The notes under the pieces were generated by a model. It searched no databases. It was not told the DNA's origin and saw only the letters and a program-made list of their open reading frames with translations. From Nocardioides jiangsuensis (lineage in GTDB: Bacteria > Actinomycetota > Actinomycetes > Propionibacteriales > Nocardioidaceae), in the NCBI RefSeq assembly GCF_019679455.1, contig NZ_JAIEZQ010000002.1:1178001-1242000 (forward strand): a DNA stretch of 64,000 bases. Direction: 5' to 3'. Shown here piece by piece: positions 1-64,000 of this stretch; within the stretch, counting starts at the first letter, position 1; each line of letters begins with the position of its first letter. The translations under genes and the position numbers were made by a program.

Positions 1-1
1 G

Positions 2-952
2 GAAGGAAGGACCTTCCTCTCTCTCTGGACCACGGGGTTCGACGGCAGGCTCCAGGACCGCCACCTGCTCGTCCCGATGTCCCTTGTCTCCGTCGGGCTG
101 ATCATCTTCGCGGTCCTGTTCATCGTGGCCCACCGGCTAGCAGCGTCGTACAACGTACGTCGCGAGGATGCACGCCTCAGCGAAGCTCAAGCTGAACTGG
201 CTTCCTGCCTCACTGACGCTCAGCGCGTCTTGAACTCGCGGCGGGCGGAGAACCATCAGCAGATCGGGGCAATGGTCAAGGAGTCTGTACGCCGGTTGCT
301 GCGGGCGCATGACGCCACCGAGGCAGGCGCTCAGGAACTCCGGGAAACAATGGTGGAGGTGCGGGACGCCCTTACACCCGTGCTCTCGTCGCTCCAGGCC
401 ACGAGCGCCGAGTCGGCTTCGTCTGCGGAACGCGCGAAGCAGGCAAGCGAGGCCCTCATCGCCGCGGTCGACCAGACAGAGTCCGGCCTGAAGCGGATCA
501 TGGGGGATCTCGGCGACTCCCTCGGAGCGCGCGTCGAGCACTTCGCCACCTCGTTGAGCGCGCACACCGACAAGTTCGCCAGCTCTGTCGGGACCCACGT
601 GGCCGAGCTTCGACGCGAGACGCAGGGTGCCCTCCATACAGCCGGGACAGCGGCTCGCGCCGCAGCGGATGAAGTCGTTTCGAGCGTGACTTCCGTAGCC
701 GAAGTCCAGCGTGGTGTCGTCGACGAGATCGCGAGATTGTCCGCTACGAGCACCAACTTCAGTGCTGACGTGAAGACGCTCATCGCCGCTCTGCAGGAGA
801 CGGTAAGGGAGGTCGACGCGTCACTGGTCCGACACGAGAGTGCCATGCAAGCGCAGGTATCGGAGCTGACATCTGCCCGGGATGCCGCAGAGCGCATGCT
901 CCTTCAGCTGGAGCAGCAGGCGTCGACCAACGGCCACGCCAGAACGTTCTGA
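2..952 (+). CDS. Membrane-anchored coiled-coil protein, MotA/TolQ-like candidate (5' truncated)
   Basis: The reading frame is open from the left edge, so the start probably lies outside the window; the first ATG inside is at 77 and would give 291 residues. A hydrophobic segment follows that Met (VGLIIFAVLFIVAHRLA), and the next roughly 250 residues are Ala/Glu/Ser-rich, helical and largely free of Gly and Pro, as expected for a long cytoplasmic coiled coil. The visible part therefore fits the last membrane helix and tail of a MotA/ExbB/ZorA-type channel subunit, but the diagnostic upstream helices are not in the window. The next gene, 12 bases downstream, encodes a single-pass MotB/TolR-like protein, which supports a paired channel. 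The channel assignment is inference; a membrane-anchored coiled-coil protein is what is seen. Confidence 0.6.
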   Translation, partial: EGRTFLSLWTTGFDGRLQDRHLLVPMSLVSVGLIIFAVLFIVAHRLAASYNVRREDARLSEAQAELASCLTDAQRVLNSRRAENHQQIGAMVKESVRRLLRAHDATEAGAQELRETMVEVRDALTPVLSSLQATSAESASSAERAKQASEALIAAVDQTESGLKRIMGDLGDSLGARVEHFATSLSAHTDKFASSVGTHVAELRRETQGALHTAGTAARAAADEVVSSVTSVAEVQRGVVDEIARLSATSTNFSADVKTLIAALQETVREVDASLVRHESAMQAQVSELTSARDAAERMLLQLEQQASTNGHARTF

Positions 953-964
953 GCGTGATTTTGG

Positions 965-1510
965 ATGGCATTGCAAGGGGATGCGCGGCGTGGTCGCCTT
1001 CTGACCATCGAGTCTGTGGCGGGGTGGGTCTTCGCTGACCTACTTCTCGTGCTATTCATCGTCGGATTGGGAACAGCTGTACCGGTGGAGCCGCCGCCAG
1101 CACCTGAACCGGAGCCCAAGGTCTCGAAGTCGCCGGAACCTCCGCCCATCGTCGGCATGAAGACCAACCCCGAGTTGCTTTCCATCTCCTTCGACGGAGG
1201 CGGTCTCCTTGCAGGGGCTGCTTCAGCGCGCCGGGAGGGAGCGGAGATCTGCAGGAGCCTCGGACGCAAGGCGCGGCCGATGGCCGGTGATCGCGCAGCA
1301 ATGGTGCTGGTTTTCGGTGGAGCTCCCGAAGTCTCGACGGGGCAGGCCGTCGCGCGTGCAGTGGCGAGACAGCTCCGTTGTGCAGACCCGAACGTCTTCG
1401 CCCGGAACCCAGCGACAAGGGCGTTTTGGGACGGCACCCTGCCACTCGGGAAGGCACGGCTCGAGGTGTTCCTCTTCACCACCAAGCAGAAGACAACAAC
1501 AGGAGATTGA
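965..1510 (+). CDS. Single-pass MotB/TolR-like membrane protein
   Basis: 181 residues. There is a short basic N-terminus, one membrane helix at about residues 17-36 (WVFADLLLVLFIVGLGTAV), a Pro/Glu-rich linker at about 37-60, and an extracytoplasmic domain of about 110 residues. This layout is that of MotB, ExbD, TolR and ZorB stator subunits: N-in, one helix, plug or linker, then a domain outside the membrane. The C-terminal domain has an OmpA-like rhythm (a VLVFGG strand, a helix, then FWDG and LEVFLF strands) but lacks a clear peptidoglycan-binding motif. An acidic residue (D21) sits at the start of the helix and could carry protons. The ribosome site is weak, suggesting coupling to the upstream gene. 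The family is an inference from architecture. Confidence 0.6.
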   Translation: MALQGDARRGRLLTIESVAGWVFADLLLVLFIVGLGTAVPVEPPPAPEPEPKVSKSPEPPPIVGMKTNPELLSISFDGGGLLAGAASARREGAEICRSLGRKARPMAGDRAAMVLVFGGAPEVSTGQAVARAVARQLRCADPNVFARNPATRAFWDGTLPLGKARLEVFLFTTKQKTTTGD

Positions 1511-1512
1511 CC

Positions 1513-2184
1513 ATGGGACAGAACATCCTCCCCTTCTACCTCGTCTGCGACGAGTCGGGCTCGATGGACGGGGAGCCCATCGATGCCATCAACACGGCAC
1601 TGCCCGAACTGCACCATGAGATCGGCATCAACCCCGTCGTCGCGGACAAGACGCAGTTCGCGATCATCGGGTTCAGCGATCGAGCCGAGGTGCTCCTGCC
1701 ACTTTCCAACCTGAGCCAGGTGGCATCGCTTCCTGTGCTCAGCACCAAGGGCAGCACCAGCTTCGGGGCCGCACTGCGCTGCGTGAAGGACGAGATCGAG
1801 GCCGACGTCTCACGCCTGAAGAGCGAGGGGCACCAGGTCTACCGTCCGGTGGTGTTCTTCCTTACCGATGGCTACCCCAACCACGGTGAGAACTGGCGCG
1901 ACGATCACCAAGCCTTGACGTCGCCTTCGTTCCCGTACCACCCCAACATCGTGGCGTTCGGCATCGGTGAGGCCGACCCGACCGTCATCTCGTCGATCGC
2001 GACGTTCCGAGCGTTCATGTCGGACAACTCCACGTCACCTGCGGACGCCTTGAACGAGTTCGCCAAGGCACTGACGAAGTCGATCGTGCGCAGCGGAAGT
2101 ACGCCTGCTGGAGACGGCGGAATGGTTCTCCAAGCGCCTGACCAGGTCCCTGGGTTCACAAGCCTCAGTGTGGATGCTCTGTGA
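1513..2184 (+). CDS. von Willebrand factor A domain protein, TerY-like
   Basis: 223 residues, almost all one VWA domain. The metal-ion-dependent adhesion site looks complete: DESGS near residues 13-17, a Thr in STKGSTSFG, and LTDG in the loop after the third strand. TerY-type VWA proteins are cytoplasmic and act with a PP2C phosphatase and a kinase encoded beside them in tellurite-resistance-like and conflict-related loci; exactly that order follows here. The start at 1513 has an AGGAGA ribosome site and lies 2 bases after the preceding stop. The stop overlaps the GTG of the phosphatase gene by 4 bases. Domain call is firm; role is inferred from context. Confidence 0.88.
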   Translation: MGQNILPFYLVCDESGSMDGEPIDAINTALPELHHEIGINPVVADKTQFAIIGFSDRAEVLLPLSNLSQVASLPVLSTKGSTSFGAALRCVKDEIEADVSRLKSEGHQVYRPVVFFLTDGYPNHGENWRDDHQALTSPSFPYHPNIVAFGIGEADPTVISSIATFRAFMSDNSTSPADALNEFAKALTKSIVRSGSTPAGDGGMVLQAPDQVPGFTSLSVDAL

Positions 2185-3341
2185 CTCACGTCGAACCAAC
2201 CGAGCAGCCTGATGAGGGCCCCGCGCAGGCAGAGTCCGAGGACCTCGTCAGGAACGCGACTGGTCCGGATGTGCGGCATGAGCCGTTGTCAACGCGGACT
2301 GCGCATGGGGCGCTCGCTTCTGAGGGCCCCGGATTCGAAGCTGATGACGCGGCCCCCATGGGAGGCAGCCCTTGCGAGTCCCATCAGGAGATGGCGGCCA
2401 CTGAACAAGTCTTCACCCCTGCGGTGTTACCCGGACTTCCTGCGGCCGGAACTCCTGGGATCCACGATGTCACGAAGCCACTGTCGTTCGGACCGGCAGC
2501 CGTGCTCAAGCCTCAACCGCCGCGTCTGCCCGACTGGCCGCATACGGCCATGGAACATGTACCTGACACCGCCATCGACTGGCTCGATACGGAGGTCGGT
2601 CACGTTCGCGCTGTGTCTGCGCGTGGCCACATGCACCGCTATCTGGGGGAAGTGCGGCAGGACTCATACGGGCTCGGACTGGTTGAGGATGTCCTAGTTA
2701 TCTCGGTGGCTGACGGGCTTGGCAGTGCGGAGTGGTCCCACATGGGGTCTGCCGTGGCAAGCGCCGAAGCCGCTCGTTGGAAAGGCTTTCTCGAGTTGAC
2801 CTGCGGTGACGCCGCCCCCTTCGAGACGGTGTCCATGGAGGCTCTGGCCGAAGAGCTCGCCGCCGTGGCCGCTGACCGCGGGGTCGACGTTCGCGAAGTT
2901 GCTACCACCTTGGTTGCCGCGGCCGTCCGTACTAGGCAGATGTCTGAGCAAGGCATCGCTTTCGAGGTGACACTGCTGCAGGTCGGCGACTCCACCGCCT
3001 GGCGGTGCTCCTCTGAGGAGGGTGGATGGGTCAAGCTCGGTGAAGAGCCAGACGATCGCTCGACCCTCATCAGCACCGCCGTCGACCCGCTGCCACTTCA
3101 TCACGAGGCCCGGGTGTGGAGGGAGACCTTCGAGGCCGGTGAGACGCTCGCCCTGGTGTCGGACGGCGTCGGGAACATGTTCCAGGCCAACTCGGACTAC
3201 GCGTCCGTTCTTGCCGGCCTGTGGCAAGACGGTGCGCCGACGCCTTCCCGGTTGCTCGAGGTCGTCGATGCCACGGTGAAATCGTTCGACGACGATCGAA
3301 CGTTCGTGGGCATCCACTTCCCCGGCCCGGCACAGTCATGA
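2181..3341 (+). CDS. PP2C-family serine/threonine phosphatase
   Basis: 386 residues from a GTG that overlaps the VWA stop (GTGA). About 130 N-terminal residues are low-complexity, rich in Pro, Glu and Ala and probably disordered. The catalytic domain follows, with RQDSYG, VADGLGSAEWSHMG, LQVGDSTAW, LVSDGVGN and DDDRTFVGI supplying the Asp metal ligands of PP2C enzymes. It should dephosphorylate Ser/Thr residues, presumably on the VWA protein or the membrane pair, opposing the kinases encoded next. The unusually long disordered N-terminus could itself be a phosphorylation target. The stop overlaps the next ATG by 4 bases. Confidence 0.9.
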   Translation: MTHVEPTEQPDEGPAQAESEDLVRNATGPDVRHEPLSTRTAHGALASEGPGFEADDAAPMGGSPCESHQEMAATEQVFTPAVLPGLPAAGTPGIHDVTKPLSFGPAAVLKPQPPRLPDWPHTAMEHVPDTAIDWLDTEVGHVRAVSARGHMHRYLGEVRQDSYGLGLVEDVLVISVADGLGSAEWSHMGSAVASAEAARWKGFLELTCGDAAPFETVSMEALAEELAAVAADRGVDVREVATTLVAAAVRTRQMSEQGIAFEVTLLQVGDSTAWRCSSEEGGWVKLGEEPDDRSTLISTAVDPLPLHHEARVWRETFEAGETLALVSDGVGNMFQANSDYASVLAGLWQDGAPTPSRLLEVVDATVKSFDDDRTFVGIHFPGPAQS

Positions 3342-4294
3342 CTTTCACTGCGCTCAGCACACTACGAGTCGGGCGCGAGCTGGCCTCGGGCGGGCAGGGG
3401 TCGGTCCTCGAGGTGGAGGGTCGCCGGGACGTCGTGTTCAAGCGGTACCACGACCCGCAGAATCCAGCGTTCAGTTCCGATGCGCTCGTCAAGCTCGTGA
3501 TGGAGCGGCACAAGATCTCCTACGCGGGGCAACCGGTCGACGAATGGGCCGCGTGGCCGAACGAGGTCGTCGTGGATGGCCCGAGCACGGTGGGTTTCTT
3601 GATGCGACGGGTGCCGGACGAGTTCTTCGTGCAGATATCCGGACGTCGCCACCCGGCAGAGCTCAGCTTTCTCGCAGCGCAGTCCAGTCCGCTCTGGGGC
3701 GACCTGCGTCTGCCAACGCTGCCTGAGCGACTTGCGATTCTCCACAACCTCGCCGGGGCTGTGCAGGCGCTCCACCAGCGCGGGGTCGTCCTGGGTGACA
3801 TCTCCTTCGCAAACATCCTGTGGTCGGCACGAGGAGCCGGCCGCATGATGCTGATCGACTGTGACGGCATGTGCAAACAAGGCGCCAGGCCTGTCCTACC
3901 CCAGGCTGAGACGATCGACTGGAACGATCCTTTGGCGTCCCCTGGCGCAGGGACCGACATGGACCGCGACCGCTACAAGCTCGCACTTGCCGTGATACGT
4001 GTGCTGACGAAGAGTCTTGATGCCAGGCCCGGAGCGGACCGCGTGGAGCCAGCACCCACCGGCGTCAGCGACCGTCTCGCCAGCAGTGTCAACCAGCTCC
4101 TCGGTCGTGCAGCCGGACCGGTGGGGTCCAGGCCGAGCGCGCATGAATGGGCTGCTCTCCTGAGTGGTCGAGACTCGCGTCCTGTCGGATCGACGTCGAC
4201 TCGTTCGAAGGGTGCCGCGCCAGACCCCAAACCTGGACTGCTCCGATCATCGCAGCCGCGCCAGTACCGCCCCGTCGAGCCCCCGGTGGTGTGA
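3338..4294 (+). CDS. Protein kinase-like protein of a TerY-P-type triad (first copy)
   Basis: 318 residues. Kinase landmarks are present: a Gly-rich loop (SGGQGSVLEV), a Lys in VVFKRY, a catalytic loop GDISFANIL with Asp and Asn, and IDCDG in place of DFG. The His-Arg of the usual HRD is absent, as in the divergent bacterial kinases found with TerY and PP2C. A motif TIDWNDP followed by DRDRYKLAL recurs in the next gene. The ATG at 3338 overlaps the phosphatase stop, and the stop overlaps the GTG of the second kinase, so all four signalling genes are translationally coupled. The basic, Pro/Ser-rich tail after about residue 280 looks disordered. Confidence 0.82.
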   Translation: MTFTALSTLRVGRELASGGQGSVLEVEGRRDVVFKRYHDPQNPAFSSDALVKLVMERHKISYAGQPVDEWAAWPNEVVVDGPSTVGFLMRRVPDEFFVQISGRRHPAELSFLAAQSSPLWGDLRLPTLPERLAILHNLAGAVQALHQRGVVLGDISFANILWSARGAGRMMLIDCDGMCKQGARPVLPQAETIDWNDPLASPGAGTDMDRDRYKLALAVIRVLTKSLDARPGADRVEPAPTGVSDRLASSVNQLLGRAAGPVGSRPSAHEWAALLSGRDSRPVGSTSTRSKGAAPDPKPGLLRSSQPRQYRPVEPPVV

Positions 4295-5466
4295 CCGTGC
4301 GTTGGTGGCGACGACTGGCAGGCTGGCTGTTGCGAAGATCGCTTGGTCGAAGGGACAGCCTCGACGCCTCCGGGGACACCGGTCGGTCCCCGATGGACGC
4401 AGCGGTGGGCGACGGCGACCTGTTGGTGCAGCAGGGGCCAGAGGATGGCCACATGCTGACAGGAGGCCAGGACGCGACTGGGCAGTCGTCACCGTCATTC
4501 AGGCACGTGACGCGGGAGCAGTGCATCGCGCGACTTGATGTCGTGTCCGCAGAGCGACCCACTTGCAACGGTTTGCCAATAGTCACCTATCCGAGCAGCG
4601 TGGGACGTCGAGCCGTGCAAGCACGCAGGCGCGAAAGCGGTCGGCTCAGGCGCGGCGTCTTGCTGGGTGATGGGGGTCAAGGACAGGTGCACGAGTTGGC
4701 TGGTGAACCGTCGCGGGTCGTCAAGGACTTCATCACTCCGATCTCCGAGATGGACGAAGTCTTCGAGGGCCTCGTGCTAGCCGGCGCGAATGTTCGGGCG
4801 CTCCTTGCCGGCGAGCCCATCACCCTGGCGTGGCCGCAGGAGATCGTCGTCTCGGGGCGCGAGATCACGGGCTATGTGATGCCTTCGATACCTGACCAGT
4901 TCTACTGGCAGGACAAGAAGTTCTTCCGCGGTAAACGCAGGGTGCGCGAGCTCCAGTACGCCGTGCGGCGAGAGTCGGCAGTCTCGATCCCATTTCGAGC
5001 TGACGACACCCACAGATTGGAGCTGGTTCGCCTCGTTGCAGCATTCCTCGAGGCGATGCACCGAGAAGAACTGGTGTACGGCGACCTGTCGTGGGGCAAT
5101 CTTGCCTTTAGCGTCGGAGACAAGGTGGAGCTTTGCGTCTTCGACTTCGACTCAACACGACAAGTCGGTCGACCGGCCTTCACCAGACAGCGCCCTGCGC
5201 AGACCGTTGACTGGAACGATCCGGAGGACCGCTCCAGGGCGGTCGCTAGTTTCGATTCAGACCGGTACAAGTTCGCACTGCTGGTGTACCGGCTACTTGT
5301 CGCCCATGACTTCGATTCTCGGCCGGAAGACGCCACACGGGTCGGCTCGATCTCTGGTCTGGATCAACGCGGCGTGCACGGTTTGCAGTCCTTGCTCAGG
5401 CGTGCAGCAGGACACGCCGGAACCCGGCCGCAGATCTCGGAATGGCTCGCCGTACTCCAGCGGTGA
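4291..5466 (+). CDS. Second protein kinase-like protein, paralogue of its neighbour
   Basis: 391 residues from a GTG overlapping the previous stop (GTGA). The first 130 or so residues begin with a basic amphipathic stretch (VRWWRRLAGWLLRRSLGRR) that could bind membrane, then low-complexity sequence. The kinase part has DGGQGQVHEL, VVKDF, the catalytic loop YGDLSWGNLAF and FDFDS in place of DFG. It shares TVDWNDP and DSDRYKFALLVYRLL with the first kinase, so the two are diverged duplicates. The N-terminal extension suggests different localisation or substrate. It is the last gene of the operon, and its stop lies inside a hairpin shared with the convergent peptidase gene. Confidence 0.8.
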   Translation: MTVRWWRRLAGWLLRRSLGRRDSLDASGDTGRSPMDAAVGDGDLLVQQGPEDGHMLTGGQDATGQSSPSFRHVTREQCIARLDVVSAERPTCNGLPIVTYPSSVGRRAVQARRRESGRLRRGVLLGDGGQGQVHELAGEPSRVVKDFITPISEMDEVFEGLVLAGANVRALLAGEPITLAWPQEIVVSGREITGYVMPSIPDQFYWQDKKFFRGKRRVRELQYAVRRESAVSIPFRADDTHRLELVRLVAAFLEAMHREELVYGDLSWGNLAFSVGDKVELCVFDFDSTRQVGRPAFTRQRPAQTVDWNDPEDRSRAVASFDSDRYKFALLVYRLLVAHDFDSRPEDATRVGSISGLDQRGVHGLQSLLRRAAGHAGTRPQISEWLAVLQR

Positions 5467-5478
5467 CAAGCTCACCGC
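5460..5478. terminator. Hairpin spanning two convergent stop codons
   Basis: GCGGTGA, loop CAAGC, then TCACCGC: a perfect 7-bp stem. The left arm contains the TGA of the second kinase and the right arm contains the TGA of the minus-strand peptidase gene. No T-run follows, so Rho-independent termination is uncertain, but the position suits a bidirectional 3' end. Confidence 0.5.
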
Positions 5479-6227
5479 AGGCCGACGGCGGCAGCGCGAC
5501 CAGTCTCGAGGGCATGGAGCACCGCTTTCAGTCCGTAACGGTCGACGGCAAAGGCTACAAGGCGTAAACCTCCGCCGTAGAGAGGGTCCTCGCTGGCGAT
5601 CATCTGGGCGGCGATCTGGCGCTCTACCGCCCCCGCGCCTGATCCGCGCAGGTGCTCCAGCGCGAGTGCCTCTGAGAATCCTTCGGCAACAACCGGTGAT
5701 ACCTTCGCTGGGCCCGCCTGCGCGAGCAACGCGTGGCCGAACTCATGCGCTAGCACTCGTCGGAAGTGTGGGCGAGGGAGCCCTGCAGCGATGCCGATCG
5801 TGATTGCTCCCGTGAGACGTCCATATCCGTCGTGGGTCCACTGCGTCACACCGAGCTGGTCAGGACCCGTCGTGAACAGCCCTGCCGATGTGAGCTGCGC
5901 CGGTGGCTTGAGAATCAGCTTGACGGGATGACGGATGGTGAGGCCAAGAGATGCCATGTGGCTCCCCACCTGGTGCAGCGGCTGCCCCAGGTCCGCAACG
6001 CTCTCCACTGCCTGACGGCTGCAGCTCTCACAGCTCGCGGGATGCGAGAGGGCGTTTCGCACGGGCAGTCCGCACCACCGGCACAGCGGCAACTGACGGT
6101 GAGAGACGCACCAGACCTGGCCGGTGGATGACACCATCCACTGCAATCCGACATCGAGTCCGCAGACGGCACAGTTTCCGCCACGAGATGCCAGCCCACC
6201 GGCCACGTCTGCCCCTGGAAGCCTCAT
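5472..6227 (-). CDS. LIM/zinc-ribbon plus DA1-like zinc metallopeptidase
   Basis: 251 residues. The N-terminus has paired zinc ligands in LIM-like order: C19-C22, C40-H43, C49-C52 and C66-C69. A metallopeptidase core follows with HEFGHALL at 161-168 and a downstream EGFSEALA (182-189) that would give the third zinc ligand. This matches the DA1-like peptidase arrangement, where LIM-type binuclear treble clefs precede a zincin. Plant DA1 is a ubiquitin-activated peptidase; the bacterial relatives are poorly characterised and occur in conflict-related neighbourhoods. No signal peptide is seen, so it is probably cytoplasmic. It converges on the kinase operon with a 5-base gap. Peptidase call is good; substrate unknown. 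Confidence 0.75.
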   Translation of the reverse strand: MRLPGADVAGGLASRGGNCAVCGLDVGLQWMVSSTGQVWCVSHRQLPLCRWCGLPVRNALSHPASCESCSRQAVESVADLGQPLHQVGSHMASLGLTIRHPVKLILKPPAQLTSAGLFTTGPDQLGVTQWTHDGYGRLTGAITIGIAAGLPRPHFRRVLAHEFGHALLAQAGPAKVSPVVAEGFSEALALEHLRGSGAGAVERQIAAQMIASEDPLYGGGLRLVAFAVDRYGLKAVLHALETGRAAAVGLR

Positions 6228-6317
6228 CGAGATGTCATCGAGAGCCTAACTCCACGCACGCAGAATGGGGCGGTCTTGTAATAGTTGCGGGGCAAACCAA
6301 GCGCGAACTCCAAGAAA

Positions 6318-8105
6318 TTATCTGCTTCGTGCAAGTCCCGGGCACCAGTCGACGGTGGGGGTGAGTCCATGTCGGACCATCCAGTCGATCGCCTTGCGCA
6401 CGATCCTGACCTTGCGGTTCAGCTCTCGGATCGTTGCCGATTTCTCGTCTGACAACGGCGAGAGTCGCGCGTGCTCGGCAGCCAAGTAGCTCTCGATCTC
6501 GGCGAATACAAGCCAGCTCGAGTGGTCCGGGTCCAAGCCGAGGGCCTTGCGAGCATGGCCCACTGCCATCCGCCGTACGATCTCCGTCTCCAGCGTCTGA
6601 GCGGAGACGTCTCGGGCGAGTACCGCGGTAGCTGCCGTGACCGAGCCAGACCCGACGAGTCCGCCGGCCAGAATCATTCCGCCGACCATGCCTCCCGGCC
6701 CGAACGCGGCGAGGGAAGCAGTGATCGCCGCAGCCCCAGCGAGGCCCGCGGGAGCGGCAAGCATGAGCCCGATCGGGCCGGTCGCGAGCAAAGCCAGACC
6801 AACAGCGCCGACCGCGAAGCGGCCCCAGCCAGTGGAGGAGAACTCGTTCATGGCCGCCTTCAGAGAGTCACGTACCTTCCCGCCTGCGGCGCTCGTGAAG
6901 CCCAGGTCGCGCCAGACTGACGGGACAGCGTTGAGGTCGCTCGGTGAGACATCGATATCGTAGGGCGCGACCTGATTGGTGGTGGCAGCGACGATGACGG
7001 AGCGGAGCGCTGTCTCGATATCCCAGCCAGCTGGCGCAGCAGGACGTTTGGCCTTCTCGAGATCGACCAATGCATTGGGCACCGGACGGCCCTGCTCCAG
7101 TCGCTGTTCCTGCAGGAGCCGGGCGACGCCGGACTGTACGTCTTGCAGAGCAAGTCGAACCCTGTCCTTTTCAGACTTGCTTTTGATCAGCTCCCCCGTG
7201 TGGTGAGCGAAGACCACGCCCAGCAGCACTTGCTTCTCGTCGTCTCCAAGACGGACGTCCACGGCGCGGCCCGTGGTCACGGACGCTGTAACGGTCCTCG
7301 ACCATGCGTCGGCGACCGCGCCTGCGACCACAGGGTGCGCAAGGTAGGCGCTTGCGCTGTGCGAAAGCGGAGGGAGGGCGACTCGGATGTCATGTGCCGC
7401 GGGGAACAGGTAGCTGATGCCTCGGCCCCCGGTGACGGCGTCCCACCGGGAGAGGACATTGAGCCAGGAGCGGACCTGATGGTGGGGGAACGAACGAAGC
7501 AGCCGGTCCGGGCTCATTCGGTGCATGGGCATGAGGCCCGCCGGACTGCCGATGGTGACCATCCTTCGAATACGGACCCGTTCGGGCAGATGAGCCATGA
7601 GATCGATGGCGACCAACGAACCGAGGCTGTGTCCCACCACGACGAGGTCTCGTCTCGCACCGAGGCAGCTGAGAACCCGTTGAAGAACTGCGGCCCGCAA
7701 CGGCTTGCTGTGCAGATACCGGTCCGCGTCTTCGAGGTCACTGACCGGAGGGGCCCACCGTGCGGCACCGTCCGTGATGCGCTGACCGAAAGTGCCGAAC
7801 CCGCCAGCTACTGCATCGTCGGATGCCAGATCGCCGAGCCGGCGCTGTTCCCTCGCATACGAGGTGATGCTTGTCAGTCGCTCGGCGCGGTCTTCGGAGG
7901 GGAAGAAGGTCTCCTCCGGGAAAGTGACCCTGGCATCGGGGGGCGTCTTGAGGAGGTCGACGTAGTCGGGTGCAGCCACCGAGCGAGACTCGAGGTCCAG
8001 CCGATCGAAGCCTGCTGCGGCCCAGGCTTCGTTCAGCCCGGACAACCAGCGGTCGTTGCGAACGCCTTGTCCCACACCGTGCAGGTACAGCAACGTCGCC
8101 GACAC
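6318..8105 (-). CDS. Alpha/beta hydrolase (lipase-like) with C-terminal hydrophobic segment
   Basis: About 595 residues. The N-terminus has an oxyanion strand (LLYLHGVGQG) and the nucleophile elbow VVGHSLGSL, typical of lipase/esterase alpha/beta hydrolases. The C-terminal third carries a long Gly/Ala/Leu-rich run (about residues 425-505) that could form membrane hairpins, then a charged helical tail. A hydrolase with a membrane-active tail could attack lipids or lipid-linked substrates. I prefer the GTG at 8105 because AGGGAG lies 8 bases upstream of it; the GTG at 8114 would touch that site. It is 90 bases from the peptidase gene on the same strand. Specific substrate cannot be read from the sequence. 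Confidence 0.72.
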   Translation of the reverse strand: MSATLLYLHGVGQGVRNDRWLSGLNEAWAAAGFDRLDLESRSVAAPDYVDLLKTPPDARVTFPEETFFPSEDRAERLTSITSYAREQRRLGDLASDDAVAGGFGTFGQRITDGAARWAPPVSDLEDADRYLHSKPLRAAVLQRVLSCLGARRDLVVVGHSLGSLVAIDLMAHLPERVRIRRMVTIGSPAGLMPMHRMSPDRLLRSFPHHQVRSWLNVLSRWDAVTGGRGISYLFPAAHDIRVALPPLSHSASAYLAHPVVAGAVADAWSRTVTASVTTGRAVDVRLGDDEKQVLLGVVFAHHTGELIKSKSEKDRVRLALQDVQSGVARLLQEQRLEQGRPVPNALVDLEKAKRPAAPAGWDIETALRSVIVAATTNQVAPYDIDVSPSDLNAVPSVWRDLGFTSAAGGKVRDSLKAAMNEFSSTGWGRFAVGAVGLALLATGPIGLMLAAPAGLAGAAAITASLAAFGPGGMVGGMILAGGLVGSGSVTAATAVLARDVSAQTLETEIVRRMAVGHARKALGLDPDHSSWLVFAEIESYLAAEHARLSPLSDEKSATIRELNRKVRIVRKAIDWMVRHGLTPTVDWCPGLARSR

Positions 8106-8160
8106 GCTTATCACTCCCTACGGTCCGCTACTTCCGATCCGAGTCCAATGACACCATATG

Positions 8161-8180
8161 GGCAGAAAGTTCTATCTGCC
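8161..8180. promoter_or_regulatory. Inverted repeat in divergent intergenic region
   Basis: GGCAGA, 8 bases, TCTGCC. It lies between the minus-strand hydrolase (start 8105) and the plus-strand small gene (start 8332), where both promoters must be. A dimeric regulator site is possible; no regulator gene is adjacent. The rest of 8106-8331 shows no other convincing element. Confidence 0.3.
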
Positions 8181-8331
8181 ATGAATAGTCGCGCCCACGG
8201 CCCCCGATCCCGGGTTCGTTGCCGTTACCTGAGCGTCTCGTCGAACGGCAGAGATTCCGACGATTCGGCCACAGTCAGCGTCCCGTTCGTCCTACTCTGA
8301 CCAGCAACGGGTCTCGGGGAGGACACAGGAA

Positions 8332-8493
8332 ATGACCATCGTGGTGACTACGGCGAAGGGCGGCCGTTACCACCACGCTCCTGACTGTGAGGCGCTCGCC
8401 GAGGGCCATAACACTTCTGTCGAGACCGCATGGACTCCGCCTGGCGATAGCCGGGGACTTGTCGGTGCGAACCGATGTGTTCTCCTATCCTGA
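8332..8493 (+). CDS. 53-residue Cys/His-containing small protein
   Basis: An ATG at 8332 preceded by GGGGAGGACACAGGAA gives a 53-residue protein ending at TGA 8491. It contains KGGRYHHAPDCEALAEGH, resembling short R-Y-H-x(4)-C-x-x-L modules seen at the ends of nuclease and competence-related proteins, and a further Cys near the end (ANRCVLL). It lies 120 bases upstream of the HelD-like gene in the same direction. The frame after it (8494-8602) stays open in a different phase up to 8602, so a frameshift of a longer protein cannot be excluded. Unrecognised function. Confidence 0.45.
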   Translation: MTIVVTTAKGGRYHHAPDCEALAEGHNTSVETAWTPPGDSRGLVGANRCVLLS

Positions 8494-8613
8494 GCGTCGG
8501 CTCCGTGACGGCGACGCGAGGCAGCTGTCATTGGAGATTCAGGTGAGGCGGTTTGTTGTGACGGGGACTTCCGCGACGGGCCGCGAAGTCGAGACTGACT
8601 AAGGAGCCCATCT

Positions 8614-10881
8614 GTGACGGCTGTTCATCCGGAGGTCGAGGAGGAGCAGGTCTTCGTCGACCGTGCCTACGCGCTGTTCGACAAGGGATTGGCGGACACC
8701 GAGCGCAGCGTGGGGGAGTACCGCCCCCAGCACGCGTCGACGGCTCGTGCGCTTCAGCGTGCGCTCGACATCCTGCGTGACTCCAGGGGTTCGGGTCAGC
8801 TCGTGTTCGGCAAGATGCAGCGCGACGGTGAGACGTCGTACATCGGTCGCCGCCGAGTCCGCGATGAGGACTACAACCCCGTCGTCATCGGCTGGCACGC
8901 CCCGGCGGCTCAGCCGTTCTATGAGGCGTCACCCGGAGAGCCTCGTGATCTATCCCTAAAGCGGGTGTTCACCGAGGAGCAGCGTCGCCTGGTCAGGATG
9001 TTCGACGAGATCAGCCTCGTGGCCGCGGCGGATGCGGCAACCGACGGACTCGGTGAGCTGGCGATCTCCGACGCGCTTCTCAACGAGCTCGAGCGTTCGC
9101 GTGATGGCGCAATGCGGGAGGTCGTGGCGACCATCCAGGCGGAGCAGTTCCAGATCGTTCGCCATCCCCTTGACGGCGTCGTCGTCGTCCAGGGTGGGCC
9201 TGGCACCGGCAAGACGGTCGTCGGGCTTCACCGGGCCGCCTGGCTGGCGTTCAACTACCCTCAGCTCCGCCGGGCCGGGATCCTCGTCGTGGCGCCGTCG
9301 ACGACATTCCTGACTTACGTGAGCGGTGTCCTGCCCTCTCTCGACGTCACCGACGTCGACCAGGTCGAGATCCAGGCCCTGTACGCCGGTGAGGCGCGGG
9401 TGGTGGGCGCCGATCCGCCGGAGGCTGCTCGTGTGAAAGGCACCGAGTCAATGGCTGTCCTCATCCGCCGAGCACTAGAGGCCCGGGTCGGGTGGGGAGA
9501 CGACGACCTGGTGCTCAGCCTTGGCGCGGACCGGATCCGTGTGTCCGCCGAGGACCTGCACCGTTTGCTGGACGAGGCGCGCATGCGAGACCTGCCCTAC
9601 GCGGAGGGACGTGACTTCGTCCGCAACGCTCTGGCCGCGCTCGCCGCGAACAAGCACCGTGAGGACCAGCAAGCCCTGGGCAGACCGGTTCGTGCCAACG
9701 AGGCGACCATCCGTCGGCTCTCCGCCTTCGCGAACGCAGTCGACCGCATGTGGCCCTCCTTCACGCCGGAGGAGTTTCTTCGCAGTCTCTACGGCACCCA
9801 GTCCTGGCTCGTCGCTGCGGCGGAGGGAGTCATGACAGTCGACGAGCGCGCCCGGCTCTTCCGGCCCGTAACGGACAGCGTCGCCAACGAACCCTGGACC
9901 GAAGCGGACCTCTACTGCCTGGACGAGGTTGCTGGCCTCCTCAGCCGCGACCGCCTGACGTACGGCCACATCGTGGTGGACGAGGCTCAGGACCTGTCAC
10001 CTATGCAGGCTCGCGCGCTCGCGCGGCGTTGCCCGAGCTCCTCCTTCACCGTACTGGGTGATCTTGCTCAGGCCACGGGCCTTTGGGTTCGTGATTCCTG
10101 GGCCGAGCTGACCGCACACCTGAGCGACGGCTCCGAGTCACAGGCTGAGTTCTCGCTGTCGATCGGCTACCGGGTACCCGCCCCGGTCCTGGATCTCGCC
10201 GCCCGGCAGCTCCCACTTGCCTCGCCAGACCTCGTGCCTCCGCGATCCATCCGTGACGGGCTCGGTCCGCCATTTGTCGTCTACACGGAGGCCGAGGTCC
10301 TAGCGGACACTGTCGTGCACCAGGCCGCGACGACGACCGAGGGTGGGCTCTCCACCGCCGTGATCGTCGCCGATCCGTGGTTCGACGAGTATTTGCAGGT
10401 TCTCACGGAGGGCGGACTCGTCCCGGGCGACGGCCGCGACGGCGACTTCTCGAGGGACGTGACCCTTGTGCCTGCCTCCCAGAGCAGGGGCCTGGAATTC
10501 GACGCCGTACTTCTCGTCGAACCGGCAGCGATCGCGCGCGAGGCCGATCAGGGGCCACGACAGCTCTACGTGACCATGACCCGGTGCACCCAGCGGCTCG
10601 GAGTCGTGCATGCAGAGCCGCTGCCCCCAGGGTTTGAGGCTTACCGGGCTGCGCCCGCTGCCTCGGCGGATGAGCCGGAGACCCGTCCGCTGTCCGAGGA
10701 CTCGGACAGCGGAAGCCGGCACCGTCGTGAGACCCTCGGGCCGGACCACGATCGGATGGACGACCTTGCCGTCCTCATCGACCGTCTCAGCAAGTCGGAT
10801 CGTGAGATGGTGCATGCACTGGTACGGCGCCTCCTGACCGACGCGGAGCAGGAACACGATGAAGGGAACTGCACGCAGTGA
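8614..10881 (+). CDS. HelD/UvrD-like superfamily 1 helicase family protein
   Basis: 755 residues from a GTG with TAAGGAG 7 bases upstream. After a helical N-terminal arm come Walker A GGPGTGKT at 194-201, DEAQD at 456-460, the motif GDLAQATG, and VPASQSRGLEFDAVLLVEP plus LYVTMTRCTQRL near the C-terminus. The split of the ATPase core and the N-terminal arm fit HelD, which binds RNA polymerase and releases it from DNA and, in actinomycetes, can give rifamycin tolerance. An unrelated UvrD-like defence helicase is the alternative. The 3' end overlaps the start of the giant helicase by 4 bases, implying joint function. The C-terminal acidic tail (after about residue 700) is non-conserved looking. 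Confidence 0.82.
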   Translation: MTAVHPEVEEEQVFVDRAYALFDKGLADTERSVGEYRPQHASTARALQRALDILRDSRGSGQLVFGKMQRDGETSYIGRRRVRDEDYNPVVIGWHAPAAQPFYEASPGEPRDLSLKRVFTEEQRRLVRMFDEISLVAAADAATDGLGELAISDALLNELERSRDGAMREVVATIQAEQFQIVRHPLDGVVVVQGGPGTGKTVVGLHRAAWLAFNYPQLRRAGILVVAPSTTFLTYVSGVLPSLDVTDVDQVEIQALYAGEARVVGADPPEAARVKGTESMAVLIRRALEARVGWGDDDLVLSLGADRIRVSAEDLHRLLDEARMRDLPYAEGRDFVRNALAALAANKHREDQQALGRPVRANEATIRRLSAFANAVDRMWPSFTPEEFLRSLYGTQSWLVAAAEGVMTVDERARLFRPVTDSVANEPWTEADLYCLDEVAGLLSRDRLTYGHIVVDEAQDLSPMQARALARRCPSSSFTVLGDLAQATGLWVRDSWAELTAHLSDGSESQAEFSLSIGYRVPAPVLDLAARQLPLASPDLVPPRSIRDGLGPPFVVYTEAEVLADTVVHQAATTTEGGLSTAVIVADPWFDEYLQVLTEGGLVPGDGRDGDFSRDVTLVPASQSRGLEFDAVLLVEPAAIAREADQGPRQLYVTMTRCTQRLGVVHAEPLPPGFEAYRAAPAASADEPETRPLSEDSDSGSRHRRETLGPDHDRMDDLAVLIDRLSKSDREMVHALVRRLLTDAEQEHDEGNCTQ

Positions 10882-13800
10882 GCTCGGGCGTGGACACGAT
10901 GGAGGCGTCGAACCTGCCGGATCCGCTGGCTCAGCGCCTCAGGCAGCAACTCGACACATGGCGGCAGGATCTCCTCACACTGGATCGCCGGCAGCGGCTC
11001 GTTTACTTCAAGCACTCCAAGTCGGCGTCGCTCGAAATCGTCGAACCATCCGCGGCCGAGATCCTCACGCGCGTGAGTGGACGCCGCCAGCTGATTTCCC
11101 ATCAGCCGCAGGACGGTGAGCAGTCCACTGCTCCCCCGGGTTCCCTGGTCGCTGCGGGCAAGACGGAGACCGAGCTGCGCAACGCATGCCGCCGGCTCGA
11201 CCTACTCTCCCAGCAGGTGTACGCCGACAGAGGTTTCTGGACGCTGTACCTCGGTATCGGCATGCTTACTTGGGTCGACCCAGCGGACGGCAAGTCGGTC
11301 GACAGCCCCCTGCTGCTCTGCCCGGTCGAGGTAGCTCGCAGCGGCGCCCAGTCGCCTTACTTCGTCACGCGCAACGAGGACGAGGCCGTGGTCAATCCCG
11401 CCCTCCGGCTGCACATGGAGAAGGACTTCTCCGTGAAGCTGCCTCAGGCGGATCCGTTCGCTCCAGACGTCGACAAGCTGCTCGACGAGGTGCGGGTGGC
11501 CGTCAGCGGCTGGGACGGCTGGTCAGTCACCGCGCGCGTGGTCCTGACCACCTTCAGCTTCCACAAGGAGGCTATCTACCGAGACCTCTCGGACCACGAG
11601 GCAACGGTGTCCGCGCACCCGATCGTGCAGATGATCGCGCTCGGCCCGGACGCGCCATTCGCCTCCCGCTTCGCGTTCGAGTCGCCGGAGGACAGGGACC
11701 TCGACACGGTCTGGCCCCCCGAGCAGATGATGACGATCCTTGATGCGGACTCCAGCCAGCGTCGATGTGTCCTCGCTGCCCGCGACGGCAAGAGCTTCGT
11801 CATGGACGGACCTCCGGGCACCGGCAAGAGCCAGACCATCTCTAACATCATCGCCGAGCTGATGGCCGCGGGTCGGAGCGTCCTGTTCGTCAGTGAGAAG
11901 GCTGCGGCGCTCGACGTCGTGCGCGACCGACTGACCAGCAAGGGACTCGGCGACTTCGTGCTCGAGCTGCACAGCCATGCGGCGACGCGCAAGGAAGTGG
12001 TGGCGCAGCTCGACCGCGCGCTCACCCAGCGAGCCAAGGTGAAGGGCGATTTCAGCACTAGCCAGCGGGCTGGCCTGCAGAGCGCCCGTGAGGAGCTGTC
12101 TGCTTTTGCGGCCGCTATGAACGACGAGCGAGCGCCGCTGCGGCGCAGCATCTTCGACGTGCTCGGCCGCCTTATGGAGCTGCAGCACGTCGGCCACAAG
12201 CCGCTGGACAGGCCCGACGCTTGGCGAGACCTGTCACCGGGGAGGCTCGAGTCGATCCTGTCGGCTGGGCACCGGCTGCAGCGGGCGTGGCGCCCGATCA
12301 GTGAAGGAGACGACTTCCTGTGGCGAGGCCTGGCCGAGCACCAGCACGCCGCCAATGGCATCGACCGGATCAAGCGGGGCACCCAGCACCTCCTGAAGTC
12401 GACCGAGGAGCTGATCGACCGAGCGCGGGCCGTGGACGCGGACCTGCTGCTCACCTGGCCCATGGACATCGCCTCGATGCGCAGACGCGCGAGACTGTTG
12501 GAGCTCCTGAGCCAGTGGCCCGAGGCTGAGCAATCCTGGCTTGTCATGGCCGATCCGTCAGTTCTCCCTCGGCGCGTCGAGGAGCTGAAGCAGGCGGTCA
12601 CCCTCTACGAGCGCTCCGTCGATGATCTGCGTGACGTCGTCGGGGAGGCATGGGACCGCTTGGATCCCGAGTTGGCACAGGGCTTCGACAGACTGGGTCG
12701 CGCCGAAGCCGGCGTGTGGGTGCCGGAGCGCTCCATGAGATCCGATGAGTTCGCGGACTCCGTCTCCTTCCTCGCAGAGGCACCGATGAAGCTGGCGCCT
12801 CTCGTCGAGGAAGCACGCCAACTAGGCGCCATGCTCGGGATCAGCACAGACGCGCTATCGCTCAGGCGCGCCATTGAGCTCGCCCACCTTGGTGCCTTGG
12901 GCGGGGCCGCGGCGATGCCGGAGCGCGGCTGGTTGAATCCGTCGGTCCAGTCTGCGCTCAATGAGTCGCACAAGGTTCTTGCCTCGCTCGTGGAGGTCGT
13001 CAACGAGCGTCGGGAAGCTGTCGAGCAGGTGTTCACTCCCGACGCGCTTGAGCTGGACCTGGCGATACTCAACACCCGGTTCAAGGAGGCCCATACGGGT
13101 CTGCGGCGATGGAGCAGCCAGGCCCGCGCGGACAAGAAGCTGCTCAAGGGTGTGACGGTCACGGGCAAGGTGGACAAGGGTGTGCTCGCCCGTCTGGACG
13201 AGGCTGTCGCGTGGCAGAAAGCGGAGAAGCGGCTGAACTCTGCCGAGAGCGAGCATGCTCCGAGGCTTGGCAGGTACTACCAGCGGACCGAGACGAACTT
13301 CTCCCGCGTCGCTCAGGCAATCGAAATCGCCCAGCGAGCGGTTGAACTGGCAGGCAATGACCTCAACGCCGGCCCGTTGGCGGAGCAGCTGAGCGTCGAC
13401 GGCAGGCCCGACCCCCGGCTGACCATCGTCGCCGGTCGGCTCCAGCGCGGGTGCGAGGCCTGGCTGAAGGAGGCGCACGGAAAGCTCGGCGCCGCCCCGG
13501 CGGACTCGCTGGCAGCGAGGCCGTTCGTCGAGGCGGCCGAGCTCAGCGGTCAGGCGGCCGAATACCTTCATCCGCTTGTGGAAGCGTCCCGCTACGTCAC
13601 CGACGTCGCAGGGCAGCCGTTGACGCTGGAGCGCGGGCAGCGGGCCCGTCACCTGGCGACCCTGGTAAGTAACGCGTCGGCGACCATCTACGACAGCTAC
13701 GAGGAGGACCGGACGCTTCTCGGCAAGCGCTACGAAGGTCTGACGACCGCCTGGCGCGCCCTAGAGACAGCGGTTGCGTGGGCCAACGCGATCCGCCAGA

Positions 13801-16358
13801 TCGTTCACACCCCGGTGTCGGAGGAGTCCGCCGCCCGCATGGCAGCGCCCGTCGTTCTGCCACAGGAGATGGTGGATCGACTGACCAAGTGGGGCAGGGC
13901 GCGGGACGACCTCACGGCCCACTTCGACGAGGCACGTGGCGCCGAGCTCGCAGCGGATCTGGAGTCGGACCTGCCAGGCGCTCACGAGCTTCTCCAAGAG
14001 ATGGCTGACACGTGCGTCGCGGACGTCGAGGAGTGGGACGCCCACGGGGGTGCTGTGACCGAGCTGACCGCGGCAGGGCTCGGCGAAACGTTGGATTACC
14101 TGCGCGGGCGGGTCGCTGAGCGCTCGATCGTGGCTGAGACCGTCGAATGGGCAATGCTGCAGGCGTGGGTCGAGGCTCACGTCGCTGCCGACTCACGGCT
14201 TACCCGGCACCGGGCAACCGACCGGAACGCGCTGGTAGCCCGCTTTCGCGAGCTCGACGCCGAGATCGTCCGCAAGACGAACGTCAGCGTCGCTGCTGCC
14301 TGCAGCGCGCGTCGCCCCAGCTCGTTCGCGGGTACGTCGGCGCAACTCATCCGCAGAGAGGCGCAGAAGAAGACCCGCCACCTGCCGATTCGGGAACTGT
14401 TGAGCCGCACCGGCGAGATTGTCCAGGAGCTCAAGCCCTGCTTCATGATGAGTCCACTCTCGGTGTCGCAGTACCTGCCGGGCGAGATGACCTTCGACGC
14501 CGTGATCTTCGACGAGGCGTCCCAGGTTCTGCCATCAGACGCTGTCAATTGCATCTACCGTGGTGGTCAGCTGATCGTGGCAGGCGACGAAAAGCAGCTG
14601 CCACCGACAGCCTTCTTCACCCAGGCGGTCAGCGACGAAGAGGCCGACGACGAGGTCGACCTCTTCGAGTCCGTGCTCAAGCTATGCAAGAGCTCGATGC
14701 CGTCGTTGCCACTGTCGTGGCACTACCGGAGTCAGCACGAGTCGCTGATCACCTACTCCAACTACCGCTTCTACGCACCTGACGGCGACGCACTCCAGAC
14801 ATTCCCCGGCGCGACCTTCCAGTCACCGGACCTCGGCGTGGAGTCGTTCGTTGTCAACGGTGTCTACCGACGGGGCGGAGCCCGCGACAACCCGATCGAG
14901 GCAGAGGCGGTCGTGGACAGGATCCTGTTCCATCGGAGCCACCACCCGGGTCTCTCGATCGGGGTCGTCACGTTCTCGTCGGCGCAGGAGGAAGCGATCT
15001 CCGCCGCGCTCGAGAGGAGGGCAGCGAGTGAGAGAGCGCTCGCTGGTCTCCTCGACGACCACGACCGTCTGACGGGTTTCTTCGTCAAGAACCTCGAGAA
15101 CGTTCAGGGGGACGAGCGAGACATCATCGTCTTCAGCATCGGGTACGGTCCGGACGAGCACGGCAAGTTCGCGATGAACTTCGGTCCGATCAACCGCGAC
15201 GGCGGGTGGCGGCGTCTGAACGTCGCGATCACCCGCGCTAAAAAGCGTGTCGAGGTCGTGAGCTCCTTCCGGGCCGGTGACATGCGGGACACGGCATCCG
15301 CAGGATTGCGTCACCTACGTGGATACCTCGACTTTGCAGAACGGGGGATGCCGGCGCTCGGCATCGACCTCGATGGCAGCCAGGGCGACGCAGAAAGCCC
15401 GTTCGAGGAGGACGTCATGCGCGTCATCTCCTCCTGGGGCTACGACGTAGTGCCCCAGGTGGGAAGCGCCGGCTACCGGATCGACCTCGGGGTTCGGCAC
15501 CCGGACCGGCCGGGGGAGTACGTCTTGGCGGTCGAGTGTGACGGCGCGGCGTATCACTCAGCAGCCACAGCCCGGGACCGAGACCGATTGCGTGCAAGTG
15601 TGCTTCGGGGCCTCGGTTGGAACATCTACCGGATCTGGGGTATCAGCTGGTATCGCGACAGGCAGGGGCAGTCCGCCCTCCTCAAACAGGCACTCGCGCA
15701 AGCGGTGGCAGGCAACGCCCCAACTTTGGACTCGCTGCCTCACGCGGTGGAAGAGCCGGTCGAGGTTCAGATGGACGAGATCGACCACACCGCGCCCCCG
15801 GAGTGGGCGGAGACATACGAGAGGGGACCCGAGCGCGCGCCCTACTGTGGCTTTCCCCTCGCCAGCGTTGAGGCCCGTCCACACCTCCAGACGTACATCG
15901 GCAGTGTGCTTGCGGCGGAGGCGCCGCTGCACACCGACCTCCTGTACAAGAGGGTTCGCGAAGCTTTCGGCGTCGGCCGAGTCGGGCATCAGATCAAGAA
16001 GAACATCGACTTCGTCGCGAGTCGACTAACTGTAGACGGAGAACACGTGCGGCTTTGGGGCGACGGATTCTTCAGGCTCAAGGGGCGAGAGACGCGGGTG
16101 CGTGTCCCCGCCAACGAGGACGACATCCGGACCGTCGGTCAGACACCAACGGAAGAGATGGACGCCGCGGTCTGTCGCGTCGTCAGAGATGCAGTGACCG
16201 TGGAGGAGAGTGGGCTCATCCTTGCGCTCCGTGCGCTCTTCGGCTGGCGTCGCGCGGGCAATGACATCCAAGCGGCCGTGAACGCATCCGTCGCGCGTTG
16301 CCTGGCTGCCGGAAAGCTCGAGAGAACCTCCCGCGGGGCACTGCGCGCTACGAGCTGA
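10878..16358 (+). CDS. Giant SF1 helicase-nuclease (DUF4011, AAA_11/12, Vsr-like, DUF3320 type)
   Basis: 1826 residues from a GTG overlapping the upstream stop. The N-terminus (RQQLDTWRQDLLTLDRRQRL) fits the DUF4011 region. Walker A PPGTGKSQT lies near residues 311-319, followed by about 800 helical, coiled-coil-rich residues. The second helicase half has FDEASQVLPSD, GDEKQLPPT, SWHYRS, VQGDERD and NVAITRAKK. A PD-(D/E)xK/Vsr-like nuclease domain follows at about 1508-1600 (FEEDVMRVISSWGY, YRIDLGVRH, LAVECDGAAYH). The end resembles DUF3320. Proteins with this architecture recur in bacterial defence islands, presumably unwinding and cutting foreign DNA. All key helicase and nuclease residues appear intact. 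Confidence 0.87.
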   Translation: MSSGVDTMEASNLPDPLAQRLRQQLDTWRQDLLTLDRRQRLVYFKHSKSASLEIVEPSAAEILTRVSGRRQLISHQPQDGEQSTAPPGSLVAAGKTETELRNACRRLDLLSQQVYADRGFWTLYLGIGMLTWVDPADGKSVDSPLLLCPVEVARSGAQSPYFVTRNEDEAVVNPALRLHMEKDFSVKLPQADPFAPDVDKLLDEVRVAVSGWDGWSVTARVVLTTFSFHKEAIYRDLSDHEATVSAHPIVQMIALGPDAPFASRFAFESPEDRDLDTVWPPEQMMTILDADSSQRRCVLAARDGKSFVMDGPPGTGKSQTISNIIAELMAAGRSVLFVSEKAAALDVVRDRLTSKGLGDFVLELHSHAATRKEVVAQLDRALTQRAKVKGDFSTSQRAGLQSAREELSAFAAAMNDERAPLRRSIFDVLGRLMELQHVGHKPLDRPDAWRDLSPGRLESILSAGHRLQRAWRPISEGDDFLWRGLAEHQHAANGIDRIKRGTQHLLKSTEELIDRARAVDADLLLTWPMDIASMRRRARLLELLSQWPEAEQSWLVMADPSVLPRRVEELKQAVTLYERSVDDLRDVVGEAWDRLDPELAQGFDRLGRAEAGVWVPERSMRSDEFADSVSFLAEAPMKLAPLVEEARQLGAMLGISTDALSLRRAIELAHLGALGGAAAMPERGWLNPSVQSALNESHKVLASLVEVVNERREAVEQVFTPDALELDLAILNTRFKEAHTGLRRWSSQARADKKLLKGVTVTGKVDKGVLARLDEAVAWQKAEKRLNSAESEHAPRLGRYYQRTETNFSRVAQAIEIAQRAVELAGNDLNAGPLAEQLSVDGRPDPRLTIVAGRLQRGCEAWLKEAHGKLGAAPADSLAARPFVEAAELSGQAAEYLHPLVEASRYVTDVAGQPLTLERGQRARHLATLVSNASATIYDSYEEDRTLLGKRYEGLTTAWRALETAVAWANAIRQIVHTPVSEESAARMAAPVVLPQEMVDRLTKWGRARDDLTAHFDEARGAELAADLESDLPGAHELLQEMADTCVADVEEWDAHGGAVTELTAAGLGETLDYLRGRVAERSIVAETVEWAMLQAWVEAHVAADSRLTRHRATDRNALVARFRELDAEIVRKTNVSVAAACSARRPSSFAGTSAQLIRREAQKKTRHLPIRELLSRTGEIVQELKPCFMMSPLSVSQYLPGEMTFDAVIFDEASQVLPSDAVNCIYRGGQLIVAGDEKQLPPTAFFTQAVSDEEADDEVDLFESVLKLCKSSMPSLPLSWHYRSQHESLITYSNYRFYAPDGDALQTFPGATFQSPDLGVESFVVNGVYRRGGARDNPIEAEAVVDRILFHRSHHPGLSIGVVTFSSAQEEAISAALERRAASERALAGLLDDHDRLTGFFVKNLENVQGDERDIIVFSIGYGPDEHGKFAMNFGPINRDGGWRRLNVAITRAKKRVEVVSSFRAGDMRDTASAGLRHLRGYLDFAERGMPALGIDLDGSQGDAESPFEEDVMRVISSWGYDVVPQVGSAGYRIDLGVRHPDRPGEYVLAVECDGAAYHSAATARDRDRLRASVLRGLGWNIYRIWGISWYRDRQGQSALLKQALAQAVAGNAPTLDSLPHAVEEPVEVQMDEIDHTAPPEWAETYERGPERAPYCGFPLASVEARPHLQTYIGSVLAAEAPLHTDLLYKRVREAFGVGRVGHQIKKNIDFVASRLTVDGEHVRLWGDGFFRLKGRETRVRVPANEDDIRTVGQTPTEEMDAAVCRVVRDAVTVEESGLILALRALFGWRRAGNDIQAAVNASVARCLAAGKLERTSRGALRATS

Positions 16359-16371
16359 TACCGACTGCGGT

Positions 16372-16440
16372 GTTGCCGCGGAGCGATCGCGATACGGCAG
16401 ATTCCAACTACGATGTCAGCGCTGACCGAGTCGCGGCAAC
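16372..16440. repeat. Nested palindromes after the giant helicase gene
   Basis: A 9-bp inverted repeat, GTTGCCGCG (16372-16380) and CGCGGCAAC (16432-16440), encloses two further perfect palindromes: GCGATCGC (16383-16390) and GTCAGCGCTGAC (16415-16426). It begins 14 bases after the helicase stop and ends 30 bases before the next small ORF. It could be a terminator, a regulator site or the boundary of a mobile segment. Confidence 0.4.
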
Positions 16441-16470
16441 CGAGCTCGGCGGTGTGTCGTCTCCGGGTTG

Positions 16471-16809
16471 ATGTCGCTGAGGCAGTTCGTGCTGTCATTG
16501 GTTCTCCTGGCCGGTTTCGTGGCATACGGTCCGCAGATCTCCACCGCCGTCGGCGGGATGCTCGCCGAGCAGCTCACGAAGGATCTGATTCCTCCGCCGA
16601 CATGTCCGACATGTGATGAGAACTTGGCGGACGGGTCGAGGCGGGGTGCTGCCGAACGAGATCAACAGGCCGGACAGGCAGGCGAGACTAGGCCCGGCAA
16701 GTCTCAGGAAGAGCCGGCCGGGGGCGGAGTCGGGTCGACCGAACCCGGTGGGGCCTCACCCGACTGCTTACCTTGTCGGGATGCGGTCATTCCGATCACT
16801 CCACCGTGA
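16471..16809 (+). CDS. Small membrane protein, hypothetical
   Basis: 112 residues from the ATG at 16471. An N-terminal hydrophobic helix (FVLSLVLLAGFVAYG) is followed by PPPTCPTCDE, a Gln/Gly/Glu-rich stretch, and PDCLPCRD at the end, giving two CxxC pairs. It could be a membrane-anchored or exported metal-binding protein. Its 3' end overlaps the convergent hydroxylase gene by 14 bases. No family is recognised, the ribosome site is poor, and the second half is low complexity, so a chance ORF is possible. The stretch 16359-16470 before it holds only the palindromes. Confidence 0.35.
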   Translation: MSLRQFVLSLVLLAGFVAYGPQISTAVGGMLAEQLTKDLIPPPTCPTCDENLADGSRRGAAERDQQAGQAGETRPGKSQEEPAGGGVGSTEPGGASPDCLPCRDAVIPITPP

Positions 16810-18109
16810 CGAGCTCCCGTGGCTCCTGCGCCTGCTCTTCGGCGACCTCGACCGAGTCGAGGGGAATGGTCGGGTACATCGGCGGCTCGTCGTCGGGGAA
16901 GAGTGCGGTGTTGCCGTAGATCCACTCGGTGAAGGTGTAGTCGTAGGTGTCGCGGGCACGCATGATCGCGTTGCGCTGCAGGCGCTGGATGCCGTCGAGG
17001 TGCCACAGCTCGCCCCAGACCCGGCCGGTGGTGAGCACCCGTCGGCAGTGCTCGGGCCGCACCGCGTTGTACGCCGACAGGGCAACGGCCCAGTCGAGGT
17101 CCGCGACGCCGGCCCCCGTAGCCAGCTGCCGCCCGACGTGCTCGGCGAGGACCCAGCCGTCCTCGATCGCCATGATCGCGCCCTGGGCCATGTACTGCAG
17201 GGGAGGGTGCGCGGCGTCGCCGAGCAGGGCGATCCGGCCGTGGACCCAGTTCATGATCGGGTCGCGGTCGAACATCCGCCACCACTTGTCGCGCCACATC
17301 AGCGGGAGCCCCTGCTGGACCTGCGAGCAGGTTCCCTCGAAGGCGGCGTCGAGCTCGTCCGGCGTACCCCAGTCGTCCTCGCCGGCCATCGCCTTGGGTG
17401 ACTCGAAGACCGCGACCTGGTTGAACATCGCGCCGCCGCGCAGCGGGTACTGCACGAAGTGGCACTGCGGTCCGACGTACAGCACGACGTCGGTCTCGGA
17501 GATGTCGTTGTCGCGGACCTGCTCGATCGGCATGGCGCCGCGGTAGGCGACGTACGCGCTGTTGACCGGCTGGTCGTCGACGAGGAGCTTCCGGGCGACC
17601 GAGTGCAGCCCGTCGGCGGCGATGACGACGCCGGCCTCCTCGACGTGTCCGTCCTCGAAGGTGACCCGGGCGCCGCGGCCGCTGTTCTGGAAGTCGACGG
17701 CCACCTGGTCGGTGAGCAGCTCGACACCTGCCCGCCGGCAGGCGCGCAGGAAGATGCCGTGCAGGTCGCTGCGGTGGATGACCATGTAGGGGAAGCCGTA
17801 CTTCTGCTCCAGGTCCTTCAGGTCCAGCCGGGTCAGCTCGCTGCTGTCGACGGCGTCCTTCATCACGATGCTCTCGGGCAGCACGCCGAGCTGCTTGGCC
17901 TCGTCGAGCAGGCCGTACTCGTGCAGGATCCGCGTGCAGTTCGGCGCGATCTGCATGCCCGCCCCGACCTCGCCGAACTCCTTGGCCCGCTCGAGGACGC
18001 GGACGTTCAACCCCTTGCGAGCAAGGGCGTACGCGGCGCTGAGGCCGCCGATGCCGCCGCCGACGACGATGACGTCGGGCTGTCCGGTGTGCTGGTTCTG
18101 CGTGTTCAT
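16796..18109 (-). CDS. 3-hydroxybenzoate 6-hydroxylase (FAD-dependent monooxygenase)
   Basis: 437 residues. GGGIGGLSAAYAL at the N-terminus binds the FAD ADP moiety, the DG motif lies in VVIAADGLHS, and GDAAHPPLQYMAQGA contacts the FAD ribityl chain. Length and sequence fit the salicylate/3-hydroxybenzoate hydroxylase class. Known 3-hydroxybenzoate 6-hydroxylases use NADH and O2 to make gentisate. The call is strengthened by four following genes for gentisate cleavage and uptake, all on the minus strand. It is the last gene of that operon. A salicylate 5-hydroxylating or other aryl hydroxylase role is less likely. Confidence 0.85.
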   Translation of the reverse strand: MNTQNQHTGQPDVIVVGGGIGGLSAAYALARKGLNVRVLERAKEFGEVGAGMQIAPNCTRILHEYGLLDEAKQLGVLPESIVMKDAVDSSELTRLDLKDLEQKYGFPYMVIHRSDLHGIFLRACRRAGVELLTDQVAVDFQNSGRGARVTFEDGHVEEAGVVIAADGLHSVARKLLVDDQPVNSAYVAYRGAMPIEQVRDNDISETDVVLYVGPQCHFVQYPLRGGAMFNQVAVFESPKAMAGEDDWGTPDELDAAFEGTCSQVQQGLPLMWRDKWWRMFDRDPIMNWVHGRIALLGDAAHPPLQYMAQGAIMAIEDGWVLAEHVGRQLATGAGVADLDWAVALSAYNAVRPEHCRRVLTTGRVWGELWHLDGIQRLQRNAIMRARDTYDYTFTEWIYGNTALFPDDEPPMYPTIPLDSVEVAEEQAQEPRELVTVE

Positions 18110-18143
18110 GGGGTTCTCCTCAGGTCAGGTCAGGGATGCCCGG

Positions 18144-18872
18144 TCACAGCCAGGCGGGGAGCTCGGGGGCGGGGTCTGCGCCCGAGGTGCGGACGCCGTC
18201 GGCCGAGCGGCCGGCGAGGTACGCCGCGACCGCGGCGAGCGTGCCTTCGACGAGGACGGGCTCGCCCACACCGGCGACGTCCCACCGGCTCGGGGTGTCG
18301 GTCGCGGCGACGGCGAGGGCCGGCCCCGCCGACGGACCGCCCGCGGCGGCGCTGCGCTTCGCAGCGATGTCGTCGCACAGCGCCACCAGGAAGTCAGACG
18401 GGAGGTGCTCGAAGCTGACGCCGACCCCGAGGTCGACGGCGTGCACCATCACCTCACGCGCACGCATCCACGGCGTCTCGGAGGCCGGCACGGTGCGGCC
18501 CTGGGCGGTGACGACCTCGGCCTCCCACGCCTCCGAAGAGAGCGAGTCCATCGCGGTCGCGAGGGCCGAGGCGGAGCGCCCGAACCACGCGACGAGCTCC
18601 GACCCGGCCAGCCTGCTGCCGGACTCGATGTCGGCGTTGCGCTGCTCGGGGGAGGAGTACATCGGGGTGCGCTCACCGGTGGCCGCCCAGTGCACGAGGT
18701 TGCCGACCGCCTCGGCGTTGGCCGCCAGGTGGGCGAGGAGGTGCTTGCGGCTCCAGCCAGGGAGTCCGGACGGCGCAGCGAGATCCTCCTCGTCCCGGCC
18801 GATGAGTGCGTCGGCGACGAGCTTCGTGCCCTGGTCGACCCAGAGGCGCGCGTCGGGGAGGGTGCGGTTCAT
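18144..18872 (-). CDS. Mycothiol-dependent maleylpyruvate isomerase
   Basis: 242 residues from the ATG at 18872. The N-terminal four-helix domain has PGWSRKHLLAHLAANAEAV, the mycothiol-binding DinB-like signature with its His ligands, and a later MVHAVDLGVG. The family isomerises maleylpyruvate, the ring-cleavage product of gentisate, to fumarylpyruvate using mycothiol, the actinomycete thiol. The start overlaps the stop of the fumarylpyruvate hydrolase gene by 4 bases, so translation is coupled with the enzyme that uses its product. An in-frame upstream extension exists but lies inside the neighbouring gene and is rejected. Confidence 0.87.
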   Translation of the reverse strand: MNRTLPDARLWVDQGTKLVADALIGRDEEDLAAPSGLPGWSRKHLLAHLAANAEAVGNLVHWAATGERTPMYSSPEQRNADIESGSRLAGSELVAWFGRSASALATAMDSLSSEAWEAEVVTAQGRTVPASETPWMRAREVMVHAVDLGVGVSFEHLPSDFLVALCDDIAAKRSAAAGGPSAGPALAVAATDTPSRWDVAGVGEPVLVEGTLAAVAAYLAGRSADGVRTSGADPAPELPAWL

Positions 18873-19711
18873 CGGGCCGCACCTTCCTTGACGACCAAGT
18901 TCTCGAGGCGGCCGATGCCGTCGATCTCGGCGACGACGGTCTCGCCACCCACGAGGTACCGCTCCGGCTTGCGAGCGTGGCCGACCCCGCCCGGCGTACC
19001 GGTGGCGATGACGTCGCCGGGGTTCAGCCGCACCATGGTGGAGACGTACTCGACCAGTGCGACCGGGTCGAACAGCAGGTCGCCGGTGGTGTCGGACTGC
19101 ATCACCTCGCCGTCCACGAGCAGGCGTACGTCGAGGGTCGGCCGCACGCCGCCGGGCAGCTCGTCGGGCGTCACCAGGTAGGGGCCGACCGGCGTGGTCG
19201 AGTCCCAGTTCTTGCCCTGGAGCCACTCGCGGGTGCGGAACTGCCAGTCCCGAGCGGTGATGTCGTTGAGGACCGTGAAGCCGGCGATCGCCGCCTCGGC
19301 CTCGGCGGTCGACGCGCGGCGCACCTGCGTGCCGACCACCACGGCGAGCTCGACCTCCCAGTCGAAGGCGTCGGTCTCGTCGGGACGCGCGATGTCGTCG
19401 GTCGCGCCGATCAGGGTGTCGGCGAACTTCGAGAACAGCGTCGGGTACTCCGGCAGGTCGCGGCCCATCTCCTGGATGTGGTTCTTGTAGTTGAGGCCGA
19501 CGCAGACCACCTTCGACGGGTGCGGGACCAGCGGCGCGAGGTCGACGCCGTCGGCCGGGTACGACGGGTCGGTGGCCGACTCGGCCTTCGTCTGCCAGTT
19601 GTCCTGAGCCAGCAGCTCACCGAGGTCGGCGTGGCCGAGGTCGACGAGCGTGTCCCCGTCGACGCGGACGGCGCGGGTGGTCCCGTCGATGCGGGCGGTT
19701 GCGAGCTTCAT
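18869..19711 (-). CDS. Fumarylacetoacetate hydrolase family: fumarylpyruvate hydrolase
   Basis: 280 residues from the ATG at 19711, with GAGAAGGATTCTC just upstream. FAH-family landmarks are VCVGLNYKNH, the metal ligands in FDWEVELAVVVG, a conserved NDITARDWQFR, and VIATGTPGGVG. In gentisate catabolism the enzyme splits fumarylpyruvate into fumarate and pyruvate, which feed central metabolism. It sits between gentisate dioxygenase and maleylpyruvate isomerase, giving the pathway all its enzymes. Family assignment is firm; the substrate is taken from context. Confidence 0.87.
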   Translation of the reverse strand: MKLATARIDGTTRAVRVDGDTLVDLGHADLGELLAQDNWQTKAESATDPSYPADGVDLAPLVPHPSKVVCVGLNYKNHIQEMGRDLPEYPTLFSKFADTLIGATDDIARPDETDAFDWEVELAVVVGTQVRRASTAEAEAAIAGFTVLNDITARDWQFRTREWLQGKNWDSTTPVGPYLVTPDELPGGVRPTLDVRLLVDGEVMQSDTTGDLLFDPVALVEYVSTMVRLNPGDVIATGTPGGVGHARKPERYLVGGETVVAEIDGIGRLENLVVKEGAAR

Positions 19712-19764
19712 GAGAATCCTTCTCGGGTTGGGTCTGTCGTGGGGTGGTGGGGTTGCGGGAGGTG

Positions 19765-20907
19765 TCAGCGGGTGGTCTCGGAGCGGTGCAGCTGGAGCGC
19801 CTCGAAGACGGGGGAGTCGCTGAACCGGAACAGGTCCAGCGCGCCCGAGTCGGAGTCGGTCGAGCCTGCCTCGGAGCGGACGCTGAACGGCTGCCACGAC
19901 GGCACGACGAACAGGTCGCCGCGGGTGACGGTCCACTGCTCCGAGCCGACCGTGACCGTGCCGGAGCCGTCGAAGACCTGGTAGACCGAGGCGCCGACCT
20001 CGCGGACCGGAGCGGTCTCGGCGCCACGGCGGACGCGGTGCATCTCCGCGCGGATGGTGGGGAGTACGTCGACCCCGGTGCGCGGGTCGTTGAACCGGAC
20101 CGCGGCGTGGCCAGGCTCGACCGTCCCGGGGTACCCCTCGACCTCGAGCTCGAGCTGGTCGGTGAGGGCGCGGTCGGTGTGCTCCCAGCGGTAGGCGAGC
20201 AGCGGCGTGCCGGGGCCGGTCGCGGGGGCGCCGAGGGGACGCAGGCCCGGGTGGCCCCAGAGCCGCTCGGAGCGTGACCGGTCGGGGGTGATCCGCTCCT
20301 CGTCGCTGATCTCGTCGCGGCCGAACTCGAAGAACTGTGCCTCCGAGGCGTACTGGAAGGGGATATCCAGGCCGTCGATCCACGCCATCGGCGTGCTCGA
20401 GGCGTTGTGGTGCGCGTGCCAGTTCCACCCCGCCTGCGGCAGGAAGTCGCCGCGGCGCATCGGGACCGGGTCGCGGCCCACGACGGTCCACACGCCCTCG
20501 CCCTCGACGACGAAGCGGAAGGCGTGCTGGGTGTGTCGGTGCTCGGGTGCATCCTCACCGGGCATGAGGTACTGGATCGCCGCCCAGAGCGTCGGGGCCA
20601 CGAACGGCCGCCCGCCCAGGGACGGGTTGGCCAGCGCGATCGCCCTGCGCTCACCGCCCCGGCCGACCGGGACGAGCTCGCCGGCGCGCTCGGCCAGGGG
20701 GAGCAGGTCGTTCCACCGCCACAGGTGCGGCTGCGCCTTCGACCGCGGGTGCGCCGGCATCAGGTCGCCGATCTCGGTCCACAGCGGCACCAGCAGCTCC
20801 TTCTCGAAGCCGCGGTAGAGCTCCTCGAGCGCCGGGGTCGGTGTCGGCTGGCCCGGCTCGTCGGCGGCGTGGAGCTGGACGGGGGAGGGGTTCGGCGTGG
20901 TGGTCAT
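19765..20907 (-). CDS. Gentisate 1,2-dioxygenase
   Basis: 380 residues, a bicupin. The N-terminal cupin has EHRHTQHAFRFVVEG, the His-containing Fe(II) motif characteristic of gentisate dioxygenases, and GDFLPQAGWNWHAHHN supplies the remaining ligand. The second cupin (SSVYQVFDGSG, GDLFVVPSWQPF) is metal-poor, as usual in the family. It opens the ring of gentisate between C1 and C2 with O2 to give maleylpyruvate. It lies second in the operon, 45 bases after the transporter stop and 53 bases before the hydrolase start. Confidence 0.92.
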   Translation of the reverse strand: MTTTPNPSPVQLHAADEPGQPTPTPALEELYRGFEKELLVPLWTEIGDLMPAHPRSKAQPHLWRWNDLLPLAERAGELVPVGRGGERRAIALANPSLGGRPFVAPTLWAAIQYLMPGEDAPEHRHTQHAFRFVVEGEGVWTVVGRDPVPMRRGDFLPQAGWNWHAHHNASSTPMAWIDGLDIPFQYASEAQFFEFGRDEISDEERITPDRSRSERLWGHPGLRPLGAPATGPGTPLLAYRWEHTDRALTDQLELEVEGYPGTVEPGHAAVRFNDPRTGVDVLPTIRAEMHRVRRGAETAPVREVGASVYQVFDGSGTVTVGSEQWTVTRGDLFVVPSWQPFSVRSEAGSTDSDSGALDLFRFSDSPVFEALQLHRSETTR

Positions 20908-20952
20908 GGTCGTCTCCGTTCGTTGGCTGGTGGGTCTGGTCAGGGGTAGGTG

Positions 20953-22284
20953 TCAGTGGGCGAGCTCGCCGACGACGACCTTGGTGGTGGCCGGCTTGGT
21001 GGCGAGGTAGGTGACGAGCAGGACCGCGGCGGCGAGGCCTGCTGCTCCGGCGAAGAGCAGGAAGCTCGAGCCGACCCCGAGGCCCGCCGCGAGCAGCCAC
21101 CCGGCGACCTGGGGAGCGGCCACGGCGCCGAGGCGGCCCGCCCCGAGCGCGAACCCGAGCGACGTACCCCGCAGCTTCGGCGGGTAGTGGGACGCGACGG
21201 CGGCGATGATCAGGCACTGGGTGCCGTGTGTGCCGACACCGGCCAGGATGAGCGCGGCGTAGATGGCGGTGGCCGAGCTCGGGTAGGTCAGCAGGAACGA
21301 CAGCCCGACGGCGGCGGCCGCTGCCGCGCCGATGGCGCTGCGCAACGGACCGACCCTGATCGCCGCGTAGGCGGTCACCGCGGAGCCGGCGACGGCGCCG
21401 ATGTTGAGCGCGAGGAGGAAGGTCAACGGGTTGCTGCCGAGGTCGAACCGGACGTCGCTGGCCATCAGCTTGGGGAGCCAGGTGCCGAGGCCGTACCAGG
21501 CGAAGAGGGTGGCGATCGAGGCGAGCGCGAACAGCGAGGTGGCGAGCGCGAAGCGCGGCTTGAACAGGGTGCGGATGCTCGGGTGGTGGTGCTCGGTCGA
21601 GTGCGTGGTGGCATGCCCGACGCCGTACTGCTGCTCGACCGCCTCGGCCTCCTCGACGCGGCCGTGGGCGCGGAGCCAGGTCGGCGACTCCGGCAGCAGG
21701 GCGACGGCGAGGACGAGCAGGAGGACGCCGCTGAAGGCGAAGAGGTACATGAACTGCCAGCCCAGGTTCGGGATCACCGGGATCGCCAGGAGCGCCGCGA
21801 TGGAACCGCCGATCGGGACGCCCGACATCATGATCGTCGAGACACCGGAGCGGAGCCGGGGCGTCACGAACTCGGCGGTGAGGGCGTTGGCCGACGGGAC
21901 CAGCCCGCCGAGGCCGACTCCGGCGACGAACCGGAGGATGCCGAAGGTCTCCGGGTTGGGGGCGAGCCCGCTCAGCCCGGTGAACACGGTGAACCAGGCG
22001 ACCGACCCGAGGATCGTCCGGCGGCGGCCGAGCCGGTCGGCCAGGTTGCCGGCGCCGAGTGCGCCCACCAGCATGCCGGCGAACGCGAGGCTCCCGATCG
22101 TGCCGGCGCTCGCGGGGGTGAGGTTCCACCCGGGCTCCTCGAGCAGGGACGGGATGGTGGTGCCGTAGACGATGAGGTCGTAGCCGTCGAAGACGACGAT
22201 CAGCCAGCAGAGCGCGATCACCAGCCAGGCCGGGCGGGTGCCGGCCAGGCGAGGTGTGACGGGGGTTACAGCGGTCTCGGTCAT
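20953..22284 (-). CDS. MFS aromatic acid:proton symporter (AAHS family)
   Basis: 443 residues with about 12 membrane helices. The first helix carries FDGYDLIVYGTTIP, the DGYD signature of the aromatic acid:H+ symporter family (PcaK, BenK, GenK relatives), and the loop after helix 2 has NLADRLGRRR. It should import 3-hydroxybenzoate or gentisate. It is the first gene of the gentisate operon, and its start faces the IclR gene across 77 bases that contain an inverted repeat. Confidence 0.88.
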   Translation of the reverse strand: MTETAVTPVTPRLAGTRPAWLVIALCWLIVVFDGYDLIVYGTTIPSLLEEPGWNLTPASAGTIGSLAFAGMLVGALGAGNLADRLGRRRTILGSVAWFTVFTGLSGLAPNPETFGILRFVAGVGLGGLVPSANALTAEFVTPRLRSGVSTIMMSGVPIGGSIAALLAIPVIPNLGWQFMYLFAFSGVLLLVLAVALLPESPTWLRAHGRVEEAEAVEQQYGVGHATTHSTEHHHPSIRTLFKPRFALATSLFALASIATLFAWYGLGTWLPKLMASDVRFDLGSNPLTFLLALNIGAVAGSAVTAYAAIRVGPLRSAIGAAAAAAVGLSFLLTYPSSATAIYAALILAGVGTHGTQCLIIAAVASHYPPKLRGTSLGFALGAGRLGAVAAPQVAGWLLAAGLGVGSSFLLFAGAAGLAAAVLLVTYLATKPATTKVVVGELAH

Positions 22285-22324
22285 GCATTCGATGGTGAGA
22301 CGCCGACCACATGGAAGAACAGTA

Positions 22325-22343
22325 GATTCTGGATAGCAGAATC
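22325..22343. promoter_or_regulatory. Probable IclR operator for the gentisate operon
   Basis: A perfect inverted repeat GATTCTG, 5 bases, CAGAATC. It lies 40 bases upstream of the transporter start and 18 bases upstream of the regulator start, so one dimeric regulator could control both directions. IclR proteins bind short palindromes of this kind between divergent genes. Confidence 0.6.
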
Positions 22344-22361
22344 CTGCGTTAGAGTGGTCTG

Positions 22362-23129
22362 GTGGAGAGAGAGCTCAAGCAGCGCCCGCCGTACGCCATC
22401 GCCAGCGTGGACCACGCCCTGCGGATCGCCACGATGCTGCAGCTCGAGGGCGAGCTGACCGTCGCGGAGGTCGCCGAGCGGCTCGGTGTCGCCAGGTCGA
22501 CCGCGCACCGGCTCCTGGCGATGTTGGTCTACCGGGACTTCGCGGTGCAGGACGCGAGTCGGACCTACCGCGCCGGCCCGGTCCTCGAGCTGGCCGCGCA
22601 CTCGCGGTCGGAGACCTCACGGCTGCGCACGCTGGCGCTGCCGCACCTCGAGGAGCTCGTGGAGGTGGTCGGTGAGTCGGCCAACCTGATGATCAGGACC
22701 GGCGACACCGCGCGGTTCATCGCCTCGGTCGAGTGCCAGCAGGCGCTGCGTGTCGGCAACCGTGAGGGGATGGTCTTCCCTGCGCACCGGGTGACCGGCG
22801 GGCTGGTCACGCTCGCGGAGCTGAGCAAGGAGCAGGTCGAGGCGGTCTACGCGCCCGAGCGGTACGTCGAACGTCCCGATGAGCGTCCGGACCTGGCCAG
22901 GCTGCACCGCGACCTGGAGAAGATCCGCACCAACGGGTTCGCGCTGAACGAAGGCCGCTCCGAGCGCGGGGTGGTCGCCGTGGGGAAGGCGGTGCGCGGG
23001 GCCGAGGGCCAGGCGCTCGCCGGACTGTCCATCTCCATGCCGAGCGTGCGCTACGACCCGCACCAGCTCAGGTCACACGTCGCTGCGCTCGGCTTCGCGA
23101 CGCGGGCCATCGAGAACGGTCTGCGGTAG
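22362..23129 (+). CDS. IclR-family transcriptional regulator of gentisate catabolism
   Basis: 255 residues from a GTG. The N-terminal winged helix is clear (VDHALRIATMLQLEG, VAEVAERLGVARSTAHRLLAML), followed by the effector domain (SANLMIRTGDTARFIASVE, FALNEGRSERGVVAVG, ALAGLSISMPSVR). IclR regulators of aromatic catabolism bind a pathway acid through the C-terminal domain. Divergent orientation to the transporter and dioxygenase operon and the shared palindrome indicate local control; repressor or activator cannot be decided. Confidence 0.87.
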   Translation: MERELKQRPPYAIASVDHALRIATMLQLEGELTVAEVAERLGVARSTAHRLLAMLVYRDFAVQDASRTYRAGPVLELAAHSRSETSRLRTLALPHLEELVEVVGESANLMIRTGDTARFIASVECQQALRVGNREGMVFPAHRVTGGLVTLAELSKEQVEAVYAPERYVERPDERPDLARLHRDLEKIRTNGFALNEGRSERGVVAVGKAVRGAEGQALAGLSISMPSVRYDPHQLRSHVAALGFATRAIENGLR

Positions 23130-23231
23130 GCCGACGTCAGTCGCAGAAGTCGCAGACTCTCCGACCGGCCCGCGCAGGTCCCCGACCGGCGGAAACGTAC
23201 CGAGCCGTCGGGGTGATGAGCCGAATGAGTC

Positions 23232-23261
23232 TTGCCGCGGGACGGAACAGGGCGGTTTAGT
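23232..23261 (+). promoter_or_regulatory. Possible promoter of the nucleoside transporter operon
   Basis: TTGCCG (23232-23237) and TTTAGT (23256-23261) are separated by 18 bases and lie 28 bases before the BMP-protein ATG at 23289, whose ribosome site is CGGAGG. The hexamers match the vegetative consensus only partly. Confidence 0.3.
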
Positions 23262-23288
23262 GGCCTTCTCGTCTAGTCGGAGGTCGCC

Positions 23289-24362
23289 ATGGCTCAGATC
23301 CGTCGTACGTCGAGCGGGCACCACCGGCTCGCCGCCCTGGCGGGCACCGCCGCGTTGCTCCTCGCCGCGGCTTGCGGCGGCGAGACAGGCGAGGAGCCCT
23401 CCGGGGGAGGCGGCGGAGGTGGCGGCGAGGAGCTGCCCCTGATCTACGGCGTCTTCGCCACCCCGCTCGAGGAGCCGTGGGACGGCGCCATCCACTCCGC
23501 GCTCCAGAGCGCCGTGGAGGACGGCCAGATCGAGTACAAGCACATCGACAACGTGAGCACCTCCGACGCGATGGAGCGCACGCTCCGCGACATCGCGACC
23601 AACGAGCAGCCTGACGCCATCATGGGGGACGCGTTCGCCGCGGAGGAGGCGGTGCGCAAGGCCGCCGCGGAGTTCCCCGACATCCCCTTCGCGTTCGGCT
23701 CGGGCGAGAAGCCGGTCGACCCGAACATGAGCGTGTTCGACAACTGGCTCCAGGACCCGGCGTACCTCGCCGGGATGCTGTGCGGCGGGCTCACCAAGAG
23801 CAACATCATCGGTGTCGTGGGCGCCATGCCGATCCCCGAGGTCAACCGGATCGTCAACGCGTTCGTGCTGGGCGTGAAGGAGACCAACCCCGACGCCACG
23901 GTGAAGGTCTCGTTCATCAACACCTTCTTCGACCCGGCCGCAGCGAAGCAGGCAGCGCAGGCTCAGATCTCCGCCGGCGCGGACGTGCTCTTCGCCGAGC
24001 GGGACGGCGTCATCTCCGCGGCCGAGGAGGCGAACCTCCCGGTGGTCGGCATGATGGTCGACCAGAAGGAGGAGGCGCCGAAGAACGTCGTCACCTCTCT
24101 GCTCTGGAACGTCCGCCCGACCGTCGACGCCGTCACCGAGCAGGCGACCGGGAAGCCGGCGTCCGAGGACCTCGGCACGTACTCCTTCATGAAGGAGGGC
24201 GGGAGCGACATCGCCCCGATCAACACCGACATCGTCGGCGGTGTCCCCGACGACCTGGTGAGGCAGGTGGAGGACAAGAAGCAGGAGATCCTGGACGGCT
24301 CGTTCACCACACCGGTCGACGAGTCCGCCCCGAAGGGCTCGATCGACGTCTCGCAGCAGTGA
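23289..24362 (+). CDS. BMP-family ABC transporter substrate-binding lipoprotein
   Basis: 357 residues. The signal peptide ends in a lipobox (ALLLAAAC), then a Gly-rich linker, then a periplasmic-binding fold with IYGVFATPLEEPWDGAIHSAL, GDAFAAEEAVRKAA, YLAGMLCGGLTKSNIIGVVG and DVLFAERDGV. Basic-membrane-protein family receptors bind nucleosides or related small molecules and feed RbsA-type importers. The three following genes supply the ATPase and two permeases with 4-base overlaps, and a cytosine deaminase ends the cluster, so a nucleobase or nucleoside ligand is likely. Confidence 0.88.
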   Translation: MAQIRRTSSGHHRLAALAGTAALLLAAACGGETGEEPSGGGGGGGGEELPLIYGVFATPLEEPWDGAIHSALQSAVEDGQIEYKHIDNVSTSDAMERTLRDIATNEQPDAIMGDAFAAEEAVRKAAAEFPDIPFAFGSGEKPVDPNMSVFDNWLQDPAYLAGMLCGGLTKSNIIGVVGAMPIPEVNRIVNAFVLGVKETNPDATVKVSFINTFFDPAAAKQAAQAQISAGADVLFAERDGVISAAEEANLPVVGMMVDQKEEAPKNVVTSLLWNVRPTVDAVTEQATGKPASEDLGTYSFMKEGGSDIAPINTDIVGGVPDDLVRQVEDKKQEILDGSFTTPVDESAPKGSIDVSQQ

Positions 24363-25924
24363 CCCCCACCCGCCCGCTGCTGGAGCTGAGCGGCATCACG
24401 AAGCGGTTCGGTGACCTCGTCGCGAATGACGCGGTGAGTCTCTCGGTCGCATCCGGCGAGGTGGTCGCGATGCTCGGCGAGAACGGCGCGGGCAAGTCGA
24501 CGCTGATGAAGATCGTGTACGGCCTGGTCCGTCCCGACGGCGGCACGATCACCATGGACGGGCGGCCGCTGGACATCTCCTCGCCGCGCGACGCCATGGC
24601 GGCGGGCATCGGGATGGTGACCCAGGAGTTCTCCCTCGTGGAGACCATGACCGTCACCGAGAACGTCGCGCTCTCGTCGGTCGGGCTGGGCCGGGTCGAC
24701 GTACGCGCCGCCCGTCAGCGTGTCGTCGACGCCATGGACCGCGTCGGCGTGCAGATCGAACCCGAGCGGCTCATCTCCACGCTGTCCATCGGCGAGCGGC
24801 AGCGGGTCGAGATCGTGAAGGCGCTGTTCCACGAGTGCCGGGTGCTGATCCTCGACGAGCCCACGGCGGTGCTGACGCCCCAGGACGTGCGGGCGCTGTT
24901 CGAGACGGTGCAGCGGCTGCGGCGTACCGGGCTCGGCGTGCTGTTCGTCTCCCACAAGCTGCGCGAGGTCGCCGAGATCTCCGACCGCGTCGTCGTGCTC
25001 CGGCGTGGCAGCCTGGTGGGGGAGCGGGCGACCGCCGAGGTGACCACGCACGAGCTGGCGTCGCTCATGATGGGCGGCACCGCGCCAGAGGAGGACGTCG
25101 CCTCGGCCGTGGGCCTGCCTGTGGCTGAGGTTCCGGAGGAGGCGCCGGTCGCGCCCCGAGAAGGCGCGGGTACGGCGGAGCGTCGGCCCGTGCTGATCCT
25201 GACCGACGTGACCCTCGAACGTCCCGGCCGACCGGCTCTCGACCACCTCACCTTCGAGGTCAGGCCCGGGGAGATCGTCGGCCTCGCGGGGATCAGCGGC
25301 AACGGGCAGACGGAGCTGATGAACGTCCTGGGTGGGGTGGAGCTGCCCACGAGCGGTCGCGTCGAGGTGGACGGCGCCGCCGTGACGCGGCTCGATGTCC
25401 GAGGGCGCCTCGACGCCGGCCTCGGACGGCTCACCGAGGACCGGCGCGGCAGCGTGGTCCCGCAGCTGAGTGTGGAGCACAACCTGGTGCTCGAGGACCT
25501 GCCCTCGTTCACGCGCCGCGGCATGCTCGACAAGGCGGCGATCCGGGCGCATGCGGAGGAGGTGATCCGGCGGTTCGACATCCGGGCCACGCCGACCGAC
25601 CCCGTGTCCAGCCTCTCGGGCGGCAACATGCAGAAGGTGCTCCTGGCGCGGGCACTCTCGCGCCGGCCGAAGGTGCTCGTCGCGGCGCAGCCGACCCGGG
25701 GCCTGGACGTCGGCGCGTACCGCTACGTCCACGAGCAGCTCCACGAGCTGCGCGACACGGGGGCCGGGGTGCTGGTCATCTCCGAGGACCTGGACGAGCT
25801 GCGCAGCCTGTGCGACCGGATCCTCGTCCTGTTCCGGGGCGCCATCACCGGCGGTCTGCCCGTGGCCGAGGCGACCAGCGAGCGCCTCGGCGCAATGATG
25901 ACGGGGGAGTCGGTGGAGGTATGA
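24359..25924 (+). CDS. ABC transporter ATPase with two nucleotide-binding domains
   Basis: 521 residues from a GTG overlapping the receptor stop. Domain 1 has GENGAGKSTLMKIVYG, the signature LSIGERQRVEI and LILDEPTAVLTPQ. Domain 2 has GISGNGQTELMNVLGG, LSGGNMQKVLLARAL and LVAAQPTRGLDVGA. The second Walker A lacks the usual GKST, and its Walker B is AAQPT rather than DEPT, so it is probably degenerate, as in RbsA/NupA-like nucleoside importers. A linker with Pro/Glu/Ala separates the domains at about 245-270. Confidence 0.9.
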   Translation: MTPTRPLLELSGITKRFGDLVANDAVSLSVASGEVVAMLGENGAGKSTLMKIVYGLVRPDGGTITMDGRPLDISSPRDAMAAGIGMVTQEFSLVETMTVTENVALSSVGLGRVDVRAARQRVVDAMDRVGVQIEPERLISTLSIGERQRVEIVKALFHECRVLILDEPTAVLTPQDVRALFETVQRLRRTGLGVLFVSHKLREVAEISDRVVVLRRGSLVGERATAEVTTHELASLMMGGTAPEEDVASAVGLPVAEVPEEAPVAPREGAGTAERRPVLILTDVTLERPGRPALDHLTFEVRPGEIVGLAGISGNGQTELMNVLGGVELPTSGRVEVDGAAVTRLDVRGRLDAGLGRLTEDRRGSVVPQLSVEHNLVLEDLPSFTRRGMLDKAAIRAHAEEVIRRFDIRATPTDPVSSLSGGNMQKVLLARALSRRPKVLVAAQPTRGLDVGAYRYVHEQLHELRDTGAGVLVISEDLDELRSLCDRILVLFRGAITGGLPVAEATSERLGAMMTGESVEV

Positions 25925-27015
25925 GGCTCGTCCGTCGAGGCCACGAGCCGGCGTGGTTGCCGGTCGCCGCGGTCGCCGTCGCGGTCCTGGTCACGGTGGC
26001 GCTGAGTGCGATCCCGATCCGGCTGGCCGGGGCGAACCCGCGGGCGGCGTTCGAGCGGTACCTCCTCGTCCCGCTGAGCTCGACCCTCGGGCTGTACGAG
26101 GTGATGCTGACCGCGACACCGTTGCTGTTCACGGGCATCGCGGTGGCGATCGCGTTTCGGGCGGGCTACTGGAACATCGGTGCCGAGGGGCAGTTCCTCA
26201 TGGGTGCTGTCGGCACCACCGCGGTGGCGCTCAACGCACCCGACCTCCCGTCGTGGGCCGCGTTGCCGCTGGGGTTCGTCGCCGGTGGGCTCGGCGGGCT
26301 GGCCTGGGCCTGGCTGCCCGCCTGGCTGAAGCGGCGTGGGGCCATCGACGAGGTCGTCACGACCCTGCTGCTCAACCCGGTCGCCCTGCTCGTCGTCCAG
26401 GGGCTTCTGAACGGACCGTGGCGCAACAGCGAGACCGGCTTCACCGACTCCGACCGCTTCGGGGCCGGCTACGACCTGCCGCCTCTCATCTCGGGCAGCC
26501 GCGTGCACTGGGGGTTCGGCGTGGCCGTGGTGATCGTCGTCATCACCTGGTTCGTGTTCACCAAGACCGCTGTGGGGATGCAGATCCGGGCGTCAGGGCA
26601 GGCGCCCGACGCGGCGAAGTTCAGCGGGATCCCCGTCGCGAGGCTGCGTTTTCGCTCCGCTCTGGTGTCGGGTGCGGTGGCCGGCGCCGGAGGGGCGTCG
26701 CAAGTCATGGGCGTGCAGCACCAGCTGACGCAGGGCATCTCCAACAACTACGGCTACACCGGCATCATCGTCGCGACGCTGGCCGCGCTCAGCCCCGTGG
26801 GCGTCGTGCTGGTCGCCGTACTCCTGGCCGACATCGCGGTGGGAGCGGAGAACGTGTCGCTCGTCCTCCAGGTGCCAACGCAGCTCGGTGCGATCTTCGC
26901 GGCACTGCTGCTGCTCACGGTGCTCTCCGCCATGGAGCTGCGGCACTACCGGCTCGCCCGATCGGGTCGGCGAAGACATGGAGCGACGCCGGTGTCCGCG
27001 GAGGAGGCATCATGA
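25921..27015 (+). CDS. ABC permease, nucleoside-type (first)
   Basis: 364 residues from an ATG overlapping the ATPase stop. It is strongly hydrophobic with about 8-10 helices and has the branched-chain/BMP permease signatures FRAGYWNIGAEGQFLMGA and GIPVARLRFRSALVSGAVAGAGG. It should form the channel heterodimer with the next permease. An earlier GTG in frame lies inside the ATPase gene and is rejected. Confidence 0.9.
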   Translation: MRLVRRGHEPAWLPVAAVAVAVLVTVALSAIPIRLAGANPRAAFERYLLVPLSSTLGLYEVMLTATPLLFTGIAVAIAFRAGYWNIGAEGQFLMGAVGTTAVALNAPDLPSWAALPLGFVAGGLGGLAWAWLPAWLKRRGAIDEVVTTLLLNPVALLVVQGLLNGPWRNSETGFTDSDRFGAGYDLPPLISGSRVHWGFGVAVVIVVITWFVFTKTAVGMQIRASGQAPDAAKFSGIPVARLRFRSALVSGAVAGAGGASQVMGVQHQLTQGISNNYGYTGIIVATLAALSPVGVVLVAVLLADIAVGAENVSLVLQVPTQLGAIFAALLLLTVLSAMELRHYRLARSGRRRHGATPVSAEEAS

Positions 27016-27911
27016 GCATCAACGTCCTTGCGCTGCTCAGCGCCATGCTGACCATCGCGACGCCGCTGGTGTGGGCGGGCATCGGCGAGCTGATCGTCGA
27101 GAAGACCGGGGTCCTCAACCTCGGCATCGAGGGCACGATGTACCTCGGGGCGTTCATCGGCTTCCTGGTCGCGCTGCGCAGCGGCTCGCCGTGGCTCGGG
27201 CTCATCGCCGCGATCGGCGGAGGCGTGGTCGCAGGGCTCCTGATGGGGCTGCTCACCGTGACGCTGGGCCTGAACCAACACGTGTCCGGGCTCGGCGTGA
27301 CGCTTCTGTTGATCGCGGCCTGCGAGTTCGCGTTCCGCCTGCTCTACACCGGGGCTCGTCCGACCCTCGAGGACAAGTTCCAGGTGCTGCTCCCCGACGT
27401 GCCGGTGCTCGACCAGCACTGGCTGACCTACGTCGCCTTCCTGGTGCTCGCGCCGGCTGCCTGGTGGGTGCTGCGCGCCACGGGCATGGGGTACCGGCTC
27501 CAGGCGGTGGGGGAGAACTTCGAGGCCGCCGACGTGGCGGGGATCTCCGTGACGGCGACCCGCTACGTCGCGCTCATGGTGGGCGGGGCACTGATGGCGA
27601 TCGGCGGCGCGTTCCTCACGCTCGCGGTGCTCGGCAACTTCACCCTCGACATCATCAACGGGCGCGGGTGGGTCTGCATCGCGCTCGTCATCTTCGCCAA
27701 GTGGCGGGTGTGGCCGGTCGTGCTCGGCGCCCTGATCTTCGCCGGGACGGATGCGCTGCAGCTGCAGCTGGCGATCACGAAGACCTTCAGCGACATCCCG
27801 CGCGAGCTCATGCTCGCCCTGCCGTACCTCGCGGTGATCGCGGCCCTCGCCGTGTGGGGTCGCAAGGTGCACTACCCGGCGTCGTACCTGCAGGCGTATC
27901 GGCGCGGCTGA
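27012..27911 (+). CDS. ABC permease, nucleoside-type (second)
   Basis: 299 residues; the ATG overlaps the preceding stop by 4 bases. Signatures of the second permease of BMP systems are present: GIGELIVEKTGVLNLGIEGTMYLGAF, here split between helices, and GISVTATRYVALMVGGALMAIGGAFL. About nine membrane helices. With the upstream genes it completes a nucleoside or nucleobase importer in the order receptor, ATPase, permease, permease. Confidence 0.9.
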   Translation: MSINVLALLSAMLTIATPLVWAGIGELIVEKTGVLNLGIEGTMYLGAFIGFLVALRSGSPWLGLIAAIGGGVVAGLLMGLLTVTLGLNQHVSGLGVTLLLIAACEFAFRLLYTGARPTLEDKFQVLLPDVPVLDQHWLTYVAFLVLAPAAWWVLRATGMGYRLQAVGENFEAADVAGISVTATRYVALMVGGALMAIGGAFLTLAVLGNFTLDIINGRGWVCIALVIFAKWRVWPVVLGALIFAGTDALQLQLAITKTFSDIPRELMLALPYLAVIAALAVWGRKVHYPASYLQAYRRG

Positions 27912-27953
27912 CGCCACCCGACGATCTGATGCCACCGACCAAGGAGAGAACCG

Positions 27954-28403
27954 ATGACAGACGAAGAGCTCCTCACCCTCGCGATCGCCGAGGCCAGGGT
28001 GGGCCTGGCCGAAGGCGGCATCCCCATCGGCGCCGCGCTCGCCCAGGGAGACCGGCTCCTCGGCGTCGGCCACAACCGCCGCGTCCAGATGGGCAGCGCC
28101 ATCCGGCACGGCGAGACCGACTGCCTGGAGAACGTCGGGCGGCTCCCCGCGACGGTCTACAGCGAGTCGACGATGGCGACCACGCTGTCACCGTGCGACA
28201 TGTGCACCGGCGCGATCTTGCTGTACGGCATCCCGCGGGTCGTCGTGGGGGAGAACAAGACGTTCTACGGCGGGGAGGACTACCTGCGCTCTCGCGGTGT
28301 CGAGGTGGTCGTGCTCGACAGCCAGGAGTGCGTGTCGATGATGGAACAGTTCATCGCCCAGAACTCCGAGCTCTGGAACGAGGACATCGGTGAGTCGACC
28401 TGA
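27954..28403 (+). CDS. Cytosine deaminase (zinc-dependent, fungal-type small form)
   Basis: 149 residues. The zinc-site motifs are HGETDCLEN (His ligand and proton-shuttle Glu) and LSPCDMCTGAILLYGIPRVVVGE (two Cys ligands), with the length and tail (EDIGE) of yeast-type cytosine deaminases. It would convert cytosine to uracil and ammonia in the cytoplasm. Located 42 bases after the permease with an AAGGAGAGAA ribosome site, it probably acts on what the transporter imports. Related nucleoside deaminases cannot be wholly excluded. Confidence 0.85.
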   Translation: MTDEELLTLAIAEARVGLAEGGIPIGAALAQGDRLLGVGHNRRVQMGSAIRHGETDCLENVGRLPATVYSESTMATTLSPCDMCTGAILLYGIPRVVVGENKTFYGGEDYLRSRGVEVVVLDSQECVSMMEQFIAQNSELWNEDIGEST

Positions 28404-28464
28404 CCCACCACATCACTCCGCCGGACCACGGTCTCGTGGCGAGCGCGAACCGGCCCGGCCGGGG

Positions 28465-29076
28465 TCACTCCTTCGGCTTGACGCGCGCGAGTGCGGCGGC
28501 GAGGACGGCGACGCGGCCCTCGGGTGCCAGGTCGGCCAGCTCTCTCGGCTCGGCGGGAAGCCCGAGCTTCTCGGCCGACTTCAAGGCACGGTCGTCGAAG
28601 TACGGCCACACCTCCGGCCACACGTCCTGCACCTCGCGGCAGAAGATCCGGGCTCCGGTCGGGCCGATGCGGGGGAACGACGCGATCACCCTCGCCAGGT
28701 CGTCGGCGGCGTTCTCGCCCTGGGGCCGGATCCGGCGCAGATCGCCGCCGTACTCGTCGAGCACCATCCTCGACAGCTCCTCGAGCTTGGTCGCCGTGCT
28801 CTCGTCGTAGCGTCGGTAGCTGCCGCGGCCCAGCGCCTCGACCCGCTGCCGCCACGTCGAGTCGAGCATCTTCTGCGGGGTGCGCCAGCCGGCGCGGAAC
28901 AGCTCCCGCGCGGCCTTCACGGCGATGTCGGCGGAGATCCGGGTCGAGGACAGCATGGTCAGCACCAGCAGCTCGAAAAGCGGGGACGGCTTGTCCGCGA
29001 GCTCGATCCCGGCGGCCTCGGCGTACGTCGTGCCGTGCTCCCGCAGGAGCTCGTCGACCACGGACTGACGCGACAT
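28465..29076 (-). CDS. HhH-GPD endonuclease III-like protein
   Basis: 203 residues from the ATG at 29076 (an in-frame ATG at 29127 would add 17 basic residues). The helix-hairpin-helix region is FPRIGPTGARIF and a conserved Asp follows in VWPYFDDRAL, as in endonuclease III. The catalytic Lys of the hairpin (normally GRKTA) is missing and no iron-sulfur Cys cluster is present at the C-terminus. It may be a monofunctional glycosylase or a non-catalytic DNA binder. It follows the debranching gene on the same strand with a 57-base gap. Confidence 0.65.
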   Translation of the reverse strand: MSRQSVVDELLREHGTTYAEAAGIELADKPSPLFELLVLTMLSSTRISADIAVKAARELFRAGWRTPQKMLDSTWRQRVEALGRGSYRRYDESTATKLEELSRMVLDEYGGDLRRIRPQGENAADDLARVIASFPRIGPTGARIFCREVQDVWPEVWPYFDDRALKSAEKLGLPAEPRELADLAPEGRVAVLAAALARVKPKE

Positions 29077-29133
29077 GCCGCGGCGTACCCGGGGAGCACG
29101 GCGGACAAACGGCGGGAGCGCCAGCACTTGTGG

Positions 29134-31014
29134 CTAGGATCGCCTGCCCGCACGTCGCCCGAGTGCTCGTGCGACCGGTACGACTGACGTCGCGGCCCAG
29201 GCCTGGGGGCGGCACGAGGCCGGGTAGGGGACCGGCGGCCACACCTCGTCGGCCCGGTGGCCGCCGAACAGCTCGGGCAGCCGGTAGTCGAACCCCTCGG
29301 CCGCGGTCAGGAGGCCCTCGGCGACCTGGGCTGCCTCTTCGGTGAACCCGTCCCGAAGCATCCCGTCGATGACGATGCCGGTGTCGTGCGACCACACCGA
29401 GCCGGCGTGGTACCGCAGCGGCCAGTAGGCGCCGTTGGTGGTCGAGAGCGTGCGGATGCCGTAGCCCGAGAACATCGTCGGGTCGAGCAGGCGCTCCACC
29501 ACGATCCGCTGCTCCTCGGGGTCGAGGATGCCGGTGCCGAGCAGGTGCCCGATGTTCGAGCTCACCCCGTCGACGGGTCGCTTCTTGGCGTCGAGTGCGA
29601 GGGCGGGGTAGCGGCCCTGCTGGTCCAAGCACCAGAACGCCGTGCGGAACCGCTCCTTCAGCGCTGCGGCCCAGGAGCGCCATGCGTCGCCGCCGGAGCG
29701 GCCGAAGGCGTCGAGCAGCGCCGCGCCGTTCAGTGCCGCCTCGTAGGCGTAGGCCTGCACCTCGCACAGCGCGATCGGACCCTCGGCGATCGTGCCGTCG
29801 TGCCAGCGGATCGAGTCTCCGGAGTCCTTCCAGCCCTGGTTGGCCAGGCCGTGGCCGGTGGTGTCGAGGTACTCCAGGAAGCCGTCGCCGTCGGAGTCGC
29901 CGTACTCCCCGAGCCAGGTCAACGCCGCCTCGAGGTTGTCGAGGAGCGCGGTGACGTCGGCGTCGGGCATGCCGGCTCGCCAGGTGTCGTGGAGCAGGTT
30001 GATCCACAGCGGCGTCGCGTCGATGGTGCCGTAGTAGACCGGCGGCAGATGGAAGCCTTCGGAGTCGTGGGCGACATCGGTACGCCGCACCTCATGGAGG
30101 ATCTTGCCGGGCTGCTCCGCCGTCTCCTCGTCGACCTTCGTCCCCTGCCGTGCCGCGAGCGCGCGCAGCGTTCCCTCGGCGAGGGACCGGTCCACCGGCA
30201 GCAGCATCCGGGCCGCGATGAGCGAGTCGCGGCCGAACATCGTGTAGAACCACGGCGCGCCGGCGGCCAGGAACACCGCGTCCCGAAGCGAGCGGTCGGC
30301 GATGCGCAGACTGTTGAGGTCCGAGAAGGCCCGGTCTGCCAGCCGCTGGAGCCGCTGGTCGGAGGTGTCGACCTTCGGCGTCGGAACCGGCGGCGCCGGC
30401 GTGCCGAGGATGGGCGCGGCCGCGTCGTCCGCACGCAGCGACCAGCCCACGGTGACCTCGGCGCCGGGGGAGAGGTTCACCTGCCACCGAACGGCGACCT
30501 CAGAGCCGAACACGTCCGCCTCGCCCTCGTCGACGGTCACCTCGGCGGTGGTGTCGTCGTCGCGCCACGACCACCGGAAGCCGCCGGGCTGCGGCCGGTC
30601 CCGTGCGCTGCGACCGGACTTGATCTGCTCCATCGACGTCCGGTCCAGGCCGAGCACGAGCTCGAGGTCGAGGTCGACCTGCTCGCGCAGCGCCGAGCCG
30701 ATCCGGAGCTCCTCGGACACGCCGTCGACCGAGGCGCGCCGGGTGCGGTGGATGGTGAGCAGGGGATCGGGCACCTCGGCCGGCGCGGTCACGACGTACA
30801 CGAACCTGACCTCGGTCGCGGAGCGCATTTGCGTCGAGACGTGCCGCAGCTCGTGCTCGGCGACGGTGAGGCGGGCGTCGGAGACGATCCGCTCGTCGCC
30901 GCAGTAGATCCCCTCGGCGCCGTCACCCATCGCGCCGTCCGGTTGCGACCAGGCCTGGACCGGGGCGTGGAAGACACCGGTCAGATGGGCGAGGTACGGC
31001 TGGGTGAGGGTCAT
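29134..31014 (-). CDS. Glycogen debranching enzyme-like amylo-alpha-1,6-glucosidase
   Basis: 626 residues. An N-terminal beta-sandwich of about 190 residues (YLAHLTGVFHAPVQAWSQPDGAM) matches the GDE N-terminal domain, and an (alpha/alpha)6 barrel follows with APWFYTMFGRDSLIAARML, YYGTIDATPLWINLLHDT, GLANQGWKDSGDSI, and the acidic motif IALCEVQAYAYEA. Such cytoplasmic glucosidases release glucose from alpha-1,6 branches or short oligosaccharides. Divergent from a LacI regulator and an oligosaccharide importer, it probably processes the imported sugar. No signal peptide is seen. Confidence 0.83.
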   Translation of the reverse strand: MTLTQPYLAHLTGVFHAPVQAWSQPDGAMGDGAEGIYCGDERIVSDARLTVAEHELRHVSTQMRSATEVRFVYVVTAPAEVPDPLLTIHRTRRASVDGVSEELRIGSALREQVDLDLELVLGLDRTSMEQIKSGRSARDRPQPGGFRWSWRDDDTTAEVTVDEGEADVFGSEVAVRWQVNLSPGAEVTVGWSLRADDAAAPILGTPAPPVPTPKVDTSDQRLQRLADRAFSDLNSLRIADRSLRDAVFLAAGAPWFYTMFGRDSLIAARMLLPVDRSLAEGTLRALAARQGTKVDEETAEQPGKILHEVRRTDVAHDSEGFHLPPVYYGTIDATPLWINLLHDTWRAGMPDADVTALLDNLEAALTWLGEYGDSDGDGFLEYLDTTGHGLANQGWKDSGDSIRWHDGTIAEGPIALCEVQAYAYEAALNGAALLDAFGRSGGDAWRSWAAALKERFRTAFWCLDQQGRYPALALDAKKRPVDGVSSNIGHLLGTGILDPEEQRIVVERLLDPTMFSGYGIRTLSTTNGAYWPLRYHAGSVWSHDTGIVIDGMLRDGFTEEAAQVAEGLLTAAEGFDYRLPELFGGHRADEVWPPVPYPASCRPQAWAATSVVPVARALGRRAGRRS

Positions 31015-31086
31015 GCAGCGCCTCCTGGAGCGGATGGATCGACGGTCGGTTCGTACATCGCTACATCACGTCTGCGAGACGACCTC

Positions 31087-31171
31087 TTGACAGGGGCGAC
31101 TGCGTGAAACCACGATGCCGGTAGCGCGTTGAACGTTCAAAATCTGATTTGTATGGCTTTTGAACGTTCAT
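31087..31171. promoter_or_regulatory. Divergent promoter region with two LacI-type operators
   Basis: TTGACA lies at 31087-31092 with a weak CACGAT 18 bases on. Downstream are two near-identical palindromes: TTGAACGTTCAA (31129-31140) and TTGAACGTTCAT (31160-31171). Their centres are 31 bases apart, about three helical turns, which suits cooperative binding. The central CG is typical for LacI-family operators. They lie between the minus-strand debranching gene (start 31014) and the regulator start at 31235, so both directions could be controlled. Confidence 0.7.
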
Positions 31172-31234
31172 CGTACGCACGTCAGCACCACTGATCGCCA
31201 CTGCTCGGGGCGGCGATCTCGGGTTGGAAGGGGG

Positions 31235-32317
31235 ATGCGGACGATGGCAGGCAAGCCCACCCTCGTCTCCCTCGCGCGCGAGCTCGGCGTGTCCCGCCAG
31301 ACCATCTCCAACGCGCTCAACGCGCCGCACCGGGTCAACGTCCGCACCCTCGAGCGCGTCCTCCCGGCGATCGAGGAGTCCGGCTACCGCCCGCACGTCG
31401 CCGGCCGCCAGCTGCGCACCCGCCGCTCCCGCAACCTCGCGATGCGGCTCTTCGCATCGGCCGACGGCATCAACGGCGCGATCCTCGACCGGTTCCTGCA
31501 CGCGCTCACCGAGGCCGCCCAGCGCGACGGCTACCGGCTCACCCTGTTCACCGCCCCGGACGACGAGGGCGAGGTCGCCGCGATCGACGAGCTGCTCTCC
31601 ACCGCCGACATCGACGGCTTCGTGCTCACCAGCACCCACCACGACGACGCGCGCACCGCCTGGCTGCTCGAGCACGACGTACCCTTCGTCGCCTTTGGCC
31701 GGCCGTGGAGCAGCGAGGACCCGTTCGAGGCCCCGCATCCGTGGGTGGACGTGGACGGCGGATCCGGTACGTCGGACGCGACCGTCCACCTGCTCGAACG
31801 CGGCCACCGCCGAATCGGGTTCCTCGGCTGGCCGGCCGGGTCCGGCGTCGGCGACGACCGCCGCGGGGGGTGGCAACGCGCCCTAGACGCCGCCGGGGTC
31901 GATCCGGCGACCGACGAGCTCTCCCTCGGCGTCGAGGACAGCGTGGCCGAGGGTGCCCGGGGAGCCCGCGACCTGTTCGCCCGCGGCGCCACCGCGCTGG
32001 TCTGCGCGAGCGACTCGCTGGCGATCGGCGCCGTCGCCGCCTGGCGCCAGGGGACACCCGACGCGAGCGCGGAGGTGCCGGTGATCGGCTTCGACGACAC
32101 CCCGGTCGCCGCCGCCCTCGGCCTCTCCAGCGTCCGCCAGCCGATCGAGCAGGTCGCCGAGCAGACAGTCACCCTGCTGCTGAAGCGGTTCACCGGAGGC
32201 GCCGGCGGCACCGCGGCTCCCGAGCACGTGCTGCTGCCGGCGTCGCTGGTCCTGCGCACGCCCGATCCCCACCTCCTAGGCCTGCCGCCACCGGGACCGG
32301 GGCACCCCCGCCCATGA
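31235..32317 (+). CDS. LacI-family transcriptional regulator
   Basis: 360 residues from the ATG at 31235, which has GGAAGGGGG just upstream; the ATG at 31244 is an alternative. The helix-turn-helix is PTLVSLARELGVSRQTISNA, the hinge is HVAGRQLRTRRS, and a periplasmic-binding-like effector domain follows (GFVLTSTHHDDARTAWLL, RRIGFLGWPAG, VPVIGFDDTPVAAAL, SSVRQPIEQVAEQ). It probably represses the divergent debranching enzyme and the downstream importer until an oligosaccharide binds. The upstream twin palindromes are its likely sites. Confidence 0.88.
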   Translation: MRTMAGKPTLVSLARELGVSRQTISNALNAPHRVNVRTLERVLPAIEESGYRPHVAGRQLRTRRSRNLAMRLFASADGINGAILDRFLHALTEAAQRDGYRLTLFTAPDDEGEVAAIDELLSTADIDGFVLTSTHHDDARTAWLLEHDVPFVAFGRPWSSEDPFEAPHPWVDVDGGSGTSDATVHLLERGHRRIGFLGWPAGSGVGDDRRGGWQRALDAAGVDPATDELSLGVEDSVAEGARGARDLFARGATALVCASDSLAIGAVAAWRQGTPDASAEVPVIGFDDTPVAAALGLSSVRQPIEQVAEQTVTLLLKRFTGGAGGTAAPEHVLLPASLVLRTPDPHLLGLPPPGPGHPRP

Positions 32318-32375
32318 CCCCGGGAGTCAGGCCATCCACCAGTCCACGCAATAGCAGCAATGAAGGAGTCAGTAG

Positions 32376-33650
32376 ATGAACCCTCACGGGGACACGATCC
32401 GTCGGACACGCAGGGGGCGCCGGCTCGCGCTCATGTCGGTCGGAGCCGCGGCGACCATGATGCTCGCCGCATGCGGCGGCGGATCCGGCTTCGAGGACCA
32501 GGGAGCCGCCGCCGAGCAGAAGAGCGACGCCCCGATCTCCGTGCTCATCGGCTCCTCCGGGGACGCCGAGACGAAGGCCGTCGAGGACTCGGTGAAGTCA
32601 TGGTCGGACGAGTCCGGCGTCAAGGCCGAGGTGCAGGTGGCCTCGGACCTCAACCAGCAACTTGCGCAGGGGTTCGCCGGTGGCGAGCCGCCGGACGTGT
32701 TCTACCTGTCGACCGACTCGCTGGCGTCGTACGCCTCGAACGGCTCGCTCGAGCCCTACGCGGCCGACCTGGAGAACGCCGACGCGTTCTTCCCGTCGCT
32801 GCGTGAGGCGTTCACCTACGACGACGAGTTCTGGTGCGCGCCCAAGGACTTCTCCACGCTCGCGCTGGTAATCAACACCAAGCTGTGGGACCAGGCCGGT
32901 CTCACCGACGCAGACATCCCCACCGACTGGGACGGGCTGCGCGCGGCGGCCGAGAAGCTGACCAAGGGCAAGCAGGTCGGCCTGGTGTTCGGTCCTGAGT
33001 ACCAGCGGATCGGCACGTTCTTCGAGCAGAACGGCGGCGGGCTGACCAACGACGAGGGCACCGAGGCCACCGTGAACAGCCCGGAGAACGTCGAGGCGCT
33101 CACCTTCGTGAAGGACATGATGAAGGACGGCGTCGCGGCGTACTCCTCCGACGTCGGCGCCGGCTGGGGCGGTGAGGCGTTCGGCAAGGAGCTCGGCGCG
33201 ATGACGATCGAGGGCAACTGGATCGAAGGCGCGATGAAGAACGACTTCCCCGGCGTCGACTACAAGGTCGTCAAGCTGCCCGCCGGTCCCGCCGGCGAAG
33301 CCACCCTGCAGTACACCAACTGCTGGGGCGTCGCCGCCCAGAGCGACAACATCGACGGCGCGAAGTCCCTGGTCGAGCACCTGACCACGCCCGAGCAGCA
33401 GATGGCGTTCGCCGAGGCGTTCGGCGTGATGCCGTCCGTCGAGGAGGTCGCCGACGAGTGGAGGGCGAAGTACCCGGACCTCGCGGCGTTCATCGACGGT
33501 GCGGACACCGCGGCGAACCTGCCCACGCAGGAGGGTGCGGCCGACGTCATCTCCGAGATGAACGCGCAGCTCGCCACGCTGAAGGACAAGGAGCCGCAGC
33601 AGATCCTCGACAGCGTCCAGAAGAACATGGAAGCGGTCGTCTCCCAGTAG
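32376..33650 (+). CDS. Oligosaccharide ABC transporter substrate-binding lipoprotein
   Basis: 424 residues; the ATG has AAGGAG 9 bases upstream. The signal peptide ends in a lipobox (MMLAAC), and the mature part is a family 1 solute-binding protein (ISVLIGSSGDAETKAVED, GEPPDVFYLSTDSL, FSTLALVINTKLWDQAGL, VAAYSSDVGAGWGGEAFGKE). Aromatic residues (FW, W in GAGWGG) suit sugar stacking. It precedes two MalF/MalG-type permeases; no ATPase gene is in the cluster, so a shared MsmK/MsiK-type ATPase elsewhere is expected. Together with the debranching enzyme an alpha-glucan oligosaccharide is a reasonable substrate. Confidence 0.88.
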   Translation: MNPHGDTIRRTRRGRRLALMSVGAAATMMLAACGGGSGFEDQGAAAEQKSDAPISVLIGSSGDAETKAVEDSVKSWSDESGVKAEVQVASDLNQQLAQGFAGGEPPDVFYLSTDSLASYASNGSLEPYAADLENADAFFPSLREAFTYDDEFWCAPKDFSTLALVINTKLWDQAGLTDADIPTDWDGLRAAAEKLTKGKQVGLVFGPEYQRIGTFFEQNGGGLTNDEGTEATVNSPENVEALTFVKDMMKDGVAAYSSDVGAGWGGEAFGKELGAMTIEGNWIEGAMKNDFPGVDYKVVKLPAGPAGEATLQYTNCWGVAAQSDNIDGAKSLVEHLTTPEQQMAFAEAFGVMPSVEEVADEWRAKYPDLAAFIDGADTAANLPTQEGAADVISEMNAQLATLKDKEPQQILDSVQKNMEAVVSQ

Positions 33651-33662
33651 TCGGTTCCCGTC

Positions 33663-33696
33663 CGGTGGTCCCCGCTCTCCGCGGCGGGGACCACCG
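33663..33696 (+). terminator. Strong intercistronic stem-loop after the binding-protein gene
   Basis: CGGTGGTCCCCGC, loop TCTCCGCG, GCGGGGACCACCG: a perfect 13-bp stem. It begins 12 bases after the binding-protein stop and ends 18 bases before the first permease start. No T-run follows, so partial attenuation or 3' stabilisation of the upstream message is the likely role, giving more binding protein than permease. Confidence 0.65.
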
Positions 33697-33714
33697 CTGA
33701 CCCAGGAGTGGCAG

Positions 33715-34815
33715 ATGGCATCACCAGGCAAGGTCCGGGCCCGTGGAGGGTTGGGCAGCAACAAGGCACGGCAGGCGTTCGCCGGGTGGATCTTCATCGC
33801 TCCGGTGGTCGTGCTGCTCGGCCTCTTCCTGTTCGTGCCGGTGTTGATGGCCGCCTGGGTGAGCGTCTCGGACTGGACCGGCCGCGGCAGCCCGTTCTCC
33901 TCCGACGTCGGGTTCGTGGGGGCGGAGAACTACTCGCGGATCCTGTTCGGCGGCGGGCTGGACACGCAGGACTTCGGAACGGCGATCCGCAACAACTTCT
34001 ACTACGTGCTGCTGGTCGTGCCGCTGCAGACGGCCCTGTCGCTCTTCCTCGCGGTGCTGGTCAGCAAGCGGATCCTGCGCGGTCGGGGGTTCTTCCGGAC
34101 CGCTTTCTACTTCCCGTCGGTGACCAGCTCGGTCGCCATCACCGTGCTCTGGCTGTTCCTGTTCAACGCGACGGGAGTGATCAACAAGATCCTCTCGTGG
34201 GTGAGCATCGACGGGCCCAACTGGTTCGCCGACCCGCGCGGCGTGCTCCACATCGTCTTCGGCGTGCTCGGCGTGGACACCGCGCCCTCGGCGTTGGCGG
34301 GCAGTGAGTTCCTGGGGATCTCGTGGTGGGAGTGGCTCGCCGGACCCTCGGTCGCGATGAGCGCCTTCATCATGATGGCCATCTTCACGACGTCGGGCAC
34401 GTTCATGCTGCTCTTCATCGCGGCGCTCCAGAACATCGGTCCGGAGATCCACGAGGCGGCGATGATCGACCAGGCCAACGCCTGGCAGCGCTTCTGGCAC
34501 GTCACCCTGCCGATGCTGCGGCCAACGTTGTTCACCGTGCTCACGCTGGGTCTGATCGGCACGTGGCAGGTCTTCGACCAGATCTACACCGGGACGCGGG
34601 GAGGGCCGGCGAAGACGACGCTGACCCCGGCGTACCTCTCCTTCAACGCCGCCTTCAACCAGCAGGACTGGGGCGAGGGCGCCGCCATCGCGTTCCTGCT
34701 CTTCGCGATCATCGTGTTCTTCACGCTCGTGCAGCGCTGGGTGCTGCGGGACAGGGACAAGGTGTCGACTCGCGGCCGCAGGGCCCGTGCGGTGGCCGTG
34801 GAGGGGGAGCGATGA
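33715..34815 (+). CDS. Sugar ABC permease, MalF type
   Basis: 366 residues with six or more helices. The cytoplasmic EAA loop reads IHEAAMIDQANAWQRFWHVTLPMLRPT, with EAAxxDxAxxxxxFxxxxLP conserved, the contact for the ATPase. A 40-residue insert lies between helices 3 and 4 (DGPNWFADPRG region), somewhat long for the family. The start follows the stem-loop with an AGGAG ribosome site, and the 3' end overlaps the second permease by 4 bases. Confidence 0.88.
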   Translation: MASPGKVRARGGLGSNKARQAFAGWIFIAPVVVLLGLFLFVPVLMAAWVSVSDWTGRGSPFSSDVGFVGAENYSRILFGGGLDTQDFGTAIRNNFYYVLLVVPLQTALSLFLAVLVSKRILRGRGFFRTAFYFPSVTSSVAITVLWLFLFNATGVINKILSWVSIDGPNWFADPRGVLHIVFGVLGVDTAPSALAGSEFLGISWWEWLAGPSVAMSAFIMMAIFTTSGTFMLLFIAALQNIGPEIHEAAMIDQANAWQRFWHVTLPMLRPTLFTVLTLGLIGTWQVFDQIYTGTRGGPAKTTLTPAYLSFNAAFNQQDWGEGAAIAFLLFAIIVFFTLVQRWVLRDRDKVSTRGRRARAVAVEGER

Positions 34816-35711
34816 GTACGACGATGCGCGAGGCCACCCGACCCGACGCGGCCGTCGCCACGTCGACCGCCCCGGGTCGACGCTCCCGCTTCGTGGCGAG
34901 CGGCGGACCGACGTACCTGCTGCTCGTCGTCCTGGCGCTGATCTACATCCTGCCGTTCCTGATCCAGATCTCGACGTCGTTCAAGACCGAGCCCGAGGCC
35001 GCGGTGAACCCGATCGGGCTGATCCCGGAGAACTGGACGACGGCGGCATACGAGCGGTTGTTCCGCTTCTCCGACTATGTGCAGTGGGGGACGAACTCGA
35101 TCATCGTGACGACGGTCGTCACCGCCGGGCGGGTGTTCTTCGACTCGCTGGCCGGCTACGCGTTGGCGCGGATCCCGTTCCGGGGACGCGGCGTCGTCTT
35201 CGCGCTGCTGATCGCGGTGATGGCGGTGCCGGGCGTCGTACTGCTGATCCCGAAGTTCTTGGTGATCAACCAGCTCGGCATCTACGACTCCTACACGGGC
35301 ATGATCGTGCCGCTGCTCGCGGACGCGGCCGGGGTGTTCATCATGAAGAACTTCTTCGAGTCGATCCCGGTCAGCGTCGAGGAGCAGGCCCGCATCGACG
35401 GCGCCGGCACCTTCCGCATCTTCTGGTCGATCGTGCTGCCGATGGCGGCGCCGGCGGTGATGACGATCGTCATCCTGTCGTTCCAGGGGTCGTGGAACGA
35501 GCTGAACCACTTCATCGTCGCGACCCAGGACCCCGACCTGACCGTGCTCACCAAGGGGGTGGCACAGCTGGCGTCCGGACAGCTCAGCCAGGGCACGCAG
35601 TACCCGCTCAAGCTTGCGGCGGCCGTGCTGATGACGATCCCGGTCGCGGTGGTGTTCTTCGTGTTCCAGAAGCGGATCATGAACGCGAGCGCGGGGGCGT
35701 TGAAGGAGTAG
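34812..35711 (+). CDS. Sugar ABC permease, MalG type
   Basis: 299 residues from the ATG overlapping the previous stop, with GAGGGGGAG just upstream. Six helices; the EAA loop is VEEQARIDGAGTFRIFWSIVLP. The N-terminal 30 residues are polar and cytoplasmic. It pairs with the MalF-type permease. The cluster ends here without an ATPase or a hydrolase; 35712-35861 holds only the next gene's control region. Confidence 0.88.
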   Translation: MSTTMREATRPDAAVATSTAPGRRSRFVASGGPTYLLLVVLALIYILPFLIQISTSFKTEPEAAVNPIGLIPENWTTAAYERLFRFSDYVQWGTNSIIVTTVVTAGRVFFDSLAGYALARIPFRGRGVVFALLIAVMAVPGVVLLIPKFLVINQLGIYDSYTGMIVPLLADAAGVFIMKNFFESIPVSVEEQARIDGAGTFRIFWSIVLPMAAPAVMTIVILSFQGSWNELNHFIVATQDPDLTVLTKGVAQLASGQLSQGTQYPLKLAAAVLMTIPVAVVFFVFQKRIMNASAGALKE

Positions 35712-35813
35712 CTTCACCGTCCGTTGCCCGTGCGTCGCCGCCGGCGCTCGATGTCGCGCGGAAACTGGCCGGAAATCGTCCCCAGAAAACGGGGGCGGGT
35801 GCATCTGCACCGT

Positions 35814-35829
35814 TCGAACGTCCGTTCTG
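35814..35829 (+). promoter_or_regulatory. LexA (SOS) box-like site upstream of the HNH gene
   Basis: TCGAAC, GTCC, GTTCTG: 10 of 12 positions match the actinobacterial SOS box TCGAAC-N4-GTTCGA. It lies 32 bases upstream of the ATG at 35862. Several mycobacterial 13E12-family genes are known to be LexA-regulated, so the site is plausible. A 10-bp palindrome CGTTCGAACG (35811-35820) overlaps it. Confidence 0.5.
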
Positions 35830-35861
35830 CGGCGTTGACTCTGCGCTCCTAGCGTGGAGGC

Positions 35862-37166
35862 ATGACCACGGTGATCGCACCTCCGCCGCCCGTCGGGCAA
35901 CCACCCGCTGGGCCGCCCCCGGCCGGGCACGCGGTGGTGCGGTTCGCCGCCTCGCTCTCGGGCGCGTTGGACCGGCTCGCGCAGGTCCCGACCTGGTCGA
36001 TGACGCCGGCGGAGCAGCGGGAGGCGCTGGTGGAGCTGCGCCGGCAGCGCGCGCGGCTCGAGGAGCTGGAGCTGCGGGTGCTGGTGCAGGCCGACCGGGA
36101 CAACATCGGTGCGGACTCCGGCGCGGTCAGCACCCCTGCGTGGCTGGCGCATGCGACCAGGACCACCGGGGCGAGCTGTCACCGCGACCTGCACCTCGCG
36201 AGGAAGCTCGACGACCGGTTCACCGCGACGCGGGCGGCACTGGCGTCCGGGATCATCGACGCCAAGAAGGCGGGCATCATCACCGCCGCGGTCGAGTCCC
36301 TGACCACGGAGTACGACGACCTGCCGCCCGGAACGCATGAGGTCGCCGAGGCACACATGATCGAGCTGGCGACCCGCTTCGACGCTCCCACCCTGAGGCA
36401 GATGGGCAAGCGGCTCTTCGAGGTCGTGTGTCCAGAGGCAGCCGACGCTGCCGAGGGCAGGAAACTGGAGAAAGAAGAGGTCAAGGCCCGTGCGCTCGCG
36501 CACTTCTCGGTCCGCGACCACGGCGACGGCACCAGCGAGGGAAGGTTCAGGCTGCCCACGCTGCACGCACAGCTGCTGAAGAAGGCGTTGGAGTCGCTCA
36601 CCAGTCCGCGCCGGGTCGGCGACGGGCGCCTCGACCCGGCCACCGGGAAGACGCTCCCGCACGGCACCGTGCTCGGCCACGGCCTCATGGAGCTGCTCGA
36701 GGACCACCTGAGCGACATGCCGAGCGTGAACGGGTCGCCGTTCACGCTCGTGGTCACGATCGGGATCGACGCGCTGATGTCGGGAATCGGCGTGGCCGCC
36801 CTGGACACGGGGCACCGGATCTCGGCCGGCGAGGCGCGTCGGCTCGCCTGCAAGTCCGGCATCATCCCGATGGTGCTCGGGGCCGACTCGGCCGCGCTGG
36901 ACGTCGGCCGCGAGCAGCGGCTGTTCGACCGCTACCAGAAGATCGCGATCAACCATCGCTACCACGGCTGCGCCGCACACAACTGCGACAGGCCGCAGGC
37001 GTGGATGGAGTACCACCACGAGGACCCCTGGCACCTCGGCGGCAGCACCGACGCCAAGAAGGGCATCTCGTTCTGCCCGCCGCACCACCACATGGCCGAC
37101 CACCCCGAGTCCTGGGACATGATCCGTCACCCCGACGGCTCGGTACGGTTCCGCCGACGCCAATAG
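35862..37166 (+). CDS. DUF222/13E12-family HNH endonuclease-like protein
   Basis: 434 residues. After a Pro-rich start comes the helical DUF222 region (LDRLAQVPTWSMTPAEQREALVEL, split here by helix breaks), then a C-terminal HNH module: HRYHGCAAHNCDRPQAWMEYHHEDPW, cited in pieces as CAAHNCDRP, YHHEDPW and FCPPHHHMADH. Cys and His pairs suit a zinc-stabilised beta-beta-alpha nuclease fold. This family is multicopy in actinomycetes and of unclear function. The upstream LexA-like box suggests damage induction. Stand-alone gene. Confidence 0.85.
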   Translation: MTTVIAPPPPVGQPPAGPPPAGHAVVRFAASLSGALDRLAQVPTWSMTPAEQREALVELRRQRARLEELELRVLVQADRDNIGADSGAVSTPAWLAHATRTTGASCHRDLHLARKLDDRFTATRAALASGIIDAKKAGIITAAVESLTTEYDDLPPGTHEVAEAHMIELATRFDAPTLRQMGKRLFEVVCPEAADAAEGRKLEKEEVKARALAHFSVRDHGDGTSEGRFRLPTLHAQLLKKALESLTSPRRVGDGRLDPATGKTLPHGTVLGHGLMELLEDHLSDMPSVNGSPFTLVVTIGIDALMSGIGVAALDTGHRISAGEARRLACKSGIIPMVLGADSAALDVGREQRLFDRYQKIAINHRYHGCAAHNCDRPQAWMEYHHEDPWHLGGSTDAKKGISFCPPHHHMADHPESWDMIRHPDGSVRFRRRQ

Positions 37167-37187
37167 GCCGGCGGCGGGCTCTGAGAA

Positions 37188-37691
37188 ATGCCTGGCAGAC
37201 TCGGCGTCGTGGAGCTCACCGAGACCGACCTGACCCACCTGCGACGGTGCATCGAGCTGGCCCGCGAGGCGCTCGAGGACGGCGACGAGCCGTTCGGATC
37301 CGTGCTGGTCGACGTGACCGGCGCCGTCCGCTTCGAGGACCGCAACCGGGTCAAAGGTGGCGACGAGACCCGACACCCCGAGTTCGCGATCGCGCGCTGG
37401 TCGGCCGACCACCTGACGCCCGAAGAGCGCCGCGATGCCACGGTGTACACGTCGGGCGAGCACTGTCCCATGTGTGCTGCGGCGCACGGCTGGATGGGCC
37501 TCGGGCGCATCGTGTACGTCGCGTCGTCCGCGCAGCTGGCGTCGTGGCTGGAGGAATGGGGGGTGCCGGCCGGCCCGGTAGCGACCCTGCCCATCACGGA
37601 CCTCGTGCCCGGCGCCGTCGTGCAGGGTCCGGTGGACGAACTGGTCGAGGAGATCAAGGAGCTGCAGCGTCAGCGGTTCGCGCGTCGGTGA
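37188..37691 (+). CDS. Nucleoside deaminase-like protein (CMP/dCMP deaminase fold)
   Basis: 167 residues. Zinc motifs are RHPEFAIAR (His and Glu) and SGEHCPMCAAAHGWMGLGRIVY (two Cys). The C-terminal region (AGPVATLPITDLVPGAVV, then a Glu/Lys helix) suits the guanine/nucleoside deaminase subgroup rather than the tRNA A34 deaminase. It would deaminate a free base or nucleoside in the cytoplasm. Start at ATG 37188 is chosen; the GTG at 37209 is possible. It is not linked to the cytosine deaminase upstream. Confidence 0.72.
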   Translation: MPGRLGVVELTETDLTHLRRCIELAREALEDGDEPFGSVLVDVTGAVRFEDRNRVKGGDETRHPEFAIARWSADHLTPEERRDATVYTSGEHCPMCAAAHGWMGLGRIVYVASSAQLASWLEEWGVPAGPVATLPITDLVPGAVVQGPVDELVEEIKELQRQRFARR

Positions 37692-37742
37692 GCCTGCGCG
37701 TGCCTCCTCGAGGTGTCGGCACGACGTGACATCCTGCAGACC

Positions 37743-40700
37743 GTGACCTTGCGGATCCATCGTGCCGAGCGCACCGACCTCCTCGCCGACGGTCTGGGCG
37801 ACCTGCTCGCGACGCCGCTCGACGACCCGTTCGCCGAGGAGCTCGTCGTCGTGCCCGCACGGGGCGTGGAGCGCTGGCTCACGCAGCGGCTCTCGCACCG
37901 GCTCGGGGTCGGCGCGCGCGGCGGTGACGGGGTGTGCGCCGGGGTCCGGTTCCTGAGCCCGCACTCGCTGGTGGCGATGCTGCTCGGCAAGGATCGCGAC
38001 GACGCCTGGGACCCCGACCGGATGGTCTGGCCGCTGCTCGAGGTCATCGACGAGGCGATGGGAGAGCCCTGGTGTGCGACGCTCTCGGCGCACCTCGGGT
38101 TCGGCGTGAACGGCGACGAGGGCGAGCTTCGGCGCAGCCGCCGCTACTCCGTTGCCCGTCGCATCGCCGGGCTCTTCGCGTCGTACGCCGTCCAGCGGCC
38201 CCGGCTGGTCACCGACTGGCGCGAGGGCCAGGACCTCGACGGCGCCGGAAACAAGCTCGACGACGACCTCCTGTGGCAGGCCGAGCTGTGGCGCCGCCTC
38301 GTGAAGCGGGTGGGTGAGCTGCCGCCCGACATCCGTCACACCGAGACGCTGGAGCGGCTGCGCAGTGGTGGTGACGGCCTCGACCTGCCGCCCCGGCTGT
38401 CGCTCTTCGGGCACACCCGTCTGTCGGTCACCGAGGTGGAGCTGCTCGGCGCGCTCGGGGAGCTGCGCGACGTGCACCTGTGGCTCCCCCAGGTCTCCGG
38501 ATCCCTGTGGGACGACCTTGCCGGTCGTGCGGCGTCCGGGCCGGTGCCACGCGAGGAGGACACGGCCGGGGGGCTCGTCCGGCATCCGCTGCTCGGGTCG
38601 CTCGGACGGGACGCACGCGAGCTGCAGCGGACGCTGTCGGTGGTCTCGACAGGCTCGACCAGCGGAGGGGACACCCCGCTGCCGCCGGCCGGTGACCATG
38701 CCGACACGCTGCTCGGCTGGCTGCAGCACGACTTGCGGGCCAACACCGAGCCGGGTGCGGCCACGCGGGAGGCACGGGCTCTCCGGGACGGGGACCGGTC
38801 GGTGCAGGTGCACGCGTGCCACGGCGCGGCACGTCAGGTCGACGTACTCCGCGAGGTGCTGGTCGGTCTGCTCGCGGACGACCCGACCCTGGAGCCTCGC
38901 GACATCCTGGTGATGTGCCCGGACATCGAGGCGTACGCGCCTCTGGTGCACGCAGGGTTCGGGCTGGCCGACGTCACCGGCACGGGGGAGGGACATCCGG
39001 CGCACCGGCTGCGGGTGCGCCTCGCCGACCGGGCCCCGTCGAGCACCAACCCCCTGCTCAGCCTGGCCGCCGTCCTCGTCGAGCTTGCGGGCGGCCGGGT
39101 GACCGCGACGGAGGTGCTCGACCTGGCCTCGGCGGACCCGGTGCGGCGACGGTTCGGCTTCAGCGACGACGACCTCGCCCAGCTCGCGATGTGGGTCGAC
39201 CAGGCGGGCATCCGTTGGGGGCTCGACGCGAGCCACCGCGGCTCCTACGGCCTCGACCTGGCCGACAACACCTGGTGGTCCGGCCTCGGACGCATCCTGC
39301 TCGGCGTCGCGATGGCCGAGGACGAGCTGCGCTTCGTCGACGCGACCCTGCCGGTCGACGACGTCTCGAGTGGCGACATCGACCTAGTCGGCCGCTTCAG
39401 CGAGTACGTCGACCGCCTCCACGCGTTCGTCCGGGCCGCCGAGTCCGCATCGACGATCACCGAGTGGACCACCGCACTCGCGACGGCGGTGGGGCAGGTG
39501 GCGGCGGTGACGCCACGCGACGCCTGGCAGACGGCGCAGTTCGACCGGGAGCTCGCCCGGATGCACGACTCCGCGGGCGGGGTGTCGACGAGCTCGACCA
39601 GCGGGGTCGCGACCAGCGGGGGCGGCAGCACGCCGCTGCTCCTCGCCGACGTGCGCAACCTCCTGGCCCACCGTCTCGGCGGCCGACCGACGCGGTCCAA
39701 CTTCCGCACCGGCACCCTCACGGTGTGCACCATGGTGCCCATGCGCTCGGTGCCGCACCGGGTGGTGTGCCTCGTCGGTCTCGACGACGGAGTCTTCCCG
39801 CGCACCAGCTCCGCAGACGGCGACGACGTGCTCGCCCGCAACCCGGTGACGGGGGAGCGCGACATGCGCAGCGAGGACCGTCAGCTGTTCCTCGACGCGA
39901 TCCTCGCGGCCCGGGAGACGCTGGTCGTCACGTACACCGGCGCCAACGAGCACACCGGTGCCGTGCGGCCCCCGGCGGTGCCGCTCGGTGAGCTGCTCGA
40001 CGCCCTCGACGTGACCGCGGCGCAGCCGGTGCGCGATCACGTGCTGGTCAAGCACCCGCTGCAGCCGTTCGACGTACGCAACCTCGTCCCGGGCGAGCTG
40101 GCCTGCGCCGAGCCGTTCAGCTTCGACCGGGCGGCACTCGCCGGAGCGAAGGCCGCCCGCGAGCCGAGGGAACCCGTGGCCGCCCTCGTCCCCGGTCCGC
40201 TTCCCGCCCGGCCGGTCGGGGACGTCGCCCTGGAGGACCTGCAGGCGTTCTTCGCCCACCCGGTCCGCGCGTTCCTGCGCTCTCGCCTCGACGTCTCCTC
40301 GCCGTTGGAGGCGGAGGAGACCCGCGACGCGATCCCGATCAGCCTCGAGGGCCTGGAGAAGTGGCAGATCGGCGACCGGCTGCTGGCCGCCGTGCTCGGT
40401 GGCACGGACCCCGCCAGGAGCGTCCGGGCCGAGCGGTTGCGCGGTGTCCTCCCGCCCGGAGCGCTGGGGTCGCGCACGCTGCAGGAGGTGGAGGATCAGG
40501 TCCGCCCGCTCGTCGTGCAGGCCAACGGGCTGCGCCAGGGTGCGCCGCGGACCCTCGACGTGGACGTCGACCTCGGCGGCGGCAGGCGCCTCACCGGCAC
40601 CGTGTCGTCGGTCTTCGGCAACCGGATCGTGACCGTCACCTACTCACGGCTCGCCGCCAAGCACCGGCTCCGGTCCTGGATCGACCTGCTCGCGTTGAGC

Positions 40701-41165
40701 GCAGGCCGCCCCGACGAGAGCTGGACAGCGCACGCCCTCGGCCGCGGCCGCGCCGGCACCACCCGGGCGTTGACGGGTCCGCTCGACCATCGCGCCGAGG
40801 CCTGGCTGCGCGATCTCGTCGACATCTACGACCGGGGGATGCGCGAGCCCCTGCCGCTGCCCGTCAAGGCCGCGTGTGCCTATGCCGAGGCGAGCTTCAC
40901 CAAGCGTCGAGGCGCACACGTCGACCCGGTGTGGAAGGCCAACAAGGAATGGGAGACCGACCGGTTCTCTCCGACGGGCATCCCGGGGGAGGACGCCGAC
41001 CTGGCGCACGTCCAGGTGTTCGGCCAGGCGGCGCCGCTGGAGATGCTGATGACGCCGCCGCGTCCTGACGAGTCCTGGAACGACGAGCCGCACCGGCTCG
41101 GGCAGTACGCCTGGCGCCTGTGGCAGCCGCTGCTGGAAGGCGCGGAGAACGTGGGGGCGCTGTGA
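37743..41165 (+). CDS. recC: Exodeoxyribonuclease V subunit RecC (gamma)
   Basis: 1140 residues from the GTG at 37743; an in-frame GTG at 37713 would add 10. The N-terminus (LRIHRAERTDLLADGLGDLL, PFAEELVVVPARGVERWL) and the motif MVPMRSVPHRVVCLVGLDDG are characteristic of RecC, an inactivated SF1 helicase plus nuclease fold that reads Chi and holds RecB and RecD. Length is near that of other RecC proteins. The stop overlaps the recB start by 4 bases in the usual actinobacterial order recC-recB-recD. Confidence 0.92.
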   Translation: MTLRIHRAERTDLLADGLGDLLATPLDDPFAEELVVVPARGVERWLTQRLSHRLGVGARGGDGVCAGVRFLSPHSLVAMLLGKDRDDAWDPDRMVWPLLEVIDEAMGEPWCATLSAHLGFGVNGDEGELRRSRRYSVARRIAGLFASYAVQRPRLVTDWREGQDLDGAGNKLDDDLLWQAELWRRLVKRVGELPPDIRHTETLERLRSGGDGLDLPPRLSLFGHTRLSVTEVELLGALGELRDVHLWLPQVSGSLWDDLAGRAASGPVPREEDTAGGLVRHPLLGSLGRDARELQRTLSVVSTGSTSGGDTPLPPAGDHADTLLGWLQHDLRANTEPGAATREARALRDGDRSVQVHACHGAARQVDVLREVLVGLLADDPTLEPRDILVMCPDIEAYAPLVHAGFGLADVTGTGEGHPAHRLRVRLADRAPSSTNPLLSLAAVLVELAGGRVTATEVLDLASADPVRRRFGFSDDDLAQLAMWVDQAGIRWGLDASHRGSYGLDLADNTWWSGLGRILLGVAMAEDELRFVDATLPVDDVSSGDIDLVGRFSEYVDRLHAFVRAAESASTITEWTTALATAVGQVAAVTPRDAWQTAQFDRELARMHDSAGGVSTSSTSGVATSGGGSTPLLLADVRNLLAHRLGGRPTRSNFRTGTLTVCTMVPMRSVPHRVVCLVGLDDGVFPRTSSADGDDVLARNPVTGERDMRSEDRQLFLDAILAARETLVVTYTGANEHTGAVRPPAVPLGELLDALDVTAAQPVRDHVLVKHPLQPFDVRNLVPGELACAEPFSFDRAALAGAKAAREPREPVAALVPGPLPARPVGDVALEDLQAFFAHPVRAFLRSRLDVSSPLEAEETRDAIPISLEGLEKWQIGDRLLAAVLGGTDPARSVRAERLRGVLPPGALGSRTLQEVEDQVRPLVVQANGLRQGAPRTLDVDVDLGGGRRLTGTVSSVFGNRIVTVTYSRLAAKHRLRSWIDLLALSAGRPDESWTAHALGRGRAGTTRALTGPLDHRAEAWLRDLVDIYDRGMREPLPLPVKAACAYAEASFTKRRGAHVDPVWKANKEWETDRFSPTGIPGEDADLAHVQVFGQAAPLEMLMTPPRPDESWNDEPHRLGQYAWRLWQPLLEGAENVGAL

Positions 41166-44100
41166 ACGAGCAGACGAGCACGACGGCCGTCGAGCCCGAG
41201 GTCTTCGACATCTGCGACCCGCTGCCGACCGGCACCACCCTGCTCGAGGCCAGCGCCGGCACCGGCAAGACCTGGACGATCGCGGCGCTCGTGACGCGGT
41301 ACGTCGCTGAAGGCATCGCCACGCTCAAGCAGATGCTCGTGGTCACGTTCGGCCGGGCGGCGAGCCAGGAGCTCCGCGAGCGCGTGCGCGCCCAGCTCGT
41401 CGAGGCCGAGCACGCCCTGGCCCACCCGGACGCCGACCACAGCTCCAGCGACCTGGTCACGCTGCTGCTCGACACGACGCCGGAGGAGCGAGACCGACGC
41501 AGGCAGCGGCTGCGCGACGCCCTCGGCTCCTTCGACGCCGCCACCATCGCCACGACCCACCAGTTCTGCCACCTGGTGCTGCGCAGCCTCGGGGTCGCGG
41601 GCGACACCGACGCCAATGCCACGCTGGTGGAGGATCTCGACGACCTGCTCGAGGACGTGGTCGACGACCTCTACCTGCGCGCGTTCGCCGGCAGCGACGA
41701 CGACCCTCCGTTCACCCACCGGGAGGCGTTGAAGCTGGCCCGGAAAGCGGTCGGTGACCCGCAGGCCCGGCTCGAGCCGCGCGATGCCGACCCTCCGTTC
41801 ACCCACCGGGAGGCGTTGAAGCTGGCCCGGAAAGCGGTGGGGGACCCGCAGGCCCGGCTCGAGCCGCGCGATGCCGACCCGGAGACCCTCCCCGGCCGGA
41901 GGCTGGCGTTCGCCGCCGAGGCGCGGACCGAGCTCGACCGTCGCAAGCGCAGGCTGGGGGTGCTCAGCTACGACGACCTGCTGTCCCAGCTCGCCGACGC
42001 GCTCACCTCCGACGACGCACCCGCCCGGCAGCGGATGCGTCAGCGCTGGAGCGTGGTGCTCGTCGACGAGTTCCAGGACACGGACCCGGTGCAGTGGCAG
42101 GTGCTCGACCGGGCCTTCACCGGCCACTCCACGATGGTGCTGATCGGTGACCCGAAGCAGGCGATCTACGCCTTCCGCGGCGGTGACGTGACGACGTACC
42201 TCCAGGCCGCCGCCACCGCCACGACCCGCAAGACCCTCGGCACCAACTGGCGCTCCGACGCGGCCCTCGTGGACTCGCTGCAGGTGATGCTGCGCGGCGC
42301 CGCGCTCGGCGACGACCGGATCGTCGTGCGCGACGTCGGCGCGTCGCACCAGGGTTCGCGCCTGACCGGTGCCGGGGCGCCGTTCCGGCTCCGCGTGGTC
42401 AACCGCGAGGTGCTCGGCAGGCGTCCCAACGCCAAGCTCGGTGTCCCCGACATCCGCCCGCACGTATACGCCGACGTTGCCCGCGACATCAAACGGCTGC
42501 TCACCTCGGACGCACGGTTCGAGGGGCGTGCCCTGCAGCCGCGCGACGTCGCCGTGATCGCCTACAGGAACAACGACCTCCAGGAGGTGCAGCGCGCGCT
42601 CGCCGACATCGGCGTGCCTGCGGTGGTCGCCGGCAGCGGCAGCGTCTTCGCGACCCCGGCCGCGACCGAGTGGCTGCAGCTGCTGGAGGCGCTCGAGCAG
42701 CCGCACCGGTCGTCCCGGGTCCGGTCCGCGGCGCTGACCCGGTTCGTCGGGCACTCCGCGGCCGAGCTCGACGCCGGCGGCGACAGCCTGACCGACGAGG
42801 TCGCAGACCTCCTCCGCGACTGGGCCGAGCTGTTCGCGAGCCGGGGCGTGGCCGCGGTGCTCGAGGCAGCCGCGGCGCGCGGACTGACCGCACGAGTCCT
42901 CTCGCGGGTCGACGGCGAACGGTTGCTCACCGACCTCCGCCACGTCGGACAGTCCTTGCACCAGGTCGCCACGGAGGAGCGGCTGGGTCTGGTCGCGACA
43001 CTGACCTGGCTGCGCGCGCAGATGGCCGACGACAAGGTCGAGGTGGCCAGCGACCGGACCCGCCGGCTCGACAGCGACGCCGCCGCGGTGCAGCTGGTCA
43101 CCATCCACGGCAGCAAGGGCCTCGAGTACCCGGTCGTCTACCTGCCCACGCTGTGGGACCGCTTCCCGCAGAAGCCGGACGTGCCGTTGTTCCACTCGGC
43201 GGAGGGAGACGACCGCGGCCGGCGGTGCATCGACGTCGGGGCGGGGGGCCCGCGATGGTCGGGCAACGTGGCGCGGGCGATGGCCGAGGACGACGGCGAG
43301 TCCCTGCGGCTGCTGTACGTCGCGATGACGCGGGCGCGGTCCCAGGTCGTGGCCTGGTGGGCGCCTGCGCCGCGCAACACCCCGTGGTCGGCGCTGCAGC
43401 GGATGCTGTTCGGACGCCAGCCGGGCTGGGCGTCGGTGCCTCCGAGCCAGGATCTGCACGACGAGGCCGACGTCGCCAGGATCCTCAGCATCTGGCAGGG
43501 CCTCGGCGGGCCGTCGTGGGAGGAGGCCCGGTGGCCCCAGCTGCCCGAGGTGGCGCTCCCGGCCGACGAGCGTCCCCTGTCGGTGCGGACGTTCACCCGG
43601 TCGATCGACACGACCTGGCGTCGCACGTCGTACACCGCACTGAGCTCGGTGCCCACCGACTCCGAACCCTCACAGGCACCGGTCGGCAGCGAGCCCGAGG
43701 AGCGCCCGAAGGATGACGAGCCCGACCTGAGCACCCTCCTGGAGAGCGCGTCTCCGGCTCCCGCGGAACCGTCTCCGGACGCGGTGGCATCCCCGATGGG
43801 AGGGCTGCCGGTGGGGGCGACGTTCGGCTCGCTGGTGCACGCCGTCCTGGAGCACGCCGACCCCGAGGCCGACGACTTCCGGGCAGAGCTGCTCGCGCAC
43901 ATCGAGGAGCAGCTCGTGCGGTGGCCGGTCGCCCTCGACCCCGACGAGCTCGCCGACGCCCTGGTCCAGGTGTGCGACAGCCCGCTCGGGCCGCTGTCGG
44001 GCGACACCGCGTTGCGCAAGATCCCGCTGCGCGACCGACTGCGCGAGATGGAGTTCGAGCTCCCGTTGTCCGGGGGCGACGTGCGCGACTACCCGACCGC

Positions 44101-44701
44101 CCCCGTGACGCTCGGTGACGTGGCGCCTCTGCTGCGCGCGCACCTGCCGGAGGGTGACCCGCTGCTGGGGTACGCCGACGCGCTGGCCGCGCCCGCCCTC
44201 GGCGGTCAGGACCTGCGTGGCTACCTCACCGGGTCGGTCGACGTGGTCCTGCGGATCCTGTCCGGCGAGGCCACCCGGTATCTCGTGGTCGACTACAAGA
44301 CCAATTGGCTCGGTGGCTTCCCCGGCGAGGGCGGCCCGCCCCTGACGTCCGACGACTACCGTCCCGAGGCCCTGCGCGAGGCGATGGCGCACTCCGACTA
44401 CCCGTTGCAGGCGCTGCTGTACGCCGTCGTGCTGCACCGGTTCCTGCGCTGGCGACAGCCGGGCTACGACCCCGCCGTCCATCTCGGTGGGGTGCTGTAC
44501 CTCTACCTGCGGGGGATGTGCGGTCCCTCGACACCGGTCGTCAACGGGCATCCGTGCGGGGTGTTCTCCTGGCACCCGCCGGTGGCCCTCGTCGAGGCGC
44601 TCTCCGACCTGCTCGACGGGGTCGCGCCGGGCGGTCGCCGGCCGGCCGGTCGCACGACGGCGGCCGTGGGGCCGCCCAGCCGAAGGGAAGGCGCCGCATG
44701 A
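41162..44701 (+). CDS. recB: Exodeoxyribonuclease V subunit RecB (beta)
   Basis: 1179 residues from a GTG overlapping the recC stop. Helicase motifs: LLEASAGTGKTWTIAALVTRY (Walker A), LVDEFQDTDPVQW, GDPKQAIYAFRGGD, IHGSKGLEYPVVYLP and LLYVAMTRARSQ. A Pro/Glu/Ser linker near 845-875 leads to the C-terminal nuclease domain with LVVDYKTNWLG, holding the catalytic Asp and Lys. It is the 3'-5' motor and only nuclease of RecBCD. Residues 181-238 are a perfect two-copy tandem repeat of 29 residues, not expected in the family. The stop overlaps recD by 4 bases. Confidence 0.93.
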   Translation: MNEQTSTTAVEPEVFDICDPLPTGTTLLEASAGTGKTWTIAALVTRYVAEGIATLKQMLVVTFGRAASQELRERVRAQLVEAEHALAHPDADHSSSDLVTLLLDTTPEERDRRRQRLRDALGSFDAATIATTHQFCHLVLRSLGVAGDTDANATLVEDLDDLLEDVVDDLYLRAFAGSDDDPPFTHREALKLARKAVGDPQARLEPRDADPPFTHREALKLARKAVGDPQARLEPRDADPETLPGRRLAFAAEARTELDRRKRRLGVLSYDDLLSQLADALTSDDAPARQRMRQRWSVVLVDEFQDTDPVQWQVLDRAFTGHSTMVLIGDPKQAIYAFRGGDVTTYLQAAATATTRKTLGTNWRSDAALVDSLQVMLRGAALGDDRIVVRDVGASHQGSRLTGAGAPFRLRVVNREVLGRRPNAKLGVPDIRPHVYADVARDIKRLLTSDARFEGRALQPRDVAVIAYRNNDLQEVQRALADIGVPAVVAGSGSVFATPAATEWLQLLEALEQPHRSSRVRSAALTRFVGHSAAELDAGGDSLTDEVADLLRDWAELFASRGVAAVLEAAAARGLTARVLSRVDGERLLTDLRHVGQSLHQVATEERLGLVATLTWLRAQMADDKVEVASDRTRRLDSDAAAVQLVTIHGSKGLEYPVVYLPTLWDRFPQKPDVPLFHSAEGDDRGRRCIDVGAGGPRWSGNVARAMAEDDGESLRLLYVAMTRARSQVVAWWAPAPRNTPWSALQRMLFGRQPGWASVPPSQDLHDEADVARILSIWQGLGGPSWEEARWPQLPEVALPADERPLSVRTFTRSIDTTWRRTSYTALSSVPTDSEPSQAPVGSEPEERPKDDEPDLSTLLESASPAPAEPSPDAVASPMGGLPVGATFGSLVHAVLEHADPEADDFRAELLAHIEEQLVRWPVALDPDELADALVQVCDSPLGPLSGDTALRKIPLRDRLREMEFELPLSGGDVRDYPTAPVTLGDVAPLLRAHLPEGDPLLGYADALAAPALGGQDLRGYLTGSVDVVLRILSGEATRYLVVDYKTNWLGGFPGEGGPPLTSDDYRPEALREAMAHSDYPLQALLYAVVLHRFLRWRQPGYDPAVHLGGVLYLYLRGMCGPSTPVVNGHPCGVFSWHPPVALVEALSDLLDGVAPGGRRPAGRTTAAVGPPSRREGAA
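41702..41875 (+). repeat. In-frame 87-bp tandem duplication inside recB
   Basis: Copies 41702-41788 and 41789-41875 encode the same 29 residues, starting DPPFTHREALKLARKAVGD. They differ at only two bases, both synonymous (GTC/GTG for Val, GGT/GGG for Gly). The unit falls in the helicase region after DLYLRAFAGSD. Confidence 0.95.
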
Positions 44702-46458
44702 CCGAGCTCTTCGAGATCACCGAGCCTTTCGACCGACGCCTCGCCCTCGGTGCGACCGGCATGCTTCGGGACTTCAACCAGGCAGGCGTCCTCACCGCCG
44801 CGGACGTCCACGTCGCACGGCGGCTCGGCGAGCTCACGGGTGAGGCCGACGAGCGCGTCCTGCTGGCCGCGGCCCTGGCCACCCGGGCGGTGCGGCACGG
44901 GTCGGTGTGCCTCGACCTCGCCACGGTGGGCGACGTCGCGCCCGCGCTGCCCTGGCCGGCGTACGACGCGTGGGTGCGGGCGGTCTCCGGCAGCGCGCTG
45001 GTCAGCCAGGGCGTGCTGCGCTGGGAGTTCGACCTGCTCTACCTCGACCGCTACTGGCACCAGGAGGTGGAGGTCTGCGCCGATCTGGGACGGCGGCTCG
45101 CCCAGCCGCCCCCGATGGTGGCGCACGACATCCTCGACGCCGGCCTGGACCGAGTCTTCGGAGAGCCGACCTACGTCGAGCAGCGGGCGGCGTCGCGACG
45201 CGCCGCGACCCAGTGGACCACGGTGCTCACGGGTGGGCCGGGCACCGGCAAGACGACGACCGTCGCGGGCCTCCTGGCGCTGCTGGCCGAGCAGGCCGCA
45301 GGCCTAGGCGACGAGATGCGGGTTGCCCTCACCGCGCCGACCGGCAAGGCCGCGGCCCGGTTGAAGGAGGCGGTAGCCGAGGCGACGGCCAGGCTCGCGC
45401 CCGAGGACCAGCAGCGGCTCGGCACGCTCGAAGCCTCGACGCTGCACCGGCTCCTCGGCTCCCGTCGCGACAACGGCACCCGATTCCGCCACCACCGCGC
45501 GAACCGGCTGCCCCACGACGTGATCGTGGTCGACGAGACGTCGATGGTCTCGCTCACGATGATGACCCGGCTGGTGGAGGCGGTCCGTCCGGATGCCCGG
45601 CTGATCCTCGTCGGTGACGCCGACCAGCTGGCCTCCGTCGACGCCGGGGCAGTGCTGTCCGACCTGGTGACCGGCTTCGGCGACGCCGGGGAGAGCCCGG
45701 TCGTGCGCCTCGCCACGACGCACCGGTTCGGCAAGGACATCGGCCGGTTGGCCGCTGCTCTGCGGGACGGCTCGGCTGACGATGTGGTCACGGCGCTGCA
45801 GGCAGGCTCGACCGAGGTGGAGTTCGTGGAGAGCAATGACCCCGCCTCGCTGCTGAGGGCACCGATCCTCGCGGCTGCTCTCGCCGTCCGGTCGGCCGCC
45901 GAGGCCGGCCTGGCCGAGGAAGCCGTGGCCGCGCTGGACCGGCACCGGCTGCTGTGTGCGCACCGCGAGGGGCCCTACGGCGTCCGCCACTGGAACCGGC
46001 AGGTCGAGCACTGGCTCGCAGAGGCGACCGGTGACCCGCTCTACGAGGAGATGTACGTCGGACGGCCCCTGATGGTGACCGCCAACGACTACGGCCTCGG
46101 CGTCTACAACGGCGATGCCGGTGTGGTCGTCCGGGAGGCGGACGGCCGTCGGGCGGTGATCGCGGGGGCGAACGGGCTGACCGCCTTCGCGACCAGCCGG
46201 ATGAGCGACGTGGAGACGATGTTCGCCACCACGATCCACAAGAGCCAGGGCAGCCAGGCGGACGAGGTGACCGTGCTGCTGCCGCCGGAGGACTCCCGGC
46301 TGTTGACGCGCGAGCTCTTCTACACCGCGGTCACCCGGGCGAAGAAGAAGGTCCGGGTGGTCGGCTCGGAGGAGTCGGTGCGCGCCGCCGTCGAGCGGCG
46401 TGCTCAGCGCGCGAGCGGGCTGCGGCAGCGACTGCACGCGACCGGCGTGGCCGGGTAG
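44698..46458 (+). CDS. recD: Exodeoxyribonuclease V subunit RecD (alpha)
   Basis: 586 residues; the ATG overlaps the recB stop. SF1B helicase motifs: LTGGPGTGKTTTVAGLLALL, VIVVDETSMVSL, LVGDADQLASVDAGAVL, and IHKSQGSQADEVTVLLPP. The N-terminal domain (FDRRLALGATGMLRDFNQAG) contacts RecC. It is the 5'-3' motor of the complex. The gene is followed by a bidirectional hairpin. Confidence 0.93.
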   Translation: MTELFEITEPFDRRLALGATGMLRDFNQAGVLTAADVHVARRLGELTGEADERVLLAAALATRAVRHGSVCLDLATVGDVAPALPWPAYDAWVRAVSGSALVSQGVLRWEFDLLYLDRYWHQEVEVCADLGRRLAQPPPMVAHDILDAGLDRVFGEPTYVEQRAASRRAATQWTTVLTGGPGTGKTTTVAGLLALLAEQAAGLGDEMRVALTAPTGKAAARLKEAVAEATARLAPEDQQRLGTLEASTLHRLLGSRRDNGTRFRHHRANRLPHDVIVVDETSMVSLTMMTRLVEAVRPDARLILVGDADQLASVDAGAVLSDLVTGFGDAGESPVVRLATTHRFGKDIGRLAAALRDGSADDVVTALQAGSTEVEFVESNDPASLLRAPILAAALAVRSAAEAGLAEEAVAALDRHRLLCAHREGPYGVRHWNRQVEHWLAEATGDPLYEEMYVGRPLMVTANDYGLGVYNGDAGVVVREADGRRAVIAGANGLTAFATSRMSDVETMFATTIHKSQGSQADEVTVLLPPEDSRLLTRELFYTAVTRAKKKVRVVGSEESVRAAVERRAQRASGLRQRLHATGVAG

Positions 46459-46510
46459 GCGCAGCGTGCTCGGGTGGCCGGGTCAAGGGACTCCGGGCGT
46501 CCCGGAACGC

Positions 46511-46551
46511 CGAAGCGAGCGCCCGCCCGGCCTGGGCAGACGCTCGCTTCG
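46511..46551. terminator. Bidirectional terminator-like hairpin after recD
   Basis: CGAAGCGAGCG (46511-46521), a 19-base GC-rich loop, CGCTCGCTTCG (46541-46551): an 11-bp perfect stem. It sits in the 101 bases between the convergent recD stop (46458) and the small basic gene (stop at 46560). No strong T-run on either side. Confidence 0.65.
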
Positions 46552-46559
46552 TCTGGTGA

Positions 46560-46745
46560 TCAGCGTGCGCGCTTGAGGAACCGGCGCGCGGTGCCTTCGA
46601 CGCTCGCCGCGCCACCGCGTCCGCGGGCCGCCGGTGCGCCCACGCGGCCGGCTCCTCGGGTGGCGGCGGGCTTCCGACCGCGGGTCGGGGCGGCCGCGCC
46701 GCGGCCCCGGGTGAAGCGAGACACCATGTTCATCAGTCCGCTCAT
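46560..46745 (-). CDS. Small highly basic protein
   Basis: 61 residues from the ATG at 46745, preceded by a strong GAGGGAGGGA ribosome site 6 bases away. It begins MSGLMNMVSRFTRGRG, then is dominated by Arg, Ala and Gly (RGRKPAATRGAGRVG), ending ARRFLKRAR. It may bind nucleic acid or be an unstructured membrane- or DNA-associated peptide. A longer in-frame version from 46874 lacks a good ribosome site. Family not recognised. It is flanked by its own terminator-like hairpin and a divergent gene. Confidence 0.6.
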   Translation of the reverse strand: MSGLMNMVSRFTRGRGAAAPTRGRKPAATRGAGRVGAPAARGRGGAASVEGTARRFLKRAR

Positions 46746-46932
46746 GTGATTCCCTCCCTCTCTTGTGTTGAGGAGACGGTGCCCGTCGCACCTCCCGGTA
46801 TGCGCCGGAGCACCGAGGTTTCGTCCCCACAGATACGAGGGCAAGCCACCCCCGAGAGGTCGAACCGCCACCAACCCGTCGACTCTTCCGACCGGCTGTC
46901 TTTACCCGAGGGTCACCCGCACACTGGACCCG

Positions 46933-47790
46933 GTGAGCGACGAGCAGCGCAAGATCGAGATCAACTGGGTGCAGGCGTCGGCCGGTGCGCTGGCCGCGAT
47001 GTCCTCCGCCGTGCTGCTCTCCACCGTCGGGGTGGCCGGCACGATCATCGGCGCCGCCCTGGGAAGCGTGCTGGTCACGATCGGCGCCGAGGTCTACTCC
47101 GCCACCCTGCACGCCAGCCGGTCGCGGGTCGGTGCGGTGGCCTCCACGCGGATGCGGGTACGGCGTGCCCGCGCCCACGTGCACCAGGCCGCCACCGAGC
47201 CGGAGACACCGCGCGCGGAGGAACGGCTCGACGAGGCGCAGCGCGAGCTGGACCAGGCCGAGCACGGGCTGGACGTCGCCGAGGAGACCGCGGCCGAGCC
47301 GGTGCACTGGCGGGAGGCTTTGGCCACCCTCCCGTGGCGCAAGATCCTCCCGGTCGCGGCCGTGGTCTTCGTGGCCGCGATGGTCGTCATCGTGACCTTC
47401 GAGCTCCTCACCGGCCGCGCCGTGTCGAGCTACACCGGCGGCAGCGACGCGAACGGGCCGCGTACCTCGATCCCGGGGCTCGGCGGCGGCGGCAAGCAGG
47501 AGCCGGCCCCGGCCTCGGACACGACCCCGACCCCGACCTCGAGCCCCTCCGGACCCACGCGGACCGGGGACGAGGAGGGCGGCGACCGGTCCGTACCTCC
47601 CACCGAGCCGACCGTCGCCGGCACCAGCACGACGGCGCCGACCCGGGCGCCGACCCGGACGGCGACGGCGACCGCAACGGCGACCCCGACCCCCACGCCC
47701 ACCGCGGCCCCCACACCGACTCCCACCCCCACGAAGACCACCGCGGTACCCAGCGAGCCGGCCCCCACCAGCGCCGCGCCGAGCGACTGA
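46933..47790 (+). CDS. Hypothetical membrane protein with low-complexity Thr/Pro tail
   Basis: 285 residues from the GTG at 46933 (VSDEQRKIEINWVQASAGA). A hydrophobic region near residues 15-45 (LAAMSSAVLLSTVGVAGTIIGAALG) is followed by a charged helical stretch (EERLDEAQRELDQAEHGL), a membrane helix (ILPVAAVVFVAAMVVIVTFELL), and an extracytoplasmic tail of Thr, Pro, Ala and Ser repeats. The shape fits actinobacterial surface proteins anchored by an internal helix. No enzyme motif is visible. Divergent from the small basic gene; the 187-base space between them holds both starts and nothing else I recognise. Confidence 0.7.
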   Translation: MSDEQRKIEINWVQASAGALAAMSSAVLLSTVGVAGTIIGAALGSVLVTIGAEVYSATLHASRSRVGAVASTRMRVRRARAHVHQAATEPETPRAEERLDEAQRELDQAEHGLDVAEETAAEPVHWREALATLPWRKILPVAAVVFVAAMVVIVTFELLTGRAVSSYTGGSDANGPRTSIPGLGGGGKQEPAPASDTTPTPTSSPSGPTRTGDEEGGDRSVPPTEPTVAGTSTTAPTRAPTRTATATATATPTPTPTAAPTPTPTPTKTTAVPSEPAPTSAAPSD

Positions 47791-47804
47791 AAACGCCCCA
47801 GGAG

Positions 47805-47821
47805 CACCCGGAAGACGGGTG
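47805..47821 (+). terminator. Possible short hairpin after the hypothetical membrane gene
   Basis: CACCCG, GAAGA, CGGGTG: a 6-bp stem 15 bases after the stop at 47790. No T-run. Weak terminator candidate. Confidence 0.3.
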
Positions 47822-47882
47822 ACTTCCGCCCTCCGCCACAGAGAGTGGTGCGATAGGTCAGGGGATGCCCGGATTGTCGAGA

Positions 47883-47901
47883 TGACCTGGTCAACACGTG
47901 T
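47883..47901. promoter_or_regulatory. Adjacent palindromes upstream of the ethanolamine locus
   Basis: TGACCTGGTCA (47883-47893) and ACACGTGT (47894-47901) lie end to end, about 90 bases before the permease start at 47989. They are candidate regulator sites for the whole microcompartment operon, for which no regulator gene is in the window. No cobalamin riboswitch features were seen in 47791-47988. Confidence 0.4.
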
Positions 47902-47988
47902 CTTGCCGAGCCCGCCAGCGCAGGTCTAGCGTCGAGTTCTCGGTTGCTTGGGAACCAGGTGTGTGCGTCGCCGATGGAGGTCCCGGTC

Positions 47989-49440
47989 ATGGCAGAAACA
48001 CCGAAACACGCTCACCACGTCGGCGTCAGGGGCACCGTCGAGAGCGAGGAGTACTTCGAGAAACGACAGCTCCAGGGCGGGGTCGCGGGCTGGATCCTGC
48101 TGGCCGGCCTGGGCGTCGCCTACGTCATCTCGGGCGACTACGCCGGCTGGAACTTCGGCCTCGGCGAGGGCGGCTGGGGCGGTCTGATGGTCGCCACGAT
48201 CATCATGGCGATCATGTACCTGTTCATGGTCTTCGGGCTCGCCGAGCTCGCCTCGACCATCTCCACCACCGGCGGCGGGTACGCGTTCGCCCGGCGGGCC
48301 ATGGGCCCCTGGGGCGGCTTCATCACCGGCACCGCCATCCTGATCGAGTACGCCATCGCCCCGGCGGCGATCGCGAACTTCATCGGCGCCTACGTCGACT
48401 CGCTGATCGGCCTCGACGGTTGGTACGTCTACCTCTTCTTCTACCTGATCTTCGTCGGCCTGCACATCTTCGGCGTGGGCGAGGCGCTCAAGGTGATGTT
48501 CGCGATCACCGCGGTCGCGGTCTTCGCGCTCGTGGTGTTCGTCATCGCCGCCATCCCGCACTTCGACCCGGGCAACCTGAACAACATCCCTGTCGACACC
48601 TCGGCGGTGGGGTCGAGCGAGTTCCTGCCGTTCGGGCTGATCGGGATCTGGGCCGCGCTGCCGTACGCCATCTGGTTCTTCCTCGCGGTCGAGGGTGTGC
48701 CGCTGGCCGCCGAGGAGTCCAAGGACCCGGCCAAGGACATGCCCAAGGGGATCATCGGCGCGATGCTGACCCTGATCGTCTTCGCCGCCGCCATCCTCCT
48801 CGTCGCCCCCGGCGCCGCCGGCTCCGACCTGCTCAAGGACTCGGGCAACCCGCTGGTCGAGGCGCTCGAGGCGCCGCTCGCCTACGACGGCCAGAACCTG
48901 GTCAGCGGCTTCGTCAACGTCGTCGGGCTGCTCGGCCTGATCGCGAGCTTCTTCTCGATCATCTACGCCTACTCGCGGCAGACCTTCGCGCTCTCCCGCG
49001 CCGGCTACCTGCCGAAGATCCTGTCGATCACCGGCAAGCAGAAGACCCCGATCCTGGCGCTGGTCGTGCCGGGCATCATCGGGTTCGTCATGGCCGTGTT
49101 CAACCAGGGCGACCTGCTCATCCTCGTCGCCGTCTTCGGCGCGACCATCTCCTACGTGATGATGACGCTGTCGCACATCATCCTGCGGTTCAAGGAGCCG
49201 GACCTCGAGCGGCCGTACCGCACCCCGGGTGGCGTGGTCACCACCGGGATCGCCCTCGTGCTCGCGGTCGTGGCGCTGATCGCCGGCTTCCTGGTCGACC
49301 CGCGCGTGCTCATCCCGACCGCCATCGTCTACGCCATCTTCATCGCCTACTTCGGCCTCTACAGCCGCAAGCACATCGTGGCCACGGCCCCGGAGGAGGA
49401 GTTCGAGCTCATCGAGTCCGCCGAGTCGGAGCTGCACTGA
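47989..49440 (+). CDS. Ethanolamine permease (APC superfamily)
   Basis: 483 residues from the ATG at 47989, with GGAGGT 6 bases upstream; an ATG at 47974 lies within that site. About 12 helices. Signature stretches include YVISGDYAGWNFGLGEGGWGG, ELASTISTTGGGYAFARRAMGP and FFLAVEGVPLAAEESKDPAKD, typical of the ethanolamine permease branch of amino acid/amine transporters. It starts a same-strand run of eut genes and should supply the substrate of EutBC. Confidence 0.85.
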   Translation: MAETPKHAHHVGVRGTVESEEYFEKRQLQGGVAGWILLAGLGVAYVISGDYAGWNFGLGEGGWGGLMVATIIMAIMYLFMVFGLAELASTISTTGGGYAFARRAMGPWGGFITGTAILIEYAIAPAAIANFIGAYVDSLIGLDGWYVYLFFYLIFVGLHIFGVGEALKVMFAITAVAVFALVVFVIAAIPHFDPGNLNNIPVDTSAVGSSEFLPFGLIGIWAALPYAIWFFLAVEGVPLAAEESKDPAKDMPKGIIGAMLTLIVFAAAILLVAPGAAGSDLLKDSGNPLVEALEAPLAYDGQNLVSGFVNVVGLLGLIASFFSIIYAYSRQTFALSRAGYLPKILSITGKQKTPILALVVPGIIGFVMAVFNQGDLLILVAVFGATISYVMMTLSHIILRFKEPDLERPYRTPGGVVTTGIALVLAVVALIAGFLVDPRVLIPTAIVYAIFIAYFGLYSRKHIVATAPEEEFELIESAESELH

Positions 49441-49458
49441 CGCCACGAGGAGAAACGC

Positions 49459-49749
49459 ATGCGCATCGCGCGGGTCATCGGCTCGGCAGTCTCGACCGTG
49501 AAGGAGGCCAGCCTGGTCGGGCACAAGCTGCTGTTGGTCCGCGAGGCCGACGAGCGCAGCGAGCTCACCGGCCCGGTGTTCGTCGCCGTCGACGTCGTCG
49601 GTGCGGGCACCGGGGAGCTGGTCCTCGTCTCCGAGGGCAGCGCGGCACGGGAGAGCGGGACCACGTCCGGCCAGCCGGTCGACGCGGTGATCATGGGGAT
49701 CCTGGACTCACTCGAGGTCGACGGCGCCGTCACGTTCCGGAAGAGCTGA
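49459..49749 (+). CDS. eutN: EutN/CcmL-family microcompartment vertex protein
   Basis: 96 residues: MRIARVIGSAVSTVKEASLVGHKLLLV is the hallmark start of the EutN/CcmL family, read in pieces as RIARVIGSAVSTVKE and GHKLLLV, and DAVIMGILDSLEVDG closes it. These proteins form pentamers that cap the vertices of bacterial microcompartments. The start has GAGGAGAAA upstream. Position between permease and EutA places it in the shell set. Confidence 0.92.
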   Translation: MRIARVIGSAVSTVKEASLVGHKLLLVREADERSELTGPVFVAVDVVGAGTGELVLVSEGSAARESGTTSGQPVDAVIMGILDSLEVDGAVTFRKS

Positions 49750-49757
49750 GCGGTCCC

Positions 49758-51194
49758 GTGCCCATCGCCCAGCGGGAGGTCCTCAGCGTCGGCATCGACG
49801 TCGGTACGACGACCACGCAGGTCGTATTCTCCCGGCTGCTGCTGCGCGACGTGGCCCGTCCCGGGCAGGTACCGCGGATCCAGGTCGACGAGAAGTCCGT
49901 GCTCTCCCGCGGGGACGTGCACCCCACGCCGCTGTCGGCCCCCGACCAGGTCGACGCCGACGCGATCGCGACGCTGGTGAGGCGCGAGTACGACGCGGCC
50001 GGCATCTCCCCGGACTCCATCGAGACCGGAGCGGTGATCATCACCGGGGAGACGGCCCGGACCAAGAACGCCGACGCCATCCTGCAGGCCCTCTCCGCGG
50101 CGGCGGGCGACTTCGTGGTCACCATCGCCGGCCCCAACGCCGAGGCCCAGATCGCCGGGCGCGGCTCCGGGGCCGCGCGCTGGTCCAGCGACCATTACGA
50201 GCAGGTCACCAGCGTCGACATCGGCGGCGGCACGTCGAACGCGGCGGTGTTCACGATGGGCCGGCACCTGTGCTCGTCCGCGGTCGCGGTCGGCGGCCGC
50301 CAGGTCGAGATCGACCCCTCGGGCCTGGTGCAGCACGTGGCGCCGCCCGGCCGCTCGATCATCGAGGACCTCGGCCTGGGCGTGAAGGAGGGCACCCGCG
50401 CCACGCTCGAACAGCTGCGGGCGTTCTGCGACGTGATGGCGGACCTGATCGTGGACCTGGCGACGGGCCGGGAGGTGCGCGTCGGCCACGGCGTGCAGCT
50501 CACCCCGCCGCTCCAGGAGACCGCGGCGTCCTCGTCGGTGTTCCTCACCGGCGGGATCGGCGCCTGCTACTACGAGCCGACGCCGGTGACCACGACGGCC
50601 GAGGTGGCGCTGTACGGCGACGTGGGGCCGCTGCTCGCCGACTCCCTGCGTCGCAACGACCGGCTGCAGCGGCTCATCGTACGGCGGCCACCGGAGACGC
50701 TGCGCGCCACGGTGCTCGGGGCCGCGGGGCAGACGGTGACCCTGAGCGGCTCGACGATCTGGGTGGCCCGGGAGCTGCTGCCGCTGCGGAACCTGCCGGT
50801 GCTGCGCCCCGCGATGCCCGGGCGCGGGGGAGGGCCGTCGTTCGCGGCCGCCGTGCACGAGGCGCTGCGCCGCTGGGACCTGGAGGAGGACGCCCAGGCC
50901 GCGGTCGTGGTCGACCTGCCCCAGGAGCTCGGCTACGCGGCGCTGCAGGCCGTGGCGGCCGAGATCGTGGACTACCACGACGCCGGGCACAGCCACCGTC
51001 CGCTCGTGCTGGTGCTCCAGCAGGACTACGCGCAGGTCCTCGGCCAGACGATCCAGACGATCCGGCCGGGCCTTCCGCTCGTCGTGATCGACCAGGTCGG
51101 CCTCGGCGAGGGCGACTTCATCGACATCGGCCTGCCCGTCCTGGACGGCCGCGCGGTCCCGCTGTCCATCAAGACGCTGGTGTTCTATGACTGA
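49758..51194 (+). CDS. eutA: Ethanolamine ammonia-lyase reactivating factor EutA
   Basis: 478 residues from a GTG. The actin-like ATPase folds show as SVGIDVGTTTTQVVFSRL, TSVDIGGGTSNAAVF and VFLTGGIGACYYE. EutA exchanges damaged cobalamin from EutBC in an ATP-dependent way. It lies directly upstream of eutB and eutC. A longer in-frame reading upstream lies inside the permease and eutN region and is rejected. Confidence 0.9.
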   Translation: MPIAQREVLSVGIDVGTTTTQVVFSRLLLRDVARPGQVPRIQVDEKSVLSRGDVHPTPLSAPDQVDADAIATLVRREYDAAGISPDSIETGAVIITGETARTKNADAILQALSAAAGDFVVTIAGPNAEAQIAGRGSGAARWSSDHYEQVTSVDIGGGTSNAAVFTMGRHLCSSAVAVGGRQVEIDPSGLVQHVAPPGRSIIEDLGLGVKEGTRATLEQLRAFCDVMADLIVDLATGREVRVGHGVQLTPPLQETAASSSVFLTGGIGACYYEPTPVTTTAEVALYGDVGPLLADSLRRNDRLQRLIVRRPPETLRATVLGAAGQTVTLSGSTIWVARELLPLRNLPVLRPAMPGRGGGPSFAAAVHEALRRWDLEEDAQAAVVVDLPQELGYAALQAVAAEIVDYHDAGHSHRPLVLVLQQDYAQVLGQTIQTIRPGLPLVVIDQVGLGEGDFIDIGLPVLDGRAVPLSIKTLVFYD

Positions 51195-51221
51195 GCCCGC
51201 GGAGCACCCAGGGGGCAGCCG

Positions 51222-52589
51222 ATGAAACTGGCCGCGACGCTGTTCGGCGAGCACTACGCGTTCCGCGACATCAAGGACCTGCTGGCCAAGGCCAACGAGG
51301 AGAAGTCCGGCGACCAGCTCGCCGGGGTCGCCGCCGAGAGCGCGGCCGAGCGGATGGCGGCCCGGTTCGTGCTCTCGGAGGTCACCCTGGAGACGCTGCG
51401 GCAGAACCCGGCCGTCCCGTACGAGGAGGACGAGGTCACCCGGGTCATCGACGACGCGGTCAACGAGGCGGTCTACGCCGAGATCAAGGGCATGCAGGTC
51501 GGCGAGCTGCGCGAGTGGCTGCTCGCGGACACCACCAGCGAGGACATGATCAAGCGGCTCAGCAACGGGCTCACGTCGGAGATGGTCGCCGCGGTCACCA
51601 AGCTGATGTCGAACATGGACCTGATGCTCGCCGCGAGCAAGATCCGGGTGGTCAAGCACGCCACCAACACGATCGGGCTGCCGGGCACGCTGGGGTCGCG
51701 CTGCCAGCCGAACAACCAGACCGACTCGGTCGAGGGGATCCGGGCCGCGATCTACGAGGGGCTCAGCTTCGGCTCCGGCGACAGCGTGATCGGGATCAAC
51801 CCCTCCGACGACTCGCTGGGCAGCGTGGCGCAGCTGCTGGAGATGACCTACGAGGTGATCACCCGCTGGGAGGTGCCCACCCAGAACTGCGTGCTGGCCC
51901 ACGTGTCCACCCAGATGGAGGCGATGCGCAAGGGGGCCCCGGTCGGGCTGGTGTTCCAGAGCCTGGCCGGGTCGCAGAAGGGCAACGAGTCGTTCGGCAT
52001 CGACGCCGGCATGCTCGACGAGGCGTACGCGCTGGCGAAGCGCTACTCGGTCGCGACCGGGCCGAACTTCATGTACTTCGAGACCGGGCAGGGCGCGGAG
52101 CTGTCCGCCGACGCGCACCACGGCGCCGACCAGCTGGTGATGGAGGCGCGCTGCTACGGCTTCGCGAAGCGGTGGGACCCGTTCCAGCTCAACACCGTGG
52201 TCGGGTTCATCGGGCCGGAGTACCTGTACGACGCCACACAGATCACGCGCGCCGGGCTCGAGGACCACTTCATGGGCAAGCTCACCGGCATCTCGATGGG
52301 CGCCGACGTCTGCTACACCAACCACGCCCGGTCGACCCAGAACGAGCTCGAGAACCTCGCCGTCCTGCTCGGCGCCGCGGGCGTCAACTACATCATGGGC
52401 ATCCCGATGGGCGACGACTCGATGCTCAGCTACCAGAGCTCGAGCTTCCACGACGCGCCGAGCCTGCGCCAGCTGCTGCACCTCCGCCCGCTGCCCGAGT
52501 TCGAGGCCTGGATGGAAGACATCGGGCTCCTGCGCGACGGCCGACTGACCGAGAAGGCGGGCGACGCCTCCTTCTTCCTGAGCCGGTGA
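51222..52589 (+). CDS. eutB: Ethanolamine ammonia-lyase large subunit
   Basis: 455 residues, the usual length. Characteristic sequences include FGEHYAFRDIKDLLAKANEEKSGDQLAG, read as FRDIKDLLAKANEEKSGD, then PGTLGSRCQPNNQTDS, GDSVIGINPSDDS, and MEARCYGFAKRWDPF. The TIM barrel binds ethanolamine and forms the adenosylcobalamin site with EutC, giving acetaldehyde and ammonia. GGGGGCAG upstream. All the conserved stretches I recognise are intact. Confidence 0.95.
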   Translation: MKLAATLFGEHYAFRDIKDLLAKANEEKSGDQLAGVAAESAAERMAARFVLSEVTLETLRQNPAVPYEEDEVTRVIDDAVNEAVYAEIKGMQVGELREWLLADTTSEDMIKRLSNGLTSEMVAAVTKLMSNMDLMLAASKIRVVKHATNTIGLPGTLGSRCQPNNQTDSVEGIRAAIYEGLSFGSGDSVIGINPSDDSLGSVAQLLEMTYEVITRWEVPTQNCVLAHVSTQMEAMRKGAPVGLVFQSLAGSQKGNESFGIDAGMLDEAYALAKRYSVATGPNFMYFETGQGAELSADAHHGADQLVMEARCYGFAKRWDPFQLNTVVGFIGPEYLYDATQITRAGLEDHFMGKLTGISMGADVCYTNHARSTQNELENLAVLLGAAGVNYIMGIPMGDDSMLSYQSSSFHDAPSLRQLLHLRPLPEFEAWMEDIGLLRDGRLTEKAGDASFFLSR

Positions 52590-52599
52590 GGGGGACGGG

Positions 52600-53616
52600 A
52601 TGAGCAGCGTGTCCGCAAGCGAGATCCGCAGCATCGTCGAGGCGGTGCTCGCCGAGCTGTCCCGCAACCCGGACGGTGGGTCCGCCCGGACCTCGACGAC
52701 GAACGGGCAGGGAGCGGCGGCACCGCCGGCCGCGGCCGCCACCGCCCCGCCGGCGGCCGAGCAGGCCCGGGCCACCGCGTCCGCCGCCCCGCAGAGCCCG
52801 AGCCGTGCCGGCGGTACGTCGGACGGCGGCGACATCGACGTCCCCGACCCGGATGCCCCCGAGGAGCGCCGCCGGATCGGCGTCGAGCACCCGGCCAACG
52901 CCAGCGGTCTCGCGAACCTGGCCGGCTCGACCGGCGCCCGCCTCGCGGTGGGCCGTGCCGGCCCGCGGCCGCGGACCCGCACCGTGCTGCTGTTCGGCGC
53001 CGACCACGCGGTGACCCAGGACGCGATCTTCGGCGACGTCCCGCACGAGCTGCTCGAGCAGTTCGGCCTGTTCACGGTGCAGACCCGGGTCACCAACCAG
53101 GACGAGTACCTGCTGCGCCCCGACCTCGGCCGGCAGCTCGACGACGAGTCACGCACGGTCGTCGCCGAGCGCTGCGTGAAGAAGCCGCAGGTGCAGATCG
53201 TGGTCGGCGACGGGCTGTCGGCGGCCGCGGTGACCAACAACCTGCCGCAGATCTATCCGGTCATCGAGCAGGGGCTGCAGAGCGCGGGACTCAGCCTGGG
53301 CACGCCATTCTTCGTGCGCTACTGCCGGGTCGGCGTCATCAACGACCTCAACGACATCATCCAGGCCGACGTGGTGCTGCTGCTGATCGGCGAGCGCCCC
53401 GGCCTTGGCGTCGCCGACGCGCTGAGCGTCTACTCCGGCTGGCGTCCCGAGACGGGCAAGTCCGACGCGCACCGCGACGTGATCTGCATGATCACCGCAC
53501 ACGGCGGCACCAACCCGCTCGAGGCCGGCGCCTTCGTGGTCGAGCACGCCAAGAACGTGGTGGCGAACCAGGCCAGCGGCGTCGAGCTGCGCCTGAAGCA
53601 GAGCGGGAGCCGGTGA
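52600..53616 (+). CDS. eutC: Ethanolamine ammonia-lyase small subunit with encapsulation peptide
   Basis: 338 residues. The first 20 residues contain the amphipathic helix ASEIRSIVEAVLAELSRN, then an Ala/Pro/Ser-rich linker to about residue 75, then the EutC domain (TGARLAVGRAGPRPRT, FGLFTVQTRVTNQDEYLLRP, VQIVVGDGLSAAAV, LIGERPGLGVADALSVY). The helix-plus-linker matches known encapsulation peptides that direct cargo into microcompartments. EutC completes the cobalamin-binding site. Confidence 0.93.
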   Translation: MSSVSASEIRSIVEAVLAELSRNPDGGSARTSTTNGQGAAAPPAAAATAPPAAEQARATASAAPQSPSRAGGTSDGGDIDVPDPDAPEERRRIGVEHPANASGLANLAGSTGARLAVGRAGPRPRTRTVLLFGADHAVTQDAIFGDVPHELLEQFGLFTVQTRVTNQDEYLLRPDLGRQLDDESRTVVAERCVKKPQVQIVVGDGLSAAAVTNNLPQIYPVIEQGLQSAGLSLGTPFFVRYCRVGVINDLNDIIQADVVLLLIGERPGLGVADALSVYSGWRPETGKSDAHRDVICMITAHGGTNPLEAGAFVVEHAKNVVANQASGVELRLKQSGSR

Positions 53617-54272
53617 TGGCCGTCCTGGACCCGATCAAGCCGACGATCCTGGCCGCCCGGGTGATCCCCAACGTGGACCGGGGCCTCGCCGCGCGGCTGG
53701 GCCTGCGCGAGGACCAGCGGAGCATCGCGCTGGTGACCTGCGACATCGACGACAGCCTCTACGTCTCCCTCGACGAGGCGACCAAGATGGCCGACGTCGA
53801 GGTCGTCTACGCGCACAGCTTCTACGCGGGGTCGGCGCACGCCTCCGGGCCCCTGTCCGGGGAGATCATCGGGATCCTCGCCGCCCCCTCCCCGGCCGAG
53901 GCGCGGGCGGGTCTGGCGGCCTGCGTCGCCTACGCCCAGGACGAGGCGTGGTTCCACACCGCCGACGAGGCCGGTGACCTGGCCTTCTTCGCGCACACGA
54001 TCTCCCGGACGGGCAGCTACCTGAGCCGGGAGGCGGAGGTCGCGCAGGGCTCGTCGATGGCCTACCTGATCGCGCCGCCGCTGGAGGCGACGTACGCCCT
54101 CGACGCCGCGCTGAAGGCGGCCGAGGTGGAGCTGGCGGTGTGGTTCGCCCCGCCGTCCGAGACCAACTTCTCAGGCGGCTACCTGGTCGGCCCGCAGAGC
54201 GCCGTCGTGGCGGCCTGCGGGGCGTTCCGGGACGCCGTGCTCGAGGTGGCGGCGATGCCGCGGGAGGTGTGA
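53616..54272 (+). CDS. eutL: Microcompartment shell trimer protein EutL
   Basis: 218 residues from the ATG at 53616, sharing one base with the eutC stop. Two fused, permuted BMC domains: IKPTILAARVIPNVDRGLA and EVVYAHSFYAGSAHASGPLSGEIIGILAAPSPAEARAGL (cited as AHSFYAGSAHASGPLSGE and GILAAPSPAEARAGL), then MAYLIAPPLEATYALDAAL and NFSGGYLVGP. EutL trimers have a gated central pore. Coupled with eutC and eutE (3-base gap). Confidence 0.92.
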   Translation: MAVLDPIKPTILAARVIPNVDRGLAARLGLREDQRSIALVTCDIDDSLYVSLDEATKMADVEVVYAHSFYAGSAHASGPLSGEIIGILAAPSPAEARAGLAACVAYAQDEAWFHTADEAGDLAFFAHTISRTGSYLSREAEVAQGSSMAYLIAPPLEATYALDAALKAAEVELAVWFAPPSETNFSGGYLVGPQSAVVAACGAFRDAVLEVAAMPREV

Positions 54273-54275
54273 CCG

Positions 54276-55814
54276 ATGCCGGAGGAGTACGACAGCGACC
54301 TGAGGTCGGTGCAGGAGGCGCGCCGGCTCGCGGTGGCCTGCCGCACCGCGCAGCGCGAGTTCGCCTCCGCCTCGCAGGCCGAGGTGGACCGGATCTGCGC
54401 GGCGATGGCCGACGCGGTGTTCCGCGACGCCGCCCGGCTGGGCCAGATGGCGCAGGAGGAGACCGGCTACGGGGTGGCCGGGCACAAGCGGATCAAGATC
54501 GAGTTCGCGTCGAAGACGGTGTGGGAGTCGATCAAAGACATCCCCACGGTCGGCGTGCTGCGGCGCGACCCGGAGCGGCGGCTCGTCGAGATCGGCTGGC
54601 CGGTCGGTGTGGTCGTCGGCCTGTGCCCGTCGACCAACCCCAACTCCACCGCGGTCTACAAGGTGCTGATCTCGGTCAAGGCGCGCAACGGCTGCATCAT
54701 CGGGCCGCACCCGTCGGCGAAGCGCAGCACGTACGAGGCGGTCCGGCTGATGGCCGAGGCGGGGGAGCGCGCCGGCATGCCCAAAGGCCTGGTCGCCTGC
54801 ATGCAGGAGGTCAGCCTCCCCGGGTCGCAGGAGCTGATGCGGCACTACGCCACCTCGCTGATCCTGGCCACCGGTGGCACGCCGATGGTGCGCGCGGCCC
54901 ACAGCGCCGGCAAGCCCGCGCTCGGCGTCGGTCCCGGCAACGTCCCGGTGTACGTCGACCGCAGCGCGGACGTGCTCGCGGCGGCCGAGGCGATCGTGAA
55001 CAGCAAGGCCTTCGACTGCTCCACGATCTGCGCCACCGAGCAGTCGGTCGTCGCCGACGAGCCGGTCGCGGGCACCCTGCGCGCCGAGATGGAGCGGCTC
55101 GGGGCGTACTGGGTCAGCCCCGCTCAGAAGGAGGCCCTGGGCCGGACCGTGTTCAACCCCGGCGGGGGGATGAACCCGCGCGCGGTCGGCAAGACCCCGC
55201 AGCAGCTCGCTGCACTCGCCGGCATCGACGTCCCCGCCCACGCCCGGATCCTGGTGGCCGAGCTCGACCGGGTCGGCCGGGAGGAGCCGCTCAGCGCGGA
55301 GAAGCTGACCACGGTGCTCGGCTGGTACGTCGAGAAGGGCTGGCGCGCCGGCTGCGAACGCTCGATCGAGCTGCTCCGGTACGGCGGCGACGGGCACTCG
55401 CTGGTCATCCACGCCACCGACGAGGACGTCATCCTCGCTTTCGGGATCGAGAAGCCGGCCTTCCGGATCGTCGTCAACTCGTGGGGCACGCTCGGCGCGA
55501 TCGGCGCCACGACCGGGGTGATGCCGGCGATGACGCTCGCGCCCGGCGGCATCGGCGGCGCGGTGGTCAGCGACAACATCACGGTGACGCACCTGCTGAA
55601 CGTCAAGCGGCTCGCCTACCCGCTGCAGGACCCGCCCGCCGGGGCGTACGAGCACGCACCCGACGTCCGGGGGGCGCCCCGCCAGGAGGATGGTCGGCCC
55701 CGCTCGGGCGCGGCGTCCGGTACGTCGACCGCGGGACCGTCCGCCGGCGCGGGCGACGACCGGGTGGACCGGATCGTCCGCCGGGTGCTCCAGGAGCTGG
55801 GGGGTGGTCGATGA
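54276..55814 (+). CDS. eutE: CoA-acylating acetaldehyde dehydrogenase with C-terminal encapsulation peptide
   Basis: 512 residues. ALDH-fold core: [28 protein letters not shown], and the active-site region [11 protein letters not shown] with the catalytic Cys. After about residue 455 the sequence becomes Pro/Gly/Ser/Ala-rich, ending in the helix [19 protein letters not shown] (494-512), resembling the EutC helix. It turns toxic acetaldehyde into acetyl-CoA and NADH inside the compartment. The usual partner alcohol dehydrogenase is absent nearby. The 103 bases after it hold no gene. Confidence 0.92.
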
Positions 55815-55917
55815 GATGCCCCACCACGGGCCGCCCGCCACCGGGCGCGGACCCGACCCTCCGGCGCACGACAACCGCAGCATCCCAGCAACAGCTTCAC
55901 AGTGAGAGGACACTCCA

Positions 55918-56229
55918 GTGGCGAATCCCCAGATGATCGCGCTCGGCATGATCGAGACGCGGGGCCTGGTCGGCTCGATCGAGGCGGCCGACGCAATGGT
56001 CAAGGCAGCGAACGTCACGCTGATCGGCAAGGAGCAGATCGGCGGCGGCTACGTGACGGTCATGGTCCGCGGCGACGTCGGTGCGGTGAAGGCCGCCACC
56101 GACGCGGGCGCGGCCGCGGCCCAGCGGGTCGGCGACCTGGTCAGCGTGCACGTGATCCCGCGGCCGCACGGCGACGTCGAGTTCATCCTGCCCCGGCAGA
56201 ATCCCGGGACCGCGACCACCACCACGTGA
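55918..56229 (+). CDS. eutM: Hexameric BMC shell protein (EutM/PduA type)
   Basis: 103 residues from a GTG with GAGAGGA 7 bases upstream. Canonical BMC-H sequence: [40 protein letters not shown] (split at the turn), [18 protein letters not shown]. The C-terminal Thr-rich tail is short. It would form the hexagonal tiles of the shell with a small central pore. It is the only single-domain BMC protein in the window. Confidence 0.94.
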
Positions 56230-56264
56230 CCGGGCGAGCGGACGGCTGAGCCCCGGAGACCGCG

Positions 56265-56828
56265 ATGAGCCGCCGGGTCCACACCGCCGACGAGGTGCTC
56301 CGCCATGCGCTCACGGGCGCGACGGAGCTGGTGGTCGCGCCCGGAGACCTGCTCACGCCGCTGGCCCGCGACGTGGCGAGCGAGCGCGGGGTGAGGGTCG
56401 TGGTGTCGGACGAACCCCGCGGCGGGCCCGCCGGCGGGGACCGGGGGAGGCCGGCGCGTCCGCGGACCACCCGGCTCCAGCACGTGAAGGGAGTGCACAC
56501 CATGCCGCTGGCGCCGTTCCCGGTGGAGCTGCACCGGCCGGAGATGGACGTCCGGCTGCGCGACGTCGTGGGCGCCGAGCACGGGCTGCCGATGGCCGCC
56601 GGGGTGATGAGCCTGCGGGAGGGGAGCTTCCCGTGGACGCTGGACTACGACGAGGTGGAGTACGTGATCGAGGGGGAGCTGCACATCACCACCGCCGACC
56701 AGGCCGTCGTCGGGCACCCCGGTGACGTGATCGCGGTGCCCAAGGGTTCCTCGATCACGTTCGGGACGCCGTCGTGGACGCGCTTCCTCTACGTCACCTA
56801 CCCGGCCGACTGGGGAGGCGCGGCATGA
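56265..56828 (+). CDS. eutQ: EutQ-like cupin protein
   Basis: 187 residues. The N-terminal about 50 residues (VHTADEVLRHALTG, VVAPGDLLTPLARDVASERG) resemble the short N-terminal domain shared by EutQ and EutT. A linker rich in Gly, Pro and Arg leads to a cupin: SLREGSFPWTLDYDEVEYVIEGE and HPGDVIAVPKGSSITFG. EutQ is needed for compartment assembly and has been reported to have acetate kinase activity in Salmonella. Its stop overlaps the eutJ start by 4 bases. Confidence 0.85.
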   Translation: MSRRVHTADEVLRHALTGATELVVAPGDLLTPLARDVASERGVRVVVSDEPRGGPAGGDRGRPARPRTTRLQHVKGVHTMPLAPFPVELHRPEMDVRLRDVVGAEHGLPMAAGVMSLREGSFPWTLDYDEVEYVIEGELHITTADQAVVGHPGDVIAVPKGSSITFGTPSWTRFLYVTYPADWGGAA

Positions 56829-57691
56829 ACGGGTCCGTGCTCGCGCAGACCATGGCGGCGGTGGAGGCGGCGTGCACGTCCGGTCCGCCCGTCGAGGCGC
56901 CCGTGGTGGCCAGGGCCGGGGTCGACCTCGGCACCGCCTACACGGTCCTGGTGGCGCTCGACGAGGAGGACCGCCCGCTCGCCGTGGCCTACGAACGGGC
57001 GGACGTGGTCCGCGACGGGGTCGTCGTCGACTACCTCGGCGCGATCGACGTGGTCCGCCGGCTGAAGCGCGAGGTCGAGTCGCGGCTGGGCGCGACCGTC
57101 GGCTCCGCGCACGGCGCCTACCCGCCCGGCGTACCGCTGAGCGAGGTGCGCGCCGTCCGGCACGTGATCGAGGCCGCCGACCTGGAGTGCAGCGGCCTGG
57201 TCGACGAGCCCACCGCCGCCAACGCGGTCCTCGGCCTCCGGGACGGCGTGGTGGTGGACGTCGGGGGAGGCACGACCGGGGTCGCCGTCGTACGGGACGG
57301 CGAGGTCGTGCACACCGCCGACGAGGCGACCGGCGGGACGCACCTGACCCTGGTGGTCGCCGGTGCGCTCGGGATCTCCTTCGAGGAGGCCGAGGCGCTC
57401 AAGCTGGACCCGGCGGAGCAGTCCCGGCTCCTCCCGCTGGTGCGCCCGGTGATGGAGAAGGTCGCCAGCATCGTGGCCCGCGCCACCGCCGGATGGCCGG
57501 CGTCGCCGGTCTGCCTGGTCGGGGGGAGCGTGACGTTCCCCGGCTTCGCCGACGTCGTCTCGGAGAGCCTCCGCCGCGAGGCGGTCGTCCCCGTGTCGCC
57601 CCTGTTCGTCACGCCGCTCGGGATCGCGCTGAGCGCTCCCGCCCCCGCGCCGGCGTACGGACCCACCCCCACCCGGGAGCTGTCCCGATGA
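56825..57691 (+). CDS. eutJ: EutJ, actin-like chaperone-family protein
   Basis: 288 residues from the ATG at 56825. Hsp70/actin-like ATPase motifs: GVDLGTAYTVLVAL, YERADVVRDGVVVDYLGA, LVDEPTAANAVLGL, VVDVGGGTTGVAVV, CLVGGSVTFPGF. EutJ is a conserved but little-understood protein of ethanolamine loci, thought to aid assembly. It overlaps eutQ and precedes a shell gene. Confidence 0.9.
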   Translation: MNGSVLAQTMAAVEAACTSGPPVEAPVVARAGVDLGTAYTVLVALDEEDRPLAVAYERADVVRDGVVVDYLGAIDVVRRLKREVESRLGATVGSAHGAYPPGVPLSEVRAVRHVIEAADLECSGLVDEPTAANAVLGLRDGVVVDVGGGTTGVAVVRDGEVVHTADEATGGTHLTLVVAGALGISFEEAEALKLDPAEQSRLLPLVRPVMEKVASIVARATAGWPASPVCLVGGSVTFPGFADVVSESLRREAVVPVSPLFVTPLGIALSAPAPAPAYGPTPTRELSR

Positions 57692-57718
57692 CCCCCTATG
57701 ACGAGGAGAAGTGCCGCC

Positions 57719-58342
57719 GTGGCCGATGACTTCGAGCTCCGTGCGTACTGCTACATCGACCGGATGCAGCCGCAGTACGCCGCCTTCGTGGGGACCGTGA
57801 CCCAGGGTGACCTGCCGATCGAGGGCATGGCCGCGCTGTACGTCGAGATGGCCCCCGGAAACCACGTGTTCCGCGTCGTCGACGTCGCCGTGAAGGCGAC
57901 CATGGCCCGGCCCGGCGCACAGATCGTCGAGCGGCAGTTCGGCATGTTCGAGCTGCACTCGGAGTCCCAGGCCGAGGTGCTCCAGGCGGGCGACGCCGTG
58001 CTGGGCGAGCTGGGGCTGCACGTCGGCGAGCGCAAGCGGCCGCAGATCGCCTCGATGCAGGTGATCACGAACGTCAGCCCCTACCAGTCGCAGCTGCTCA
58101 ACCGGTTCACCCGCGGCATGATGCTGGTCGCCGGCCAGACGATGCTGGTCATCGAGTGCACCCCCGCCGCCTACATCAACCTCGCCGCGAACGAGGCGGA
58201 GAAGGCCGCGGCGGTGAACCTCATGCACGTCACCTCGGTCGGGGTCTTCGGGCGGCTCTGGATGGCCGGGACCGAGTCCGACATCCTGGCCGCGCGCAAC
58301 GCCGCGGTCGCCGGGCTGGAGGGCATCGATGGCCGGGAGTGA
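57719..58342 (+). CDS. Tandem-BMC-domain shell protein (BMC-T like)
   Basis: 207 residues from the GTG at 57719, which has GAGGAGAAG 9 bases upstream; the ATG at 57698 overlaps that site and is rejected. Two BMC-like halves can be traced: MAALYVEMAPGNHVFRVVDV with RQFGMFELHSESQAEVLQAG, and TMLVIECTPAAYINLAANEA with HVTSVGVFGRLWMAGTESD. The central NVSPYQSQLLNRFTRG links them. Such trimers give larger pores. It diverges from EutL and from the canonical PduB/PduT forms. The stop overlaps the next gene by 14 bases. Confidence 0.8.
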   Translation: MADDFELRAYCYIDRMQPQYAAFVGTVTQGDLPIEGMAALYVEMAPGNHVFRVVDVAVKATMARPGAQIVERQFGMFELHSESQAEVLQAGDAVLGELGLHVGERKRPQIASMQVITNVSPYQSQLLNRFTRGMMLVAGQTMLVIECTPAAYINLAANEAEKAAAVNLMHVTSVGVFGRLWMAGTESDILAARNAAVAGLEGIDGRE

Positions 58343-58712
58343 GCGCGGGGACCGGCACGAGCGCCGCCGGTTCATCACCCGGCACGACGTCGAGGACGCC
58401 GCGGACGCCGGGCAGCCGATCCGGGTGCGCGGCCGGGACGTGCTCACCGACGAGGCCGCCCAGCGGGCCAACGACCTGGGCGTGGCCGTCGAGCGTGAGG
58501 GCGCCGGCGGCGCCAGGTCCGCGACGCGGTCCGCCGCGAGCGCATCCCCGGCGTCCGCGAGGCCCGCATACCCGGCGTCCGGCGGGTCCGCGAACGCGTC
58601 GCCCGACGACCTGCGTCGCGCCGTCCGGGCGGCCGTGGTCGCCGAGCTCGGCAGCGAACCACCGGGGCTCGACGCGGCGATCGACCGGGTGCTGCAGCGC
58701 CGCTCGCGCTGA
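58329..58712 (+). CDS. Small protein with EutQ-like N-terminus and encapsulation-peptide-like C-terminus
   Basis: 127 residues; the ATG lies 14 bases inside the preceding gene. Residues 14-57 (FITRHDVEDAADAGQ, VLTDEAAQRANDLGVAV) follow the same pattern as the N-terminal domain of EutQ/EutT. An Ala/Ser/Gly/Pro linker (58-90) leads to SPDDLRRAVRAAVVAELG (91-108) and a second helix. It looks like an adaptor tying shell or assembly factors to cargo. No catalytic motif is visible. I know of no named family for it; function unknown. Confidence 0.72.
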   Translation: MAGSERGDRHERRRFITRHDVEDAADAGQPIRVRGRDVLTDEAAQRANDLGVAVEREGAGGARSATRSAASASPASARPAYPASGGSANASPDDLRRAVRAAVVAELGSEPPGLDAAIDRVLQRRSR

Positions 58713-58730
58713 GCCGCAGGTAGGCTCAGC
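58708..58730. terminator. Hairpin containing both convergent stop codons at the end of the eut locus
   Basis: GCTGAGCC (58708-58715), loop GCAGGTA, GGCTCAGC (58723-58730): an 8-bp perfect stem. The plus-strand TGA (58710-58712) is in the left arm and the minus-strand TGA (58726-58728) in the right arm. Bidirectional 3' end candidate. Confidence 0.55.
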
Positions 58731-58950
58731 CGCCCGCCTGCGCGGGGTAGAGCTGGGCGCGGTCGCCGTCCGACAACGGTGCGCCGCGGGTCAGCGCGAC
58801 CCCGTTCACCACGACGATGCACGCGCGCGGGTCGATGCCGCACGCCGCGAGCAGGTCGGCGGTCCGCGCGCCCTCGGCGAGGGTCACCGGCTCGTCGTAC
58901 GGCGCCCGGCCCTCGGCCAGGTGCCCCTTCAACGTGACGCTGACCCGCAT
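58726..58950 (-). CDS. ThiS/MoaD-family ubiquitin-like sulfur carrier protein
   Basis: 74 residues from the ATG at 58950. The beta-grasp pattern (VSVTLKGHL, VTLAEGARTADLLAACGI, VVVNGVAL, LSDGDRAQLYPAQAGG) ends in Gly-Gly, the adenylation and thiocarboxylation site of sulfur carriers. It lies 10 bases after the acetamidase-like gene and is probably cotranscribed with it. Candidate partners (ThiF/MoeB-like) are not in the window. It could serve a dedicated cofactor or modification rather than thiamin or molybdopterin. Confidence 0.78.
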   Translation of the reverse strand: MRVSVTLKGHLAEGRAPYDEPVTLAEGARTADLLAACGIDPRACIVVVNGVALTRGAPLSDGDRAQLYPAQAGG

Positions 58951-58960
58951 CGGGGACGCC

Positions 58961-60301
58961 TCACCAGCCGGCGGGCTCGCCGTACTGCGCCTCCGCCAGG
59001 TGGTCGATGCCCAGCCGTTCCAGGCGCTCCCGCGGCACCAGGAGGCTCAGCTGCACGAACCCGGGCAGCCGGCCGATGTCGACCGCGCCGGAGATCGTGG
59101 ACCGGTTCTTCACCTCGTCCACGGTCATCTCGAACAGCTTCGCCGCCCGGGCCACCGCGTTGTCGACGGCGGCGTTGAGGAACGGCCCGGACCCGAGCAC
59201 CTGCACCGGCAGCATCGGGCCCTCCAGCGAGGTGGCGTTCGCGGCGGCGAGTGCCTGGCCGCGGGCGACCTCGTCCGCGGTGAACGGCCGGGCCAGGAAC
59301 GGCAGGTCCTCGACCGGCGGGAGCAGCAACGGCCCGTCGAGCTCCAGGCCCTTGATCACGTCGACGCGGACCACGAGCCGGGCGCCGATGTCGGTGGTGT
59401 GCACCGCGACCTCGCCGTCGCCGATCATCGCGTGCACGTCCCCGGCGTAGATGCCGGCGCCGTCGACCTTGACGGGGACGATCACCACGCTGCCCTGACG
59501 CACCGAGTCGACGTCCATGTGCACGTCGGTGCGCATCTCGAGCTGCTCCTCGGTGACCGCGAACTCGTGCTCCGCGCCGACCAGGAACGCGCCGAAGTCG
59601 CCGCAGTTGTGCGAGCTCGGCAGGTCGATCGCGGGGATCGAGCCGAGGTTGCCCGCGGAGATCCGGCACCGGGTCATCGTGCCCACCAGGTCCGCCCGGC
59701 CGAGCGCCACGATCGGGTGCTGCGTGGAGTGCTCGGTCAGCGCCACCATCGCCCGGGCGTCGCGGGCCAGCTCCTCGGCGCGGCCCGGCGCGACCGTGAC
59801 GCCGATGCCCTTCGGGTCGTCGAAGACCATCGTGTAGCCCTCGATCATGTGGAACGGGATCACCTCGCTGTGACAGGTCGCGCACTTCACCGCGGACTCG
59901 CCGATGCCGTCGAGATAGGTGTCGGGGTAGAGGAAGTGGCGGCCGTCGTCCCGGCAGGTCGGGCAGATGTTCGCGACGAACGGGTCGCTGATGAACCGGT
60001 CCTCCACGCCGACGTGGGTGCCCGAGGTGGTGGCACGTGACGTCTGCTCCAGCGTCTCGATGTAGAGCGCGACCGCGTCGCCGACCTTCGCGCCGTCCAC
60101 GCGTACCGGCAGCGTCACCTCGTGGCCGCTGCGGATCGACGGGGTGATCATCGGACCCCAGCAGCCGGGCACGGTGATGTACTCGATGTGGCCCCCGTCC
60201 TTGACCGGGCCGAGCATCTCGTTGCTGGGACCGACGATGTCGGTGTAGCGGTCCACCAGGACGTGGTCCTGGGCCAGGTCGTGGGTGAGCTCGACGGTCA
60301 T
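58961..60301 (-). CDS. Acetamidase/formamidase-family protein with four-Cys insertion
   Basis: 446 residues from the ATG at 60301, with GAGGAGGT 7 bases upstream. Family-like stretches: GPVKDGGHIEYITVPGCWGP, DAVALYIETLEQTSRATTSG, FLVGAEHEFAVTEEQ, GDVHAMIGDGE. Members hydrolyse formamide or acetamide to ammonia and the acid. Residues 113-143 carry CPTC and CATC pairs, a probable zinc ribbon, which I do not know from characterised formamidases. Cotranscribed with the ThiS/MoaD-like gene. An upstream extension of 61 codons is in frame but lacks a ribosome site. Confidence 0.75.
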   Translation of the reverse strand: MTVELTHDLAQDHVLVDRYTDIVGPSNEMLGPVKDGGHIEYITVPGCWGPMITPSIRSGHEVTLPVRVDGAKVGDAVALYIETLEQTSRATTSGTHVGVEDRFISDPFVANICPTCRDDGRHFLYPDTYLDGIGESAVKCATCHSEVIPFHMIEGYTMVFDDPKGIGVTVAPGRAEELARDARAMVALTEHSTQHPIVALGRADLVGTMTRCRISAGNLGSIPAIDLPSSHNCGDFGAFLVGAEHEFAVTEEQLEMRTDVHMDVDSVRQGSVVIVPVKVDGAGIYAGDVHAMIGDGEVAVHTTDIGARLVVRVDVIKGLELDGPLLLPPVEDLPFLARPFTADEVARGQALAAANATSLEGPMLPVQVLGSGPFLNAAVDNAVARAAKLFEMTVDEVKNRSTISGAVDIGRLPGFVQLSLLVPRERLERLGIDHLAEAQYGEPAGW

Positions 60302-60518
60302 CGAAAGACCTCCTCGGGGCAGGTGGCGGTGTCGTCGGGACACCGGCCGCCGCGGCGGGAGGAGCCTGGAGGCACCGACCCGCGCCGGGGGTGCCCGTGC
60401 GTCGAACGTACGACGGGGGACCGGGGCTCGACAGGGCCGAAGGTCCCGGCACGGAGCCGCCGCGACGACCATGGGAACAACCACCTCACCGGCGCCCGGA
60501 GCCCGTACCGTGCGAGGT

Positions 60519-61562
60519 ATGGCAGGTCTCGTCGACCGCGCGGACGACTACCAGCGACGCCACCGCGTCGTGGGGGCCCCGTTGGCCGTGGTCTACAAGT
60601 TCTTCGACGACCAGGGCAACTACCTGGCCGCGATCATCACCTACTACTCCTTCGTCGCGATCTTCCCGCTGCTGCTGATCGCGTCGTCTGTGCTCGGCTT
60701 CGTGCTCCAGGGCAACGAGGAGCTCGAGCGGGACATCCTGTCCTCGGCGCTCAGCCAGTTCCCGATCGTCGGCACCCAGCTCGGCCGGCCCGAAGGACTC
60801 CAGGGCAGCACGTCGGCCGTGGTGGTCGGCTCGCTCGCCGCGCTGTACGGCGTCGTGGGTCTGGGGCAGGCGGCGCAGAACGTGGTCAACGCGGCCTGGG
60901 CGGTGCCGCGCAACAGCCGGCTGAACCCGGTGGTGAGCCGGGTGCGCAGCTTCCTCCTGCTCGTCCTGGCCGGCTTCGCGGTCCTCGCCGTGGCACTGCT
61001 GTCGAGCGTGGCCAGCCACCTGGAGGTCTTCGGCACCGACGTGGACCTGAGCGTGCGGCTGGTCTTCCGGGTGGCCGCGGTGGCACTCAGCGCCCTCGTG
61101 CTCGCGCTGATGATGAGCCACGCCACCGCGGAGCACCACCCGCTGCGCGTCGTCCTCCCCGGGGCGGTGGCGATGGCGCTGATGTGGCAGCTGCTCCAGG
61201 TCCTCGGCGGCATCTACGTCGCCCGGGTGCTGAGCAGGGCGAGCGACATGAACGGCGTCTTCGCCCTGGTCCTCGGCCTGGTCGCCCTGCTCTACGTGGC
61301 GGCGGTGATGGCGGTGCTCGGCATCGAGATCAACGTGGTGCTCGCCAAGCGGCTCTACCCGCGCTCGCTGCTCACCCCGTTCACCGACGACGTCGACCTC
61401 ACCGAGGCCGACCGGCGGGTCTACACCGACGCCGCGAAGAGCACCCGCCACAAGGGCTTCGAGCACGTGTCGGTCACCTTCGCCAAGGACACCGCCGGCC
61501 CCGAGGGCGACGCGGGGGCGGAGGGCACGGGCGACCCCGAGGCGACCGACGCCGCCAGGTGA
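60519..61562 (+). CDS. YihY/BrkB-family membrane protein
   Basis: 347 residues from the ATG at 60519. About six helices, with the family landmarks NYLAAIITYYSFVAIFPLLL, ALYGVVGLGQAAQNVVNAAW and MALMWQLLQVLGGIYVARVL. The C-terminus is polar and acidic. The family is widespread; it has been called BrkB or tRNA-processing ribonuclease BN in error, and its role is uncertain. The 3' 142 bases overlap the convergent PAP2 gene. Confidence 0.87.
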   Translation: MAGLVDRADDYQRRHRVVGAPLAVVYKFFDDQGNYLAAIITYYSFVAIFPLLLIASSVLGFVLQGNEELERDILSSALSQFPIVGTQLGRPEGLQGSTSAVVVGSLAALYGVVGLGQAAQNVVNAAWAVPRNSRLNPVVSRVRSFLLLVLAGFAVLAVALLSSVASHLEVFGTDVDLSVRLVFRVAAVALSALVLALMMSHATAEHHPLRVVLPGAVAMALMWQLLQVLGGIYVARVLSRASDMNGVFALVLGLVALLYVAAVMAVLGIEINVVLAKRLYPRSLLTPFTDDVDLTEADRRVYTDAAKSTRHKGFEHVSVTFAKDTAGPEGDAGAEGTGDPEATDAAR

Positions 61563-62119
61563 CCGAGCGTCCGGCCCTCCGCGAGGTGATGGACCACGGC
61601 GCCGACGCCCGCCCCGATCGTGGCGCCGGCGACCACGTCCCCGGGGAAGTGCACCCCGGTGTGCACCCGTGAGTAGGCGACGACGGTGGCGAGCGCGCGG
61701 AGGGCCGAGTCCAGCTGGGGTACGGCGGTCCCCACGGCCGTGGAGAACGCGAACGCGGAGGCGGCGTGGCCCGACGGGTACGACGCCGACCGCGGCATCG
61801 TGACGACGTGGGTGCGGACGGTCTCGAGGCGCAGCGGCCGCTCCCGCCGGAACACCGGCTTCACCGCGAGGTTCACGATGGCCGAGGTGGCTCCGAGCGC
61901 CGCGAGACCGGTGAGCGCGGCGCGACGTGGCCGCTCGCCGAGCAGGCTCATCCCCAGCGCGATCGAGACCCAGAGCCGCGAGTGGTCGGCGGCGTGCGAG
62001 ATCCGGGCGAGGGCGTGGTCGAGGGTCGGCGAGGGCGTCGCGTGCACGGCGTCGTACACCGCGCGGTCCAGGACGACGAGCTCCCGGCCCGCCTGCCGGA
62101 GCGTCTCGGCCGCGCTCAC
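61421..62119 (-). CDS. PAP2-family membrane phosphatase
   Basis: 232 residues from a GTG overlapping the diacylglycerol-kinase-like stop (GTGA). The phosphatase motifs are KPVFRRERP, YPSGHAASAF and YSRVHTGVHFPGDVVAG, the three conserved blocks of the PAP2 family, with hydrophobic helices between. It probably dephosphorylates a lipid phosphate such as phosphatidate or an undecaprenyl phosphate. The last 47 codons run antisense through the YihY gene; an earlier stop is not present. Confidence 0.82.
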   Translation of the reverse strand: MSAAETLRQAGRELVVLDRAVYDAVHATPSPTLDHALARISHAADHSRLWVSIALGMSLLGERPRRAALTGLAALGATSAIVNLAVKPVFRRERPLRLETVRTHVVTMPRSASYPSGHAASAFAFSTAVGTAVPQLDSALRALATVVAYSRVHTGVHFPGDVVAGATIGAGVGAVVHHLAEGRTLGHLAASVASGSPVPSAPASPSGPAVSLAKVTDTCSKPLWRVLFAASV

Positions 62120-63447
62120 CGAACCGACCGCCGGGAGGAGAACGACGCGAGCTCGCGGAGCCGGACCCAGCTCCACGGGGGGCGGTGCCGGGGCACACCC
62201 GGGCGGTCGCGGGGCACCCGGACCCGGAGCGCCCGGGGGCGCACCGTGCAGCGCACCGGGGTCGGCAGGACGAGCGCCTCGCCGTCGACGGCGACCGGGA
62301 TCTGCGGGGTGTCCGCCTCGACGACGACCTCCGCGGCCGCCACCGAGATCAGTCCGCGGTCGCTGCCGCCGCGCAGCAGACCGACCGCGTGCACGGCGTT
62401 GTCGACGGTGACCGCGACCATGCCGAGCAGCCCACCGTCGAGCCGGGCCCGGCGCCCCATCCCGGCCACGTCGCCCAGGCCGTACGGGTTGTCGCTGACC
62501 AGCACTGCCTGGGGTTGCTCCACGACGACCCCGTCCGCGCGCGCGGTGAGGCGGGGCTCGGCGTGCGCGCTGATCAGGTCGGGGAGGATCCGCAGCGTCG
62601 TCCGCCTCTTGTCGTCGCGGTACGCCGGGCTCTGCACCACCGTGGCGTACGCGCCGAACGACGCGTTGTTCACGAAGGTGCGGCCACCGACCGTGCCGAG
62701 GTCCACGTGCAGCTCGACGGCGTCCTCGGTGAGCGCGGCCAGGCACGTGGACGGGTCGTCGCGGTCGAGCCCGAGGTCGAGCGCGAAGTGGTTCCGGGTG
62801 CCGGCACTGACCACGAGGAAGGGCAGGTCGTGCTCGGCGGCCACGCCGGCGACGAGCGCCTGCGTGCCGTCCCCGCCGGCGACCCCGAGCAGGTCCGCGC
62901 CCCGGGCCACGGCGTCCTCGGCGAGGGTCCGTACGTCGACCGAGTCCGGCCCGAGCAGGGCGACCTCGGCGCCCAGCGCCTCGGCCTTCTCCTTCAGCCC
63001 GAAGCGACCGACCTTTCCGCCGCCCGAGCGGGGGTTCATGATCAGGAACGAGCGACGCGGCGGCGGGACCACGTGCTCCGGCATCGGGGTCTGCCGGTTG
63101 TCCGGCGCGAGCGCGGCCCGTCCGGCGAGGACGACACCCGCCAGCAGGGCGAGCAGGACGACCGTCAGCACGAGCAGGCCGGCCGCGACGAAGATCGCGA
63201 TGACGACCAGCGGCGTGAGGACGATGAGCGCCAGGGCCAGCCAGCGCACCAGCCCGCGGCGGGAGAGGAACCAGTACGTCGCCGCGACGACCACGACCAG
63301 GCCGAGGGCCGCAGCGAGGAGCAGGCGACCGTCCGCGCGCGAGGTGAACGCGAGGAGCAGCGCGAGCGAGACACCGAGGAGCGCGAAGACAAGCCGTGCC
63401 AGCCATCGCTGACGGGACAGTCCCTCGCGCTCGGACCGCAGGGTCAA
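62116..63447 (-). CDS. Diacylglycerol kinase-like lipid kinase with membrane N-terminus
   Basis: 443 residues. About 110 residues at the N-terminus form four hydrophobic helices. The catalytic domain has SFLIMNPRSGGGKVGRFG, GVAGGDGTQALVAGVA and VVSAGTRNHFALDLGLDRDD, matching the GGDGT motif of DAGK/YegS kinases. It would phosphorylate a lipid such as diacylglycerol, and the following PAP2 gene could reverse the reaction. Overlaps both neighbours by 4 bases. Confidence 0.85.
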   Translation of the reverse strand: MTLRSEREGLSRQRWLARLVFALLGVSLALLLAFTSRADGRLLLAAALGLVVVVAATYWFLSRRGLVRWLALALIVLTPLVVIAIFVAAGLLVLTVVLLALLAGVVLAGRAALAPDNRQTPMPEHVVPPPRRSFLIMNPRSGGGKVGRFGLKEKAEALGAEVALLGPDSVDVRTLAEDAVARGADLLGVAGGDGTQALVAGVAAEHDLPFLVVSAGTRNHFALDLGLDRDDPSTCLAALTEDAVELHVDLGTVGGRTFVNNASFGAYATVVQSPAYRDDKRRTTLRILPDLISAHAEPRLTARADGVVVEQPQAVLVSDNPYGLGDVAGMGRRARLDGGLLGMVAVTVDNAVHAVGLLRGGSDRGLISVAAAEVVVEADTPQIPVAVDGEALVLPTPVRCTVRPRALRVRVPRDRPGVPRHRPPWSWVRLRELASFSSRRSVR

Positions 63448-63731
63448 GGCGTGACTGCGGCCGCGGCGTCCTGGGTCGACGTCGCCTCACGCCCGGCCGC
63501 CGGGTGCGAGGTGGACCAGGTGAACTCGACCTCGACCTCGACCTCGTCACCCTCGACCTCGACCTCGAACTCCGCCTGGACCCGGTCCGGGATGTGCAGG
63601 TCGACGGTGGCGCGGCCGAGCGGCAGCTGCGCGTGCCCGCCCTTCGCGAACGCCTCGGACAGCGCCTTGAGCCAGACCGCCGCCTCCTCCCGGGACAACG
63701 ACTGCTTGCGCTCCAGCTTGACGTCAGACAT
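63444..63731 (-). CDS. Amphi-Trp domain-containing small protein
   Basis: 95 residues from the ATG at 63731 (an upstream ATG at 63749 is less likely). KLERKQSLSREEAAVWLKAL, AQLPLGRATVDLHIPDRVQA and VEVEVEFTWS follow the amphi-Trp domain pattern. A tandem run of CTCGAC-like hexamers (about 63527-63568) encodes the alternating Val-Glu strand. Function of the domain is not known. Cotranscribed with the lipid kinase. 63732-63954 holds only the spacing to the divergent last gene. Confidence 0.75.
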   Translation of the reverse strand: MSDVKLERKQSLSREEAAVWLKALSEAFAKGGHAQLPLGRATVDLHIPDRVQAEFEVEVEGDEVEVEVEFTWSTSHPAAGREATSTQDAAAAVTP

Positions 63732-63954
63732 CCTCGCGATCCTCTCCACGTCGGAGGGCAGCGGCGGGCCTCACCACGAAGCCCGACCACCGGCTGCCCG
63801 ACCGTCCTTGCTCACCCTGCGGGGAGCGGCGGAGCCGCGCATCACCTCGCCGGGATGAAGTCGGCGCCGCGCCAGGGCCGGGCGCCGTCACCCGGGCGCG
63901 CCGGGTCGGGCCGATCGGGGCACGCGGCGCGCGGCCGGGTGGCAGCATGACCTC

Positions 63955-64000
63955 ATGAGCGAGCCGCTCCTGACGCCGGCCCTCGAGTCCGGCGGCACCG
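63955..64000 (+). CDS. Start of a gene running off the right edge
   Basis: An ATG at 63955 opens a frame (MSEPLLTPALESGGT) that continues past 64000. It is divergent from the amphi-Trp gene. Too short to identify; a short upstream ATG at 63947 stops after three codons. Confidence 0.35.
   Translation, partial: MSEPLLTPALESGGT

What the first reader, a model, noticed from the sequence alone, without database searches (positions are those of the whole stretch)
2..5466. Membrane channel-like pair joined to a TerY-P phosphosignalling module with two kinases
Six same-strand genes with gaps of 12 and 2 bases and then three 4-base overlaps encode a coiled-coil membrane protein, a single-pass MotB/TolR-like protein, a VWA protein with intact MIDAS, a PP2C phosphatase and two kinase-like proteins. 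VWA-PP2C-kinase triads (TerY-P) and MotAB-like pairs (Zorya) are known separately; I do not know of this combination being described. It could be a proton-driven membrane complex switched by phosphorylation, acting in phage defence or envelope stress. The channel assignment rests on topology, and gene 1 is truncated.
Basis: partly seen in the sequence, partly recalled or inferred. Interest (0 to 1): 0.8.

Follow-up and report, generated by a model that had tools for sequence, protein, structure and literature searches.

The report
Membrane pair with phosphorylation switch operon
A rare six-gene operon in some actinobacteria couples two membrane proteins to a phosphorylation switch; related bacteria keep the same membrane pair but have it beside a GTPase-type switch instead, which suggests a reusable membrane device, probably for defence, whose channel or motor activity is still unproven.

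Summary
The six genes and their spacing are real. Gene 1 is cut by the window edge; in the genome it is whole (423 aa, two membrane helices, long coiled-coil-like tail). The order g1-g2-VWA-PP2C-kinase-kinase occurs in 5 of the 10 genomes with a clear g2. g1 and g2 are adjacent in 10 of 10. In the other five the pair stands with a degenerate g6-type protein, without VWA, PP2C or a separate g5; in four of these a GAP1-N2 gene lies nearby, with TerD and DO-GTPase genes where tested. So g1-g2-g6 is the constant core and the signalling part is exchanged: the main new finding. The motor claim is not established: g1 and g2 match no MotA/ExbB or MotB/OmpA model, and comparison with flagellar MotA/MotB does not beat the best shuffled control. 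It is not excluded: g2 has an invariant membrane Asp (10 of 10), and g1 has conserved Ser/Thr in both membrane helices that are lost in the one relative without g2, whose membrane region has diverged generally. Defence is inferred from context: BREX genes lie within about 20 kb in 3 of 5 full-operon genomes. Verdict: new variant of TerY-P-like signalling modules.

The parts
2..952 (+). g1 (3' 316 codons; the full gene of 423 aa starts 320 bases left of the window, G000:C2:1177681-1178952): N-terminal region, two TM helices, long coiled-coil-like tail
   Evidence: found in 11 of 372 genomes of the order
965..1510 (+). g2 (181 aa): single TM helix with invariant Asp25, Pro-rich linker, outer domain modelled as strand-helix-strand-helix-strand-strand
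   Evidence: 10 strong and 1 marginal of 391 genomes of the order
1513..2184 (+). g3 (223 aa): TerY-like VWA protein, MIDAS D13-x-S15-x-S17, T82, D119
   Evidence: Pfam VWA E 1.7e-11; residues invariant in 5 of 5
2181..3341 (+). g4 (386 aa): PP2C-type phosphatase with intact metal-binding motifs
   Evidence: Pfam PP2C_2 E 3.6e-20; motifs invariant in 5 of 5
3338..4294 (+). g5 (318 aa): divergent protein kinase, GGQG loop, K35, GD154..N159, D174-C-D176
   Evidence: below Pfam cut-off, so assigned by motifs and weak profile matches
4291..5466 (+). g6 (391 aa): second divergent kinase with a basic, amphipathic-looking N-terminus; degenerate in the genomes without VWA/PP2C

Best explanation
The operon encodes an envelope-anchored conflict (probably anti-phage) device made of a constant membrane core and an exchangeable signalling part. 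g1 and g2 form a complex in the cytoplasmic membrane: g1 gives a two-helix bundle and a long cytoplasmic tail, g2 gives one Asp-bearing helix and an outer domain that faces the cell wall. g6 is held at the membrane by its N-terminus and works next to the g1 tail. In this genome the core is set by a TerY-P-like switch: kinases g5 and g6 add phosphate, PP2C g4 removes it, VWA g3 is the scaffold or metal-dependent adaptor. A disturbance of the envelope or a cytoplasmic infection signal tips the switch and changes the state of the core, most likely causing ion leakage or dormancy through g1-g2. In sister genomes a GAP1-N2/DO-GTPase/TerD-type module lies in place of the phosphoswitch and g6 is a pseudokinase. 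Shown: gene order, co-occurrence, exchange of neighbours, conservation or loss of catalytic residues, invariant Asp. Inferred: complex formation, membrane contact of g6, phosphoregulation, ion conduction, anti-phage function.
For: g1 and g2 occur in the same genomes: all 10 with a strong g2 have g1 directly upstream. Six-gene order in 5 of these 10, from three families. The other five have g1-g2-g6-type with no VWA or PP2C at E<=10 in the 20 kb read around each. In 4 of these 5 a GAP1-N2 gene is near (4 of 4 over cut-off); DO-GTPase2 was tested in three (1 over cut-off, 2 below it); TerD was tested in three (2 over cut-off, 1 below it). g6 keeps GGQG, Lys, GD..N and DxD in 5 of 5 full-operon genomes and all of them in 0 of 5 of the others; 4 of those 5 have a TM-like N-terminus (by eye). 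VWA MIDAS and PP2C motifs invariant in 5 of 5. Asp25 of g2 invariant in 10 of 10. g1 Thr87 and Ser137 invariant in 10 of 10, residue 79 Ser/Thr in 9 of 10 (Cys in one); in G146, which has no g2, these are Val, Ala and Phe. Context within about 20 kb: PglW, PglX, BrxC, PglZ in G000; PglX, BrxC, PglZ, BrxD, BrxHI in G035; PglW in G048; Hhe/PDC-S37 at 10878-16358.
Against: No sequence homology of g1 or g2 to known channels or motors: Pfam, PADLOC and NCBIfam give only coiled-coil-type or chance matches; PF01618 and PF00691 each find one gene in this genome, a MotA and a MotB that I read as flagellar, not g1 or g2; hhalign scores exceed the control means but not the control maxima. g1 has two TM helices. 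The g1 model is of low confidence. The OmpA-like matches of g2 have Z below 8, within the aligner's background. G146 keeps five of the genes without g2. The loss of Ser/Thr in G146 is not specific: only 22 of 46 invariant g1 residues are kept there, 9 of 13 before TM1 but 3 of 7, 5 of 12, 1 of 4 and 4 of 10 in TM1, loop, TM2 and the following stretch. T87 and S137 lie nearer the outer face if g1 is N-in, whereas Asp25 of g2 lies nearer the inner face; only residue 79 is at a matching depth. No recognisable effector enzyme in the operon. BREX may be mere island neighbourhood: two of the three genomes are of one genus.
Confidence: 0.45

Rival explanations
1. g1-g2 is a minimal ion-driven motor of the 5:2 kind (Zorya-like) with a two-helix A subunit; phosphorylation gates it, and the g1 tail passes the signal to a nuclease encoded elsewhere.
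For: Invariant Asp in the single helix of g2; Ser/Thr in both g1 helices, lost where g2 is absent; long g1 tail and OmpA-like strand order of g2; OmpA, SiiA and MotB domains among the structural matches. ZorAB has the Asp facing a Ser/Thr ring, a cytoplasmic tail and a peptidoglycan-binding domain (PMC11890865: passages and part 1 of section 6 seen).
Against: hhalign not above the best control; two rather than three or four TM helices; no room for a torque domain between the helices; OmpA-type peptidoglycan-binding residues not recognisable in g2 (by eye); in G146 the whole membrane region has diverged, not the Ser/Thr alone.
Confidence: 0.25
2. g1-g2 is a membrane receptor only: the outer parts sense envelope damage or a ligand, the tail signals to kinase g6, and there is no ion conduction.
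For: Two helices around a short conserved outer loop, then a long tail, is a chemoreceptor-like layout (the matches to chemoreceptor coiled coils may be composition-driven). A g1-like gene exists without g2 in G146. A g6-type gene stays with the pair in all ten genomes.
Against: Does not explain the invariant Asp within the g2 helix, nor why g6 has lost catalytic residues in 5 of 10 genomes.
Confidence: 0.3
3. The operon is a metal or envelope-stress response with no role in phage defence; its place in defence islands is hitchhiking.
For: TerY-P triads are described as linked to tellurite resistance and metal sensing (PMC11090510, passages); no effector in the operon; no copies in plasmid records (0 of 72,556) or confirmed in viral contigs.
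Against: Rare and patchy (11 of 391 genomes in the order), as accessory defence genes often are; BREX genes within about 20 kb of three copies, HmaA- and DrmD-like genes beside one (G097), Hhe in this window; TerY-P-like modules with a kinase-OB fusion are reported to defend against phage (Gao et al. 2020, not seen, as cited in PMC11090510).
Confidence: 0.2

Closest known systems
TerY-P triad (VWA-PP2C-kinase; Anantharaman et al. 2012, not seen, as cited in PMC11090510)
   Same: Adjacent TerY-like VWA with intact MIDAS, PP2C and kinase in one operon
   Different: Two kinases, neither with a zinc ribbon or OB fold recognised by Pfam; preceded by a membrane pair
GAP1-N2 GTPase-centric systems, third theme (Kaur et al. 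2020, PMC7159879)
   Same: Actinobacterial; kinase (sometimes with TM helices), PP2C and standalone VWA linked to a GAP1/DO-GTPase core; four relatives of this pair lie near GAP1-N2 genes
   Different: No GAP1 or DO-GTPase among the ten proteins scanned here; the two sections read (29, 33) do not mention a pair like g1-g2 (figures and source data not seen); in the ten genomes VWA-PP2C and GAP1-N2 were not seen together beside the pair, though full-operon loci of other genomes were not scanned for GAP1
Zorya (ZorA-ZorB with further Zor proteins)
   Same: Layout: membrane protein with a long tail plus Asp-helix protein with an outer domain, in a defence-gene neighbourhood
   Different: No detectable homology outside coiled coil, two TM helices in g1, no further Zor protein among the ten scanned, kinases and phosphatase instead
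Flagellar-type MotA-MotB (present in the same genome, L095)
   Same: Trp, then aromatic-x-Asp at the start of the B-subunit helix (by eye); OmpA-like outer domain suspected in g2
   Different: hhalign scores do not exceed the best control; Trp-Asp spacing 6 in MotB, 4 in g2
BREX type 2 (Pgl)
   Same: Genes of it lie within about 20 kb of the operon in 3 of 5 full-operon genomes; includes a kinase (PglW)
   Different: The six genes are not BREX components by PADLOC

Membership tests
TerY-P triad | TerY-like VWA with MIDAS | tested here: met
TerY-P triad | PP2C phosphatase with metal motifs | tested here: met
TerY-P triad | Ser/Thr-type kinase with catalytic residues | tested here: met
   motifs; Pfam score below cut-off
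TerY-P triad | kinase fused to a zinc ribbon (or OB fold in TerY-P-like modules) | tested here: not met
   no such domain in g5 or g6 in Pfam at E<=1; hence filed as TerY-P-like only
MotA/ExbB/TolQ/ZorA | match to the MotA_ExbB profile | tested here: not met
   ZorA match (E 3.5e-6) covers only the coiled-coil-like residues 165-323
MotA/ExbB/TolQ/ZorA | three or four TM helices | tested here: not met
   two hydrophobic helices in g1 of 11 of 11 sequences
MotA/ExbB/TolQ/ZorA | Ser/Thr in pore helices facing the partner's Asp | tested here: inconclusive
   conserved Ser/Thr in both helices, loss in G146 together with general divergence; no complex model
MotA/ExbB/TolQ/ZorA | profile similarity to MotA beyond chance | tested here: not met
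   score 22.5; 40 controls: mean 12.5, maximum 23.2
MotB/ExbD/ZorB | single TM helix with invariant Asp | tested here: met
   10 of 10
MotB/ExbD/ZorB | OmpA-like outer domain | tested here: inconclusive
   OmpA C-domain Z 7.8, SiiA 6.9, MotB up to 6.1, all below 8; no Pfam match at E<=1
MotB/ExbD/ZorB | profile similarity to MotB beyond chance | tested here: not met
   score 19.3; 40 controls: mean 13.0, maximum 24.5 (the reversed alignment)
5:2 ion-driven motors | five A and two B subunits, ion flow | not testable with these tools
   no complex prediction available
Zorya | further Zor protein (ZorC, D, E, F or G) in the operon | tested here: not met
   none among the ten proteins scanned against PADLOC
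GAP1-N2 systems | GAP1-N2 and DO-GTPase genes at the locus | tested here: not met
   none among the ten proteins of the window region scanned; GAP1-N2 met in four relatives without VWA/PP2C

The most novel reading that the evidence does not exclude
A so far undescribed, minimal ion-conducting or rotary membrane complex (two-helix A subunit, Asp-helix B subunit) that serves as a plug-in core for prokaryotic immunity and can be switched either by a VWA-PP2C-kinase phosphorelay or by a GAP1/DO-GTPase/TerD module, with a membrane kinase that decays to a pseudokinase when the phosphoswitch is lost.
Probability: 0.25. Interest if true: 0.85.

Novelty: new variant of a known kind. Interest (0 to 1): 0.55.

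Why it matters
TerY-P and GAP1/DO-GTPase modules are predicted regulators of conflict systems. A membrane pair that is found with both, and keeps a kinase-derived partner at the membrane, points to a shared output and makes it testable: mutate one Asp and one kinase Asp and measure membrane potential and phage plating. If the pair conducts ions it would be a second lineage of motor- or channel-like immune complexes beside Zorya, this one under phosphorylation control.

Tried and rejected
Sequence searches for the pair: Pfam, PADLOC and NCBIfam on g1 and g2 gave only coiled-coil-type or chance matches. PDB sequence search gave no meaningful match for g2 (best E 0.1) and coiled-coil or helical-bundle chains for g1, among them the ZorA chain 8vvn_C at E 0.005, over profile positions 227-359. 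Viral contigs: 46 pattern stretches, none confirmed. Phylum sample of 396: own genome and one marginal hit (G702, E 6.4e-6) with the two-row profile, own only with the ten-row profile. G404 (E 9.1e-4) and G702 score weakly with the ten-row profile (E 0.0012 and 6.5e-4) and were dropped from the counts of pair carriers. The genome searches score only the first few candidates of each genome (8 for g1 and g2, 5 for g5), so counts are lower bounds.

Structure: the g1 model (374 aa, A. rutila protein, 3 sequences) has mean pLDDT 56.7 and was not searched. The g2 model has pLDDT 66.5; its Foldseek list against the PDB has no match at E<=0.001 as the tool counts it and is led by RusA and IspF. VIA-align puts a DhaQ chain first (Z 7.9) and an OmpA C-domain second (7.8); 17 of the 50 rows carry OmpA, MotB, SiiA, RmpM or YfiB in their titles, the rest are mostly other folds. 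I treat this as suggestive only.

Considered and dropped: SLATT-type pore for g1 (no such match in Pfam at E<=1; that Pfam holds SLATT models is recalled); EACC1 two-gene system (section 33 of PMC7159879 read: one TM protein plus a caspase protein, different); a BREX component (a term search of PMC12839542 found neither TerY nor MotA).


Full report
OBSERVATION. The window is positions 1178001-1242000 of contig 2 of a 3.97 Mb genome. The missing part of g1 was read from the genome: 1177681-1178952, 423 aa. Pfam finds VWA in g3 (1.7e-11) and PP2C_2 in g4 (3.6e-20), nothing in g2, coiled-coil-type matches in g1, and kinase models below cut-off in g5 and g6.

DISTRIBUTION. A g2 profile hits 11 of 391 genomes of the order: 10 strongly (E 3e-41 or better) and one marginally (G404, E 9.1e-4, dropped). 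A profile of the g1 N-terminal part hits 11 of 372: the same 10 plus G146. In a phylum sample of 396 genomes there was no strong hit besides the own genome. No plasmid record matched and no viral contig was confirmed. Only the first candidates of each genome are scored, so these are lower bounds.

TWO FORMS. In the ten genomes g1 and g2 are adjacent and followed, directly or after the VWA, PP2C and g5 genes, by a g6-type protein. Form A (G000, G311, G110, G035, G048; three families) has all six genes in the same order. Form B (G094, G126, G208, G237, G097; own family) has only g1-g2-g6-type; VWA and PP2C profiles find nothing at E<=10 in the 20 kb read around each, and the g5 profile finds only the g6-type protein. 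In four form-B loci GAP1-N2 is over its cut-off (4 of 4). DO-GTPase2 was tested in three: over cut-off in one (E 1.8e-6), below it in two (E 1.6e-4 and 2e-4). TerD was tested in three: over cut-off in two, below it in one (E 1.8e-4). A GmrSD_C/HNH gene lies next to g1 on the other strand in 4 of 4. The fifth, G097, has HmaA- and DrmD/DpdE-like helicase genes downstream. In an unrooted tree of g1+g2 the four GAP1-linked copies form one clade (support 98), so the linkage was probably gained or lost once.

CONVERSE. A g5 profile hits 55 of 391 genomes of the order at E<=0.001, most of them weakly. I read the ten best-scoring genomes outside the ten pair carriers, 16 to 20 kb each. One (G146) has g1-like, VWA, PP2C, g5 and g6 but no g2; six (G279, G270, G026, G034, G164, G058) have VWA, PP2C and a kinase without g1 or g2; one (G099) has a PP2C piece and a kinase; two (G354, G403) have the kinase alone. 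So the pair belongs to a subset of TerY-P-like modules, and a g1-like gene can do without g2.

KINASE g6. In form A, 5 of 5 keep GGQG, the Lys, GD...N and DxD; in form B, 0 of 5 keep them all, though single motifs survive (G126 keeps GD and DYD). Form A proteins begin with a basic stretch whose best helical moment is 0.49-0.92; form B gives 0.26-0.31 in the four that start with a TM-like stretch (by eye) and 0.54 in G097; no control was run for the moments. This suggests, without proof, that g6 sits at the membrane with g1-g2 and has a structural role that survives loss of catalysis.

IS THE PAIR A CHANNEL OR MOTOR? For: Asp25 in the g2 helix is invariant in 10 of 10. In ZorAB the critical ZorB Asp packs against a ring of Ser/Thr from ZorA (PMC11890865: passages and part 1 of section 6 seen). 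In g1, Thr87 and Ser137 are invariant in 10 of 10 and residue 79 is Ser/Thr in 9 of 10; in G146, without g2, these are Val, Ala and Phe. That is one comparison, and the whole region has diverged there: 22 of 46 invariant residues are kept, 9 of 13 before TM1, but 3 of 7 in TM1, 5 of 12 in the loop, 1 of 4 in TM2 and 4 of 10 after it. The outer domain of g2 is modelled as strand-helix-strand-helix-strand-strand and an OmpA C-domain ranks second (Z 7.8), with SiiA 6.9 and MotB up to 6.1; the tool warns that Z below 8 may be a common arrangement. Against: hhalign of g2 with nine MotB proteins scores 19.3 (controls: mean 13.0, maximum 24.5, the reversed alignment), and g1 with six MotA proteins scores 22.5 (mean 12.5, maximum 23.2), 40 reversed or shuffled controls each. 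PF01618 and PF00691 find in this genome only one MotA and one MotB, which I read as the flagellar pair. g1 has two TM helices in 11 of 11 sequences; the g1 model is poor. If g1 is N-in, Thr87 and Ser137 are nearer the outer face than Asp25 is. I therefore do not file the pair under MotAB/Zorya, but keep 'works like' open at about 0.25.

CONTEXT. Within about 20 kb of the operon: PglW, PglX, BrxC and PglZ in G000; PglX, BrxC, PglZ, BrxD and BrxHI in G035; PglW in G048, whose other genes look syntenic with G035. G035 and G048 are of one genus. A HelD-like helicase gene (window 8614-10881; name recalled) has a homologue beside the operons of G035 and G048 (35 percent identity). The window also has a 1826-aa Hhe/PDC-S37 protein. 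G311 has type IIG-like restriction enzyme and ZacC matches about 5 to 16 kb beyond the operon. G110's flanks were read as ORFs only and showed no BREX gene by eye. This is a defence-type setting for most copies; function remains inferred.

KNOWN WORK. CoCoNuT paper PMC11090510 (passages): TerY-P is VWA, PP2C and a kinase fused to a zinc ribbon; TerY-P-like modules with an OB fold are reported to defend against phage (citing Gao et al. 2020, not seen). Kaur et al. 2020 PMC7159879 (outline, passages and sections 29 and 33): GAP1-N2 systems, with a third theme of kinase, PP2C and VWA; no pair like this in those sections (figures and source data not seen). MotAB evolution paper PMC12505986 (passages). 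BREX paper PMC12839542 (passages). My statement that the combination is undescribed rests on searches in an open-access library only.

Noticed in passing
window 5472-6227 (-): DA1-like metallopeptidase gene (PF12315, E 1.8e-10), convergent with the operon; a 40 percent identical homologue sits in the same place behind the G311 operon (L025 13778-14464), so 2 of 5 full operons have it.
   Followed up: partly
window 10878-16358 (+): 1826-aa DUF4011 / AAA / MTES_1575 nuclease / DUF3320 protein, strong PADLOC match to PDC-S37 (1231.6 bits) and Hhe (539.4 bits).
   Followed up: partly
G000:C2 1155213-1168812 (L075, L007), upstream of the window: Type 2 BREX genes PglW, PglX, BrxC/PglY, PglZ on the same strand as the operon; DUF262-like genes (name recalled) lie between.
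   Followed up: yes
window 8614-10881 (+): HelD-like UvrD-family helicase (name recalled; UvrD match) with 35 percent identical homologues beside the operons of G035 and G048.
   Followed up: partly
L028 7534-8424, L029 11742-12578, L030 11621-12547, L031 11525-12685: GmrSD_C/HNH nuclease gene next to g1 on the opposite strand in all four GAP1-linked loci, with a hydrophobic stretch near the N-terminus that looks like a signal or anchor (by eye).
   Followed up: partly
L065 7087-11798 (G146): Five-gene version without g2; the VWA reads DESYS where the others read DESGS, and the g1-like protein has a shorter tail (about 309 aa in all).
   Followed up: partly
window 6318-8114 (-): 598-aa protein with weak, sub-threshold lipase / alpha-beta hydrolase matches; function unclear.
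   Followed up: no
L029 16916-19072 and homologues in L028, L030, L031: 719-aa protein without a Pfam match, with 34-36 percent identical homologues, upstream of GAP1-N2 in all four GAP1-linked loci.
   Followed up: no
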